64,000 nt of DNA, from positions 84,844,694-84,908,693 of the forward strand of contig CM055092.1 in assembly GCA_029204225.1 (NCBI GenBank), read 5' to 3'. The translations under genes were made by a program, and so were the position numbers. Each line of letters begins with the position of its first letter. The first letter of the stretch is position 1. The notes under the pieces were generated by a model. It did no database searches. It had not been told where the DNA came from and worked only from the letters and a program-made list of their open reading frames with translations. Origin of the DNA: Diphasiastrum complanatum (taxonomy: Eukaryota; Streptophyta; Lycopodiopsida; Lycopodiales; Lycopodiaceae). Positions 1 to 64,000 of the stretch are shown here, in pieces.

Positions 1-480
1 AGGCATTTGGCGACAGTGTCGCTTTTTCCCAAAAGGCGAAAAATGCGATAGTAGGCCAAAAAAACTTTCTAAGGCATTTAGAGACAATATGTCACCTTTT
101 TCGCAGAAATGTGAAAAATGCGATAGTGTCGGGAGAGTGCCAAAATCATTTTCTAAGTGTTTTTGACTTAGTGCTGAATTTTCCTCATGACCCAAAAATC
201 CAAACTGTGTGATGAAACAGTTCAAAAATGCAGACTGTGTGAAACGTAGTTCAAAATGCAACAGTCAAAAAACGGCAAAGGAAAAAACTAAGAAAAATAC
301 TAAGGCTTTGAAAGATAGAAACTCTCAGTTTCTTCAGACAATCTAACAACTTGCTAATAGACACATACAATCTGACATGCTCTAGACTGGATTATCAATG
401 ATTGATTTCTAGAAACCTTCCACCTGCCAAAACATTAGACACCTCTTTTCATGCACCTCTGATCAAAAAACTCTAATCAT
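1..480. repeat. Dispersed GGCGAAAAATGCG-type repeat and AT-rich flank
   Basis: The first 160 bases repeat short motifs (aaggcattt, ggcgaaaaatgcgatag, tttttcgca) about every 60 bases. The same vocabulary recurs near 33,490-33,600 (tttctaaggcatttt, aattttttcgca, ggcgaaaaag), so both places appear to hold members of one dispersed repeat. No coding signal is visible, and 180-980 is ordinary AT-rich sequence in which I see no gene. Confidence 0.45.
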
Positions 481-988
481 TCATATCAGAAAATAAAACT
501 CTGGAATCAAAAGTTTGTGAAGGAATCAAAAGTTTGTGTAGCTCATCTCGTCAACGACAATGCCAAAATACTTCTCTGGAAACCCAAAGCATTTTTTACG
601 GTGATGTATTATTTTTTGACGGTCTGCTGCTTGTTCCTCTTTATGATCATTCTAAGCTGACTTCACCGCCGCAATCTCCGTCGGATGTTTTAAGGCTTTT
701 CTTTTACTTTTCAATTCTACACACGTACTGCATACTCTCATTCGCACTTTTCGTGGAATAGAGACATTATTGAAATCTCTTTTCCAAAGTTTTGTGAAAT
801 ATGATATATACCTGTCATTGTTTTGAATCATATGCTCTTTGTATACTGAAAAAAATTTCTATTCGAGTAAAATTATCAACAAGACGGAATTTATTAGTCG
901 TTGGCATTACCTTGCAATGAAGATGAAAATATTTCTCCATCCATAACAATGTGTGTTGTGCAACATCACCCACAACCTTCGGAGATGG

Positions 989-1701
989 TTAGATATGACC
1001 GAACTTATTAATTCTGTACTTTATCCTCCATAGTCGAGAGCTGCCGAGGCTCAACACAATTTTAAATGCCCCTCTACAAACGAGGTCATTCTCCAGACTA
1101 TAGTCAAATATTTTTTTTAAACAAGGTATCAATTGTGAGGATAGAAACACGTCTTGCTCACTAGGACTCAGACCTAAATAAAAAATTCTCCATCTTTTTA
1201 TCTTTTGTTTTCCTAACTTTATCAAACAATTTGCATTGCAACAAAAAGAATGCAATGCCTCCTGAACTTGTTGATCAGCTGTCAAAAAATCTTTCCATCC
1301 TTACCAAAGGAACGCCTCCTGCGACGAAATACAATTGGCGAACATTCTTGGTAATCATTTTTCTCATTAGTCTCACTATTTGACTGATTGTTGTTTGACT
1401 CAACTTCCATGCTCTCAAATGGAGTGTCAACATTGGCACAGTGATTGTCAGAACCAAACGACCCAAATGATAATATATCATTAGAGAATATTGGTTTATC
1501 GCCAAAACATGGTCGTAAATATGATGGGACATCAACAGATGAGAACGATAAAATCCCATTGTCCTCGCTACGCACATGATTTAACAAATTCTCTATCATG
1601 TTCTCTGACACATTTTCTGACACGTCTCCTAACACATTTTCTTGTACGTTGTTTACACCGACCATTGGGGCTCCTTCATATGAATAAAACGAGAGGCTCA
1701 C
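989..1701 (-). pseudogene. Unrecognised frameshifted protein with Cys cluster
   Basis: Two minus-strand frames (1701 to 1282, then 1285 to 989) read as one protein interrupted by a frameshift near 1285. The first part (about 139 residues) is Asn/Ser/Glu-rich and ends in a basic run, FRRRRRSFGKDGK. The second (about 95 residues) has a Cys cluster, FCCNANC, followed by an amphipathic stretch with FYLGLSPSEQDVFLSSQL. The style (short Cys motif, then R..FY..L...E...L) recalls zinc-binding N-terminal regions of transposon-encoded plant proteins, but I cannot name the family. The start at 1701 is simply the first ATG. It could be a fragment of a transposon accessory protein or a chance reading frame. 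Confidence 0.3.
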
Positions 1702-2084
1702 CTCTCTGTAAATCGAGGGAAAAAAAATATTTATGAATCAACATTATGCATGTTACAACAAAAATAAAAATTATTTTAATAATTTTAAGCCTGAGAAAAA
1801 AACTTTCCATATTTGAAAAGGGAGAAAGTATAAAAGGGACCACCCAATATCATTTGAGCACGACATTTCCTGGTGAGCAGAGCGTTTTTGCAAGGCGCGA
1901 CTGAAGGCGCAAGATCCTGCACTGCATTCCCTCCCCCTTGCCTTTGCAAAATGAAGACCACCAAGTATGTCTGTAGTGTTATTTATGGGTATTTCTCGCT
2001 GTAAATTCCTAGGATTAAAAAACTTTGCCACTATTTTCCTAGGGTTGAGTAATATGTTAGTCGAATTTCGATGTAGTGCATTAA

Positions 2085-2445
2085 AAATGTGGCACATTTC
2101 GATGCCGTGCATCAAAATGGTGTGTCCAACTTGGACACACACTTTCGATGCAATTCATCGAGATGGACCACCAACTCGATGCACTGCATCAAGTTGGTGG
2201 TCCATCTCGATGTAGTGCATCAAGTTGGTCACTCACATCGATGCACTACGTCGAAATGTGCCACATTTTTTATGTGCATCGAGTTGGTGTGTCCAACTCG
2301 ATGCAGTACATCGAGTTGTATCACCAACTAGATGTAGTCCACTGAGTTGGTTAACCAGCTCGATGTACTGTATCGAGTTGGACACACCATTTCGTTGCAG
2401 TCCATCGAAATGGTGATCCATTTCGATGTAGTGCATCATGTTGTT
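2085..2445. repeat. Palindromic minisatellite, array 1
   Basis: About nine degenerate units built on two 12-base arms, CAACTCGATGCA and its exact reverse complement, separated by one base. The links between palindromes (for example aagttggtggtcc and agttggtgtgtccaact) are themselves partly palindromic. Some units carry a variant arm (catttcgatg instead of caactcgatg). The period is about 40 bases. Because the unit is self-complementary, open frames of similar composition arise on both strands and none should be read as a gene. A second array lies at 7147-7306. Confidence 0.85.
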
Positions 2446-2689
2446 GCGTTTATCTTTAGGTTATGGGAAGTAGTTTAAATTACATGTCGATGATCTTTGT
2501 AAATTAGATCCGCTGACTAAAAACTCTATTGTGATCCAATCCACAGCTAACATTTGACAAACTTTTAGCAAATTTATATTATAATGGTATGTCAAATTAA
2601 GCTTTTTTATGTGATATATTATTATTAAAGAAAAAAAATTTGATGTTGAATGACCGTGAATAACGAGTATGATTTTAATTTTCAGGAGC

Positions 2690-3157
2690 AAAAAGAAACA
2701 AACCCTCGAAAAAGAAATGACAAATGTTGAGAAATGACTAAAGTTATCACATGACAGTCAAAATTTAGGAATGTTGTCTGATACAAAGATTCCAGCAATG
2801 TTGAAGGCCAGACAAGTTGATCCATTGCCTAGACATTATTCTGATGTGAATATGGAAGATCCAAAAGGAAAGTTAGTTATAGAATCTTCCTCATCTTCCA
2901 TTAAGAAATTGTCAAATAATTTCTGGGCATTATCGTATTCTCCAGAGGAAGGACTATTTTTGTATGTGTGCAAGCTGAAAGCAACTGCTTTGACTGAGAG
3001 TAATTCGAAGTCTTGTGGTCGTATTCAAAGAATAGACTATGAGGGTGACTTTGGGGAGTCAATCCTGATTGAAACTCGGGGGACAAATGATGATGTTAGA
3101 TTATTTTCTTTGATGGAAGCTAACATGTGTTTAACATCTGTCCTGACTAGGTACTAA
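2690..3157 (+). CDS. Possible exon of an unrecognised gene (fragment)
   Basis: A coherent frame runs from a possible acceptor (ttttcag near 2685) to 3157. The upstream part reads EKEMTNVEK, one stop (TGA), LKLSHDSQNLG and then the open stretch from 2771 (128 residues). The protein is hydrophilic and of ordinary composition (a Ser run, then NNFWALSYSPEEGLFLYVCKL), unlike the low-complexity shadows nearby. I do not recognise it, and no other exon is evident. It may be a captured gene fragment. The single TGA would be an Arg CGA codon after one transition. Confidence 0.3.
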
Positions 3158-4636
3158 AAAACCATTGACCATCAGTTACAGTCCTAGATTTCTCTTTTCA
3201 AAATTACTGATGTCCCATACCATCAGCTTTTCCTTCTAGAAAATCCTTAACCACCTTATCTGATATTCTAGAGATCCACTGATCTTCTAGTTGTCCTATA
3301 ATTACTATAGGATATTATCTCTTGTTTCCAAATACTGGAGAATCCATTTTATTTGGATGACTGGCATGCCCCATCAGATGGATATCACAAATCCACACCT
3401 AATTCTATGATTTAGACAGAAGAATTAACATGGTTTCAATACTACATTCCGATCCTTACAGGTTAATGATAAGCTTCAAATCCCTATCCAGGGACAAGCT
3501 ACTATCATGTGAAGCAAGAGGAGAAGAGAGAACCTGGTAACCTAAACCCAATATATCGACGAGAGAATCCCCACCTCATTATATAGAGAGTAGAGTCATG
3601 TGCATGTAACCATACAATCCCCATGCAGGTCAACTATAAATAGATTACATCACTCCATATGTCTCAATTAGAGTGTTTGGGTCCTCTCAAGGTAATTAGT
3701 CACAAACAGTCTTGACATGGAGTTAAATCATGGCATGACCAATAATCTTGAGTACTAGAGGGCCGGTCTACCATATTAGGACTATTCCAGGTCCTTAACC
3801 GAATATGGCCATAACAACAACACTCCATAGCATACTCAAGATCCCAACCCTACTTATGTCTCATACCATAAGCAAGATCCAAACCTTAAGCATACTACCA
3901 CAAGAAAGCACTCTACACACTAGTAGCAACACTAGAGCATAAGCAAAGCAAACATTAGAGATCTCCCCTTCCCAATGGGCACCCTACTACCCTCATATAG
4001 ATGGCCCATGGGACCCCTCCAATGCACTATGGAGTTCCATGCTCATCTTGAGAGAGAGAGAAGCCTAGGGGAGTTAAAGAACCTCCAAGAACCTCCATAG
4101 GCTTATGGAAGGTCAAGAGACTCCTTCCATAACCTATGACTCTTTGAATGCCTTTCTTGTGGGAGTTGGGAACTCAATGGACACTTTAGAAGGGCGCCCT
4201 CCTACTAGGTCCCATTGCCCAAGTTGTGCATGTATACTTTGGTCCTAGACCAATAAAGTGATATGGTTCGAGGTTGAGGCCCAAGGTTTAGAACAATAGT
4301 CATCCAATGACTTTCTAACACCTCTCTAGGTTCCATACCTCCATTCAAGGCATAGACATCTACCTGTCCTCAACCAAGGATACTAGTACCTTAATTTAAG
4401 GCACCTACACTTAATCCTAAGGGTACCTCTTATCCAAGAGTCACGTGACTCCATACCTCCGACCAAGGTATAGTCACTTGTCTGCCCTTATCCAAAGATC
4501 CTAAGGGTAACCCTTATCCAAGGGTAACTTGCCATTTAGCTCCCAACACTAAATGGACCAATAGGGGTCTGAAGTACTACTAGTTACATAGGTATGTAAC
4601 ACATGTCTTCCTCCTTTTGAGCAACTCCTCACTTTC
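3158..4636. other. Non-coding, LTR-like sequence with local repeats
   Basis: No coding frame is supported. The tract at 3540-3620 (cgagagaatccccacctcattatatagagag) resembles an inverted promoter region of the kind seen in several LTRs of this window (compare 15,350 and 49,860), so part may be a degenerate LTR on the minus strand. At 4380-4545, short repeats of the type ctaagggtaacccttatccaagggtaac alternate with ccatacctccgaccaaggta. Ends of an LTR could not be located. Confidence 0.35.
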
Positions 4637-4906
4637 AGTTCAGATCACCTGCAAGAGACCCTCTTGGAGTGCGTGCACAAGGAAACCATTTCTAGCATGC
4701 TCTCTAAGGCTCCTTCAATGTTGCATCGAGTCCGACGTTTTTCTTGTGCGGGGGCTTGGTTGTTAGCTTGGCATGTTATTCCTTCTTTTCGGTTGTCTTT
4801 GACCATCTCCACCAATGCTCTTCGTCTTCGCTTGGGGCTACCTCATCCTTTGGTCTTGGGTCTCTTCAGGTGTGTTTGTGGTCAAACACAATTTCCTTTT
4901 GAGTAG
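4637..4906 (+). pseudogene. Probable C-terminal fragment of a non-LTR retroelement polyprotein
   Basis: The frame from about 4637 reads a leader, ISSMLSKAPSMLHRV, then CAGAWLLAW, then ALRLRLGLPHP, and ends in a CVCG pair. GAWL...ALR.RLGLP...C.CG is the signature I associate with the region after the reverse transcriptase of some LINE-like elements, which ends in a zinc-binding motif. Only this roughly 90-residue piece is present. No reverse transcriptase palm or endonuclease is seen upstream, and the frame stops at 4904. The identification is from pattern memory and is tentative. Confidence 0.35.
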
Positions 4907-5562
4907 GTAATTGAAAAGTTTTCTCCTAAGACGATTCCCTTCAAAACTTTAAAAATCAAGGTATCAAAAATAAAAGCACATTTTTGGGTAAAATTATTCT
5001 TTTAAGTGTAGGCTTTTTGACTTTTTAAAATCCTCAAAATGCACGTACCATATTTTCAAAAATACATTAGTAAGAAACTACACAATTATGTGCATTGAAA
5101 ATTTGATATTGTTTTAAAAAATGTCACAAAAAAAAAAATGAACTTAAAATTCATATGGCTAATTAACTCTTCGCTGAGATTTTGTTATAGGTACTTGCAT
5201 AAATCATTAATAAATTAATCATATTTTAAATGTCATCTAATTATTGGCATCTAGATATTTTCAAAATATTATAATGATTTATTAGATTGCATAAAAAGTA
5301 TCCGATAAAAAATTTCATAACAAATAAATTTATCAAAACGTAGAATAATAGTGCATAAATAACCAAGAACTTTTTATAAATCTAAGAATAAGCTCATGAA
5401 GCATAATATCTCAAATATATCATTGTGAATCTCACAGAAATAAAATCTTGATTTTCAAATTTGGTACTTTCCATTCAAATGTAAGTATCCAATAACATAA
5501 GGTTCTGGCCAATTACATTTATGTTTGCAAATCAATATCCAAAACATATTTTTCCTAAGGTA
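4907..5562. other. AT-rich non-coding stretch downstream of gene G1
   Basis: Strongly AT-rich with short A/T runs and no coding frame. It lies just 3' of the minus-strand G1 gene and would include its 3' untranslated region and polyadenylation signals if G1 was ever transcribed. Nothing else is recognisable. Confidence 0.5.
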
Positions 5563-6861
5563 TCAAGCAATATCTAGTAACATCTCAGGTAAGGCCTTCT
5601 CGGCTGATTGAGAGGCTTGCCCCTCATCAACGACATTAGTAGCCCTATTAGTGAAATCTTGAGGGGGCTCAGTAATATCATCTCTCAACCCAACTAGCTC
5701 CGCTTTTTCATTTAATAATGGGGGAACCGGTTCGGATGAGGCACTCTAGAACCTCTCACTATTGTCGACCGCTCGAGTCCCAACTTCCTGATTTTCATCT
5801 GGAAGTTCTCGAATAGCAGCCACTCTCATCTCAATATAGATTGTCTGGACTTCATCCACTTCAACGACTATGCAATTCCTATTTTTCTTAAGGGCACAAC
5901 ATGTGGTAGTACCTACATGTAAAAGTATATAAAAGAATAAGTAATTTGCAAAAAATAAAAATTAGATTTGAAAGTTAATAATCAATAATGAGAACTACTT
6001 TTAAGCAAAGAAACACATCTTCATATCTATTCCTGCAAACATGTCCAGAATCCAATCATCCTCATTCAAAAACATATCAATCAACTTATTGATTTATCTT
6101 TGAGGCTTTTGGTAAGGGTTAACCAAAGACCTATCACCCTCTAAGTGTCTTAATTTTTGAGTGACAGCCAGACAAGAAATGACATTACCACATTGCTCAT
6201 TGCAATAAATCTGCAATCTCTTTTTCTCATGGCCATCATAGTAGCCCACGGTCATCATTTCAAAAGAACTGATAAGCCGACAGCCCAGTGCACGTTCAAG
6301 ATTTGTTTTGTTCCTGCATATGTTATACCATATTAGTATAGAGACATACATTTTCAAACATTAACTAAATCAAAATAAATATCACAATATGTAATTAAAA
6401 TGGCATACCATACAAGGTACTCAATAGCATGACATGCAGTTTTCAGAGATGCAATGACTGATGATGACTGAGCCACGCTATGAAAAATCACACATCTCCA
6501 TAAAGAAGATGTTGTCAAGGCAGCAAAATCAGTCACCAGCTTCATTATTTGAGGGTAAGGAAATGGTTTCAAGTCATTAATGGAGCCAAACATTCTAAAA
6601 CCATATGGAATATCCGCAATAGCAAGAGTATACTCATGCTTTGGGACATCTTCTATCAATTTCGAGACATCGGAACAAAAAACCCAATACGTAAATGTCC
6701 TCATCAGATCCAAAAGACAAGTGAAGGTTTTATAATCCTCAGACATTGGTGGGAGGGAATCTTTTAACCGAATCCTCATTCATTCTTCCTTAGCCCTCTG
6801 TATATGCGACAAAAAGTTTGGAGGGCAATCCAAGTCCTCTCCAGCCTTTGCCTTCTTTGGT
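5563..6861 (-). pseudogene. Beta-class amino-methyltransferase domain (N6-adenine / N4-cytosine type)
   Basis: Exon 6861-6409 contains SDVSKLIEDVP and motif IV as ADIPYGF (6617-6597), where families usually have DPPYG; the first Pro is Ile here. The Trp codon of EYLVWN is split by a 95-bp GT-AG intron (6408-6314). Exon 6313 to about 6027 has NPYQKPQR, the usual K-P segment before motif I, then WILDMFAG, the first half of the SAM-binding motif. The second half follows the next intron at 5912: TTTCCALKKNRNCIVVEVDE, ending with YIEMRV. Motif IV preceding motif I defines the beta class, which methylates N6-adenine or N4-cytosine in DNA. A hydrophilic acidic tail runs past TAG 5746 to 5563. Loss of Pro in motif IV and the stops argue that this copy is inactive. 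Confidence 0.75.
6314..6408 (-). other. Intron in the G1 methyltransferase region
   Basis: On the minus strand the donor is tg|gtatgcc and the acceptor atatgcag|gaac. Joining them restores a Trp codon and keeps the frame across VW/NKTN. Other introns in the same gene fit at 7093-7375 (donor gtaagc, acceptor tttgcag), at 6950 to about 6862 (donor gtaagaat), and at about 6027-5913 (acceptor tgtag). Orderly introns show that the gene was an ordinary spliced nuclear gene or an element with introns, not a processed copy. Confidence 0.75.
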
Positions 6862-7092
6862 TGTAAAACCACAACAACAAATATATAGGTTTAATAATAC
6901 ATTATAAAGATTTAAAACAAAACATAAATATATTATTTTAACATTCTTACCTTATAATTCTAGAAAGCCAAAAAAAATTCAGACAGAGCTTTCGCTGAGC
7001 TTGTAGTCGGATAGTTTTGTTTGACCTCATCCCAGCTGGCATAGTTCAGCTGTTTCATCATCACCTCTTGAATTCCGATGAACATTTTGTGA

Positions 7093-7375
7093 CTGCAAAT
7101 ATACCGTGATGAGAAAAACATATAAAAATTATGAATGGTAAGCAACAGAAACTCGATGTTGTGCATCGAGTTGGTGTTACTAACTCGATGCAGTGCATCG
7201 AGTTGGTGTATTAGTATACCAATTGGTACACCCAATCGATGCAGTACATCAAGTTGGTACACCACTCGATGCTCTGCATAGACTAAGTATCACCAACTCA
7301 ATCAAATAAATAGATTAGCAAAGCTAGTATTATACTAATAACAACATTAAATGACTGAATATTAAAATAGCTTAC
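7093..7375 (-). other. G1 intron carrying the palindromic minisatellite
   Basis: The upstream exon ends EFK..., with donor gtaagc at 7375-7370, and the downstream exon starts after tttgcag at 7093. The exons join in frame (MHFEFK then HKMFIGIQEVM). More than half of this 283-bp intron is the palindromic repeat at 7147-7306. Confidence 0.65.
7147..7306. repeat. Palindromic minisatellite, array 2
   Basis: About four units of the same palindrome as the array at 2085-2445. The best unit is exact on both 12-base arms around 7183-7207 (caactcgatg..gcatcgagttg style), and adjoining units are degraded. It sits inside a G1 intron. Confidence 0.85.
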
Positions 7376-8528
7376 TTTTTAAACTCAAAGTGCATTTCGT
7401 CCATGCTAAGCTCCTTTAGGACTACACGTGAAAGCACTGACACAATGGTGGTCTCATCTTTAATTCCATGAAGAGATCTCCACCAGTGCCCCCTCATATC
7501 ATTAGCGAGCTCCTCAATTTGAAGGTCAAGCTTCTGTGTAGCCTCTTTCGACAAAGCAGTAAGAACAGCTTTTTCCTTCGAGACCTTTTGGCCCTTCAGC
7601 TCCTTATTCTCCCACATTCTGAATATAGTGTCTTGAATATCCCACACCTGTCCTTGACGAAAAGCCAATTGAAACCATCATATTTACGTAGGCCATGTGA
7701 CTTTTTGGACTCATCAACGACAACTCCAACCTCTAGCAAACATTGGTGCCTCAATGCACCATCAGCTTTTTCGTGAGATTTAAGATAATGAACATATTCA
7801 TGGTGAAAAAACCTTACTTTTTCAACAAATGACATCTTGGCCCTGCAATCGTTATCATTATTGTGATCCTAGACAAGTAACTTCGCTTCTTCGAGTGTTA
7901 GATTACAGAATATTTTACATTTAACACGAAAAATACTCGTAGTCGGATAACTGGCCACTAGATATCTTCACGTCTCGGCTGAGTGGGATCCACCAATAAC
8001 ATAATAATCATAAAGCTCAATTTTTTTCTCATTAAAAGCCTTCTTAGAAGGACACTGGTAAGGATCAACTAAAATAGTGAAAGACACAATAGTCGCATGT
8101 GGATTTAGCTTCATTTTCTTCATCAGATCATGCACTTTGTGAGGAGCTCTCATTATTATCGTCCTCCTACCTGTATCGGGGCCAATAGGAAGCCTATGAA
8201 CTTTTTCAATAGGCAAGGTGAAGATCTTGTGTGACGCAAGCTTTTCATTTTGAATTGTCTCCCTGATTTTGTTCTGATCAGTCTTTATTAACCTGTCTTT
8301 AGCCTCGCTATCAGAACCACCGCCACTATCAGAACTGCCAGATGATTCTTCATTGTTTTTAAATTTTTCCTTGGCCATGACTTTGACTCTCTTCATCTTT
8401 TCAGGAGAGTGCGCTGGAACCAAAAATTTTGTAGCTTGAGATAGGAGGCATTTCTTTTTTGGAGAAGGCCCTTTCGGTGAGGACAAGTCCTCACTAATTG
8501 GTTTAGTTGTTGTTTTTTCTCTTAAGCT
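7376..8528 (-). pseudogene. ParB-like domain region of G1
   Basis: The open frame from 8582 contains a low-complexity Ser/Asp linker (residues about 78-95) and then FTLPIEKVHRLPIG (residues 121-134), matching the start of ParB N-terminal domains. NPHATIVSFTILVDPYQCP follows, then LYDYYVIGGSHSAE (ending at residue 202). After the stop at 7968 the same frame continues RYLVASYPTT, NLTLEEAKLLV, a stop at 7869, DHNNDNDCRAKMSFVEKVRFF. The order of a strand with ILVDP.Q, Y.VIGG.H..E and L..EEA.LL fits the ParB/sulfiredoxin fold. The usual box-II Arg after GG is replaced (GGSHS). A helical stretch (KELKGQKVSKEKAVL...) follows the frame change near 7660 and ends at the 7375 donor. ParB-type modules bind DNA or act as CTPases or nucleases; what this one does is unknown. 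Confidence 0.6.
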
Positions 8529-9047
8529 TGGATTGGCGAGGGCTGGCGACGTAACTCCTAATTGATTTTGGAGTTTTCTCAAAAACTGTGATTCTCCATG
8601 CCGGCTACTCTCCCAGTGCAGGTATTTTGTCCAACTCTTTGCCGGCCTCGATCTCGGAGGTCTTAAATTTTAGAACCCATCCACCACACGAGGACTCATG
8701 CGGATGCTACTTTAAGAAGGTCTGGATCTGGTCCTCGACGCTGATGGACCTTCTGAATAGAGGTCTTGTCCTTGATGAGGATGGACCCGCTTGTACTGCC
8801 GGTATGGTTGGCGGTTGATCTGCTATATCTAGAGCTCCCCCCTGGTCCATGCTCGAATCAATCCATGTATCCATTGGTACAGCTTCTTGGCACGAAGGAA
8901 AAAATTGCGACATGACCGGGACAGGGATTTGTGGTCCGGCTTCCAACACTTGAGCGGCTGCTATTTCATAGGCGGTGATGGTCTCTTTTGTCTTTGACAA
9001 CTCGGTTGAAACTGCTCCTTTGAACCTATCAAAGCGGCCTTTTTCTC
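8529..9047 (-). pseudogene. Family G conserved block, G1 copy
   Basis: The frame reads GRFDRFKGAVSTELSKTKET, then a Pro-rich linker, SVEDQIQTFLK, stop, HPHESSCGGW, EIEAGKELDKIPALGE, stop, FEKTPKSIRSYVASPRQ. The same blocks occur in G2 (FDLFKGTSSLELAKAKQ; HPHESLRGCW; EIEAGKELDKISTLGE; FEKTPDSIRSYVSSPRQ) and G3 (SANQELAQAKQAL; FLHESSRGSW; IKGNELAYIPTLGT; FEKDLAAIRAYVTSSKQ). After SPRQ, G1 diverges from G2 and G3 and changes frame, which suggests an internal deletion. Function unknown; the N-terminal part looks coiled-coil. The 5' edge near 9047 is an abrupt junction with copia gag in the opposite orientation. Confidence 0.65.
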
Positions 9048-9209
9048 TACATATGAGAATGGGTGATGATCATATCGACAGACTCAGATTTAACTCTTGC
9101 TAGAGTTATCACTATGTTGCTGCAAGAAGATAATTGAAGAAGTCAACACACTCCATCTACTTCCTCCTCACAGGCTCTATATGTCAACAAAGGCTCTAAG
9201 CGACAAAAG

Positions 9210-9881
9210 TAGAAAAGCTCCAAAAAGGTTGCAACAAATCAGAAACAAACTCAAAGTCAAGCACAATCATTAGATCTACAATCGATGAAGAAGATGTTTT
9301 GCAAGTATTGCAAGCGCAATAACCATGAGATCAAGGATTGCCAAATTCTCCAAGCGAAGAACACAACCAAGCAACCTGATCAACAAACAAACATAGTCTC
9401 ATCATCTCCCCAAGTCTAAGTGGACGAAGGCGTATTCACGGTTAAAGATCAAAGCACATTTTTGGATGATTCATGGTTTTTGGAGTATGGAGCTACACAA
9501 CATATGACCAATCAACGTGAGATCTTCAACTCCTACACGCCTTACAACATGAAGAAATTTGTTCATCTTGGTGACAATAGTACTCACACTATTGAAGGTG
9601 GAGGTACTGTAAGATTGCGTTTCCAGCATGATCAGTTCAAATTACTATCAAAGGCTTTATATGTTCCTAAACTCTCTACAAATCTGTTATCAGTGCGTAG
9701 AATTATAGGTTTAGGTCATAAGGTAGAATTTGAATATGATCAATGCAAAATTGTTGATAGGAGTAATAAGATCCTTGCACTTGGTAAGAGGCAATGTTAC
9801 TTATATAGATTGGCACATTGCTATTCTGAGTCTAGCCAAGTCTTGAAAACCTCGGTTCTAGTCAATAAAGCATTACTATGA
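9210..9881 (+). pseudogene. Copia gag tail, protease and GAG-pre-integrase (E1)
   Basis: A CCHC knuckle, CKYCKRNNHEIKDC, lies at 9300-9341 (C-x2-C-x4-H-x4-C), with a stop at 9417. The following frame (9420-9881) carries the protease remnant WFLEYGATQHMT. The catalytic Asp-Ser of the usual DSGA is replaced (EYGA), so this protease would be dead. VHLGDNSTHTIEGGGTV and LYVPKLSTNLLSVRRI are the typical sequence before integrase. The frame closes with a stop just before the zinc-binding LGN motif. Very close relatives of these strings occur in the minus-strand element at 30-33 kb (CRYCKRTSHEIKDC; VQLGDNSSHSNEGEGTV), so the two belong to related lineages. Confidence 0.85.
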
Positions 9882-10480
9882 CATCATCGCTTAGGAAACA
9901 TGAATTATGCATCTATTTTGAACATGTCCAAACAATCCATGGTTCTTGATCTTGACTATCCTTCTGGTAAGATCAATTTTCTTGTCTGTCATAGCTGCAT
10001 CTTTGGAAAGCAGGCTAGGATTCCTTTTAGATCAAACCATAAGCATGCAGCAAAAGATCTGTTAGATGTTGTTCATACAGATATATGTGGACCTATGCAA
10101 ACTCTTTCATTGCTAGATGCAAAGTACTTCATTACCTTTATTGACGAATTCTCCAGAACAATAGTTGTCTATTTTATTAAATAGAAATCAGAGGCTTTCA
10201 TCAAATCCAGACGAATCAAAGCACTGAGGTCAGATAATGGGTGAGAATACATCTCCAATGAATTCAAGAATTATTGTCCTTAACAACGACATTGGCCAAC
10301 AATACATCACTTTCTATTCGCCTCAGTCAAATGGTCTTGTTGAGAGAAAGAATAGAACCTTAGTAGAATCGACAAAGTGCATGTTATCACATTCGAAACT
10401 TCCGAAGTGCTTCTGGGCTGAAGCTTTTCAACAACAACCTATATACAAAACAGATGTCCTACTAAAGGCCTCGTAGACAA
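9882..10480 (+). pseudogene. Copia integrase (E1)
   Basis: Zinc-binding and core regions are spread over two frames. The first (9900-10184) has CHSCIFGKQARIPF and VVHTDICGPMQT, with the first catalytic Asp intact, and a stop after YFIK. The second Asp (RSDNG) falls in a shifted stretch, and the catalytic Glu segment is LVERKNRTLVES (10,335-10,370). The frame closes at 10,474. The pattern identifies a copia integrase that has lost its reading frame at least twice. Confidence 0.85.
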
Positions 10481-10603
10481 AACACCATTTGAAGTTTGGA
10501 CAGGTACCAAACCTCCTTTATCAAACTTACGAGTTTTTGAATGTACTACTTTTGCGCAGATTCCTCATGATCTCATGAAGAAACTCGACCTCTAGAGTAT
10601 CAA

Positions 10604-11588
10604 ATGTGTTTTCATCATCTACACTATTTCAGATCAAGCCCACAAGTTGATGCTATCTTTCGAATTCGACATGACCAATCTGGGCAAAGCTCATTTTTGC
10701 CTTGGTATACAAATCTGCATAGACATAAAGCTGAAGTTGGTTTACATTACACAATAGAGGTACATCAACAACATGTTAGTCAGATATAATCTGATGAATT
10801 GCAAGTCAGCTCTCTCACCAATGGAACCAAGTCTCAAATTGACAAAGGACCAGTGTCTCCAAACAATTCATGAGAAACAACAGATGCGTGAATATCCTTA
10901 TCATTCTATTATAGGATCTCTTATGTACGCCATGATCTGTACCAGGCCAGACATAGCTTCTGCAGTCAGCTCTCTCAGTCAGTTTATAACTAATCTTGGT
11001 ATAACACATTGGAAGGATCTTATCAGAGTCATGAGATATTTGCAAGCTACTATGGACTTTTGCATTTGGTATGGAACGGTCGGCAACGACAAACTCAATT
11101 TACTCAGTGGTTACACAGATGCAAGTTGGGTAGGAGATGTATACACTTGTAAATCTACTTCCGGATTTACATTCTTCCTCAACAATGGTCCAGTTTTCTG
11201 GAATAGTCGCAAGCAATCTTCAATAGCTCTATCTTCCACTGAATCAAAGTATATCGCAGCCTCTCAAGCTACAAAGAAAGCAATTTGGTTGAGGAATTTA
11301 CTCTCAGATATTGGTCTAAATCAATATGCTCCGACAACATTATTTTGTGATAATCAAAGTGCCATCGCTTTATCAACCAGCCCTAGATATCATTCCAGGA
11401 GTAAGCACATTGAACCAAAGTATCATTTCGTCAGAAGCAAAGTTCTCAACGAAGAGGTCAGATTGCAGTACTGTAGAACGCAAGATATGACAACAGATGT
11501 TTTTACTAAAGCATTAAGTCTGGAGTCACATAGAAGATTCTGTGTAGAACTAAGTTTGAAGGTCAAGGCATTCAAGGATTCAGATTAA
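10604..11588 (+). pseudogene. Copia RT C-terminus and RNase H (E1)
   Basis: After a deletion that removes the catalytic RT palm, FDMTNLGKAHFCLGIQI (end of RT) leads through a stop and frame change to the long open frame 10,773-11,588. RNase H landmarks are clear: CTRPDIASAVSSLSQF, YTDASWVGD (first Asp), STSGF, SSIALSSTESKYIAAS (Glu), FCDNQSAIALS (Asp), HIEPKYHF and MTTDVFTKAL. Only this 271-residue tail remains intact. The stop at 11,586 is followed directly by the polypurine tract and LTR, the normal end of a copia polyprotein. Confidence 0.9.
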
Positions 11589-11595
11589 GGGGGAG

Positions 11596-12248
11596 TGTTG
11601 GATTATTCTCCTTCTTACCAATCGACTAATCGGTTTTAATTTTGATACATTGTTAATCCAGTTCTGTGGATTTTTTTGTGTGTTTTCATAGTCTACAAAA
11701 TTACAAGTGTGTCATGTACTTTTAGTACATCAGTGCTTTTCAAGATAGTATAATATCCATTGTAAGCTTTGTAGGCCCAAAAGGAGCTACTAGCCTTAAT
11801 AACAAGACGGTTCCCTCTTTAGGCCCTCCAAAGTAATTAATAAGGATAATAGGTCAACAAGGGCCCAATGTAGTTAAAATAGCTCCTAACAAGGGCTAAC
11901 TATCCCGCAAGATAGTTATGTTTAGTTAAGTGAGAGCATTGTCTATAACTAGGCAAGAGACATCAATTTGTGAATCTTTTGGCTCATTTGCAAGTGAGAG
12001 CTTCTAGCTTCCTCCTTGTGAATATGAGCTATGAGGATTTCCTTTGCCAGGTCTCATGTGCCTTATCTACATGAATCCATGCTCATTTACATTGCTTTGT
12101 ACTCTTCATTTCATTTCTATTGTGATTCTATGGAGATCCTTGTGTTTCTAGCTTTCTATGGATATGATATCTCAAATGCTTTGTACTTTTTTTGCTCTTA
12201 GCTTTAATTCCATTGTAATTGCTATTTGCTTAGATTTGGCACATGACA
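11596..12248 (+). repeat. LTR of copia element E1
   Basis: Starts TGTTGGATTATTCTCC right after the purine tract aagggggag and ends ...TGACA, giving the canonical TG...CA ends and a length of 653 bp. No second copy lies in the window, so divergence cannot be measured. Confidence 0.8.
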
Positions 12249-12253
12249 TTTCT

Positions 12254-12265
12254 TTGTATCAGAGC
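12254..12265 (+). other. Primer binding site after the E1 LTR
   Basis: ttgtatcagagc matches the usual initiator-Met tRNA complement TGGTATCAGAGC at 11 of 12 positions and lies 5 bases beyond the LTR end. A PBS here means that this LTR also served as a 5' LTR. Confidence 0.65.
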
Positions 12266-13045
12266 ACAGATCCATGATTCATGATGATCCTATGTGGATT
12301 CCATTAGATTTGATGAGTTTATTGTTTTTGTAGTTTTCTTTTTGTTAATTTTTGAGTTTGAATTTTTCAGGTCTGTTCAAATCAATTTTGTACATTCAAT
12401 TTCGTTTTTCATTTCTAATTTGATTCCGTAGATCTGTAGAGCTTTGTTTCACTTTAACTTGCACCAATTTTCAAGCCATTTGGATAAGAGATGCAAAAGT
12501 TATTGCACTTTTTTCAAAAGCTGTCAAAATAGGTGACTAGATTTTTGCTTTCACTTAATTTGAATTTTTCAGATTTGATCTGAGTTTTTATTTCAATTTT
12601 CTTTCCATAATATTTTAGAGCATTGTCTTACTTTGATCTGATCTATATGGCAGGTTGTTTGGATTAGTATCCAAAGAGTTATGACAGTTTTTTATTCTTA
12701 GCTCTAGTTTTGCTAGTTTTTCTTTTTTTCAAAATTTTTAGACCTGTTCTATGATTAATTCAACCTATCAAATCACCTCCAATCATTGATCTGATTCATA
12801 AGCTGATAGAGCTTGTTGTTAGCTTTTCAGAGCTACTGAGTTTGTGTGATTTGGATCAATATTGAGGGAGTTATGATCAATTAAGTGGAGATGGGTTAAG
12901 CTGGCCAGAATTTTGAAAATTTTCTTGTGGATTTTCCAAGTGAGAGAGAAGCACTTCAAATTTTCATTCTTGAAGCTCAATTTCTTTGTTAAGTTTTTTT
13001 TTTCAGCTCTTCATTTTGAAGTTTTTGTCAAAAATCACTATAAAA
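12266..13045 (+). mobile_element. Copia 5' leader without gag
   Basis: T-rich leader of about 780 bp (repeated phrases such as tttgaatttttcag, gagttatgatca, gatctgatct) following a PBS. Its style matches the leader of the minus-strand element E4 (53,220-53,600). No gag follows; sequence changes abruptly near 13,045 to telomere-like and CACTA material. I see no gene in it. Confidence 0.55.
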
Positions 13046-13115
13046 AAAAATGACCTAACCCTATCCACGCTAGCCCTGACCCTAAGGCTAAACCTAATAA
13101 TAATAATAATAATAA
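13040..13115. repeat. Telomere-like patch and (AAT)n
   Basis: cctaaccctatcc, ccctgaccctaaggctaaacct and then about seven AAT units (13,095-13,114). The first part resembles degenerate CCCTAAA plant telomere repeats. Too short and degenerate to be a true interstitial telomere array. Confidence 0.45.
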
Positions 13116-14336
13116 AAACAGACTCTCTCAAAATTTGCAGAAAACCCCAACACTCACCCAATCTAGGATAATCGTGCATCGTCCACATCAAAATACCTTC
13201 TAATTAAAATTCTCGAGATTCGATAGGATGTGAAATGTCATACACACGAATCCTCTCAAAAGAATTTGCAACTCCTTGACAATAGGTTCTAGATAGACAT
13301 CCATGTTTTTTCTACCTTGTAATGATTGGGAATGATGAGAGCAAGTAAAAGATGACTTTTTTTCATTGCCATGCATGGAGGTATGTTGTAATTCACAAGC
13401 ATCACTAGCCATGTTGTCCAAGCAGAAGATCGATGGCCATGAGGACTAATATCGTCCATAAAACCCAAGTCTTAAATGTCTTGGCTCAGTATGAAATATC
13501 GGCCACTCTCATATTTTGATGTGTTTTGCAGCCATACTATCACATGGTATTCTCATGACACCTTCAGTGGATTTATTCCTAGCATGTCAATCCATCAATT
13601 CGGCCAAGGACTGGCAACGAAACATGTGTTGGATATGTGGTAGTACTGGAAAATGGCCAACAACCTTGGATGCAACTTTGGTTCCTTGCACATCTTGTCG
13701 ATATCGTGGGGATTCACACTTAGGGCAACTTATTTTTGATTCGTGTACACCCATGTATAATATGCAATCATTTGAACATGCATGAATGCAGTTGCAATCC
13801 ATTTGAAGCGTCGCCAATATTTTTTTTACATCTTTCCTTGAATTTGGAATTGTATTGCCCTCGGGTAATAGTGAACATAACAACCTATGACAAATGCCCA
13901 ATAATGTTACAAACTTTATCAACAAGTTAGTTTTAAATTGAAACAAAAAACATCAAAGTTGTTTAAAAAGTCACCTAAATAATGCATCAACACTTTGATT
14001 ACTCCATTTGTACACAACTTGAAGATTTAGGACTAGCAAGCATGCTGACAGTATGAAAATACTTGCCCTTTCATATAAAAAAGTTGTAGCTTTAGTTCCC
14101 ATGCTTGTTTCACCTTCGGTTCTCATGTCTTTGATATTTTCATGAGCTGTGAGGTTAGCTTCTTGTATATAATTGTGATGTGCATCATTTCTAGTGATTG
14201 GAGTGGTCTCATGAGGAGGATAGTATGAATGTATCAAATCTTTCATTATATCATCTTCCTCTTCAAAACAATGATTGTGTTCTTGGTTTGAAATGTCGAT
14301 TCTTGTGCTTGTCGATCGTCGACGAAGATACTCCAA
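13116..14336 (-). pseudogene. CACTA (En/Spm) transposase tnp2-type, fragment
   Basis: On the minus strand, 14,336 to 13,971 gives FLYERASIFILSACLLVLNLQVVYKWSNQSVDALFR. The next frame (13,946-13,587) has the conserved SNDCILYMG, SCPKCESPRYRQD and KVVGHFPVLPHIQHMFRC. Below it come WHARNKSTEGVMR, NMDVYLEPIVKELQILL (13,330-13,270) and WTMHDYPRLGE near 13,190. These are successive landmarks of tnp2 transposases: KWSN, CP.DC.LY, C..C...R, FPL.PRLQR, DVYLEPL..EL, HD.P. Catalytic domains further downstream are missing and the frame is broken several times. The remnant ends at the AAT patch. No terminal inverted repeats were found. 14,337-14,580 upstream holds a short frame I cannot assign. Confidence 0.8.
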
Positions 14337-14584
14337 CGATGCTTGTCACATTTTTTGAATAGTTTTCTTATGTCGTTTAAAAAATGTAGCAAGCCCAGGC
14401 CCTCCAAAATCCTCTTCGTCTCCATAATACTATAAATGTTGAGAACATCATACAATATATAATACATGTTAAAACAAAACAAAAACAATATGGTGATAAT
14501 AAACAATAATAGAAACAAGACTTCACTACCAAAGATCATAAACAGGTTCATCAATCAGAATGTAAGTGATATACGTGCATCTTA

Positions 14585-15015
14585 ATGTCTCATTCAAAGG
14601 CAAGAAGAAGACCAATTGAGGCAAGAAGAATCATCAAAAGGAGGCCAAGGAGGAGGACTCACCATCAAGTTCAAAAGACAAGAAGAAGATTGACAAGACA
14701 TAGGACAAGTGCTTCTTTTGTGGTAAAAAAGGGCACTTTGCATCAGAATGTTTCAAGAAGAAGAAGGCACAAGAAGAAAAACAAAGCAACATTGCACATC
14801 AAGAGGAGGAGGAGGATAAAAAATAATCATCCTTAATGGCATCCAACTCAACACCTTCATCAAAGACCAATCCAAGTGAAGCATGGTGGATTGATAGTGG
14901 GGCAAGCTCCCACATGACATTCCAAAAGGAGTAATTTTCAACTCTACTCTCTTATGGTGCTAAAAAGTTCATTTTTACAACTAGTGATCAAGAGTGTAGG
15001 ATAGGTGGTGTAGGG
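14585..15015 (+). pseudogene. Copia gag-protease fragment
   Basis: A Lys-rich gag tail leads to the zinc knuckle CFFCGKKGHFASEC (14,710-14,751) and the protease start WWIDSGASSHMTF (about 14,884). DSGA is intact, but there are stops upstream (TGA, TAG) and after the motif (TAA). The fragment is cut at 15,020 by an unrelated LTR in the other orientation, so only about 430 bp of this element remain. Confidence 0.8.
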
Positions 15016-15020
15016 ACTAT

Positions 15021-15640
15021 TGTGAAAAATTTGGAATATTCACACATGTGGGGAACCACCATAAATGTGTGAATGATCTTACCAAAGTTTTGTGTAAGCA
15101 CCTAGACCACATGGAGAGTGAAATTCACAATCTACCTCAAGAATCCAAGGCTTAAGCACAATCTAGAATGCTATTGATCAAAGCTTCATTAATTCCACAC
15201 GTGTGAAAAAGTAAACAAGCATTAAATGTATGAAGAATACTCCAAACTCAGGTTAGAGAGAGAAACACAATACAAGCAAAACAATATGAGATCCAATTTT
15301 GACATTATGACAACCTCTATCTTGATTCATCATCCATAATTGTGAGGGAATCCCCATCACATATATAGAGAGAACAATAGCTCGTGGTAGTACTAGCATG
15401 CCTCTATTTCTATCCACCTCAAAGAGTGTAATCTACCAAAATTGTGACACATATCACTTTGCATGCATGGTTGTTCACCAACTCCTACCTACTTTCTACA
15501 AATGACAAATTCTAAGCTAGATATGTAAAATTCTACTTGCATGTGTCCATTACAACATTTGCATGCCTTGCATGTCACAATAATGGAAACTTAGGACACA
15601 ATGCATTTGATGTGGCTCGAGCTCCTACTAGCCCAAATTT
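15021..15640 (-). repeat. Diverged LTR related to that of element E4
   Basis: Begins tgtgaaaaatttggaatattcacacatgtgg and shares the string of features of the E4 LTR (49,542-50,384): attcacacatgt, gttagagagagaaa, an internal tatatagagag, acctactttctacaaatg, catgtgtccattaca, ggaaacttaggaca, gcatttgatgtggct. It is followed on the plus strand by a minus-strand RNase H, as expected for the 3' LTR of a minus-strand element. The inner end is approximate. Confidence 0.6.
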
Positions 15641-15990
15641 GGCCATTTCTATGTCTAAATTGGGCTGATTGGTTGTCATAATAGATCCAAGGTACCTCAT
15701 CAGCCTCCATAGCTTGAAGCTCCACCAAAGCCTTTTGAGCCATAAGACCTCCTTGCATGTTGATGTCAAGGCCTTATACTCAGATTCAGTTGAAGACAAT
15801 GAAATAGTATCTTGCTTTTTGGAAAGTGACGATATACTTCATCGCAAAGGAATGTAGCAAATTCACTTGTAGATTTTCTATCCACTTTGTCACTTACAAA
15901 ATCCGAGTCACTATAGGATCTTAAGCCAAGATCAGTCCCTTTGTAGAGTATGCCAAAATTCCTAGTTGATGAGATGTATCTTAGGACTCT
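15641..15990 (-). pseudogene. Copia RNase H fragment
   Basis: Minus-strand translation gives LGLRSYSDSDFVSDKVDRKSTS, then SSTESEYKALTSTCKEVLWLKRL, the first-Asp and Glu segments of copia RNase H. It ends in TTNQPNL, close to the DNQ motif. Nothing of RT lies upstream; 15,991-16,185 is LTR-like debris (cttgagtttctacaagg is shared with the E4 LTR). Confidence 0.7.
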
Positions 15991-16185
15991 TTTGAGTTAG
16001 AATAAAAGTAGAACTACTGTGTTTTTGTATTGTGAGATGCATGTCATATTTGACCAATCTAGACATTGTGCATGTCACAAATAACAACTAGACTTAAATG
16101 CATGTGATGTAGCTTGAGTTTCTACAAGGATAAAATTGATATTTACAACTTGTAACTTTACATGCAAGATGAATTTCTTCATCAA

Positions 16186-17222
16186 CCCCAATAGTCAAGT
16201 TGAATGGATTTTTATTCTTCACAACTGTTACATTGTACTTGGGATCATCCAAAAGGATGAATCTTGAAAATGTCCTTTATGTACCATCTATCACTAAGAA
16301 CTTGTTGAGTGTTGGCCAATTAATGGATAATGGCCTTGATGTACAGTTTAAGCATGGAGTTTGTTCCATTTTAAAAATGATGATTGCATAGCTAAAGTAT
16401 TTAAAAAAATGGAGTGGCGGAGAGGAAAAATAGATCTCTTTGTGAGTGTGCTAGAGCCTTAAGGCTATATGCTTCTCTACCTTTGGGGTGAGGCAATTAC
16501 TTGTGCTAACTTTTGTGCAATAGATTGCCCAATCAAGCCATTGGAGGAATCACACCATATGAAGCTCTATCTAGAGAAAAGCCAAATCTCAAGGATCTAA
16601 GGATATTTGGATCCACATGCTATGTACACCATTCTTTGGAGACAAGGAAGAAGAATGATGCAAAACTTCCATCAAAAGCATCTTTGTGGGATATGATGAG
16701 AATAGAAAAGGGTATAGAATCTTCCAATCCCATCACTAAGAAAGTCATAGTGAGTAGGGATGTTATTTTTTATGAAGGACATGCTTGTAAAGTGGATGAT
16801 AATGCTACTAATCATCTTGATGTCAAAGACCATGCTAGGATGGAGGAGGAGCTTCAAAGTGATCAAGAGCTTGAGGATCCAACTCAAGATCCAAGGACTC
16901 CAAGAAGATCCACAAGATCAAGGGTTGAGAGCCATTGAGGCTCACTTATGATGGCAGAGGTGATCAAAGAGAAGACATTTCATCTTTTACTTCATACACT
17001 TTCCTTACTTCAATGCTTGATGAACCAACTTTCTATGAAGATGCTTGTAAATCAAAAAGTTGGATGAATGCAATGCAAGTGAATTATGATGCTCTCATGG
17101 AGGATCATACTTGGGAGCTTGTTGATCTTTCTCAAGGGAAGAAACCACTTGATTGCAAGTGGGTGTATAGATTGAAGTATAATAAAGAAGGATCAATAAT
17201 AAGTATAAAGCGAGACTTGTAG
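16186..17222 (+). pseudogene. Copia relic A: pre-integrase, integrase tail, start of RT
   Basis: LENVLYVPSITKNLLSVGQL (from 16,260) is the pre-integrase segment. After a gap, the end of integrase appears at 16,513-16,938 (RLPNQAIGGITPYEALSREKPNLKDLRIFG, then the RDVIFYEG strand and RRSTRSR). The RT start is at 16,935-17,222 (SKSWMNAMQVNYDALMEDHTWELV, CKWVYRLKYN). The integrase catalytic core is deleted. The relic breaks off at 17,222 inside VAKGF, where a different copia copy takes over. Confidence 0.85.
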
Positions 17223-18790
17223 CAAAAGGTTTCTCACTTTTCATGAAGTTAAAAAATCCACCTTGGAAGGGGTCGAGATTAAGGCATCTCAAGATGCATC
17301 ACGTACTATCTCTATTGAAGGAAATAAAGAAGTGATGGGGTTGAGGTTTGAGGAGGAGGTATTCTCACCAAGAAGATCTTTGAGAGAGAGATCCGAGCCT
17401 AAGAGGCTCTCATACATTGACAAAGGCAAGTAGGTGGACCTTGATTCCACCAATTATGCTTTTTTCATATCACATGAAGAGCCAAGAAGTGTCCAAAATG
17501 CACTTCAATCAAAGGAGTGGTACAAAGATATGAAGCAAGATTATGATGCTTTTATCACCAACAACATTTGTGGATCCACCATCCAACAAGCATACTATTG
17601 GTTGCAGGTGGGTGTTTCGAATCAAATACAATAATGATGGCACCATCAACAAATACAAAACAAGGCTATGTGCAAAAGGATTTGCTCAGATCCAAGGGCT
17701 TGATTATGAAGAAACCTTTGCACCCATTGCAAAGATGGTGACAATAAGGATCATCATATCTATTGCTTGCTATTTTAAATGGAAGGTGTTCCAATTGGAT
17801 GTCTCCAATGCTTTTCTCAAGGGATATCTTGAGGAGGAGATCTATATGGAGCAACCATGAGGATTCATCAAGGATGAATCCAAAGTTTGCTTGCTATTCA
17901 AAAGTCTTTATGGACTCAAGGAAGCACCAAGATCATGGTATGCAAGACTCAATTCTTTTCTCATCTCACTTGGATTCATCCTAAGTGACTATGATCCTTT
18001 CATGTACTTAGAGTCAGTTCCTAATGATTTTGTCAGTCTAAAAATTTATGTAGATGACATTATCTTATATAGAAGTTGCATGAAGCATGTAAATGAGACT
18101 AAAAGTGCACTTGGAGGAGAATTTAAAATGCAAGATCTAGGTGAACTCCACTATATCTTCGGCCTACAGATTGACTTTCATCTTGATTATGCTTTTATAT
18201 GTCAATCAATGTTGAAAAAGTTTCACATGGAGAACTATAAGAGCATAGAGACACCTATGGGAAGATCCTATTAAGGGAGATGAAAGATCCTTCGAGGACA
18301 CATCACCCTTTTTAGGAGTCTTATTGGCTCCTTGATTTGGTTGACCATCACCAGGCTCAGTTTGAGCTATTGTGTGCAAAAGCTAAGCCAATCTATGCAA
18401 GATCCCAAGATCTACCATTGGAAATTGGCCAAAGATTCCTAAGTATATATCTGCAACTCATGATTTTGGTTTGCTCTACAAAAGTGAAGATTTGTCTATT
18501 CTTGGCTACTCGGACTCAGATTTTGCTAGTGACAAATTGGATTGAAATCTACAAGTGCTTACACTATTTCTTGGAGGAAATCTCATATCTTGGCTTTCCA
18601 AAAAACAAGATACTATTTCTCTTTCATCATGTGAGGTCAAGTATAAGGCCGTTACTACAACAACAAAAGAAGTGCTTTGGATCAAGAGGTTATTATTGGA
18701 GATCAAATGCATTAAGGAAGAGGATTTTCCTTTGATCAAATGTGACAACATCTCGGCCCAAGCTCTTGCCAACAATCCAATTTTTCATAT
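17223..18790 (+). pseudogene. Copia relic B: RT and RNase H
   Basis: Starts in the linker before RT (RRSLRERSEPKRLSYIDKGK), then a second RT N-terminus (QSKEWYKDMKQDYDAF, CRWVFRIKYNNDGTINKYKTRL, GLDYEETFAPIAKM). It continues through QLDVSNAFLKGYLEEEIYMEQP, GLKEAPRSWYARL, the catalytic IYVDDIILY (about 18,045) and QDLGELHYIFGLQI. RNase H follows, degraded by frameshifts (SFIM..., LALDQEVIIG). The stop after YMEQP and several later stops make it inactive. No LTR or polypurine tract is obvious at the right edge near 18,790. Confidence 0.85.
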
Positions 18791-19098
18791 ATACGCAGGG
18801 AATTAGAGTCATTTCTCACTTTCTCAGAGAAGCTCTTGCCAAATTTTTAAGCAAATTTTCAACTGTCTCTATTTGTGACCAAACTTCACACACGCCTTCC
18901 TCAACACTCATAACCACCTGCTCCACTCTTGTTTCTATCGATTCCACTCCCATTCATTCAAAATCCATCATTTTCACCTTTTTGAGTCTTTTTATCTTTT
19001 TTTAAAGCTTTTTTCTCCTTTTTCACTCCCCAGTCATTATCGCATCGTACCCAACCCTTACCTTACCTTTGTAAAGACCCCAACCGGCCCCCATCATC
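18791..19098 (+). other. Pyrimidine-rich non-coding stretch
   Basis: C/T-rich, with no feature recognised. It leads into an orphan frame of the same C-rich composition, so the boundary with the copia relic is probably near 18,800. Confidence 0.3.
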
Positions 19099-19754
19099 AT
19101 GGCATTTTCCTCAACCCTCGATAAACAACCCTCTATCCCTTCCGATGAAATCGACACCAAACATGTGATTATACGTGAAGTCCCTACCGTGCTACCCAAA
19201 TCATGGATCTGCCTACGAAGTCTCAGATCGCTCCAAAGATCAAAACCACTGGCCCTCTCCTCGAAGCAATGGGAATTTGCCCAACAATCTTCTCCTCCGC
19301 CCTTAACATGCAAATCATCCTCATGGCCTACGCCACGTGGAATGAGAACAAAAACCATTTTTACATCAAGTACCATGGTACCATGCATCGTGTGTGTGTG
19401 AATGCTAACTCCCTGGCTACCACCGGAATCCGTTATGGTGATAGACCCAAGCCAAGCCACTGCCATGCTCCTAAACTCATCAAACCATACCTGACCCCTC
19501 CTGCTGAATCCATTATGCACATGAACAATGGTTATCTGATAGAGGCCATCAATGACCCCACTATCCAAGCTGCCGCTCATCTATTGAGCAATTTCCTAGC
19601 CATTGGAAGCTTGCATAAGGAACACATTCAGTCCAACCTTCTCAGCCAAATTGTAAAATCCTATAAGAAATTCCTAGCCCCTCGGTTGTGCCCTATGATT
19701 GGCATACCTTCATATCTCCGAGTTGATGCGGGCCATAAAACCCAACACGTGTGA
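19099..19754 (+). CDS. Orphan open frame, unrecognised (frameshifted)
   Basis: Two overlapping frames (19,099-19,401 and 19,203-19,754) read as one protein if a frameshift near 19,200 joins HVIIREVPTVLPK to MDLPTKSQIAPKIKTTGPL. The second frame has 183 residues of normal globular composition (AYATWNENKNHFYIKYHGTM, ATTGIRYGDRPKP, MNNGYLIEAINDPTIQAAAHLL). C-rich base usage differs from the AT-rich neighbours. It precedes a gypsy integrase scrap and a family G fragment on the same strand. It could be the N-terminal part of a family G member or a gag of an unfamiliar element. I cannot name it. Confidence 0.4.
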
Positions 19755-19854
19755 CCGAATCACCGTGGGGCCCCTTCTCTCCGCCCTTGCTGTTACCCTC
19801 CTTGAATAGATTGTTCGGGGTTTTACTCATTCTTACGTCCTCTCGACCACCGTT

Positions 19855-20095
19855 GTAGTTCGTGTTGCTGATGCAAAGTCTACCGCCAAGTTTGTATATG
19901 AGAACATTATTGCTCAATTTGGTTGTCCAATTGAGATCATCAATGATCAGGGAATCCATTTTATTAATAAAACAATCAAGTGTTTACCGAAGGAATTTGT
20001 TGTTATTAAATGGTTTAGTCCATCGTATTATCCGAGGGGTAACGGACAGGCAGATTTTTCAAATAAGAGTCTTTGCAATATTATGACCAAAATAG
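19855..20095 (+). pseudogene. Ty3/gypsy integrase core fragment
   Basis: An uninterrupted frame without ATG reads AKSTAKFVYENIIAQFGCP, EIINDQGIHFIN, FSPSYYPRGNGQADFSNKSL. This is the gypsy integrase core (G.P..I..D.G..F, then YHP..NGQ.E..NK). The second catalytic Asp is present; the Glu position is Asp (GQADF). About 80 residues remain, embedded between the orphan frame and a Ser/Pro-rich stretch, so it probably inserted or was captured there. Confidence 0.75.
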
Positions 20096-20880
20096 TTGAG
20101 GCAAGCATCCACCAGCCTTATCCCTCATGTTGCTCAAACTAACTCACCGGCCATCAAACGTAGCATGGCATTGCCTCCTCCTCCACAAGTCCTCCTGCCA
20201 CCCAACAATGCACCGCACTTCCACGCTTGGCATCCACTTCTTCTGCTTCCGCTTTCATCCCATCATCCACTACTACCACAACTTCTATTCCCATCGTCCC
20301 TATTCCTCCACCTTCTGCCTCCATTCTTGCTTCTTCTTCACCCTCCATCACCATCGCATCTTCCATCCCTCTTGCCTCCCTTACCTCTTCCATTTACACT
20401 CCACCCCTCATCATTAACTCCCAAGATTCCATTTATCATATGAAATCCTCTCTTGGACAAATTTCCTCAACCTCACACCTCCCACATCTCCATCCATCCT
20501 TAACAGCACCCTCCAATTCCCTACACTCCCACAAGTTGTCTCTTTTGAACAACCCATTCCACCCCCTGTACACACTTCTACCACTCATCTCACTCCTCCT
20601 CCAAATTCATCTAATTCGATTGTCGAGTCTGACAAATTGTTGGATGATGATGCATTCGAACAAACGGAGTACGTCCCATCTCTTCCTCGTGCTAATCCCA
20701 CCGCACCGAAGGACATTTTTTGAGCAAGAAAAACTCATTGAAGATGACGACGATGACGTGCAAGTCACATGGGTAGCACCACACCAAGCCCCAGCCAGCA
20801 GTACCATACCGGCCGGGCCTAAGGATGTCACGTCAGTGTACCAAACCTTGGGTACCTTCAAGGGCTCTTGTTTAGTCTTC
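20096..20880 (+). CDS. Ser/Thr/Pro-rich low-complexity open frame
   Basis: C/T-rich DNA gives an open frame from 20,227 to 20,880 of extreme composition (ASTSSASAFIPSSTTTTTS..., long Ser, Pro, Ile and Leu stretches), becoming acidic near 20,740 (LIEDDDDDVQ). An overlapping frame has DKLLDDDAFEQTEYVPSLPRA. Such spacers are common inside retroelement gag proteins or transposon-associated proteins. It may be the linker of the same protein as the orphan frame and the G4 fragment. Composition alone could also keep the frame open by chance. Confidence 0.3.
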
Positions 20881-20889
20881 TGAACGCTA

Positions 20890-21150
20890 TCACAACTTCC
20901 CTGATCCCATGGTCTGCACGACAGCCAAATTCGCCCGAGATCTAGAATTTTTTATGGGCATCTCCACTAGATGCCCCCATCTATTTTGATCCTAATACAG
21001 TCTTGGCATCTGAAAAAGTTGAAGACCATCTTCCAGTGGCTAGAGTGTACTATAGAGTGGCACTATTAGGCCATCCCTGGCCCAACAAATTCCAAATGTG
21101 GGTCGACCATTCCTTCTTCCCCTCCAAAAATGCGAAAACCACGAACTAGA
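20890..21150 (+). pseudogene. Family G fragment G4
   Basis: In overlapping frames the plus strand reads NFPDPMVCTTAKFARDLEFF, then APIYFDPNTVLASEKVEDHL, PVARVYYRVALLGHPWPNKF, QMWVDHSFFPSK. G2 has the same series on the minus strand at 43,360-43,070: LFAKDLAMWAS, LCFDPNLSMASNKV, SIARLYYRAAMLGGSW, EQKF. The spacing is conserved, so this is a real, previously coding segment. Function unknown. 21,151-21,800 beyond it shows no coding signal. Confidence 0.65.
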
Positions 21151-26277
<5,127 letters not shown>

Positions 26278-27060
26278 TTAGATCTTCATTTGGCTGATCA
26301 ACCATTGTAGGTTGTAGTTGGTCTCCACAGGACATTTGCAATGATCTATCAGCTGCTTCGGTAAGAATATAAAAAACTGGAAATTTCTCAGAAGAATAGT
26401 GAAATGATGATAAACAAACAGATGGAAGGTAGGGTGGGGGTGGTGACGTCGGTAGATGGTGTGGACGATAGGCATGAGGATGGGCGCAGAAGTATGGCAA
26501 GAGGCCGGTTGAAGGAGACTGATCTCCCAATGCTTGTGTTTCTCTTTTCTGAAGGATCTTCGTCGTGACTGGGATACTTCTTCTGATTGAGTCACTTTGG
26601 ATTGCCCATATGTCTTCTTAGCCTTGTCGTTGTCAACTTTGGGATTGTGACCTTGGCTGTCGATCTTGCTGATGTTGTTGCAGGCAATGTAACTGCTCCA
26701 GTGGATCCAAGTAGATCCACTTTTTTCTCCCATCCCCAAAATCTGTTGACGAGGATGTTGTTGCTGGTAATTGTTCATGCTCAAGATTGGATTGGCGTGT
26801 GGAACACGTAGTTGAAAACATGTTGAACACGTGACTGGACTAAAGATTGAACAAATTTTAACTAAATTTGTTTCGATCTTCCTATAGTTGATTCGAAAAG
26901 CAATATGGCAATGAGATGCAAGAATCAACTCTGAGGTGATCTGTACTTCGCAGATTTGAAATATGCTCAAAAATCCAAAACTCTGTATAAGGTGATATGA
27001 AGATTGATAGAGAAATGACAAGTTACTCTTGAGATACGCTACATAATGTCTCCTGTTCAA
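26278..27060 (-). CDS. Long unrecognised open frame (doubtful)
   Basis: A 260-residue minus-strand frame, rich in His, Ser and Gln, with a basic segment (EEVSQSRRRSFRKEKHKH) and a hydrophobic C-terminal part. No domain is recognised. Another minus frame over 26,830-26,633 has an equally plausible composition, which weakens the case for either. It lies between featureless sequence and the gypsy gag relic, so it may be decayed retroelement interior. Recorded mainly because it is one of the longest frames in the window. Confidence 0.2.
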   Translation of the reverse strand: MNRRHYVAYLKSNLSFLYQSSYHLIQSFGFLSIFQICEVQITSELILASHCHIAFRINYRKIETNLVKICSIFSPVTCSTCFQLRVPHANPILSMNNYQQQHPRQQILGMGEKSGSTWIHWSSYIACNNISKIDSQGHNPKVDNDKAKKTYGQSKVTQSEEVSQSRRRSFRKEKHKHWEISLLQPASCHTSAPILMPIVHTIYRRHHPHPTFHLFVYHHFTILLRNFQFFIFLPKQLIDHCKCPVETNYNLQWLISQMKI

Positions 27061-27759
27061 TGGCTATCCTTGATGAACTAAAAACAAATCTAGAAAAAGA
27101 TATGCAAATAGAAGTAATTACCAAACCAAAAAATGACAAAAAAAAATAAACAAGGAAGGTACCAATGTTACCGAGAGTGAAAGCCTTAGAGCACTTGTCA
27201 AACAAAATTCATTCATCAACATGTATAATTCACTTGGACAATTTTATGTTTCTATTGATCTTTTAGAGTAATGAAAGAAATCTCATAAGCCCTTGTTAAA
27301 AACAAGGCAGGAATAGTGACACTGAATCTACCATCTTTGATAGTAGATGTTGTAAGATATAGCTTGAGATGCAGTTATGGTTGAGGTACTATGGCCTGAG
27401 GACCTCTTTGAGCAAGAGATTCAGAACCGAATCTCTATCTAGATTTTTGATTCCTAGATTTATTGTGTATTGGCACATTGGAAATCTTATCAACACGTGG
27501 AAAGACAAATAGATTTGAGGTTGCAGAAGGGGAGAAAAACTGTCAAGTCTTTGTGGAGGTTGCTCTTGGTTGGACGTTGTAGCAGATGACGGAATATCGG
27601 TTTTGCTTTCCTCCTACAAGGACGCATGTCATATTAGTGTCTTTTTGCATTATGGAGTTGGTGAATTGCTAGGTAATGTAGAAGTTTGCAAGAAACTTTT
27701 TGAGTGAGCAGCAAATTGAGCGATTGGGTGCTATGGTGCTCGTGTTGTGTTGTCGTGAG

Positions 27760-29060
27760 GATCCTATCGGTAATCATAACTGACGTGGCGGGCAGGTAAT
27801 TTTTTGACACAGTCGGGACACTCAGTGTGGTACTTGGTCTTGACTGGACAATCAACCATGAAATGGCCGGTTTCACCACAGATGAAACATCTGTTGTTCA
27901 ATGGCCCTTGTATAACGACATAGCCATCTTGTATGGCGAATGGTTCTGGACTTTCAGGTGGATATTCATGATAAGACTATGACGGTTGTTCTTCATATTG
28001 TTGGACTGTATGTGCTTGGATAGACTGATATGAAGGACAAGCATCAGCATGATGTGTAGCCTGACAGTGTGGGCACCAAATTGGTTTTCTTCTATAAGGT
28101 ACCTGTGTAGGGTTTGGCTGACCAGGCATACTGCTTTGGATAGACTTTAAAGTAGTTTGAAACTCATTGGTGAGTTTCTCCATCTGTAGTTGGTGTTGCT
28201 TATTAAGCAACTCCAACTGGGATTTCCAAAGCTGATCTCGGGTGTTCTCGATCGGCTTCGACTCATGGACAGGAGCACGTAGTGCTCGTCTTTCCCTGGA
28301 TTTGTCAACATCTGATCCTTCATCTTCCTCCTTGATGGCATCAGGCATAGCTAACTTTAGGCTTATATATTCATCATTGGATTTAAGCTCGTGTCTGATC
28401 CATTTTGAAAGGCCGACTAAAAACCAGATGATGAGCATCTGTTCGGTAGGCTATTCATGTACTTGACTTTTGAGGCATTTGAAACACTTGATATAGTCTC
28501 ATACACGTTCGTCTTTTGTCATTTTGATGTTACTCAATTTGACAAAAGGGCTCTCGATCAAGCGAAAGGGCTTAAAACGCTTAATAAATGACTCTTTCAA
28601 AATTGACTAGTCTGTCTTATCTTCACAATCAAGGTTGAAAAACCAATCACGTGCGTTAGCGATCAGGACATGAAAAATAGTTGGACCATAGCGTCGGAAG
28701 ATTTTTCGCCATACACATCACATGCATTCTCAAAGATTTGCAAAAATCTTTGAGGTTCCGAACTACCATCAAAATTGGGTAGATCTAACTTGGATGCACG
28801 TCTCTCAAGATGAGCTCCATGAGTAGCAAAAACGCCATTAAGACGGGTTCTGGCCTGTGGGGGTTCAGTACCATAAAAATGGGCTTGTGCTCGTGAAGAC
28901 TCGGCTCTATTAGGCACCTGATTAGTGAATGGGTTTGTGGATGGCTTGTGGAGTTGGGACCACATTCGGTAGAATCTATGACGTTTGATTTGTTCAGCTG
29001 TATGGGACCTTATCTCGTATGAATAATCTTCTGGGATTTCAAAGATCTGTATGCGTGTCC
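27760..29060 (-). pseudogene. Ty3/gypsy-type gag
   Basis: From about 29,050 down, the frame reads QIKRHRFYRMWSQL, KLDLPNFDGSSEPQRFLQIF (start of the retrotransposon gag domain). After a frame change near 28,690 come NARDWFFNLDCEDKTD, ESFIKRFKPFRLIE and EQMLIIWFLVGLSKWIRHEL (28,440-28,380). A charged coiled segment with WKSQLELLNKQHQLQMEKL follows, then CPHCQATHHADAC and a CCHC knuckle, CFICGETGHFMVDC (near 27,870). No protease or RT lies downstream, so only gag survives. The order gag domain, coiled segment, zinc knuckle is typical of plant gypsy elements. 27,061-27,755 shows nothing further. Confidence 0.8.
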
Positions 29061-29264
29061 ATTGGGTACTGTTGTGTCTTTTTTGTATTGGGTATGAGTT
29101 TCTAGTGTTTTTGGATTTTTTAGGGTTTTTGAGGGGGAGACTCAGTATGAAAAGGGCTTCATATTGGTATAAGTTTTATTTTTTGAATTTTTTTGGTGTT
29201 CATGTCTTTTTTTTTTTTTTTCAGACTTAAGGCTTTGGGAAGATGGTGGTTCGGTCGAAATGGC

Positions 29265-30040
29265 AATCAGAGGTCTCGTTTGAAAGTTATGTGGGTTGGT
29301 CTTGGTCCGGTCCGATCGAGATGAGAGTGAATTGATCCAGTCGAGAATTGACCTAATTGTCTCGGTCGAGATCTGAACCAGAATCTTTGGTCAAGATCGG
29401 ACTGGAGCCTTCGGTCGAGATGCCAATAGAAGCCTTTGGTCGAGATCTGAACCAAAACCTTCAGTCGAGATCGGACTGGAGCCTTCGGTCGAGATGCCAA
29501 CAGAAGCCTTCGGTCGAGATCTGACTGGACCTTCAGTCGAGATCTAACTGAAGTGCTCTGGTTGAGATTTGAAAGGAATGCTCCGGTCAAGATCTGAAAG
29601 GAGTGCTCTGGTCGAGATCGGATAGACGACTCCGGTTGAAATCTGAAAGAAGTGTTTCGGTCAAGAATTGAAAGGAGTGTTTCGGTCAAGATCGGTCAGG
29701 AGTGCTCTGGTTGATATCGAACAGACGACTTCGGTTGGGATTTGACTGGAACGCTCCAGTTGAGGTCTGACAAGAGTGCTCCGGTTGGGATCTGACTGGA
29801 ATGTTCCAATTGAGATCTGACGTGAAAGCTTCGATCGAGATATGATACGAAAGCTTCGGTCGAGATCTGACAAGAAGCTTCGGTCAAAATCTGATTGGAA
29901 CGCTCAGGTTGGAATCTGACTGGAATGCTCTAGTTGAGATCTGACGTGAACGCTCTGGTTGAGATCTAACTCAAAAGCTTCGGTCGAGATTTCAAAAAGA
30001 CTCCGGTTGAGATTTCAAAAATGGCTCCGGTTGAGATGGG
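29265..30040. repeat. Degenerate 24-25-bp minisatellite (about 30 units)
   Basis: Repeats of ggtcgagatctgactggaac-gctcc type run without a break, with units of 23-27 bases diverged mainly in the second half (gccttc, gctctg, gcttcg endings). Because units are not a multiple of three, all minus-strand frames become repetitive (SDLDRR, QISTEA, RSRPKA), giving several spurious open frames. The array starts exactly where the copia RT at 30,045 stops and lies between it and gypsy gag. Confidence 0.9.
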
Positions 30041-30044
30041 AGAG

Positions 30045-31168
30045 AATAAGGGTGTATCATCTACGTAGAGAGTGATGATGATGAAGTGATTTGATACAGA
30101 TTTGAAGTAGACATTCGAGTATGCTGAGTTTGGAATAAAACCATTCTCTATCAGAAATGCATTGATCTTTTGGAATCAAGCTCTGAGTGATTGTTTCAAC
30201 CCATAGAGCACCTTGTGGATTTTGCATACAAGGTGCTATTGCTTGCCATTGAGTTCGTATCCCTCTAGTTGCATCATGTAGATTTCCTCTTCGATGGTTC
30301 CATTGAGGAAAGCAGTCTGGACATCCATCTGGTGGACTTCAAGATCTGCTATGGCTGCAAAGGAGAGGAGTAGGTGGATCGAAGCATGTTTGACGTCTGA
30401 GATGAAGGTTTCTAAATAATCCAGATCTAAAATCTGGGAAAAGCCTTTGGCGAATAGCCTAGCCCTTATAACAATTTAGCCTTCCTTCAACGTCGTACTT
30501 TGTCTTGAATATCCATTTGCATGGAATTGGTTTTCGGTCCTTTGGCAGCTCAGTGATTGTCCATGTTTGATTCTCCATAAGAGAATCGAATTCGGTGTCC
30601 ATCGCTGCTTTCCACTAGTTAGCATTAGGAGTAGACATCGCCTTAGCAACTGTGTTTGGTTCCTATACGAAGTAGTAGGCTGAATTATTCATAAATTTGG
30701 ATGGAGGCTGTCTGGACCTGTTCGACCTTCTGGGTTGAACTTTGGTCCTCTAATGTGGGTTGACTCGTTGAGGTTCTAACTCATTGTCCGAGTCATCGTC
30801 GTTATTCAGTAGTTGAATCCCTGGATCAAAATTGTCTGGTTGCTCGATCCTTGGGTCGGAATTATCAACGGCTTTCCATTTGTGGTCGATCAAGTGGTCT
30901 TCCATGAAAATGACATCTCTACTAGTGAATGCCTTCTCGTTATCCAAATTGTAGAGCTTGTATACCTTGTGATTTGGGAAATAGCCAATCAAAATCGTTT
31001 TCCTGCTCTTGTCATCTAGCTTTCTTCTTAGATTCTCAGGGATCTGAGTGAAAGTGATGCATCCAAACACTCGAATATGTTTGAGTGATGGTTTTGATCC
31101 TGTCCACACCTCAGAAGGTTTCTTGCCATTCAGGGCTTTGGTGATGAATCGATTCTGTAAATAGGCAA
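30045..31168 (-). pseudogene. Copia integrase tail and RT up to YVDD
   Basis: 31,109-30,750: WTGSKPSLKHIRVFGCITF, DKSRKTILIGYFPNHKVYKLYN, SRDVIFMEDHL, the end of integrase. RT follows in shifting frames: MENQTWTITELPKDRKPIPCKWIFKTKYD, MDVQTAFLNGTIEEEIYMMQLEGYE, VLYGLKQSLRAWFQKINAF, and the active site LYVDDTPLF (about 30,060). Immediately after this the protein becomes ISTGAIFEISTG..., that is, the minisatellite. Several frame changes and a TAG (in the RARLFAKGF region) show that it is dead. Confidence 0.85.
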
Positions 31169-32113
31169 CTATAGTAACAGCTTCTGCTTTGGAAGAGAGA
31201 CACGGGCCATCATGCTCTTGCCACTCTCGACGAGTGTTCGATTCTTCCGTTCAACTATACCATTGGACTGAGGTATGGACTGAGGTGAGTAGCTGGTTGT
31301 ATATTGTTGATGTATCCCATTGGCCTTGCAGAACTCCTTGAATTCTGTGAAGATGTACTCTCCCCCTCCATCTGTGCGTAGCGTCTTGATCTTCCTTTGG
31401 GTCTGGTTCTCTGCAGATGCCTTGAACTGCATGAAGAACTTGAATGCTTCATACTTGTTCTTCAGATAGTAGGTTGCAGTCCTTCGAGAGAAGTTGTCGA
31501 TGAAGATTAGAAAATAGAGAGCTCCCATCGGGCCACAAATCTCCATATTTACAAGGTCAAGCAAGTCCTTGGATGTGTGAACTGAGTCTGAACTGAAGAG
31601 ACTCCTTGCATGCTTGTTGATAATACAGCTTTTGCATAGAGAAGTTGGCTTGCTGATTGAAGGCAGATCTTGTACTAGACTTTGAGCGGACATTTGTTGA
31701 ATACCGTTGAAGTTAAGATGGCCAAGTCTGAAATGCCATAGCATATCAGTTGATTTAGAAGTGGTTGTGTGAAGAGCTTGATTGTTAGAAGAATAGCAAT
31801 GGCTGAGTTTGTATAGATAGCCGCTTCTTCTTCCATAGGCTAGAACCTTCTGGGATTTGTCAAAAATTATGCAACCTTCTATATTGAATTTGACTCTCCG
31901 ACCTGAATCGGTAATTCTGCTAACTGAGAGCAGATTCTTGGTCAGATTTGGAACGTGGAGAATTTTGGACATCAACTTGACTTCACCTCTTTTGAATTCA
32001 ACTCTGACTGTTCCTTCACCTTCGTTTGAATGTGATGAGTTGTCTCCAAGTTGCACAACTCGAGAGTGGGTGAATGACTTGTAGTTTGTGAACCAGGCGA
32101 GATGGTGAGTCAT
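31169..32113 (-). pseudogene. Copia GAG-pre-integrase and integrase, longest open frame of the window
   Basis: This 314-residue frame begins MTHHLAWF, just after the protease remnant (DSETTQHMTHH; the usual DSGA is altered), and carries VQLGDNSSHSNEGEGTV and LHVPNLTKNLLSVSRI. The zinc-binding LWHFRLGHLNFNG...CKSCIINKHARSLF comes next. In the integrase core the first catalytic Asp is changed (VNMEICGPM instead of HTD.CGP), the second is present (LRTDGGGEY) and the Glu is present (VERKNRTLVES). A 12-base tandem duplication gives PQSIPQSNG. The frame ends early, at PKQKLLL. The damaged motif means that it is not a working integrase. Confidence 0.85.
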
Positions 32114-32620
32114 GTGTTGAGTTGTTTCGGAATCTAGATACTAGGAATTGATATCATGTTGTTCTCCGACTTTGGTCATGAATGCTGCTTCATCTTCTTC
32201 TTCTTGTTGCTGATTTCAGTGACTGGCTGTAGCACTATGTGCTTGTTGTTGGAACTGCTTCTTCTTTTCGTTGTTGTACTTCAAAGTTCGACAGTCCTTG
32301 ATTTCATGGCTAGTCCTCTTACAGTATCTACAAAAAAGTTTCTACGCTGGTTGAAATGATGAAGAGCATGAATTCGATCTTGAACCGAAATTTGGTCCAG
32401 ACTGCATGTTGCTCTTCTTGTCAATAGAGCCTGACTTTGTAGATCTCTTGGATCTAATCTTTTGATTTTTTGAATAGAGAGCTCATCAACGATGTCTCAT
32501 AGTTCTTTGGCTAGAAGTATAACCTTCATCTTGAATTTCCAGAGATGGTAGTTATCTCCATCGAGTTTGTCAATGAGAGATGACCTAGATGATGGATCCA
32601 TTCTGGTTGAACGAGATCGT
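32114..32620 (-). pseudogene. Copia gag, internally deleted
   Basis: Reading from about 32,600: DKLDGDNYHLWKFKMKVILLAKELWDIV, the start of copia gag, then a TGA-interrupted jump to a basic linker and the zinc knuckle CRYCKRTSHEIKDC (about 32,330-32,290). LKYNNEKKKQF and the protease start follow. The central gag (about 150 residues in relatives such as the element at 44.8 kb) is absent, so the gag is a deletion derivative. Its zinc knuckle is close to that of E1 at 9300. Confidence 0.8.
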
Positions 32621-32732
32621 TGCTAGAAACAGCGACTGTCGGAATACTGTTGGCTGTGCGTTTGCTAAAAAGACGTTTTGATAGAAACAAGACTAGTAAT
32701 CTGCAATAGAAATGCAGATTACTGAAATGCCT

Positions 32733-32744
32733 GCTCTGATACCA
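32733..32744 (-). other. Primer binding site
   Basis: gctctgatacca on the plus strand is the exact complement of TGGTATCAGAGC. It abuts the LTR start tgtcataaaacgg at 32,745. Confidence 0.9.
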
Positions 32745-33200
32745 TGTCATAAAACGGTGGGAGCGTGAGCGGTAGCGGAGGCTCGAGGATCTGAGCGTGG
32801 CATGTAGGAACGGAAACGCAACAGTTAGCAGCAAAAATATTCAAGTAGAAGAATTCATACAGAATATGCAAATGAACGACACAATAGTGAGACAAAAATT
32901 GCACTCTGATAAATATCAATAGTGAGTATGATGGCTTGAAGTAATAACTTCAGCTTGTTGAGTTTGATAACGCTGGCTACAGAAAAACTTTGATTAAAAG
33001 AAGAAATTCAATTAACGCTTACATAGCTTGATTAAGCAAGTATATATATTTACAAGTGTCGAGAGAAAAATATCTTATGCCTTAACTGCCATTTACTCCA
33101 GTTTTGCATCTATACAAAAATTGGTAACCGCCCTTAGGATATTTGTTTCTCCACCTGTTTTAGGGTTGATGATAAGTTGGCGATGTCGGTCTGCCAATGT
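32745..33200 (-). repeat. 5' LTR of the 30-33 kb copia element
   Basis: Starts TGTCATAAAACGGTGGG next to the PBS. The outer end is not certain; sequence turns into the GAAGGTGCC repeat near 33,200. It contains tatatatttac near 33,045, a possible promoter element. No partner LTR exists in the window. Confidence 0.6.
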
Positions 33201-33630
33201 AGCAAAAACGCGAAAAATCCGAAGGTGCCCTTTAGACTGAAGGTATGCAATTCTTGAAGGTGCCCTTAGACTCAAGGTGTGTAAATCCCTAAGGCATTTG
33301 TAGACTGAAGGCATTGAAGAAGGCGAAAAAGGCGAAGGTGCCTTACATTGAAGTTTAGTGAAGAAGGTGAAGGTGCCTTAGATTAAAGGCAATGAAGAAG
33401 GCGAAGGTGCCTTAGATTAAAGACAATAAAAAAGCTGAAAAAGACGAAGGTGTCTTTAAAATGACGAAAAAGACGAAAAAGGAGAAGGTGCCTTAAAAAT
33501 GATTTCTAAGGCATTTTGGCCACTTGGCCATTGTGTCAATTTTTTCGCAAAGTTGCAAAAAAAGGCGAAAAAGATGAAAACGGAGAAGGTGCCTTCAAAA
33601 CGTTTAAGGCACAAAAAATCTCAAAGGAAA
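33200..33630. repeat. GAAGGTGCCTTAGA / GGCGAAAAAG repeat region
   Basis: At least eight occurrences of gaaggtgcctt(ag) alternate with aaggcgaaaaaggcg and tgaaggcattgaagaagg, with irregular spacing of 20-60 bases. Motifs are shared with the first 160 bases of the window. There is no coding function; one plus-strand 67-residue frame is a by-product. 33,700-34,640 beyond is AT-rich without features. Confidence 0.7.
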
Positions 33631-34650
33631 AATGTGAAGGCCCGAAAACATGTTGTCGGCCTTCGATTTTCAGGATGCTCATTACTTGAACGATTTGTTT
33701 AATGTTGAGCATAAGAAATCTAACAGATGCATCCACATACCATTGTGTTGATATTGTTGAAATTGTAGATGCAGGTGAGCATGTGACACTAGTTGCCATT
33801 CTAAGGCAACACACAATGCTACTGAATTAAAGATGTGTCACATCATCTCAATAAGTTATCACGCACCTGGATTCAATTATTACTCGATATCTTATAAATT
33901 ATCCTATTAAATGTTCAACATCGAGCTCTGATCCACTACTCGTACATATTCTCATTCAAGGTCAAGTTCCACATCAAACATCATAGAGCACACCATTGAA
34001 AACTTCTTTTATTGTATCTAGCTTGTCTCAATCTCTTAATCATGTCTACTGCAACATAGTGTGTTACTATCAAACAATCAATCACATTGCTTCAATTTCT
34101 TTGAACTTCAAGTGTAGATCATTTAAATTTGTATAGCAATGCAAAAATTATAGAGTTAGATACAGAAGGCAGGAGTATACTACTCTTGATCTTTTAACTT
34201 ACAGAATGTAGAATCCATGTGAAAAACAAGTAGATCAACAAAATATATGGTTGAGAAGTAGAAACGTAGATTTTAATGGTTGATGATATAGATGATTCAA
34301 ATGTAGATCATTCATAAAAATTCAACGACATGCTTTGATTTATAGTTACATCATTTTTGTAGATTTCCAGTTACACTATATATGTTGCAATGTACAAGCC
34401 TCAAGCAACCAAACTTGTGATATTCATGTCGACTCTACAATGAATAACTATTTGTTTTCTACACACAAAAAAATTTCCTTCCAAATGGTGTAAAAACTCA
34501 AAAACTTTTAATTCCAAAAGTATATCCTCTTATGTCATTATGATAACCTCTTAAATTAGTTTTGCATATTTTTTACTTTTAAATCCTCTTCAGGCGAACA
34601 GAGCCAACCCCAACCATAACTTCCGCTAATCTAGTCTCGAGGCCACATCA

Positions 34651-36703
34651 TCAATGTGCCATTACGCAATCCCTCGTTAAAGTGTTTTCACAAACCCAAG
34701 CCAATGATCCCATTTTAAGTTCTTGCTCCTTATACATGACTTTTTCCAAACCAAACAGCTCTAAAATGTTTTTTTCTTTCAAAAAATCATTGAGGGCCCT
34801 TGTAGCTGCATCTTTATCATGTGGCGCCAACCCATTGTCACTTCCAATTGCGTACTTTCCATGAATCCCCAGTTGAAGTCCTAGCACCTTTGCCACATCA
34901 TGGATCATGTCACCCATCCCTAAGGCCACATGGGCACCCACTTTAATCAACAATATAATGACATTGAGGCCCCATACCGAAAGAAGGTGAATGTTTTGTC
35001 CCAAGTTGCTTTCCCATGTGAATTCACAACCGGCTTGACCCTCCACTCGATGAAACCCATCTTTATGTTCACACATGAGGTGAAGCTGCAAAGTCCTCAT
35101 CTCAAGCACTAGTTTCGTCACTAATTCTCTGCCCAAAATGGCATCATCATGTGTGAAGTACACAAGCCTAGGAACTTAAGCTTCTTCAACTCCACAGAGA
35201 AGTCCATTATCTCATCCAACTTAGAGCAAACCTCTGGCAGAAGCTTATCTTGCATTGATTTGATCTCTTTATCCATCTCCACTAGTTTCTCTTCTAGCCG
35301 ATCAAATTGGTTCTTCATATCATCACGCAACGCCTAAAAATGGTTCTTCATGTGGCCATGCAGCTCCTCCATGTCTCTCACAATACCAGACAAACGATTC
35401 TCAACTCGGAATTATCCATTCCGGCTGTAAACATTAGTTTTTGGCGATGATACGTCAGGCTCCACCACATTTGTATCATTTGGTTGATTAAGCTTTTCGT
35501 GCAAACTGTTCAAATCACGAAGACGCATTACCAACGCGTCCTTGTGTCTTTCAAGCACATCCACCCATGCTTTGCTGCCCAACAAATCCTGCGCCTTGTC
35601 AGGTTCAGGTTTTAACTCAGCACACTGCATGATTGGACGAATCCCAGGAATGCTTAAAGCTTAAGTCGCCTCCCTCCAACACCTTCTGTTTCAAAGCTTC
35701 CACAGACACTGCTTGTTGCTTCCTGTATATGTATGGTGTCAACATCTCCACGCACTTTGGTCGCAAAATGCTGGTCACAAGCACGACTCCCTGGCACCCA
35801 ACTATCGGCTTTGCACAAAAGTCTACAATACGCTTCAATAGATCTCCTTCCACAACTCAAGAATATCAATGTCTGTCTTGCAGGATGAGCGGACCAAAAT
35901 GTCAATGTCAAAGCCTCTATCACCACCATACTCCACAATGATGTCCACACCATCGTAAAAAGATATCACATCCTCTGGAGTGAAAAACCTGCACCTTTAT
36001 CTTTTGATCCAAAAATCTTTCGAAACTCCACCTGCATGGATGAGACAGATGGAAAGGTTAATAGAATAAGAACACGACCCCCACGTCATTTCTAATAAGA
36101 TTTGAAACCATAAACTTTGATGGTAGAGTGGTCTTCATTTGATGCTTTTCAGTCACCTCCACAGTTATTTCATGTTGATTACTACTTCATTTTGTGATTA
36201 TTTGGGTTTACACTTCTATATCTTAGATCAAATTCACATGCTCGTACCTGAAGGCGTGGGATTCTATATCTTAGATCAAATTCACATGCTCGTACCTGAA
36301 GGCGTGGGAAAAACCCCACCGTGAGGAATGTGAGATCTTGATCACTACACTCCAACCTGCGTCCAATGTACACGCAATGAGGGGACTGTTCGGCAGATAG
36401 CTATGTCAATGATCTAATTCCTCCCTCGGTGACAGATGCCTTACTTCGATCTGATAAAGTAGTTGGGATATAAAACTTTTCTTTGTCCACCTCAAAGCAA
36501 ATATTTAATTTTAACATCAAATCTATCAGGTCTTCTGTTGTGAGATTGTGAACAGAACTAGCGCAAAAACCTGTCGCTTTAGAGAGAGGTGATTTTACTA
36601 TATATTGTAGATATTCTTTAGGAATGTAGCCATCATGTTGATCACTGATCTCTGGACTTTTTATAAGATGTCCCATGGTCTCATGGAAAGACCAATGTCT
36701 CAT
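34651..36703 (-). pseudogene. ROCO-like protein: COR domain and C-terminal region, broken
   Basis: From 36,703: GYIPKEYLQYIVKSPL, SSVHNLTTEDLIDLMLKLNICFEVDKEKFYIPTTL. This matches the COR (C-terminal of ROC) pattern ending in L..L.ICF.V....YIP..L. Next comes GRRLECSDQDLTFLTVGFFPRLQV (36,370-36,300), also COR-like. Downstream are FFTPEDVISFYDG, DRGFDIDILVRSS, IVDFCAKPIVGCQGVVLV, a coiled coil (DRLEEKLVEMDKEIKSM, 35,320-35,270), and an open 170-residue C-terminal frame (35,163-34,651) with YAIGSDNGLAPHDKDAATRALNDFLKEKNIL. ROCO proteins are GTPase scaffolds. The ROC GTPase itself is absent or lies outside. Stops and frameshifts separate every block. The base composition is higher in GC than the flanks. 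Confidence 0.5.
36214..36309. repeat. 48-bp exact tandem duplication
   Basis: Bases 36,214-36,261 and 36,262-36,309 are identical. The length is a multiple of three, and in the COR-like frame it duplicates 16 residues (the PRLQVRACEFDLRYR stretch) without shifting the frame. Confidence 0.97.
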
Positions 36704-36729
36704 GGAAAAACCAATGGGGCTTGATCATG

Positions 36730-37648
36730 TGTTGTGCCAGCGCCTCAAAGGGCGCTGGGACTTGAGCGGTTTCCCCAACACGCGCTTAAGTCTAACATTC
36801 ATCCATCATGCACTTATATAAAAGCCAACTCAGAAACGTAACAAGCTTAACCATTCAGACTTAAGAAAATTGGAATCCCAACCAACCCGAAAGCCAACTC
36901 AGAATCCATCCCCAAAAGGTAACCAAAGGCAAAGACAAGCCACACATGAAACCCAAGGCATAGTGGTCGCCAAACTGACCAATTGGCATAGCGGCAAGCC
37001 CCACGTCGATGACGAGGACCCTTAGGCGCCGATGACGCAAAAAGGTTGTAGTAAGGGTCCTTCCACTTGGACCAGTCTCGGAGGCGAAACCGAAATGGTA
37101 ATCATCCCCAAGGATCAACTTTATTAGATTTGGAAGAGGTTACATTCATACATAGACTGACCAGTCTCGGGGCCACCAACACGTGCTGTGCATTGTGCCT
37201 GGCTCGTGCTGGTAGAGGGAGCTGAGACCTGGCGACTGGATTCCTGGCGCTGGTTGAGCTGCCCAAGTTTCTGTCTGCCGGACTCCCCCTATAGTTCTGT
37301 TGTGATTTGGCGCACCCCCTCTGGTTTGAAACATAGTGCTTTCTGGTAAAGCACGCTTTTTAGGACTTAGTTTTTATTTTGCTGATTAAGCCTGGCAAGC
37401 CTGGCAGAATCAGTCTGGCTCCCGTACATGGGTCCCGGGAGTCGTCCCAGCGGCAGAATCAACTTGCTTTCCTGACTAGGCCATGACTCGAGCTCCAGAG
37501 CTAGCTCATGACTTGTGACTACTTGACTGGCTCACCACAGGTCGGAGGCTCAGTCCTTGACGTTCTAACTTGCTCTGGGACCTTAGAGAGTGTCACCCCT
37601 TAGAGTCTTACAGGGCACGCTGGGTGCATCCGATTCAGCTTTACAACA
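36730..37648 (-). repeat. Left (3') LTR of the gag-only element
   Basis: TGTTGTGCCAGCGCCTCAAAGG at the left end and ...TTTACAACA next to the polypurine tract at the right; 919 bp. Its first roughly 345 bp match the right LTR nearly base for base (aagtctaacattcatc, cccaaggcatagtggtcgcc), then the two differ completely. Confidence 0.8.
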
Positions 37649-38014
37649 TCCTCCCCTCGTTTGAGAAAGCTGATGTCCTCATCAGGGCCAAACTAGAACC
37701 TAAGACTCATGGCACGGGCTTAATTCACCGGCCAGACTTTATTCACATATACAAGGGCACGGGCTTGATTCACCGACCAAAGGAGACCAACTGTAAAGAG
37801 AAGTAAAAATATTGTGTTTGCACCCAGCACAGGAAAAGTGTGGATCTAGTTCACTTACGTAAAACCTGTGTAAAGCTGCTGCACTTAGACATTAGACTGA
37901 AGCTCACTCCTCGATGAGAAATGTGGCTTACTTTATTAACATGAAAGAAAAAGGTACTTACGGATCCCTTAAGCCTCAGATATGTCGTTTTCGTCGCACG
38001 TCTGAATGAGTCCC

Positions 38015-38745
38015 CTAGGACTCTAGATTTTTTGTTTGGTCGCCCAAATTGAGCTCCTTGAGCTCTGCATCGGCACTTAGATTCACCTCTGATGTAGAAG
38101 CTGCAGGCAATGTTGGCTCCATTTGACCTCGCGTCAGCTGGTCTGTCACTGCTAGATGTCCTTCGTTAAAGAGGTGAGCTTTCGCTTGGTCACACAAGTT
38201 GAGCTCCTTGAGCTCTGCATCGGCACTTGAATTCACCTTTGATGTAGAAACTGCAGGCAATGTTGGCTCCATTTGGTCCCGTGTCAGCTGGTTTGTCACT
38301 GTTGGCTGCCCTTCGTTAAAGAGGTGAATGAGATTGGGAGGGATGGTTGGCTCAGGTTCATTTGTGTCGTTCTTTTCTAGTTGGTCCCCTGGCACAGCTC
38401 TGATGACACAAGGTCTCCTGCCATTATATAATAACACAAGCTTAACCCCTTTTGCCAAGAAGGCCACCACATGTTCGTTAAACCAGCTTAATCCCAAAAT
38501 AGTGTTGAAGGCATCCATCTTCAAGATTGTGAACGTTAGTCGATTCTTCCAGGTTCCCAGGGAGATTGGTAAGGTGGTTGCCAATCTGCAAGTGGTCATT
38601 GTACCTTTCGCGGTCTCCACACAAATAGGAGTCACATTTTTTTCACATTGGATGTCCAATTCCCCTGTCAGTTTTTCTGACAAGTAGTTATGTGACGCTC
38701 CCAGGTCTACCATGAAGTAAATGATCCTGCCTTGAAATACAGCCT
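38015..38745 (-). pseudogene. Retropepsin-like domain with internal duplication
   Basis: Reads FMVDLGASHNYLSEKL. The catalytic D-S/T-G becomes DLG, so Ser/Thr is lost. Then VETAKGTMTTCRLATTLPISLG and MDAFNTILGLSWFNEH, the usual second half of plant gypsy proteases (ILG..WL). After this the C-terminal extension is a direct duplication: HLFNEGQPTVTNQLTRDQMEP... and HLFNEGHLAVTDQLTRGQMEP..., about 52 residues each. The frame ends at 38,015 and nothing of RT follows. The gag frame joins it through a frameshift near 38,745. Confidence 0.75.
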
Positions 38746-39029
38746 TTCAGGTACAATAACTTTGATCCTCTCACAGGAGTCGCCATGAGATGTTCATGAT
38801 ACGCCGCAAGTGCCCCTATCTGTTGTGAGGCATTCAGGTCAGACTCCATCAAATCTGTTTCTAGGTCCTCTTCGTCATCCTGTTCACCATCTTCTTGATC
38901 AAATGCCTCTCTCTCCATTCTATCAAATCCTTCAATGGCAGCCATGATTTGCTTGTTCAATGGTTTGGGGCATGACCTCCAAGAGTGACCTCGCTGATGA
39001 CAGTTGAAGCAGCGCATGGAACTGCCCAC
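38746..39029 (-). pseudogene. Gag zinc knuckle and acidic linker
   Basis: CFNCHQRGHSWRSC (C-x2-C-x4-H-x4-C) near 39,010-38,970, followed by an acidic stretch (FDQEDGEQDDEEDLETDLMESD). It lies between the gag body and the protease. A TGA at 39,096 separates it from gag; the codon would be Arg CGA before one transition. Confidence 0.8.
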
Positions 39030-39095
39030 TGTTGGTGAGCTGTTGCTGTGACTAGCTGAAGGTCCAACATTGTTTCTTCTCTGGAACGTGTTCCC

Positions 39096-40226
39096 TCAAT
39101 TGTTGCCTTGGTTGCCAAACCCTATTTTTGTTGGGAATTTGTTCACGCTACTTGAGGCTTGATTGCCATTTGAAGCTGAGTCCCCCCTTGAAAAGAAGCT
39201 CGGACTCGGTCTGGATCCACTAAATACTCTTGTTGAGGTTGAGGGAGTAGCTGGTGCCAATGTGCTCTCATACTCACAAACCATTTCAGCCGCCCGAATA
39301 GTTGAATTGAAATCATGGGGCATGTAGCTGTCTATTGCACGCCAGGTCCAAGATTGCATTCCAGACAAGAGGTAATGAGTTTTGTCTGCCTCGGACATAT
39401 CTTCAATAACCCATACACTCTGTCTGAATTTATTGAGGTACTCTCGCAATGACCCTTTCTGCTTGAGCCCTGATAATTTTGTCCTCAATCTCATGTGTGA
39501 ATCCTTCGGTATGAACTCCTCTCGTAATGCGGTTTTGAATGCGTCCCATGTCTGGAAATGCATTCCTGCCATCCGGTACCAATTTGTAGTGTAGCCCTCA
39601 AAATATGCTAATGCCAAGTCCGTTCTTTCTTCCTCAGGAGTGTTCATCAGACAGAATTAATGGTCCATGTGAAACAACCAATCTTCCACAATTCGAATGT
39701 CACGCTCTCCTTTGAAAGTAGGTGGTTTTACTTTGACAGTCTTCTTTGGGCCTTCTGTGTTTCGTGCTCGTGGTTCTCTTGGTATCTGTGGAGGAGGCGC
39801 CACTGCATTCCCTCTAGTTGCCTCCAACTCTTCAAACCTGGCTTCGAGCTGTGTTAGCCTGTCTCTCATTTCTCTAGCAAGGTTGAATTGAGTAAGGTTC
39901 ATGGTTCGCAGGGATGTTTGCCATTCTTTCCTTTCTGTTTCTCTCTCCTTCTTCACCTCGCTAAGCATAACCGTCATTGCACTTGATAAGTATTGCCGCA
40001 TCTTCACTTCAAAGAGGTCTTGTTGCACCTCTGGCAAGGGTTTGTCTCTTGGTGTAGGTTCAGAAGGGCCACCCATCTCTTCTTGGAGAGGCGCCACTGT
40101 GGAGTGCATACGCTCTTTCTTTCTTGACTTGGACCTGGTGCCATCTCGATGCATGCGGGAGCCGTATTCTCGAGCCTGCTCCTCTCCGTCCATCAATTCT
40201 CGTAACTCATCAAGGTGGTCCTCCAT
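39096..40226 (-). pseudogene. Gypsy-type gag of the gag-only element
   Basis: N-terminal 190 residues (40,226-39,657): charged, with a coiled stretch (NLAREMRDRLTQLEARFEELEA) and VKVKPPTFKGERDIRIVEDWLFHMDH. After a single TAA the frame continues (39,647-39,096) with the retrotransposon gag domain: AYFEGYTTNWYRMAGMHFQTW, FKTALREEFIPKDSHMRLRTKL, SLREYLNKFRQSVWVIEDM, HYLLSGMQSWTWRAI. It is otherwise undamaged over about 375 residues, better preserved than most coding regions here, so it decayed later or under longer constraint. The start ATG at 40,224 follows a long leader. Confidence 0.85.
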
Positions 40227-40239
40227 TATAGTAAGAGGT

Positions 40240-41010
40240 GTACTTCCAACAGATTATCGCCTTAATCCTTTTTATTTTTGAAAACTCTCCCTTTTGTTGG
40301 CCGGGCCCCACAACTCTCTTTTCTTCTTTATTAAATCAGCTTCAATGAAAATATCCCCTCCTCAAACTTAGCACGCTCACATCACCTGAGAGCCAAGTAG
40401 GAACCAGGTCATTTGTGTCCAAGCAAGCACACAACAAACGGAACATACCAACCAAAGCAAACACAAAGGATCCCTCTCAAGCCACAATCCCCCCTGAGAC
40501 TGGACGTAGGACCTTTGCCTAGCCGCGCCCACACAAATCTATCATAGAATTAGCCCACGGGGAAACATCCATCCAACCATACGTGCTTTCACCATTAAGC
40601 AACACATTGCCTCAGTCACGCCCCACCACTTTTTGGTCGATAGCCCTTATAGCTAAACGATCGGCAGCTATCCCGCACCGGCAGCTAACCACCCGTGTTT
40701 TACACCCAAATCCGAGCAGCATCTCTGTATGCACCCCACAAGGCACAGACCGTGCTTTCACCAACCTAATGGCAGCACATTTTCTTATCTGTCCTACGTG
40801 CAGACGGCGCCAGGCCCGAACCGCGGGAACTGACCGTGCTTACACCTGAAGGGCAGCACCTTGTCTCATCAAGTCCCCCGTTCTGCCGACCACCCCGACC
40901 GTGGACGCACCCGTGTTTACACTGTGGGTAGCACCTTGCGCAACGATTGTCTTGACAAATCTCAAAACGTAGCCATCCCTGTGAGACTTGCGTAGATGAC
41001 CGGCTAGTCG
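40240..41010 (-). other. GC-rich leader of the gag-only element
   Basis: Between gag and PBS. At 40,680-40,940 it has four diverged repeats of the type accgtg(c/t)tt(t)acac...gcagcac, each about 60-70 bases apart. No credible gene. It could be a packaging or dimerisation region, but that is conjecture. Confidence 0.5.
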
Positions 41011-41022
41011 GCTCTGATACCA
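41011..41022 (-). other. Primer binding site
   Basis: gctctgatacca, exact complement of TGGTATCAGAGC, followed by ca and the LTR start TGTTGCGCC at 41,025. It fixes the minus-strand polarity of the element. Confidence 0.9.
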
Positions 41023-41024
41023 CA

Positions 41025-42550
41025 TGTTGCGCCGGCGCCTCAAAGGGTGCTGGGACTTGAGCGGTTTCTCCAACACGCGCTTAAGTCTAACATTCATTCA
41101 TCATGCACTTACGTAAAAGCCAACTCAGAAATGTAACAAGCTTAACCATTCAGACTTAAGAAAACTGGAATCCCAACCAACCCGAAAGCCAACTCAGAAT
41201 CCGTCCCCAAAAGGTAACCAAAGGCAAAGACAAGCCACACATGAAACCCAAGGCATAGTGGTCGCCAAACTGACCAATTGGCATAGCGGCAAGCCCCACG
41301 TCGATGACGAGGTCCCTTAGGCGCCGGCGACCCAAAAATGTTGTAGTAAGGGTCCTTCCACTTGGACCAGTCCTGTTGTAAAGCTATCTTCATAAGCTTT
41401 ACTTCTGGCGCCACTGGCGCCAGCATTGTCCCCGGCGCCAGCAGCGCCCCTGCTGCTCCCGGCGCCACTCCTGGCACCACTGTGACCAGAATTCAGCCGA
41501 CGCCAAGTTCCTATGGCTGAAAATCTTTGATCGGTTCTAGCGAAGTCCAGAGAGGTCAGATCGATGTGCAAGCACCTCACACGATCTAGGCATGATTAAA
41601 GAAAGCTTGGGGATCAGTAAAATCTAGAGAGAGAAAATGACTTTCTAGAGAGAGAAAATCCTAGAGAGAGAAAAACGTGCTTTACCAGCCTGGGTAGAGT
41701 GCTTGGTATGGGGGGGGTGCCGAATCCCACCAATACTATAGGAGAGTGCGGGTTGCGACTCAGGGCGAGCTCCAACCAAGTCTCAGCCCCCCTTGCTGGA
41801 ATGTTGTCCTGGCACTTGCCTTGGCATGCCAGCTCCCCGGAGACTAGGGTCGGTCACACACTTGAAATGTAACCTTCTCAGATTTATCAATAAAGTGGGA
41901 TTTTCCTCAAACTGACTCTGATTATCTTCTGGGGTTCAGTGTTCGGTAAAAGCGCCAGTTGTAAGGCCGCTTCAAAATTTTCACATAGCTGAGGGTCGTA
42001 TCCCGGGACGCCAGCGGTATGCCATCTGGACCATTCGGTCCGTGGCGCCAGCGGTATGCTGTCGGGACCATTTGGTCCAGGAACTGGTTGTCTCCATATC
42101 TGTCGCGGCTTGTGGTTCTGAGTGTTCCTTGCATGAACGTGAATGGGTTAAGCTCTTGGGGAACGGGCTCTAACCTGTCGGCTGAGTTGGATGGCTTGCT
42201 TGGGTGGAAGTTACCTGTTTATGGCTGTCCAGTCTGGCGTGGCGCCAGGTTGGCTTCCAACGCTCGTGACGAACCTTTCAGTTGGTTAAGTCTGATGTAA
42301 GTCAGACCGCTTGCTTGGAATGGATGTTACTGGTTTGTAACGAAGCTTCGAGTTGGTTAAGTTTGATGTATGTCGGGCGGCTTGCTTGGAGGGAAGTCAC
42401 CCACATCGGGACCCCCGATCTGGCATGGCGCCAGGTTGGATCTCAATGTTGGTTTTCGGAACTTCAAGTTGGTTAAGTCTGATCGTTGTTGGTGAGTTGG
42501 CTGCTTGTATGTCAAGTGGGTTTGGATGGCAAGTTATTTGCAACTTGACT
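41025..42550 (-). repeat. Right (5') LTR and GGCGCC-rich sequence
   Basis: Matches the left LTR from 41,025 to about 41,369 (ends gtccttccacttggaccagtc), then diverges into a GC-rich stretch where ggcgcc recurs (at least seven times between 41,325 and 42,440; five within 41,395-41,475). 41,585-41,690 has ctagagagagaaaa repeats. Either the two LTRs had different inner parts, or another sequence sits in the right one. The outer end was not found. Confidence 0.55.
42165..42540. repeat. Degenerate 70-110-bp repeats
   Basis: The phrases agttggttaagtctgatgta (42,280; 42,350; 42,467) and gcggcttgcttgga (42,190; 42,308; 42,378) with ggcgccaggttgg (42,241; 42,427) recur. About four diverged units. 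The short plus-strand frames across it are repetitive by-products. Confidence 0.75.
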
Positions 42551-42957
42551 TAGGGCCTCTAATATCATTTTAGAGTTTTAAGCCCCTAGTCTCTTATTCC
42601 TAGGAAGTACTAGAGAGACTGTCTGATCAGAGAGTAATTCATGAGACATTCCATATACATTTGAAAGAGGTATCACTTGCTTTAATGAAATGAAAGTGAA
42701 CATGTAGTGGATTTTAGGGCTTTGGCCTCAAATCCTAGTGGCCAATTTTCACCTCCCTTACTATTTTGAAATTAGAAAATTGGGGGGAGCCCTTTTTATT
42801 CACTAACTTGATTGTTAGGCCTTGCTACATTTAATTTCCACAAAATGTCCTAAAATCCTTTTATTAACTTCTAACTAATCAAATAACTATGCGATCATCT
42901 GGTTGGACTTACACACGCAGGGCTAGGGTTGCCTTGGGATCTACAAACCCTCCAACA
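42551..42957 (-). repeat. Partial LTR with adjoining polypurine tract
   Basis: On the minus strand a purine tract (ggtggggg, 42,962-42,970) is followed by ATAT and then TGTTGGAGGG at 42,957, the form of an interior/3'-LTR junction. LTR sequence then runs down to about 42,550, where it meets the repeats. The start and partner LTR are not seen. It lies about 100 bases downstream of the last G2 block in the same orientation. Confidence 0.5.
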
Positions 42958-42970
42958 ATATCCCCCACCA

Positions 42971-43693
42971 AAACTGGTGGAGTCCCACGACACCTCGTGA
43001 GATTTATTTTGGACTTTGATTTATTTCGAACCTTTATGAGATGATACTGGACTTTCTCCATAAATTTCAAAAGTAGCTCATTGAAGTCTCTGATGTGCAG
43101 TAAAAAGCACCTCTTGACTCTTGAAAACCACTTACATGTTGTCCATATATGAATTTTTGCTCCCATGAACCACCCAGCATCGCCGCACGGTAGTAGAGTC
43201 TGGCTATCGACAATTTGATTTGGAACTTTGTTGGACGCCATTGAAAGATTTGGATCAAAGCATAGGGTTGGCAAACAATCTTCCCATCACGCTTGAATGG
43301 ATGCCCACATAGCCAAATCTTTAGCAAATAAAGTGGACTGCCTAACCGTTGGATCTAGTCTTGAGTACGCTTGGAGGGCCCGATGAAAATCAACTAAATT
43401 GTTCCAGTTGAATGGCTAGTGGATAATCAATCAATTTGGTGTATGGATGAACACCAAGATTTTTTCACTTGTTTTTGCATGGCATGGGCACATAGTATGG
43501 ATCCACCCTGAGCTGACGTGGGCTCGAGACATAACTCCTAATAGAGTCTGGAGTTTTCTCAAAAATAGTTCGGTGTCATGGGGGTTTCTCACCCAATGTG
43601 GATATCTTGTCAAGCTCCTTGCCAGCTTCTATCTCTGATGACTTGAATTTTATTACCCAACAACCCCTCAAGGATTCATGAGGATGATGTTGT
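42971..43693 (-). pseudogene. Family G copy G2, C-terminal piece
   Basis: From the insertion edge at 43,693 the minus strand reads MQKFLQQHHPHESLRGCW (joined across the element), VIKFKSSEIEAGKELDKISTLGE, IFEKTPDSIRSYVSSPRQLRVDPYYVPMPC, NLVDFHRALQAYSRLDPTV, LFAKDLAMWASIQA, stop, WEDCLPTLCFDPNLSMASNKV. After a 1-base shift it continues SIARLYYRAAMLGGSWEQKF. Stops are TGA/TAG of the CGA/CAG type. Blocks align with G1 (8700-8530), G3 (62,780-63,150) and G4 (20,930-21,130). It carries no ParB or methyltransferase domain; a retroelement 3' end follows instead. Function unknown. Confidence 0.65.
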
Positions 43694-43950
43694 TGTTAGA
43701 AATCAATGATAAACTTCATTGTTATTGTTTACGATGTACATTAATGTTGACAGTTGTTACCAGCTGTAATTAGCCGTAGGCTAGTCTATTAGTCTATTCG
43801 TAGGTTTTCTCTCTCTATCAGGGTTTAGAATTTATATGTACATTTTATATTCAGTATGATGGTGGTGTGATATTGTATGTTCTTCTTCCGCCTCCCTACT
43901 TGGTGATTGCTTATGGTGAATGCTTGATGTTGCATATCTGATTCTTGACA
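43694..43950 (+). repeat. 5' LTR of copia element E3
   Basis: TGTTAGAAATCAATG...TTCTTGACA, 257 bp. Differs from the 3' LTR (48,930-49,194) by about seven substitutions and an 8-base duplication (agagtgat) by eye. Flanked by gttgt at 43,689-43,693, repeated at 49,195-49,199. Confidence 0.95.
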
Positions 43951-43962
43951 TGGTATCAGAGC
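43951..43962 (+). other. Primer binding site of E3
   Basis: tggtatcagagc directly after the LTR; perfect match to the initiator-Met tRNA type used by plant copia elements. Confidence 0.95.
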
Positions 43963-44467
43963 TATGATAGTCCTGCGTGCCTGATCAGTGAATATAGCTT
44001 GTCACTGGCTTTGCAACGAAGTGAGAAAGTCCTTCACAGAAGGTGAAAGCTTGGAGAGACAAAAACGGTTGGAAGAAATTCTTCTTGATGTATTTTGCAG
44101 ATTTTGGAGCTCACAGTTATTAGTGGGGAACGAAGACACAGTCCCGGAGGCATCGGAAAGGCCAGGGCAACATTAGATAGATTGGAAATCTATTGAGTGG
44201 AAAAAGTTTTACAATATTTTTTTAATCTTTGTGAAAAGTGTCATTTGTCAGAGAGTCGTGCCAAGAAATCTCTCATTTGTTTGTTTGGAGTACTGCAAAT
44301 CACACCAGACAGTGTCTAGTACTGCAATTTAGAGCTTTGAGGCTTCATACCTTTCACATTATTGATATTTGTCTGTTTGAACGATCACTCGTTTCGAAAT
44401 CTAAGCAAAGAGGAGGGAATATGGAATATTCTCTCTAAAACTTCTTATATTCTCTCATTTTTTTTTT

Positions 44468-44710
44468 CGTACCAATATCGGATCCAAGCGCGCTAGCTTA
44501 AGAGAATCCCAAGCAGTCGTACATCTGTGCTCCAGTTCGATATCGCATGTTCGTACCGATATCGGATCCAAGCGCACAAGCTAAAGAGAATTCCAAGCAG
44601 TTGTACATCCGCGCTTCAGTCCGATATCCCACTCCAATATCGGATCTACGCGCACAAGTTAAAGAGGATCCTGAGTAGTCGTACTTCCACGCTCCATTCC
44701 GATATCAGGT
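44468..44710 (+). repeat. Three 80-bp repeats in the E3 leader
   Basis: Units start at 44,468, 44,552 and about 44,631. Each has a cgtacc-atatcggatc core, cgcacaagcta-aagaga, agcagtcgtacat and a gatatc near the end. About 80-84 bp period, 80-90 % alike by eye. They lie between PBS and gag, where packaging and dimerisation signals are expected. Confidence 0.85.
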
Positions 44711-44820
44711 GTATAACCAAAAAAAAATTATTATACAGTTCTGTGGCATGATAAAATTTGGAGACTAAGTTGTGTGCTCAGACTGAGCCATTTTTGTGAT
44801 CCGGACTTGTCTATCCAGTA

Positions 44821-45979
44821 ATGGCAACTCTAAGCGAGAGTGTCCTCAATGAGTCAAGCAAATTGGAAGGAGCCGACAACTATGCAGTTTGGAAATTCAA
44901 ACTGAAGAACATTTTGATGGAAAAGGAGTTATGGGAGATCGTGAGAGGTGAAGAGACAAGGCCATTGATTGAAGAAGATCAACGGGCATTTGACAGGAGA
45001 AAATGGAAAGCACAGAATGTCATCAACTTATCAATTAGAGATGCAATTATTCCCTACATTTCAGATTCAGAAGGACCAAAAGAAGCATGGAATACGTTGA
45101 AGGCATTGTTTGAGACCACAAACACATCTCGAGTGCTATTCCTGAAGATGAAGCTGCACACATTGCGGAGGGACGATGGTGCAACTGTTGCTGATCACCT
45201 ACTGAAGATCAAAAAGATTTGTGACCAATTAGTAGCAGTTGGAGAGCGAGTATAGGATCGTGAGATCGTGCAGTTGACATTGAATAGTTTGAGTGAATCA
45301 CATCAGATGTTTGTGACAAGTATAGCCACACGAGAAAATCTTCCAACCTATGAAGAGTTAGGTGGATTGCTTTTGCAGGAAGAACAACGTCAAGAGAACT
45401 TGAGTCATTGCAACATGGGATTCGATCAAGCTCTTGCAGTCAGGGGACACGGTGGTAGATTTGGTCGTGGAAGACACCAATCAAGAGGTGGAAACTCAAA
45501 TTGTGAAACAATTTCAAGAACAATCCAATAATGGCCCAAATCGAGGCAATTGGAATCAAGGCCGAGGTCAAGGATGCGGCTATTCTAGGCAAAATAAAAT
45601 TGAAAATTGTAGGTATTACAACAAACCTGGCCACTGGGAGCGTAAATGCTTCAAGAAACAAAAGGAGATGGAACAAAGAAAAGACAAAGGGCAAGTGGGA
45701 AATTATGCTGATCAACATCAATTTGATGATTATTATTATGAAAACAATTATATTGATCAACATCAATACGATGATGATCAATATGAAGATGATACATGTG
45801 AGAGCTCAAAATTGTTCATTACAACATTAATGACAAGTGATGAAACCAAGGATACCTGGTATATTGATAGTGGTGCATCCAAGCACATGACTTCAAGGAA
45901 AGAGTGGTTTTCAGAACTTAAGGAAACTCACAATGGTGATGAAGTTGGACAAGCCGATGGCAAATTGCTATCTGTTTAA
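44821..45979 (+). pseudogene. Copia gag and protease (E3)
   Basis: The ATG at 44,821 opens ESSKLEGADNYAVWKFKLKNIL (copia gag start), AWNTLKALFETTNTSRVLFLK and LRRDDGATVADHLLKI. A TAG at 45,253 interrupts, and the frame goes on to 45,531, where a frameshift moves to 45,434-45,979. The zinc knuckle is CRYYNKPGHWERKC: the second Cys is now Tyr, so zinc binding would be lost. An acidic, Asp/Tyr-rich stretch follows (DDYYYENN), then the protease start WYIDSGASKHMTS with catalytic DSGA intact. The frame ends at a TAA (45,977). Confidence 0.9.
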
Positions 45980-47057
45980 GGAGTTGGAGTGGTACCAGTG
46001 AAGTTAGCCAGCGGGAAGATAAAGCGAATAAGCAATGTGCAATATGTACCTAGCTTAGCTAACAATCTACTATCTATTGGGACGATGGCTGATCAACAAC
46101 TCAAGGTTGAGTTTGACAACGACAAATGTCTTGTCAAAGACATCAAGAATCACTACAAAGTGATTGGTATAGGAGCTAGAGTCAATGGGAATCGACTCTA
46201 CAAATTGAATGCGAGATCTTTTGCTCAAGCTATGGTAAGCACGGTTGATAGTTGAAGTGATCTTTGGCATCAACGATTCGGTCATATTAGTGCTCAAAGT
46301 TTACAGATTCTCAAAAGAGGTAATCTAGTTATAGGATTGCCTGATATTTCTTTTGAAGGAAAAATTTGTGAAGGTTGCATTTTGGGAAAACAACACAGAG
46401 AGAGGTTTCCCAAAAGTGGAGCAAGGAGAGCCAGTGGCATCCTAGATCTTGTCCACAGTGATCTATGTGGACCTATGCAGACTAGATCTCTTAGTGGCTA
46501 CTATTACTTTATCACCTTCATTGATGATTATAGCAGATGCATTTGGATTATTTCATAAGCAAGAAATCAGATGCTTTTGCTAAGTAAAAAAATTCAAGAC
46601 ATTAGTTGAAAAGCAAACAGGATGTCGCATCAAAACTTTGAGATCTGATGGAGGTGGTGAGTATTTTTCAACAGAATTTATTGATTTTTGCAAAGATCAA
46701 GGGATCAAGAGGCAGACTACAACACCTTATTCACCATAGCAAAATGAAGTTGCAGACCGAAAGAACAGATCTATTGTTGAGATGGCCAGGGCGATGCTCA
46801 AAAGCAAGGGTTTGCCAAACACCTTTTGGACAGAAGCTTGTAGCATAGCTATGCACATCCTGAATCGGTGTCCTACAAAATCCATGGAAGGTAAGACACC
46901 TCATGAAGCTATTATTGGAAAGAAACCTAATATTTCTCATTTGAGAGTATTTGATTGTGATGCTTTTGCTCATATTTCTGATGAAAAACGAAGGAAATTG
47001 GATGCAAAAGCTATCAAGTGTATTTTCCTTGGATATGATGAGAAGGCCAAGGCATAA
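45980..47057 (+). pseudogene. Copia integrase (E3)
   Basis: The pre-integrase part continues in the gag-protease frame (VQYVPSLANNLLSIGTM), stops at TGA 46,253, and goes on with LWHQRFGHISAQS, CEGCILGKQHRERF, LVHSDLCGPMQTRSL (first Asp) and FIDDYSRCIW. After a frameshift near 46,555: [10 protein letters not shown] (second Asp), a TAG, then VADRKNRSIVEMARAML, in which the catalytic Glu is Asp. The tail 46,782-47,057 has AIIGKKPNISHLRVF and KCIFLGYDEKAKA. Identification is certain; function is lost. Confidence 0.9.
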
Positions 47058-48920
47058 AGGATGTATGACACAAATGCACAGAAGCTTGTAATTTCTAGGA
47101 ATGCTACGTTTGATGAGATGGGCCAAGGTGAACAATCTGAAGTAATCACTGAACCTTTTGATGAGGGATCAAAAGTACAGGTCAAGAAGGAAGTGGATTT
47201 TGATATAGAAAATCCATTGGACAAAGGCAAGCCTAATGCTGAAATTCCCAAGAGAGTACCTAAATGGTACTTATCAGTCACAAATGGTGCAAAGAAGGGA
47301 GATACTCCTGAATCTAGTGAGCAGGGAGAGCTTAGAAGATCAAGTAGAAATCGAAAACCTCCTGCAAGATTAGAGATGAATCTAGCCCTAATGGGATCCA
47401 TCTTAACGGCTCAAGAACCCAAAACTTTCAACGAAGCAAAGAAACACAAGGAGTGGCGTGCAGCTATGGAAACAAAAATGGAGGCTATATCGAAGAACAA
47501 CACGTGGGACTTGGTTGAGCTACCTGATGGTAAGACGCCTATCACATGTAAGTGAATCTACAAGACGAAGTATGGAACAGATGGGCAACTCAACAAGTAC
47601 AAGGCACGATTAGTTGCAAGAGGTTTTGAGTAGCAGGAAGGTATAGACTTTGAGGAGACCTTCACACTTGTAGCCAAAATGGTAACTATTCATTCTATCA
47701 TTGCAATTTTTGCTTTCTATGGTTGGAAAGTCCAGCAAATGGACGTCAAATCTGCTTTTCTTAATGGAGTATTGAATGAAGAGGTATATTTAGAGCAACC
47801 TCAAGGATCTGTTGAGCCAAGAAGAGATCATTTGGTTTGTAAACTCAACAAAATATGGATTGAAGCAAGCACCACGAGCATGGTACTCTTGCATTGATGA
47901 GCACTTCAAGCGAAGCAGAATGGTAAAGAGTGATGCTGATCCTAATCTTTACATTCTAAGGCAAGATTCAGATATAGTGTTCATTGTGTTGTACGTGGAT
48001 GATTTGATTATTACAGGAAGTAATGAGAGGTTAATTAATGAAATCAAATCAAATCTTTCCAATGCTTTTGACATGAGTGATCTAGGATTGATGCACTACT
48101 ATCTTGGCATTGAAGTATGGCAAAAAGAAGACATGGTCTTTCTTACACAAAGCAAATATGTATGAGATTTGCTTTATAAGTTCAATATGCAAGATTGTAA
48201 GCCCTTGAGTACACCTATGGATGTCAACATGAAGCTTACTGCATATGATGAATCTGAGAAAGTGGATGCTTATTTGTATAGACAACTGGTGGGTAGTTTA
48301 ATTTATTTGACACACACACGACCTGATATTTCTTATGCTGTTGGTGTTATTAGTCAATTTATGCAAGATCCTAGTCAAGCACACTGGAAGTCTACTAAAC
48401 ATATTCTTAGATACATTCGAGGGACATTGAATTTTGGTTTGAAGTATGATCAGCCTGAAGCGCCAATGTTGGTAGGTTATACAGATGCCGATTGGCAGGT
48501 AATATTGATGACAGAAGATCTACCAATGATCATACATTTAGTTATGGTACAGCTGCAATTTCATGGAGCAGCAAAAAGCAACCTATAGTAGCTTTATCAT
48601 CAACGGAAGCTGAATATTGAGCACTCAACAATGCTACACAAGAAGCGGTATGGTTACGAAGATTGCTTGGATGCGACTACTATATCTTGCGACAATCAAA
48701 GCTGCATTCACCTTGCCAAAAATCCAGTTTTACATGCTCGAACCAAGCACATCAAAATACACTATCATTTTATTTGAGAGAAAATTCTTGATGGAGCCAT
48801 TGATCTTGTTTTTTGTAAATCTGAAGATCAAATGACAGATATTTTTACTAAGTCATTAGGTAGATGAAAATTTGAGAGTTTCGTACTCTATTAGGAATAG
48901 AAGGATGTAATTTTATCATT
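47058..48920 (+). pseudogene. Copia RT and RNase H (E3)
   Basis: Linker with RRSSRNRKPPARLEM, RT start (HKEWRAAMETKMEAISKNNTW, GKTPITCK, stop, IYKTKYG), QQMDVKSAFLNGVLNEEVYLEQP, a frameshift near 47,850, APRAWYSCIDEHF, active site LYVDDLIITGS (about 47,990), DMSDLGLMHYYLGIEV. After a TGA comes KPLSTPMDVNMKL, then RNase H: THTRPDISYAVGVISQFM, GYTDADW, a frameshift, WSSKKQPIVALSSTEAEY, TGA, SCDNQSCIHLAKNP, MTDIFTKSLG. The last stops (KYV*D, EAEY*A, HFI*E) are all TGA at expected Arg positions. The polypurine tract follows at 48,921. Confidence 0.9.
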
Positions 48921-48929
48921 GAGGGAGAG

Positions 48930-49194
48930 TGTTAGAAATCAATGATAAACTTCATTGTTACTGTTTACGATGTACATTAATGTTGACAGTTGTTACCAGC
49001 TGTAATTAGTAGTAGGCTAGTCTATTAGTCTATTCGTAGGTTTTCTCTCTCTATCAGGGTTTAGGGTTTATATGTACATTTTATATTCAGTATGATGGTA
49101 GTGTGATAGAGTGATATTGTGTGTTCTTCTTCCGCCTCCCTACTTGGTGATTGCTTATGGTGAATGCTTGATGTTGCATATCTGATTCTTGACA
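48930..49194 (+). repeat. 3' LTR of copia element E3
   Basis: 265 bp, TGTTAGAAATC...TTCTTGACA, preceded by gagggagag and followed by the target duplication gttgt. See the 5' LTR for the differences. Confidence 0.95.
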
Positions 49195-49541
49195 GTTGTA
49201 AAAATTTTTGCATTTCCTCCTCGATGGTGATGGGTCTTCAAAACAGTGGTGCAGTAGTAGATGTGGAAGGCCTTGTTTTTTGTTCCAATGGGTCCACTGA
49301 TTGATCTCCGTCTATTTGTCCTATACCTTGGTCATCATGTCCTTGTTGTTGAGGTGGTGGAGAAAATTTGGCATGACCGTCACTAGAATTTGAGGGATTG
49401 TCTACAAGTCGTTGGCGGTTGCTTGCTCATAATCTTTGATTATCTGCTTTGCCTTGGCCAACTCCAATGATGATGTGCCTTTGAATAAATCAAATTTGCT
49501 TTGGAAGTTAGACAAGGACTGGCGATAAGTCTTGACCTTCC
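49195..49541 (-). pseudogene. Family G copy G2, middle piece
   Basis: Host sequence between the two copia insertions. The minus strand reads (across the E4 site) LSRKVKTYRQSLSNFQSKF, DLFKGTSSLELAKAKQIIKDYEQATANDL, then a diverged linker (ILVTVMPNFL), ending with RRK.Q-type sequence that joins MQKFLQQ across E3. G1 has the equivalent GRFDRFKGAVSTELSKTKETITAYEIAAAQ at 9040-8950. A likely coiled coil. Stops are of the TAG/TGA kind. Confidence 0.65.
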
Positions 49542-50384
49542 TGTTGTAAATTTCAGAATTCACACGTGTTCTTGATTAAGCTTTGTGATTGGCACAGTAC
49601 CCTGATTCTAGATTGTTCAACAAGATCTAGTTCAGAAGATATGGCTAATTCACAATCTAGCATGCTAATCAATAGACTATGATAGTAATGAATCAAAGAA
49701 TGATTAAAAGTACAAGATTACAGTGTTTTAGCATTAGCTTCAACACGAGTTAGAGAGAGAAAGCTAGAGAGATAACAAGAAAAAACAGTTTAGATCCAAC
49801 CAAGCATGAGATAGCTACAAAACTTTGGTTCTTCATTACTTTGTGAATGAGAATGATATGTACATATATATGAGAGCCAAAATTCGTGGTACTCCTTGCA
49901 TTCAATGCACATACTACACCTATTCAAGTGCAAACAACTATTAACTTGACACCTAACTGCTAGCATGCACAGGTTGCACCTAACTTCTACCTACTTTCTT
50001 CAAATGGCAATTTCTCAACTAGCCATGTACAAATCTACATGCATGTGTCCATTAGAGTGATTGCAAGCTTTGCATGTCACTATGGAAACTTAGGACATTA
50101 TGCATTTATTGTGGCTTGAGTTTCTACAAGGTCATAATTGACCAATTCCATGTGAATCTCTATATACATGTCAAACTAGACATTGTCAACATTATTGCAT
50201 ATCATACTAGACCAACTAGACATTATGCATGTCACTGGAATTTGATCTACCTAACCCAAACTCGCCCTATTCTACAAGGGTATGTGCTCAATTCACATAC
50301 CTTGGATATGTACAAAATATTTACATGGGTAGGATCCCCCAAACATTAACAACAGATGATAGATATGTTTTACAATTTTTAACA
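49542..50384 (-). repeat. 3' LTR of copia element E4
   Basis: TGTTGTAAATTTCAG...TTTTTAACA on the plus strand. Lacks about 25 bases near its left end that the other LTR has (tagggaatgtccacaagagtgactg); otherwise few differences by eye. A diverged relative is at 15,021-15,640. Confidence 0.93.
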
Positions 50385-50479
50385 CTCCTCCTTAAAATAT
50401 CTCTCTCTGATGTTGGTGAAGATCCTTTGAGTTTGGATTCTTTGCTTTGCATTTGAAGTGAAGATGAACAAAGAATCCA

Positions 50480-51254
50480 TCATAGCAGTATGCTTACCAA
50501 ATCCAAGATAAGTTCTCTTTGATAGAAATCTTTTCCAAATGCCTTTGAAAAATATTCCACCAACCTGCTACTATGCCAATGTACCTCCTGCATGTCTGAT
50601 GTCGATCCTGGGTATGCAAAGTCCACATGCATGAAGTTGGCTGCAAGAAAGACTGAAAAAACCGAGGCGTCCATGCCTCATCATGACCACAAAGATCATA
50701 AAGATCAAGATTGTACCACGAGCAATATTCAAGATTAAGCATACTAGCTTCACTAGTCCAAAAAATATGAACTCTATCCAAAATGGATCTAATCTTGAAC
50801 CATACTCAAACTTGATCAAATTAAGGCTAGATACTTTTTTGAGGGTGTAAGTGTCCTCAGTGGATGCTTCACTTAACCTCACAAGAAGTTTACAATATGC
50901 CTCAATACATGAAAAAACTCCTTTTTTCAAACTATGAGTACTAAACTCATACTTGCTCTTACTTAATTTAAGAGCATACAAATGATGGTACAACATCTTG
51001 CTTTCTAGATGTTTTGGAAACATAATCAAGTCACAAAAGACAAGAATTGATTCCAAACTAAAGACTTCATTAAAAAACAGAATAGTCTTACTTGATCTTT
51101 GAGATAAGCAAATCTCAATTAAGCAAGATACATCATTAATCAAAGAAAAATAACAATAGGTGAGTAAAAAAAAATGAATACCACCTTTTCTTTTCCATGA
51201 AATAAGATCAACAAGGACTCGGCCTTGTACAATGATGAAGATCTCCTTGGACAT
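50480..51254 (-). other. Unidentified sequence in the RT position of E4, plus RNase H tail
   Basis: Where RT should be (about 51,100-50,700), the minus strand holds an open frame of 227 residues (51,254-50,571) with hydrophobic stretches (IHFFLLTYCYFSLI; FIFFGLVKLVCLILNI; TILIFMIFVVMM) and none of the RT motifs. The last part (50,650-50,480) regains element identity with SSRLVEYFSKAFGKDFYQREL, resembling the ADIFTKALGKD end of RNase H. The unknown segment may be captured or simply decayed beyond recognition. Confidence 0.4.
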
Positions 51255-52272
51255 GCATGTTGAGGATACTCCTCCTCAAGCCTTGACCTCATCACAACTT
51301 GATTACTTGCCATAGTAATGACTTGTGATGCACTATGTGACACTGTGCTTTTGGCCACTTCCAAGATAGAAAATAGGTCTTCAAAATCAAGAACCTCTCC
51401 ATGCTCAAACACCTTTGAGATAGAGAGTGTAAAGGCTATGTAGCCTTCCTTGGTGGATAAGCATCCAACCATGATCCACAGACTAGGATCACCATCCTTC
51501 TTTCTTTCCAAGAAACCACATGCAAAGCAATAGTCTTCAAGAACACTGAGGTATACAACCTTAGGCTTATAACTGAACAAGACTTCATAAAGTGCACTTC
51601 TTCCATTAGCTTCATAACTCCATAAAGTTTTGCATGATGGAACATACACATGCACCAAAAAACTTGAAGAGACAAACACAGCCAAATGTAACTTGTGGAT
51701 CCATCAATAGTACATGCAAAGCAAGAAACACCTTCCTTGCTTATTGATAAAGAAAGATGAACATCGAAATGTTCCAACTCCATAGAATGTTCTGTCTTTT
51801 TAAAAGACATTAAATATGGATCCATAAGTGATTTTGCCATAGAATAAGCCACTCTTGGCTTGATCTCCTTGACTATACTAGGCATAGACCTGAAGTTGGA
51901 AACATAGAACTTCCTATGCCATAGCTCCTCCTTGGAAACATAAGTCATCAATGCAGCATCACATAAACTTGAATTTTCATGCACATCTAGCTTGAAAATA
52001 CCTCCATATCTAGATCCACTTGCAAGGATCTTATCTTCTTTCTTTATGAAACAACCATTGATATTGAAATCTAGTTCATAACCATCATCTAACAACTTTC
52101 CTACACTAATCACACTCTTTGTGAGATTAGGCACATAGAGAACATTGGAAAGTGTAAAATTCATAGAAGGTGTAAGTTTTAAGGAACAACTTCCAACACC
52201 TTCAATTGCACATGCATCACCAACTGCTGTGTATATTGATTTCTTAGGATCTAGAACAGATTCAATAGACAA
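51255..52272 (-). pseudogene. Copia pre-integrase and integrase remnants (E4)
   Basis: From 52,272: VGDACAIEGVGSCSLKL, FTLSNVLYVPNLTKSVISVGKL, GGIFKLDVHENSS, EELWHRKFYVSNFRSM are pre-integrase and zinc-binding landmarks. The core is altered: VSCFACTIDGSTSYIWL recalls the F..FIDD.SRY.W strand, and then the frame jumps to the C-terminal end, KTLWSYEANGRSALYEVLF and KDGDPSLWIMVG in another frame (51,685-51,430). The catalytic D-D-E segment is not present, so this integrase is a deletion derivative. Confidence 0.7.
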
Positions 52273-52786
52273 ATTTTTTTTTGGAGCAACTCATATGAGT
52301 GGTTGCACCACTATCAATATACCATGATACATCATTAAAGGGTAAAGAAGAAAAACGAGACATCAGAAGAGATGCCTCTCCACAACTTGCATGTGAGTCT
52401 TCTATGATACAATTGGTTTGAACTTCTTGTGTCTTCTTCTTATAGTTAGAAGGATGAGCTGACTCATCTTCTACTCCACCACAGTCTTTGTTCTTTGCTT
52501 TTTTCTTGGTGAAGGCACGAGAGTACTGGTTCTTACTCCTCTTTCTTGACTTGATCTCGGCTTCATGAAGGTTCTTCAGAGTCTCCCAAGTCTCCTTGGC
52601 TAAGGTGCATGAACTAATCTCTCTCAACATCTCATCGGAGATGTTCAATTTGATGATATGTAGAGCAATTCTTGCTCTCTTCTTGAATCTCTGAGCCTCA
52701 TCAAAAGCTGCAGGTTCAACTTCAATTGCAGTTACAATATCCATTACACCATAGAGAATCAACAAGGATCTATCATATCCTTCCAA
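52262..52786 (-). pseudogene. Copia gag C-terminal half and protease start (E4)
   Basis: The frame gives VEPAAFDEAQRFKKRARIAL, LAKETWETLKNLHEAEIKSRKRS (gag), a Lys-rich linker, and the protease motif WYIDSGATTHMSC with intact DSGA (about 52,320-52,290). A CCHC knuckle is not visible. The 5' part of gag lies upstream with a frame break near 52,790. The frame change to the pre-integrase part occurs at 52,270. Confidence 0.8.
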
Positions 52787-53608
52787 ACTGAATAGTTAAA
52801 GGTGTATAGTCTTTCACTAGCTTGAAAGAGACAATCTCCTACAAATGCCATGAATGTGAAGACTCTTGTAATTGGATTGCAATATGTTTGAGCTTGTTCC
52901 TATCTGACTTAGAGTTGTTGCTCTCTTTCACTATAGGTATTTTCAAAAAATGTACTACCTTCCTATGTGAAACACATGCAACTGTATTTGAGACAGATCT
53001 CAAATATTCCACAAGACAAGCTAACTAGATCAGATACACAAAGTGGATTGAGACACTTTGGTTAGTTTGAATCCTACTTTTGGCGCGTGTGAAATGCAAC
53101 AAAAGAAAACACTATTGACACTCAAAAGGCTCAAAGGGTCTTCAATTACTTCAAACTCAGTCTTGATCTTTAGTTTCTTGTATAGGATGCTCAAAACCAT
53201 GAATTCAGAACAAAGTAAAAATTGATTCAAATCAAAATGTTGTCACTCGGATTTTGGACCTATCCTTATCCTCTTTAAGAGCTTATAACTCTTTCTAGAC
53301 ACTTCAGATTGATTTGGTTTCAATTTCTATGAAAAGTACAGATCATAAGCTTTCCATCAAACTATAAAACTGCTATCTTTGGATCTATCAACAAGGAAAA
53401 CAAAGGGATTGAAAATCTCTGATTTTCACATGTGCGGAATTCCAGAATTTCGTACTACCTCAATTCAGGTCTGAAAATTCAGTTCAGGTCCGATTTGATC
53501 CAATTACACTTCAGAGAAATGTTAGAAAAGGTGAAAAACTGCTTTTTTGCTTGTTTATCTCTCAATTTCTTGTACTATCAGGGAAATTAGCATGCAAAGC
53601 TTAATGAG

Positions 53609-53620
53609 GCTATGATACCA
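53609..53620 (-). other. Primer binding site of E4
   Basis: gctatgatacca; differs from the consensus complement gctctgatacca by one base. Immediately adjacent to the LTR start at 53,621. The leader 52,800-53,608 carries no gene. Confidence 0.88.
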
Positions 53621-54482
53621 TGTTGTAAATTCCAGAATTCACACATGTAGGGAATGTCCACAAGAGTGACTGATCTTGATTAAGCTTTGTGATTGGCACA
53701 GTGCCCTGATTCTAGATTGTTCAACAAGATCTAGTTCAGAAGATATGGCTAATTCACAATCTAGCATGCTAATCAATAAACTATGATAGTAATGAATCAA
53801 AGAATGATTAAAAGTACAAGGTTACAGTGTTTTAGCATTAGCTTCAACACGAGTTAGAGAGAGAAATCTAGAGAGATAACAAGAAGAAACAGTTTAGATC
53901 CAACCAAGCATGAGATAGCTACAAAACTTTGGTTCTTCATTACTTTGTGAATGAGAATGATATGTACATATATAGGAGAGCCAAAATTCGTGGTACTCCT
54001 TGCATTCAATGCACATCCTACACCTATTCAAGTGCAAACAACTATTAACTTGGCACCTAACTGCTAGCATGCACAGGTTGCACCTAACTTCTACCTACTT
54101 CCTCCTAATTTCTCAACTAGCCATGTACAAATCTACATGCTTGTGTCCATTAAAGTGATTGCGTGCTTTGCATGTCACTATGGAAACTTAGGACATTATG
54201 CATTTATTGTGGCTCAAGTTTCTACAAGGTCATAATTGACCAATTCCATGTGAATCTCTATATGCATGTCAAACTAAACATTGTCAACATTATTGCATAT
54301 CATACTAGACCAACTAGACTTTATGCATGTCACTGGAATTTGATCTACCTAACCCAAACTCGCCCTTTTCTACAAGGATATGTTCTCAATTCACATACCT
54401 TGGATATGTACAAAATATTTACATGGGTAGGATCCCCCAAACATTAACAACAGATGATAGATATGTTTTACATTTTTTAACA
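53621..54482 (-). repeat. 5' LTR of copia element E4
   Basis: TGTTGTAAATTCCAG...TTTTTTAACA on the plus strand, 862 bp. It includes tatataggagag in inverted orientation, a plausible promoter region shared with the 3' LTR. Confidence 0.93.
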
Positions 54483-55165
54483 TTTCCTAGATAGATAGTT
54501 TATTTCTTCTTGGGAGACAAGATGATCCAGTATATGTGTGTGTAGTAGATTATCTCCCTTTATAGCCATGGCATCCAATTCACTTAAAATTCTTTTTTTC
54601 TTAAGCTTAGCCATATCCAATTGACCTTGCAATAGGAGGACCTATTTTCTAGCGTCCTGGACAACTTTATCAACTTTGTCGTGAGCTGTGATAAGGGCAT
54701 TGTGGAGCTCGGCAACGTACTTTTCCAGCGCTCTTCTTGTTGTTTTTCTTTTTGAGCTCTACTTCAGATTTTTCTTCATGTTGCTTGGAAATCTTGAGAA
54801 CTCAATTGATTGGACCAGTTTTTGATTGATGAGATTATTTTCAGAGCCAAAATCTTCAATTTGCTTCTCCATAGAAGTTTTTCCATCTAACATGTTCTGG
54901 ATCATTCGCCCTAGGTGTGTATGGGATCCCTAGGATGTCACCAGAATCCAATGGTACTTGAGACACGGTTGTCTGTACAACAGGAGGTACAGATGTCGCA
55001 GGTTCAACTGAATAATGGCTTGTGTGTCGGGAAAAGTGGAATATCCGAAGTGGATGGATCAAACAATTGGATCGGAGTGATCCTACTACTGCACAAAAGC
55101 GGTGGTCAAGTGATTCCCTTGGTGCGTGCACTACAACCCCAGTAGACAAACATCCAATAAATCAT
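54483..55165 (-). pseudogene. Family G copy G2, N-terminal piece
   Basis: From 55,149: a Pro/Val linker (PATSVPPVVQTTVSQVPLDSGD), ILGIPYTPRANDPEHVRW, KNFYGEAN, a stop, then in the frames below a coiled coil (KYVAELHNALITAHDKVDKV, VLLLQGQLDMAKLKKKRIL, SELDAMAIKGDNLL) and YLSR at the E4 edge. Once E4 and one copy of its 5-bp duplication are removed, LSR joins KVKTYRQSL at 49,541 in frame. This is the most N-terminal part of family G visible in the window. At the 5' side it meets copia gag near 55,170. Function unknown. Confidence 0.6.
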
Positions 55166-55169
55166 TAAG

Positions 55170-55597
55170 AATAAAGTTGAACAAGCTCTCCTTCCTTAAC
55201 GCTGTCATCAACGTAGCCAACTCATCATTCAAAGCTTTTACTTTCTTCACTCTTTTGCAAACATTGAAAGATTTTTTTTCTTAGAGTCAACACTCTAGAA
55301 GTAGACTTGGATTCATAAAGCTTTTTTAATGAATCCCAAACATCCTTTGGTGAAGTACTCTTACCAACTTCTTTGAGAAGTTCATTGATAACATTCATCT
55401 TGATCATATGTAGAGTCGTTCATCTCAAGAAGTGATTCCATCCTCACTTTCCACAATGAATAGTTACTTGAGGTAAGCCTATCATTGCCTTCCAACATGA
55501 ATCCAATTGATGTAGCCATGTAGCAATGACCTGATCCTTTCTTCCAACCTGTTCCAATGCACAAGGCACTCTTTTGAACAATAACAAATGTTTTCAA
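55170..55597 (-). pseudogene. Copia gag N-terminal fragment (E5)
   Basis: MATSIGFMLEGNDRLTSSNYSLWKVRMESLL is the start of copia gag (L.G.NY..WK..M...L). A second frame gives GKSTSPKDVWDSLKKLYESKSTSRVLTLRKKI. The two are offset by a frameshift near 55,390. The fragment ends near 55,170, where G2 begins, so all downstream domains of E5 are missing. Confidence 0.8.
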
Positions 55598-56100
55598 AAA
55601 TAAATCACAAAGATATGGAACTTCTCAATTCTCTTCTAACACTTATATCTAGCAAATCAACAGATAGAATACTGAAATCTTGATCAACCTATGATCTATC
55701 CTCAATATAATAACTCTTGCCACTTCCTAAGATTGAAACACACTCAAATGAAGTTCAAAAATCTCATAAACTAGAGATCCAATCGAAATTAGGGTTTTGA
55801 CAAAATCACAAAAAATTGAATATTTCAAATTCTACATGCAATTGCTTAAAATTTGATATGCAATCCTATAGCCACCACTTAGACTTTTCTTATGCATCAA
55901 AAATTGGCCAAATCCAATATGTGAAGTGTGAAATCAGAATTGATCAAGTATATAAACCTGATTTGAGTTTTGATCTACAAAAGATCCAATCTACATATAC
56001 AAGAAACTCGATTTTTGGGTAGAAGTCATGCTATAGCATTGATATCTCCTCCAAATCCTTGATAGATGTGATTGCTTACTTCATAGTCTGAAACACAAAA

Positions 56101-56600
56101 GCTTGATACCATGTGAAGAATTTTAGATCATTAAGATCCAAAATCATCCCTTTGATCTTTGGTTAAAAAGACAACAAATCACCAACCTTGCCAATGTAGA
56201 AAAGCCAACATCTAGTCAAACTCTGCATAAATCCATAGCTTACTTACACAAGCTGCTCTTAAGTTTAAAAAAAAAAAAACCGAAACTTGTAAAAAGATAA
56301 AAAAAGACCAATGCTTACAAAACTCAAAGCATGAAATGTGAGCATCTATTCTGATCAAAAGTTTTATTTTTAAAAAAAACTTTTTAACATAACTCTTGAA
56401 GTCCCATATGTATGTATGAAACATATATTAGTGTAGGGAGATACTACCTTTCATGCTGGTATAGCTTCACAAAGCTTTAGACCTGAATGTGAGGTAAGGT
56501 CATTTCCTGCGAGCTACCCATCTCCTTATTGATTTACGCAGAACCCTACTAATGTATTACTGATTTCAAACCCAAAGTAGAAAGTTAATGGTCATGCAAT
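56101..56600 (-). repeat. PBS and 5' LTR of copia element E5 (right end uncertain)
   Basis: gcttgatacca (56,101-56,111; nine to ten bases like the usual complement gctctgatacca) precedes TGTGAAGAATTTTAG at 56,112. The leader 55,600-56,100 is AT-rich without genes. The LTR's outer end is not identified; I place it loosely near 56,600. 56,600-57,120 shows no gene. Confidence 0.6.
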
Positions 56601-57119
56601 CTCCTTCAAAGAGTGTCATATTATTACAATGGTGTTTATATCAATTACACATAATCATAGTCCAAAGCCAATGCTAATGTATCCAAATGTAATAGGGTCA
56701 TTCCTTTATGAACTCGTAGTTTGAATATTAGCATTATCCGAAAAGTAGAAAAGCACGTAAGTAGTTTTTGCATTACGGTAAAAACTGTTATCAAAGCCTC
56801 ATAAAATGTATCATAGTAAAGACCAGTGCATCCCATTTGCGTTACTAGTTTTGTGAGCTCATACATTTCAAGCTTCACATTACCATCAAAGGTGGTATCA
56901 AAAAGCATGTAAAGTACTATCTGCAACGACTTTGAACTTATGGTTCGTGTTTTTCACAAAGCAACGATCATGAGCAAATTTCACTTTCTAAATTTTTCTT
57001 CAAACCTGGAACGTAGAGTACCTCCTTGATTGTTTTGCTTTTACAATCAAGTAGTTGAATAGAAATAGTGCCTATTTCCCTGAGCTTGGATAATTCACCA
57101 TTTTTTTGTGAGATTGACA

Positions 57120-60100
57120 TTCTGTTGTCTAAGATTGCATCATGAACTATGCGGTATGGGAGCGAATGGTAGCGGAATTGTGTGGAGAAAGCTAGTATTG
57201 GCGACGGAAGTGTAGTTTGGCAGCATGACTACTCATCATTGACGACAATTTTGAGAGGGCAAGCAATCACAGGTGAGAGGTAGGCATGGTATGCTAGTTA
57301 CAGGTGAAAAATTCTTGTGATTAGATTCAACTTTTGGGGTCCGAACCAACCAACGTCAAGTGGCGTTTTGGGGGAACGCTCTCACAGGTATGATCGGCAA
57401 TGGCATTGTCGAGTCAGGTGATAGCTTCATTGACACACGCATCTGTAGCTTGGAAATTTCTCGTTCGGAGGGAAATATGGGCTAGCTTGGAGGTACACAC
57501 ATTTTGGCAGTCACAGGTGATGGAAGTACGAGGTGGTGCCAGTTGAAAGCCATTAGGCAAGATAGCGGACTTGCATTGGACGAGCTATGTGTGGGACACG
57601 CAGAGGATGAAGAACGGGTCAATAATCACACTTTGGATGCTCTTGGTGAGTGGTGAGTGTGATGATTTTGTGGTTTTGCAGTCGGTAAGTCAATTTTGAT
57701 CAAGCCATTTTAGTTGTGGAGCAGTGTATCAGGTTTGTCATCAGGAGATACACTTCAACTGCTAGTTTGGATAAGTCAAGTCATTTTGACATATCAGTAT
57801 TGCATCAAGGATGCAGATTCTAGTGATGACATGGTGTAGATCGTTTGGTTTGGGCCATGGAAGATCTCACATGTCCACTTGGAGGGATATTGGCATGCAC
57901 AGTCATGTGAGGGACTTGATGGTGGCTTTGGAGTTCACATCTCAGTGTATTCTGAGGGAGCGGTTTGGAACCATACATAGGAGCAGCTTGGAGCTAGCTT
58001 GGGGGAATACAGGTGGGCACTACAGGGTAGATGTTCAGATCTTTGTGATCAGGGATGGCATTGGAATACCTGGTAGGGATAGCATTGCAGGATGACATGG
58101 GATGATCATCAAGGGACAACTATTTCATATTGGACTTGAGTCATTGGCATGGACAGGACTTATAGGTGGGATTCATAATGGAATCAGAAAATTGCAAATG
58201 CAAATGGTCAAAGCGTGAAGCTTTGAGAGCTAGCTCTAGGTTGGAGAGTTGATGGAGATCGCACGGGATGTGATCGGAGGGCAAACACTATGATGGGTAT
58301 TTTGCTAGCGATCTACTGCAGGGGACACTGATGGCGAGGACTTCATGGTGTGCTCATTTGGGAGTATAGGATGGCATTACAGCAAGGGGCCAATTTTGGA
58401 CATTGGCATCGATGGGGAGGCATCTACCATCACGGGTGTGGATAAGCTACTTATAGCTTTCATGCATTTGGCTATATTTGCAGGAGTCTAGGCTTAGCAC
58501 ATGTGTTGGAACTTCCATAGTGCAGATTTTCAAGTGGTGAGATCAGGGATAAGCCTAGAGGAAGTCACTTAGAGCCATATACCTCAGTACGATCAGGGAG
58601 ACAATGGTCTCGGGATCCCATGAGCGGCGACTCAGGGATATGCTTGCGGTGGCATGGTGTCGGGTGGCACATAGCAAGGGAGAGCGAGCAGATGCTAGGA
58701 GCCAGGTGAAGCAGGTGATACTTTGGAGTTCGGCTTGTCTAGCAGGATGGTGACCAGGATCGGAGACATCAGGTGAGCATAGTATGTGGATGACGAGTCC
58801 ATTGGGGTGGCACTCAGGGAGATGCTAAAGTTGCTCAGGTATGATATGTCATTTGACGTATGGACGATGTTCTTCAGTTGGTGCATCATGTGTGATGACC
58901 TAGGGATGGGTCATGCCTACTTGGAGGTAGGTGGCATGGAGGGTACCTGAAGGTGGTACATATCCTGAGGGCATGGAGAGCATTACGGGGTGATGTGGAT
59001 CTAGCATGCCCATGGTTGTGAGCCAGTAGGGATGGAGATGGTTGCTCAGGGAGTGACAGCTAATACTTTGGCGAGTAATCAGGTGAGCTGCATGGTTATA
59101 TGCATAGTAGTTTTCAGGGTGGTGTCACATGTTATTTCTATCCATCATCTTTTGGTAAGCAGGATGCAATTTTTGGTTAGATCCAGTTGGAGTCTAGTTG
59201 CACTATAGGCGGACAGATTCTTCGGGAGCTATCAGCAGGTAATGGATATTTGGTGATCAGATGGTACAGGGTACAGGGTTTTGGAGCTATCCTACCTGAT
59301 ATGCTATGGATCATGGGTGAGTTATTCATCACAATAGTGGATCTAGTTTGCATTTGCTTTGGCTTGGACGCTATGATGGATGTGTTGATGAGATAGGCTC
59401 CTTGGTGGGAGGCCTATATATTGGTCAAATCAGAGCTGGCAACGTCAAGCATGGAAAGTTGAACCTACATGGGATGTAGGACAGGCAGATTATCATCAGT
59501 ATCTCTAGGAGGTGGGCAAGCTACTCAGGTATAGCCTATGGTGAGGTTTGTGTACACTCATTCGTTGAGTCCTTGGTAGCATCTTGTGCTTGGAGCATGG
59601 GGAATGGATGGGGATCAGCTTTCAAGGCTTATTGGATAGTTGGATATGCTTGGACGTGAGGGCATCTTGGTATAGGTGCAGGCCATGGTTGGGGACTTGA
59701 TTTGGAGACCAGTGGTGTAGCAGCAGATCTACAGGTGGCACATGTGTTGGTACGACAGGATACCACAGTTTGGACAGGCCTTGGTCATGTATTTGACGCT
59801 TTATCATTCATGTTGGTTTGCATGAGTGTGTGTGGGCTTGCATGTTACCTTGTCATGGGAATCTAGATCTGAGTCAGAGTCGTATGTGGTTGTGCATTTG
59901 CTACAATGAAACAAAGTAGTCATTTTATGCTCATTGACTTGTCATTGTCTACTAGTTGTCTATCTGGTGAGGGTGCAATCTTATGGTGGCAGTAAGATTT
60001 CCTCATATTGAGCCTCAATTGCTCATTTATGTCCACTTTACAGGTTCGTACTTGTAAGTGTCTGATAGGATGTCAGCCTAGCTAGATGGAGGATGTAAAT

Positions 60101-60377
60101 CTCATGGTGGCAGTGAGATTTTCTCAATTTGAGCCATGCCGCTCATGTGGTCCACTTGTGTTCAAGTCGGATTGGGGACGAGTCAGTTGGTCGAGAGTAT
60201 GGTATACTCTTTGTATGAGCATTGTGTCTACATGATACTTTGTGAGTCAAACCTGGTGGTTTGTTGGTGTGCTTGAGTGTGAGTCAAGTACAGAGTAGCA
60301 GAATATGCATAACATCTTTTGGACACTCCAGACATTGCTACAAATTATTTTTTTTCACTCTTATCACATTTGAGCTT
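57120..60377 (+). mobile_element. Long G/T-rich non-coding interior of an LTR element
   Basis: For 3.2 kb the plus strand is rich in G and T with recurring phrases (cacaggtga, gcatgg, ggcatggtgt, cagggatggcattgg, tgggagcg). It has no open frame above 100 codons and no retroelement protein motif. It ends in a purine tract and LTR. A protein-free interior of this length is the plan of large retrotransposon derivatives (LARDs) that move in trans. The left end, with PBS and 5' LTR, was not found. At 59,970-60,155 a phrase (atggtggcagtgagattttctcaatttgagcc type) occurs twice, 118 bases apart. Confidence 0.5.
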
Positions 60378-60386
60378 AAGGGAGAG
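60378..60386 (+). other. Polypurine tract
   Basis: aagggagag before the LTR start gttagaaatc, comparable to gagggagag of E3 at 48,921. Confidence 0.65.
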
Positions 60387-60844
60387 AGTTAGAAATCAGA
60401 GTTAATCTGATATACATTTTATGGAAGCTCTAAAATGTAATTGGTGTACAGTTTATTTGGTTTACTGTTTATGGTTGTGTCCGGGACATGACCCGTTAGG
60501 ATATATTGATCAGGCACTGATCCCGTAGATGGCTACTTGGGTTAGCCGGGTAGCCACACGTAGGAAAAAATTAGCCTGTACAGTGATTTTGAGTTCATTA
60601 TGCTATACTCAGGGGCATGTCCTGGGTTTGTCAGTATATGTGGCCATATTGGGCTTAACTCTAGTTTGGCAAGTGGTAGGCCAGTTTAGTGACACCTATT
60701 GAGCCCATGCAGTTTGGGGCTTTGCTATATGTACAATGTTTCTTCATAATAGACTTAACTTTTGTTGTGCCATCTTTGAGAGCTTGTGAGGAGTGGCTAT
60801 GGTGATTGTGTGATGTGATCTGCATACTGCACTAGATCCTAACA
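60387..60844 (+). repeat. LTR following the G-rich interior
   Basis: Starts (a)gttagaaatcagagttaatctg and ends agatcctaaca, 458 bp. The first ten bases equal the E3 LTR start, except that the initial T is now A. There is no partner in the window and no PBS after it. Confidence 0.6.
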
Positions 60845-60879
60845 GAATTTCAACTGAATGGACTCAGACGCAGCGTCAT

Positions 60880-61415
60880 CTTTCTCATAGATGACTAATA
60901 ACCCAGAAATTACAAGTCGAGCTAAGATCAATATGCTGAAGGAGGAGTCTCGATGAACGCTAGTTCATGAGATGCCATAGACCTTCAAGAACTATACCTT
61001 AGATGATGTAGTAATTATGATGCGGCAAGCTCAAAGAGAACCTGATCAAAATCAAGAACTGACCGAATAAGTCTTCAAAGGACCTACGTGAACGCAACCT
61101 ATGAATCTAGCAGAGCCAGCTAAACAAGAAAATATCGTGCATGTGGGAGAACAGTTAACACCCACTCAATTCAAAAGACTACATTCATTATTGGTGGAAC
61201 ACAAGGATTGTTTCGCGTGGAATTACAGTGATCTGAAGGGTATCCCACCAACCGAAGTCCTGTCCATACCCTTGGTGAACAGAGCAGTCCCCAAGGTGAG
61301 TCATTACTATCGCTGCAGCCCGAATTATACAGAGTTGATTAAAAAAGAGTTGCAAAAATTGCTAGATGTTCATTTCATTTATGGAATCGAGCACACTCAG
61401 CGGCTATAATCAGGT
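60880..61415 (+). pseudogene. Gypsy pol: linker and RT N-terminus
   Basis: MTNNPEITSRAKINMLKEES and TLDDVVIMMRQAQREP (with stops TGA, TAG, TAA, TGA) lead into the open frame 61,101-61,409. That frame reads VHVGEQLTPTQFKRLHSLLVEHKDCFAWNYSDLKGIPP, ELIKKELQKLLDVHFIY, the standard run-up to gypsy RT. The frame ends at a deletion: HFIYGIEHTQRL replaces the usual WVSP...DYR...FPLP segment, so about 50 residues of the RT fingers and palm, including the first catalytic Asp motif, are gone. Confidence 0.85.
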
Positions 61416-62335
61416 GAAAATAGCGCCACAAGATCAGCACAAGATAACATTCGCCACAAAATGGGGAACCTATGCCTACAAGGTGATGTTGTTTGGACTT
61501 TGCAATGCCCCAAGTACCTTTCAACGAGTTATGCATGCGGCATTCAAAGAGTACTTGCAAAAATTTCTAGAGATTTTCTTGGATGATCTGTGCATGCATG
61601 GACCTAACTCGAAGCACTTATCCAATCTGAAAAAGGTGCTAAAGAAATGCCGTGAATATCAGATATCCCTGAACTTAGAGAAGTGTCAATTTTGGGTGAC
61701 ACATGGCCTAATCCTTGGCCATATAGTATATAGACACGGGATCACCACAGACATGTCAAAAATAAGGATCATTGTCGATTTGCCACCACCAGGTATGATC
61801 CATGAAGCCTACATTTTCATGGGTCATGCTAACTACTACCGAATCTTTATTTTGGACTTTGCAGAGTAAGCATGACCAATCTATTCACAATGGAGCCACA
61901 TTGGACAGAGAAAGCCCTACAGGCTTTCCAGAAGCTTAAAGATGCATTGGTCTCGGTGCCAATATTACAACCACCCAATTGGTCCATAGAGTTTCATGTG
62001 CATATGGATGCATCAAAATATGCAGTGGGAGATATCTTAACACAGCCAAGAGAACACAAAATGGATTTTCCAATCTGATTTGCTAGCCGACAGCTCAGTG
62101 ACTCAGAGATGAATTATTCAACAACAGAGCGAGAGACATTGGCTATGATATATGTGGTTAAAAAAATTCGGCATTATTTGATGGCCACACACTTTGCTTT
62201 TTATACGGACCGTCAACCCTTGCTATATCTTGTTTATAAAACTTGCAACATAGGGAGAATCACTTGTTGGTTACTTCTATTGTTGGAGTTTGATTCTCAG
62301 ATAGTGGTTTGCAAGGGAAAGTAGCACGTGTCACG
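61380..62335 (+). pseudogene. Gypsy RT palm and RNase H
   Basis: LSGYNQVKIAPQDQHKITFATKWGTYAYKVMLFGLCNAPSTFQRVM, active site EIFLDDLCMHG (61,570-61,600), SLNLEKCQF, ILGHIVYRHGI. RNase H follows: HVHMDASKYAVGDILTQ (first Asp), FASRQLSDSEMNYSTTERETLAM (Glu), FYTDRQPLLYL (Asp), FDSQIVVCKGK, stop. Four stops (61,867, 62,077, 62,323 and others) break the frame, but the sequence is otherwise well kept. Integrase does not follow; instead family G sequence begins about 100 bases later. Confidence 0.88.
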
Positions 62336-62424
62336 AATCAAGAGAAAGGAAACTAAAACCCTACCTGATGATGAACTACAGTGATGTTGTCTTATATTAC
62401 ATTGACACTATACCTGAATGGGTT

Positions 62425-63290
62425 CGATAGACACCGTGCAAGTGCCAACCAAGAATTGGCCCAAGCCAAACAAGCTCTCAAGGCCTGTCAAAGACTCATG
62501 GAGTAGAAATCCCAACCAGCCCCAGTGGTAATTCCAGCGCCACATGTATTCAATGCTACATAGGCCGACTCCAGCCACAACAAAGATAAACAAACAGCGG
62601 GGGCCATCAATCCAGATCATGGCTCAGGTGTGCAAGACCAGGGGCACCAGGACACCATAGAAGCTGACACCCAATGGAAAAATACGGGCCTAGATCCGAG
62701 CCAGGCACAAGCCACCTCCTCCCAAGGCTCAAGATCGATCTCTTTCAGTCATGCATTCCAGAAGCCAACCTCGATCAAGGATGAAATCAACGCTTATTTG
62801 GTGCAGTTCTTACACGAAAGCTCACGCGGCAGTTGGCAGCTTTCTGTGACAATAAAGGAGATCAAGGGCAATGAGTTGGCCTACATCCCAACTTTAGGCA
62901 CTCAGCCAGAATGGTGAAAGGCTGTTTGAAAAAGACCTTGCAGCCATCAGGGCATATGTTACCAGTTCCAAACAGTTACGAGTCAACGCCCACTACCTTC
63001 CCTACCCTCAAAGATCTAAATGGGCGGAGTGTGGCACCCCCTTGGAGAAAATTGCGATCAACACAATGAATTGGCCAAGAATAGAATCACAATACGGGTG
63101 GAAAATGGACGTAGATGCCAGGAGGGCTCTTGTTCAGTTTTCACAACAGTACCTCACCTGCCCAGATCCAAAATAACATCTTGGCATAGTAGGCATCTAT
63201 CTAGTGAACTAACCCTCTTTGACAAGTGGAAGGGCTGCTCACGACTATATTTACACACCCTACAAGGGAATAACCAATTGGTGCACACAT
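62425..63290 (+). pseudogene. Family G copy G3
   Basis: Starts within about 100 bases of the RNase H end. SANQELAQAKQALKACQRLM, a Pro-rich linker (APVVIPAPHVF), SHNKDKQTAGA, then the open frame 62,630-62,917 with IKDEINAYLVQFLHESSRGSWQ, IKGNELAYIPTLGTQPEW. After a frameshift at 62,916 come RLFEKDLAAIRAYVTSSKQL, RVNAHYLPYPQRSKW, NTMNWPRIESQYGWKMDVDARRALVQFSQQYL. Blocks match G1 (8950-8530) and G2 (49,490 and 43,680-43,400) in order and spacing. No coiled-coil N-terminus and no ParB or methyltransferase part is seen before 63,290. Function unknown. Confidence 0.65.
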
Positions 63291-64000
63291 GAACATGCTT
63301 AGAACTCGATCCTGCCAATGAAACATCCCACTAATTCTACTCAATCAACCAAAAACACTATCACTCATAACAGATCTCGTTTCATCAGCATTTTAACAAT
63401 GAATGGAACATGGCAAGCACACCGTCAACAAACTAATTCTAAGCATTCAACATCATAACTCTGGCCTATCATCACGGATAACTCAGACAAGATCTACTCA
63501 TTTATCATACTTCTTATGGGTTCACTATTCACAAACAACAGATCTACAATCTCTGCCTTCTTAGTAGACAGACTCTTGATTCTCATTCCAATGACAATAG
63601 CTTTTGACAAAACTCTATGCACCATATGTGCACTCACTCATCAACTCCGCTCATCACTAGTCTGATCATCAATACATCGAATTGGCTATTCTTACTTGGA
63701 TTTCCTGATCTCAATCCACTGTCTGATCTCTAGACCGCTCATTCTCTACACATTCACACATTGCTCATCATCAACTCCACTCCACTAACTCCGTTCTCCT
63801 TCATCCTCCTCTCTTTTCTATCTCTTTTCTCTTTTACTCGCCATTCAATTTCTTGGCTGTCGTTGTCTACAACCAAATTTTGTTTTTAGCTCCCTGCTCT
63901 AAAGTCACATCCAACTAGCTCTTATGTAACTAACTAGTTTGTCCTCAACTCATGGTCTTACACAACAAGATGCCATGGTTGGGTTCATAACTTAGATATT
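63291..64000. other. No gene seen; C/T-rich end of window
   Basis: Rich in C and T (ctcactcatcaactccgctc, ctcctctcttttctatctctt near 63,800). No coding frame, LTR or RNA gene recognised. Confidence 0.4.

Follow-up and report, generated by a model that had tools for sequence, protein, structure and literature searches.

Eukaryotic enzymes that write 6mA or 4mC are few, and they are disputed. In bacteria, ParB is paired with parS, palindromic sites clustered near the ParB gene. The Spm protein TnpA and the VANDAL protein VANC are element-encoded proteins thought to act on their element's repeats, at subterminal or tandem sites, and thereby to affect methylation or silencing; we know of no amino-methyltransferase or ParB-like domain in either. 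Some mobile elements carry a DNA methyltransferase themselves: according to PMC5890265, DIRS elements carry a Dam-like adenine methyltransferase, LINE and DIRS elements of Symbiodinium and retrotransposons of Klebsormidium carry a C5 DNA methyltransferase (DNMT), and DNA transposons with a DNMT are cited there from marine viruses. Bacterial-type amino-methyltransferases also occur in eukaryotes: PMC8885841 describes the bdelloid N4CMT, in which a chromodomain is the extra targeting domain, and the 4mC methyltransferase of Marchantia, given there as lacking additional N- or C-terminal domains.

The locus described here lies in a 64-kb stretch of the clubmoss Diphasiastrum complanatum (hereafter the window, meaning the whole stretch analysed). 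Its likeness to bacterial ParB-parS consists of a ParB-like domain and a nearby cluster of palindromic sites, but here a methyltransferase is attached and the candidate sites are 21 bp long; and whereas the Spm and VANDAL sites are subterminal or tandem, the palindrome array of this family lies between divergent genes. With the phage ParB-methylase fusions (the L090 family; Bce_0392 in PMC5512222) it shares the order of ParB followed by a beta-class methyltransferase in one protein. The plant protein has in addition an N-terminal domain, a mid region and an insertion in the ParB-like domain; its gene, unlike those of the phage fusions, is interrupted by introns and belongs to a transposon that carries an array. 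Like the elements in PMC5890265 it is a mobile element with its own DNA methyltransferase; compared with the retrotransposons described there, it differs in being a DNA transposon of a plant and in combining a beta-class amino-methyltransferase with a ParB-like domain and an array of palindromes. The bdelloid and Marchantia enzymes of PMC8885841 are likewise bacterial-type amino-methyltransferases in eukaryotes, but they are encoded by host genes, whereas the gene studied here belongs to a mobile element and has a ParB-like part. Among the matches listed from the open-access literature (titles and abstract openings), we found no such ParB-methyltransferase element, and one open-access collection yielded no mention of DUF7869, the domain encoded by the element's other gene. 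We consider it probable that the window contains two members of a two-gene DNA transposon family whose ParB-methyltransferase would have a self-marking role, one of them a dead copy and the other incomplete; the family appears, by inference, to be present in a fern as well.

Results

A ParB-methyltransferase pseudogene

A first-pass annotation of this DNA had proposed a spliced plant gene joining a ParB-like domain to a beta-class DNA amino-methyltransferase, and every peptide that it quoted was located on the minus strand of 5563-8582. The gene is a minus-strand pseudogene at 5566..8669, in which five exons are recognised and the 5' end is uncertain. Exon 1 (7376..8669, minus strand; interrupted by two in-frame stops and, near 7665, by a frameshift) encodes a basic/acidic linker, the ParB-like domain and the start of the mid region, and includes the peptides FTLPIEKVHRLPIG, ILVDPYQCP, YYVIGGSHSAE and NLTLEEAKLLV; the ParB/Srx-like domain (homology by HHalign) and the stretch following it, together used as query, occupy 7674..8228 on the same strand. 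The remaining exons, also on the minus strand, have one in-frame stop each: exon 2 (6951..7092) encodes mid region; exon 3 (6409..6854) the N-terminal part of the methyltransferase, with ADIPYGF and motif IV (DIPY, 6603-6614); exon 4 (6033..6313) motif X (PYQKPQ) and the start of motif I (DMFAG), within NPYQKPQR and WILDMFAG; and exon 5 (5566..5912) the end of the motif I region and a C-terminal tail, with ALKKNRNCIVVEVDE. The GT-AG introns reported earlier hold for three of four, at 7375-7093, 6950-6855 and 6408-6314, while the fourth (6032-5913) has the donor GA in place of GT, splice sites having been set by eye. At this lost donor, and with that by-eye splice, two FSGSG residues are missing, so that motif I is not intact. 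Because it has accumulated six in-frame stops, one frameshift and one lost donor, the copy is a pseudogene, and in its present form it cannot be active. Its own transposon ends were not found, a scan of 1-20000 giving one near match, at 824.

A second, partial element lies at 577-3154. It comprises a DUF7869 gene fragment (577..846, minus strand; 53% identity to clubmoss locus L032), a palindrome array (2085..2449) and, divergent from the DUF7869 fragment, the N-terminal-domain exon of its own ParB-methyltransferase gene (2771..3154, plus strand). This partial copy goes beyond the first-pass annotation, as do the pseudogene status of the main copy, the divergent DUF7869 gene, the palindrome arrays and the transposon ends.

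Methyltransferase and ParB-like parts

From its motifs and profile matches, the assignment of the C-terminal part as a methyltransferase is firm. The Pfam profile N6_N4_Mtase (PF01555; curated cut-off 26.7 bits) matches the window copy at E 9.5e-9 (36 bits), clubmoss locus L027 at E 7.7e-13 (49.3 bits) and the fern methyltransferase exon at 34.9 bits, and the methyltransferase profile matches the RsrI, MboIIA and CcrM structures at 1e-9 to 2e-9. Beta-class enzymes have motifs in the order IV, X, I, with motif IV of the form (D/N/S)(P/I)P(Y/F/W); the proposed beta-class order is borne out in one alignment, where DIPY is followed by PYQKPQ and then by DLFSG(S/T)GTT. The predicted product of such an enzyme is 6mA or 4mC.

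A profile search for both domains had been suggested, and here the outcome was divided: the methyltransferase matched as above, while the ParB-like part had no ParB match in Pfam, PHROGs or NCBIfam, nor any usable match in a PDB sequence search, and was related to ParB by HHalign. Compared with a set of ParB_N/sulfiredoxin domains (17 hand-picked from 30 candidate frames, plus one phage domain), the profile of the relatives aligned over 90 columns at P=3.2e-5; the score of 35.0, against 10.4-20.0 for five decoys, was reached by none of 120 shuffled profiles, 60 of them shuffled on the query side and 60 on the target side. One of 60 shuffles reached the observed score when four sulfiredoxins alone were used, a fern-only profile against ParB/Srx gave P 0.003, and one narrow phage ParB family gave no alignment (probability 0.2%). 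The elements LPI..., GG.H...A and EEAKLLAWDHN (the last placed by eye) are roughly collinear. The structure model of fern exon 1 was poor (pLDDT 37.8), and that of the ParB-like domain, built with phage rows in the alignment, was of low confidence (pLDDT 48.4); because of those rows a positive fold result would have been partly circular. Foldseek gave no ParB among the 50 matches listed. By sequence comparison, we regard the case for ParB/Srx homology as moderately strong.

The two parts recur together. ParB precedes the methyltransferase on the same strand in 10/10 clubmoss loci examined with both parts, in 7/7 fern-like contigs examined and in all 12 genome-wide pairs among the matches listed; locus L030 has this order, and in L031 the methyltransferase part is inverted. 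Since the order recurs across loci, we conclude that they form a single gene, as the proposed fusion implied, and not unrelated neighbours that happen to adjoin. Direct acquisition from a phage ParB-methyltransferase is not borne out: the L090-family and plant methyltransferase domains align by HHalign over 200 columns (E 2.9e-7), but the ParB-like domain fails to align. In one scan of viral contigs, plant methyltransferase queries found 11 loci with distant methyltransferases; viral contigs scanned with plant ParB queries gave no ParB relative. A phage tblastn search with the plant methyltransferase returned 61 records, with 24.7-35.1% identity in the best 20 of 61.

A repeated DNA transposon family

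The window gene is one copy of a repeated DNA transposon family, which upholds the earlier suggestion of a plant mobile element as its carrier: the DNA transposon in which its relatives are found has inverted ends, makes 4-bp target duplications and includes a DUF7869 gene. First-look candidate counts in the same genome were 1605 for PF01555, 1612 for the ParB exon, 2953 for DUF7869, 1077 for the left end and 896 for the right end; in the subset that was scored (150, 150, 150, 40 and 40, respectively) all were matches, and the 150 methyltransferase matches are scattered across contigs C1-C24 and small contigs. The ends were determined in a young dominant subfamily, which has the fixed inverted-repeat ends AACACGATGAC and AACATGATGAC. 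All 40 scored left-end matches start at base 1 of the query, flanks differ among the 15 left-end copies examined, and the 4-bp target duplication is exact in four of six paired copies, with 3/4 bases agreeing in the other two. Among the matches listed, the left end is on the same strand as the right end in 6/6 cases and as the methyltransferase in 4/4, the right end is on the same strand as the methyltransferase in 10/10, and the left end and DUF7869 are on opposite strands in 6/6. The DUF7869 gene is located within the transposon ends and is divergent from the ParB-methyltransferase gene, with same-strand exceptions in one of three ParB-DUF7869 and one of three methyltransferase-DUF7869 pairs among the matches listed, and likewise in L032. 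A possible D-D-D/E triad was read by eye in DUF7869, which is probably the transposase. Comparisons between three clubmoss subfamilies give an omega of 0.14-0.29 for the methyltransferase exon, with no defined value for one pair.

Intact relatives in fern-like contigs

The search for intact homologues that the first-pass annotation had recommended was fruitful: intact ParB-methyltransferase copies are present in fern-like contigs of a 'Trichormus' metagenome-assembled genome (MAG), contigs that almost surely derive from the fern host, Azolla. DUF7869 on the minus strand, the array and ParB-methyltransferase on the plus strand follow one another in all four of the fern contigs that retain the two genes and an unbroken spacer, and the gene order is the same in fern and clubmoss elements. 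Ratios of pN/pS in the fern are 0.09-0.13 in ParB, mid2 and methyltransferase, 0.23-0.34 in the DUF7869 parts and 0.39 in the N-terminal domain, so that purifying selection constrains the ParB and methyltransferase parts of the fern copies strongly. The clubmoss terminal repeat has one exact match in the fern (L074 at 1360) and seven at up to one mismatch, the exact match included, which is suggestive only of shared terminal repeats.

Palindrome arrays

The fern copies have 21-bp palindromes, A..C.ATGC...GCAT.G..T, between the start regions of the two genes. With a template drawn from these same fern and clubmoss arrays, 31 sites fall in 6311 bp of fern spacer against 1 in 39174 bp outside it, and shuffled loci gave 1 site in 702 kb. 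Template sites in the window are confined to 2174 and 2296, in the array of the second element (with weaker ones nearby), and to 7151, 7183 and 7264, in an array of the type ACTCGATGCANTGCATCGAGT at 7150..7290; this latter array lies in intron 1 of the pseudogene (7093..7375, minus strand, GT-AG) and is thus intronic, not intergenic.

The clubmoss arrays are patchy: at least three template sites occur in 5/20 ten-kb loci and none in 10/20, and of the six loci in which the DUF7869 part is divergent, three have an array (L011, L013, L027) and three have none (L010, L016, L026). Three of nine sampled palindrome clusters had no recognisable element within ~2.3 kb; in two of the six with an element (L063, L065), the match spans only ~0.5-0.6 kb around the array. 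The sites vary at their centre and from one subfamily to another, and in the window subfamily the palindrome, the methyltransferase and the ParB protein are all nearer to their fern counterparts.

Discussion

The transposon would thus have one gene for the DUF7869 protein, its putative transposase, and another, in the opposite direction, for a predicted protein in which an N-terminal domain is followed by a ParB/Srx-like domain, then a mid region, then a beta-class amino-methyltransferase. A bacterial-style methyltransferase stands beside a likely transposase and palindromic sites, and therefore the element may chemically mark DNA. By analogy with ParB on parS, the ParB-like and mid parts may bind the palindromes as a dimer, which would bring the methyltransferase to the element; the methyl mark might then regulate the shared promoter region, counter host silencing or flag the element for the transposase. 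We tentatively hypothesize, in full awareness that it may well be wrong, an ancient lycophyte and fern DNA-transposon superfamily with a marking system akin to ParB-parS, whose ParB-methyltransferase reads a co-evolved array and writes a 6mA or 4mC self-mark there.

The arrays may have another reader. They could serve the DUF7869 transposase or a host factor, with the ParB-methyltransferase methylating DNA generally and leaving the array unread, a reading that we think rather unlikely although it has something to commend it: arrays are close to both genes, and in two deleted clubmoss copies, L066 and L067, the left end and the array persist, with no methyltransferase within the stretch examined, which fits sites needed in cis by a transposase. 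Against it, arrays are internal rather than at both ends, and the window-subfamily palindrome tracks the methyltransferase and ParB proteins in being nearer to the fern, although DUF7869 would share that history. The array also bears on whether the ParB-like domain is instead a nickase or nucleotidase, used in transposition or to attack other DNA while the methyltransferase protects the element; such activity is reported to depend little on sequence, whereas the element here retains a site array of a specific kind, and no nuclease residue could be assigned in the domain, so we give this little credence.

The ParB-like region might instead be a DNA-binding domain peculiar to plants that has no relationship to ParB, only the methyltransferase being of bacterial type. 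This would accord with the region's lack of a curated profile match and of a confident fold; against it stand the 90-column HHalign alignment, the 0/120 shuffles at its score and the collinear elements, and we judge it unlikely. The bacterial type of the methyltransferase is the sole point in favour of an ordinary single-copy host gene or of bacterial contamination, and both were ruled out, at next to no residual probability, because the gene has introns and is repetitive and its relatives have inverted ends and target duplications.

Given the intact genes of the fern-like contigs, the candidate recognition sites and the mobile setting, the family offers a concrete candidate writer of 6mA or 4mC, and one in which the ParB-methyltransferase is more tightly constrained than the putative transposase DUF7869. 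Were the hypothesis of a self-mark at the array true, the mark would sustain transposition or evade host 5mC silencing, and land plants would have a second, mobile DNA-methylation code. If the mark is written, DUF7869, a domain of unknown function, would gain a likely role as transposase, and the family would exemplify a transposon that carries an epigenetic code of its own and supplies early vascular plants with marks other than 5mC.

A ParB-like methyltransferase pseudogene in the window

Five exons of one gene, with splice sites placed by eye, can be read on the minus strand from 8669 to 5566. Exon 1 encodes a basic/acidic linker, the ParB-like domain (within 7674-8228, minus strand) and the first part of a mid region, the remainder of which lies in exon 2; the methyltransferase (MTase) motif DIPY is in exon 3, and PYQKPQ in exon 4, where motif I begins; exon 5 encodes the rest of the motif I region and an acidic tail. 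The GT-AG introns described in the first-pass annotation hold for introns 1-3, but the donor of intron 4 is GA. Because it contains six in-frame stops and one frameshift, the window copy is a pseudogene. Past its 5' end, copia-like reading frames were seen by eye on the plus strand (9420-11588), with relatives of at most 90% identity in loci L009 and L010.

Profile searches supported the proposed two-domain protein in part: the MTase part exceeds its Pfam cut-off, but sequence searches of Pfam, PHROGs, NCBIfam and the PDB with the ParB-like part gave no ParB match, and DUF6551 recurred under its cut-off (E 0.016-0.087). The MTase domain aligns with phage ParB-methylases (E 2.9e-7) and with the RsrI, MboIIA and CcrM structures. 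An alignment of 12 plant sequences, reduced by filtering to 9 (Neff 2.0), was compared by HHalign with 18 ParB_N/Srx domains; the ParB-like part matched over 90 columns with a probability of 72.7%, P 3.2e-5 and a score of 35.0, against maxima of 17.8 for 60 query shuffles and 18.1 for 60 target shuffles, and 10.4-20.0 for five decoys. Clubmoss sequences alone gave P 1e-5 and fern sequences alone 0.003; the score against four sulfiredoxins only was reached by one of 60 shuffles. Structure models of the ParB-like region were of low confidence and uninformative, and Foldseek gave no ParB among the 50 matches listed.

A transposon family in the clubmoss genome

The clubmoss assembly to which the window belongs (1.7447 Gb, 5176 contigs) yielded 1605 first-look candidates for N6_N4_Mtase, 1612 for the ParB exon and 2953 for DUF7869, the domain of the inferred transposase gene, numbers that are not unique locus counts because some small contigs repeat chromosomal copies; for each, 150 candidates were scored and all 150 matched. 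Copy-to-copy alignments end at one common right end (five copies) and one common left end. Genome searches with these ends gave 1077 left candidates (40 scored, 95-100% identity, all 40 starting at base 1) and 896 right candidates (40 scored, 90-100% identity). Six left-right pairs span 5.9-9.4 kb by search coordinates, with termini AACAC(A/G)ATGAC (AATACG... in one copy) and AACATGATGAC; these ends belong to the dominant, young subfamily. Four of the pairs are flanked by an exact 4-bp target duplication, and in the other two it agrees at three of four bases. The earlier suggestion that a plant mobile element carries the cassette is thus upheld for its relatives, transposons with fixed ends and target duplications. 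A scan of positions 1-20000 found no ends for the window copy itself, one near match lying at 824, so its family membership is drawn from protein homology and gene order. Two tandem arrangements were also seen: four MTase matches 4.4-4.6 kb apart on one strand of contig 22 (12.333-12.347 Mb), and parts of two copies in locus L013.

Among 20 ten-kb loci fetched around MTase matches, the MTase was found in all, the ParB-like part in 10 and the mid part in 10, with ParB ahead of MTase on the same strand wherever both occurred (10/10). Five further loci picked by ParB matches included two with both parts, L030 in the same order and L031 with the MTase inverted. In six of the 25 loci searched (L010, L011, L013, L016, L026, L027), DUF7869 or parts flanking it are found upstream of the ParB-MTase gene and in divergent orientation; the upstream DUF7869 of L013 is only a fragment, and another, downstream, belongs to the next copy. 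The exception is L032 (DUF7869 profile match 7.2e-35), where both genes share one strand. Genome-wide, among the matches listed, ParB and MTase share a strand in 12 of 12 pairs, with ParB 1.0-2.2 kb upstream; the right end and MTase do so in 10 of 10 (1.1-1.3 kb apart) and the left end and MTase in 4 of 4, the left end and DUF7869 are on opposite strands in 6 of 6, and ParB-DUF7869 and MTase-DUF7869 pairs are each divergent in two of three, one of each not. The L031 inversion, the patchy clubmoss arrays, the missing ends of the window copy and the composite queries left our assessment unchanged, since dead copies should accumulate rearrangements and deletions.

Intact relatives in fern-like contigs

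A prokaryote genome collection, scanned with the ParB profile through a single degenerate peptide pattern, gave three contigs, and all of them belong to the metagenome-assembled genome (MAG) uncultured Trichormus sp. ERR2144891_bin.1. Their genes read as exons with introns between; the MAG matches copia reverse transcriptase at 29 places, 25 of them above the cut-off, and 14 control genomes at none; and Trichormus azollae is a symbiont of the fern Azolla. For these reasons the contigs almost surely derive from the fern host Azolla. The GTDB species genome labelled Trichormus holds intron-bearing, plant-like contigs with copia elements (CAKZGI01; L056-L058), probably host contamination.

Intact homologues, which the first-pass annotation had proposed seeking in other plants, occur here. 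All eight DUF7869 matches in the MAG lie in stop-free frames (seven of 873-924 aa, one of 529 aa). ParB matches fall on nine contigs: six have an uninterrupted frame of 562-594 aa, one a shorter frame of 278 aa, and two contain stops. Both genes and an intact spacer are present in four of the contigs fetched (L072-L075), and all four read DUF7869(-), palindrome array, N-terminal domain-ParB-mid-MTase(+); in L076 both genes are divergent without the spacer, and L077 and L078 start downstream of DUF7869. Identity to the fern MTase is 54% for the window MTase and 41 and 42% for members of two further clubmoss subfamilies, and an intron within motif I is common to the fern and window genes. In L074, at 1360 (gene-sense) on the DUF7869 side of the element, lies AACATGATGACC, which has the sequence of the clubmoss right terminus read inwards and may be the end of the fern element.

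Palindrome arrays between the genes

Two palindromes, AGTCGATGCnnnGCATCGACT and GGTCGATACnnnGTATCGACC, make up the fern arrays; AACCTATGCTnAGCATAGGTT is dominant in the clubmoss, and ACTCGATGCAnTGCATCGAGT is the window type. All are 21 bp with the common frame A..C.ATGC...GCAT.G..T, a template drawn by eye from these same arrays. Seven fern contigs have 31 template sites in 6311 bp of spacer versus one in 39174 bp outside. Template sites number at least three in five of 20 clubmoss loci, two in one and one in four, and are absent from the other 10. An array lies between the genes in L011, L013 and L027, three of the six loci where a divergent DUF7869 part is present, and is missing there in the other three (L010, L016, L026). 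A search of the clubmoss genome gave 1517 occurrences of the 19-bp clubmoss core and 0 of its reversed pattern. On contig 1, six of the first nine clusters lie in DNA that matches the reference element C19; in L063 and L065 the match covers only ~0.5-0.6 kb about the array. The other three (L059, L062, L064) have no recognisable element within ~2.3 kb; they may be derivatives, or the sites may serve another use there. In the deletion copies L063, L066 and L067 a second, inverted copy of the array follows the first, with the turn near C19 bases 4232-4265. A single site, (C/T)ACCCATGC(T/C)TAGCATAG(G/C)TG, lies upstream of or close to the DIPY exon in four clubmoss copies (gene-sense L013o 4538, L017o 4833, L024o 3822, L027o 3684).

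The 64-kb window has template sites only at 2174, 2296, 7151, 7183 and 7264. The first two fall between a DUF7869 fragment (577-846, minus strand) and an N-terminal-domain exon (2771-3154, plus strand), a head-to-head arrangement by which 577-3154 is a second partial element of the same order.

Proposed role of the ParB-methyltransferase

ParB proteins find palindromes, and beta-class enzymes place methyl groups on adenine N6 or cytosine N4. Since both parts are joined in one protein, beside palindromes that differ between subfamilies, the protein would most simply bind its own array and methylate there: the ParB-like part would find the array and the attached MTase would then methylate at it. 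In the host, the mark could control the divergent promoter region; alternatively, it could keep expression going in the face of 5mC silencing, or make the element ready for its transposase.

Passages retrieved from the literature describe Dam-like enzymes in DIRS elements and C5 DNMTs in retrotransposons (PMC5890265), the bdelloid N4CMT and the Marchantia enzyme (PMC8885841), and nicking by a ParB-methylase (PMC5512222). Term matches in the Ceratopteris and Azolla genome papers (PMC9477723, PMC6786969) gave no mention of a ParB-MTase element, and an open-access literature search gave, among the matches listed, no paper on a DNA transposon with one.

Clubmoss MTase exons (n=11) have omega 0.14-0.29 between subfamilies (one pair undefined), 1.05-1.11 in three close pairs (L011, L013, L028) and 0.25-0.59 in the remaining dominant-subfamily pairs, as expected of functional source lineages leaving dead copies. 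In the fern copies (5-7 sequences per domain, with synonymous differences near saturation, pS 0.61-0.83), ParB, mid2 and the two C-terminal MTase exons each have a mean pN/pS of 0.09, the N-terminal MTase exon has 0.13 and the N-terminal domain 0.39; the values for the two parts of DUF7869 are 0.34 and 0.23. This stronger constraint on ParB-MTase than on DUF7869 suggests that the methylating protein matters for the survival of the element.
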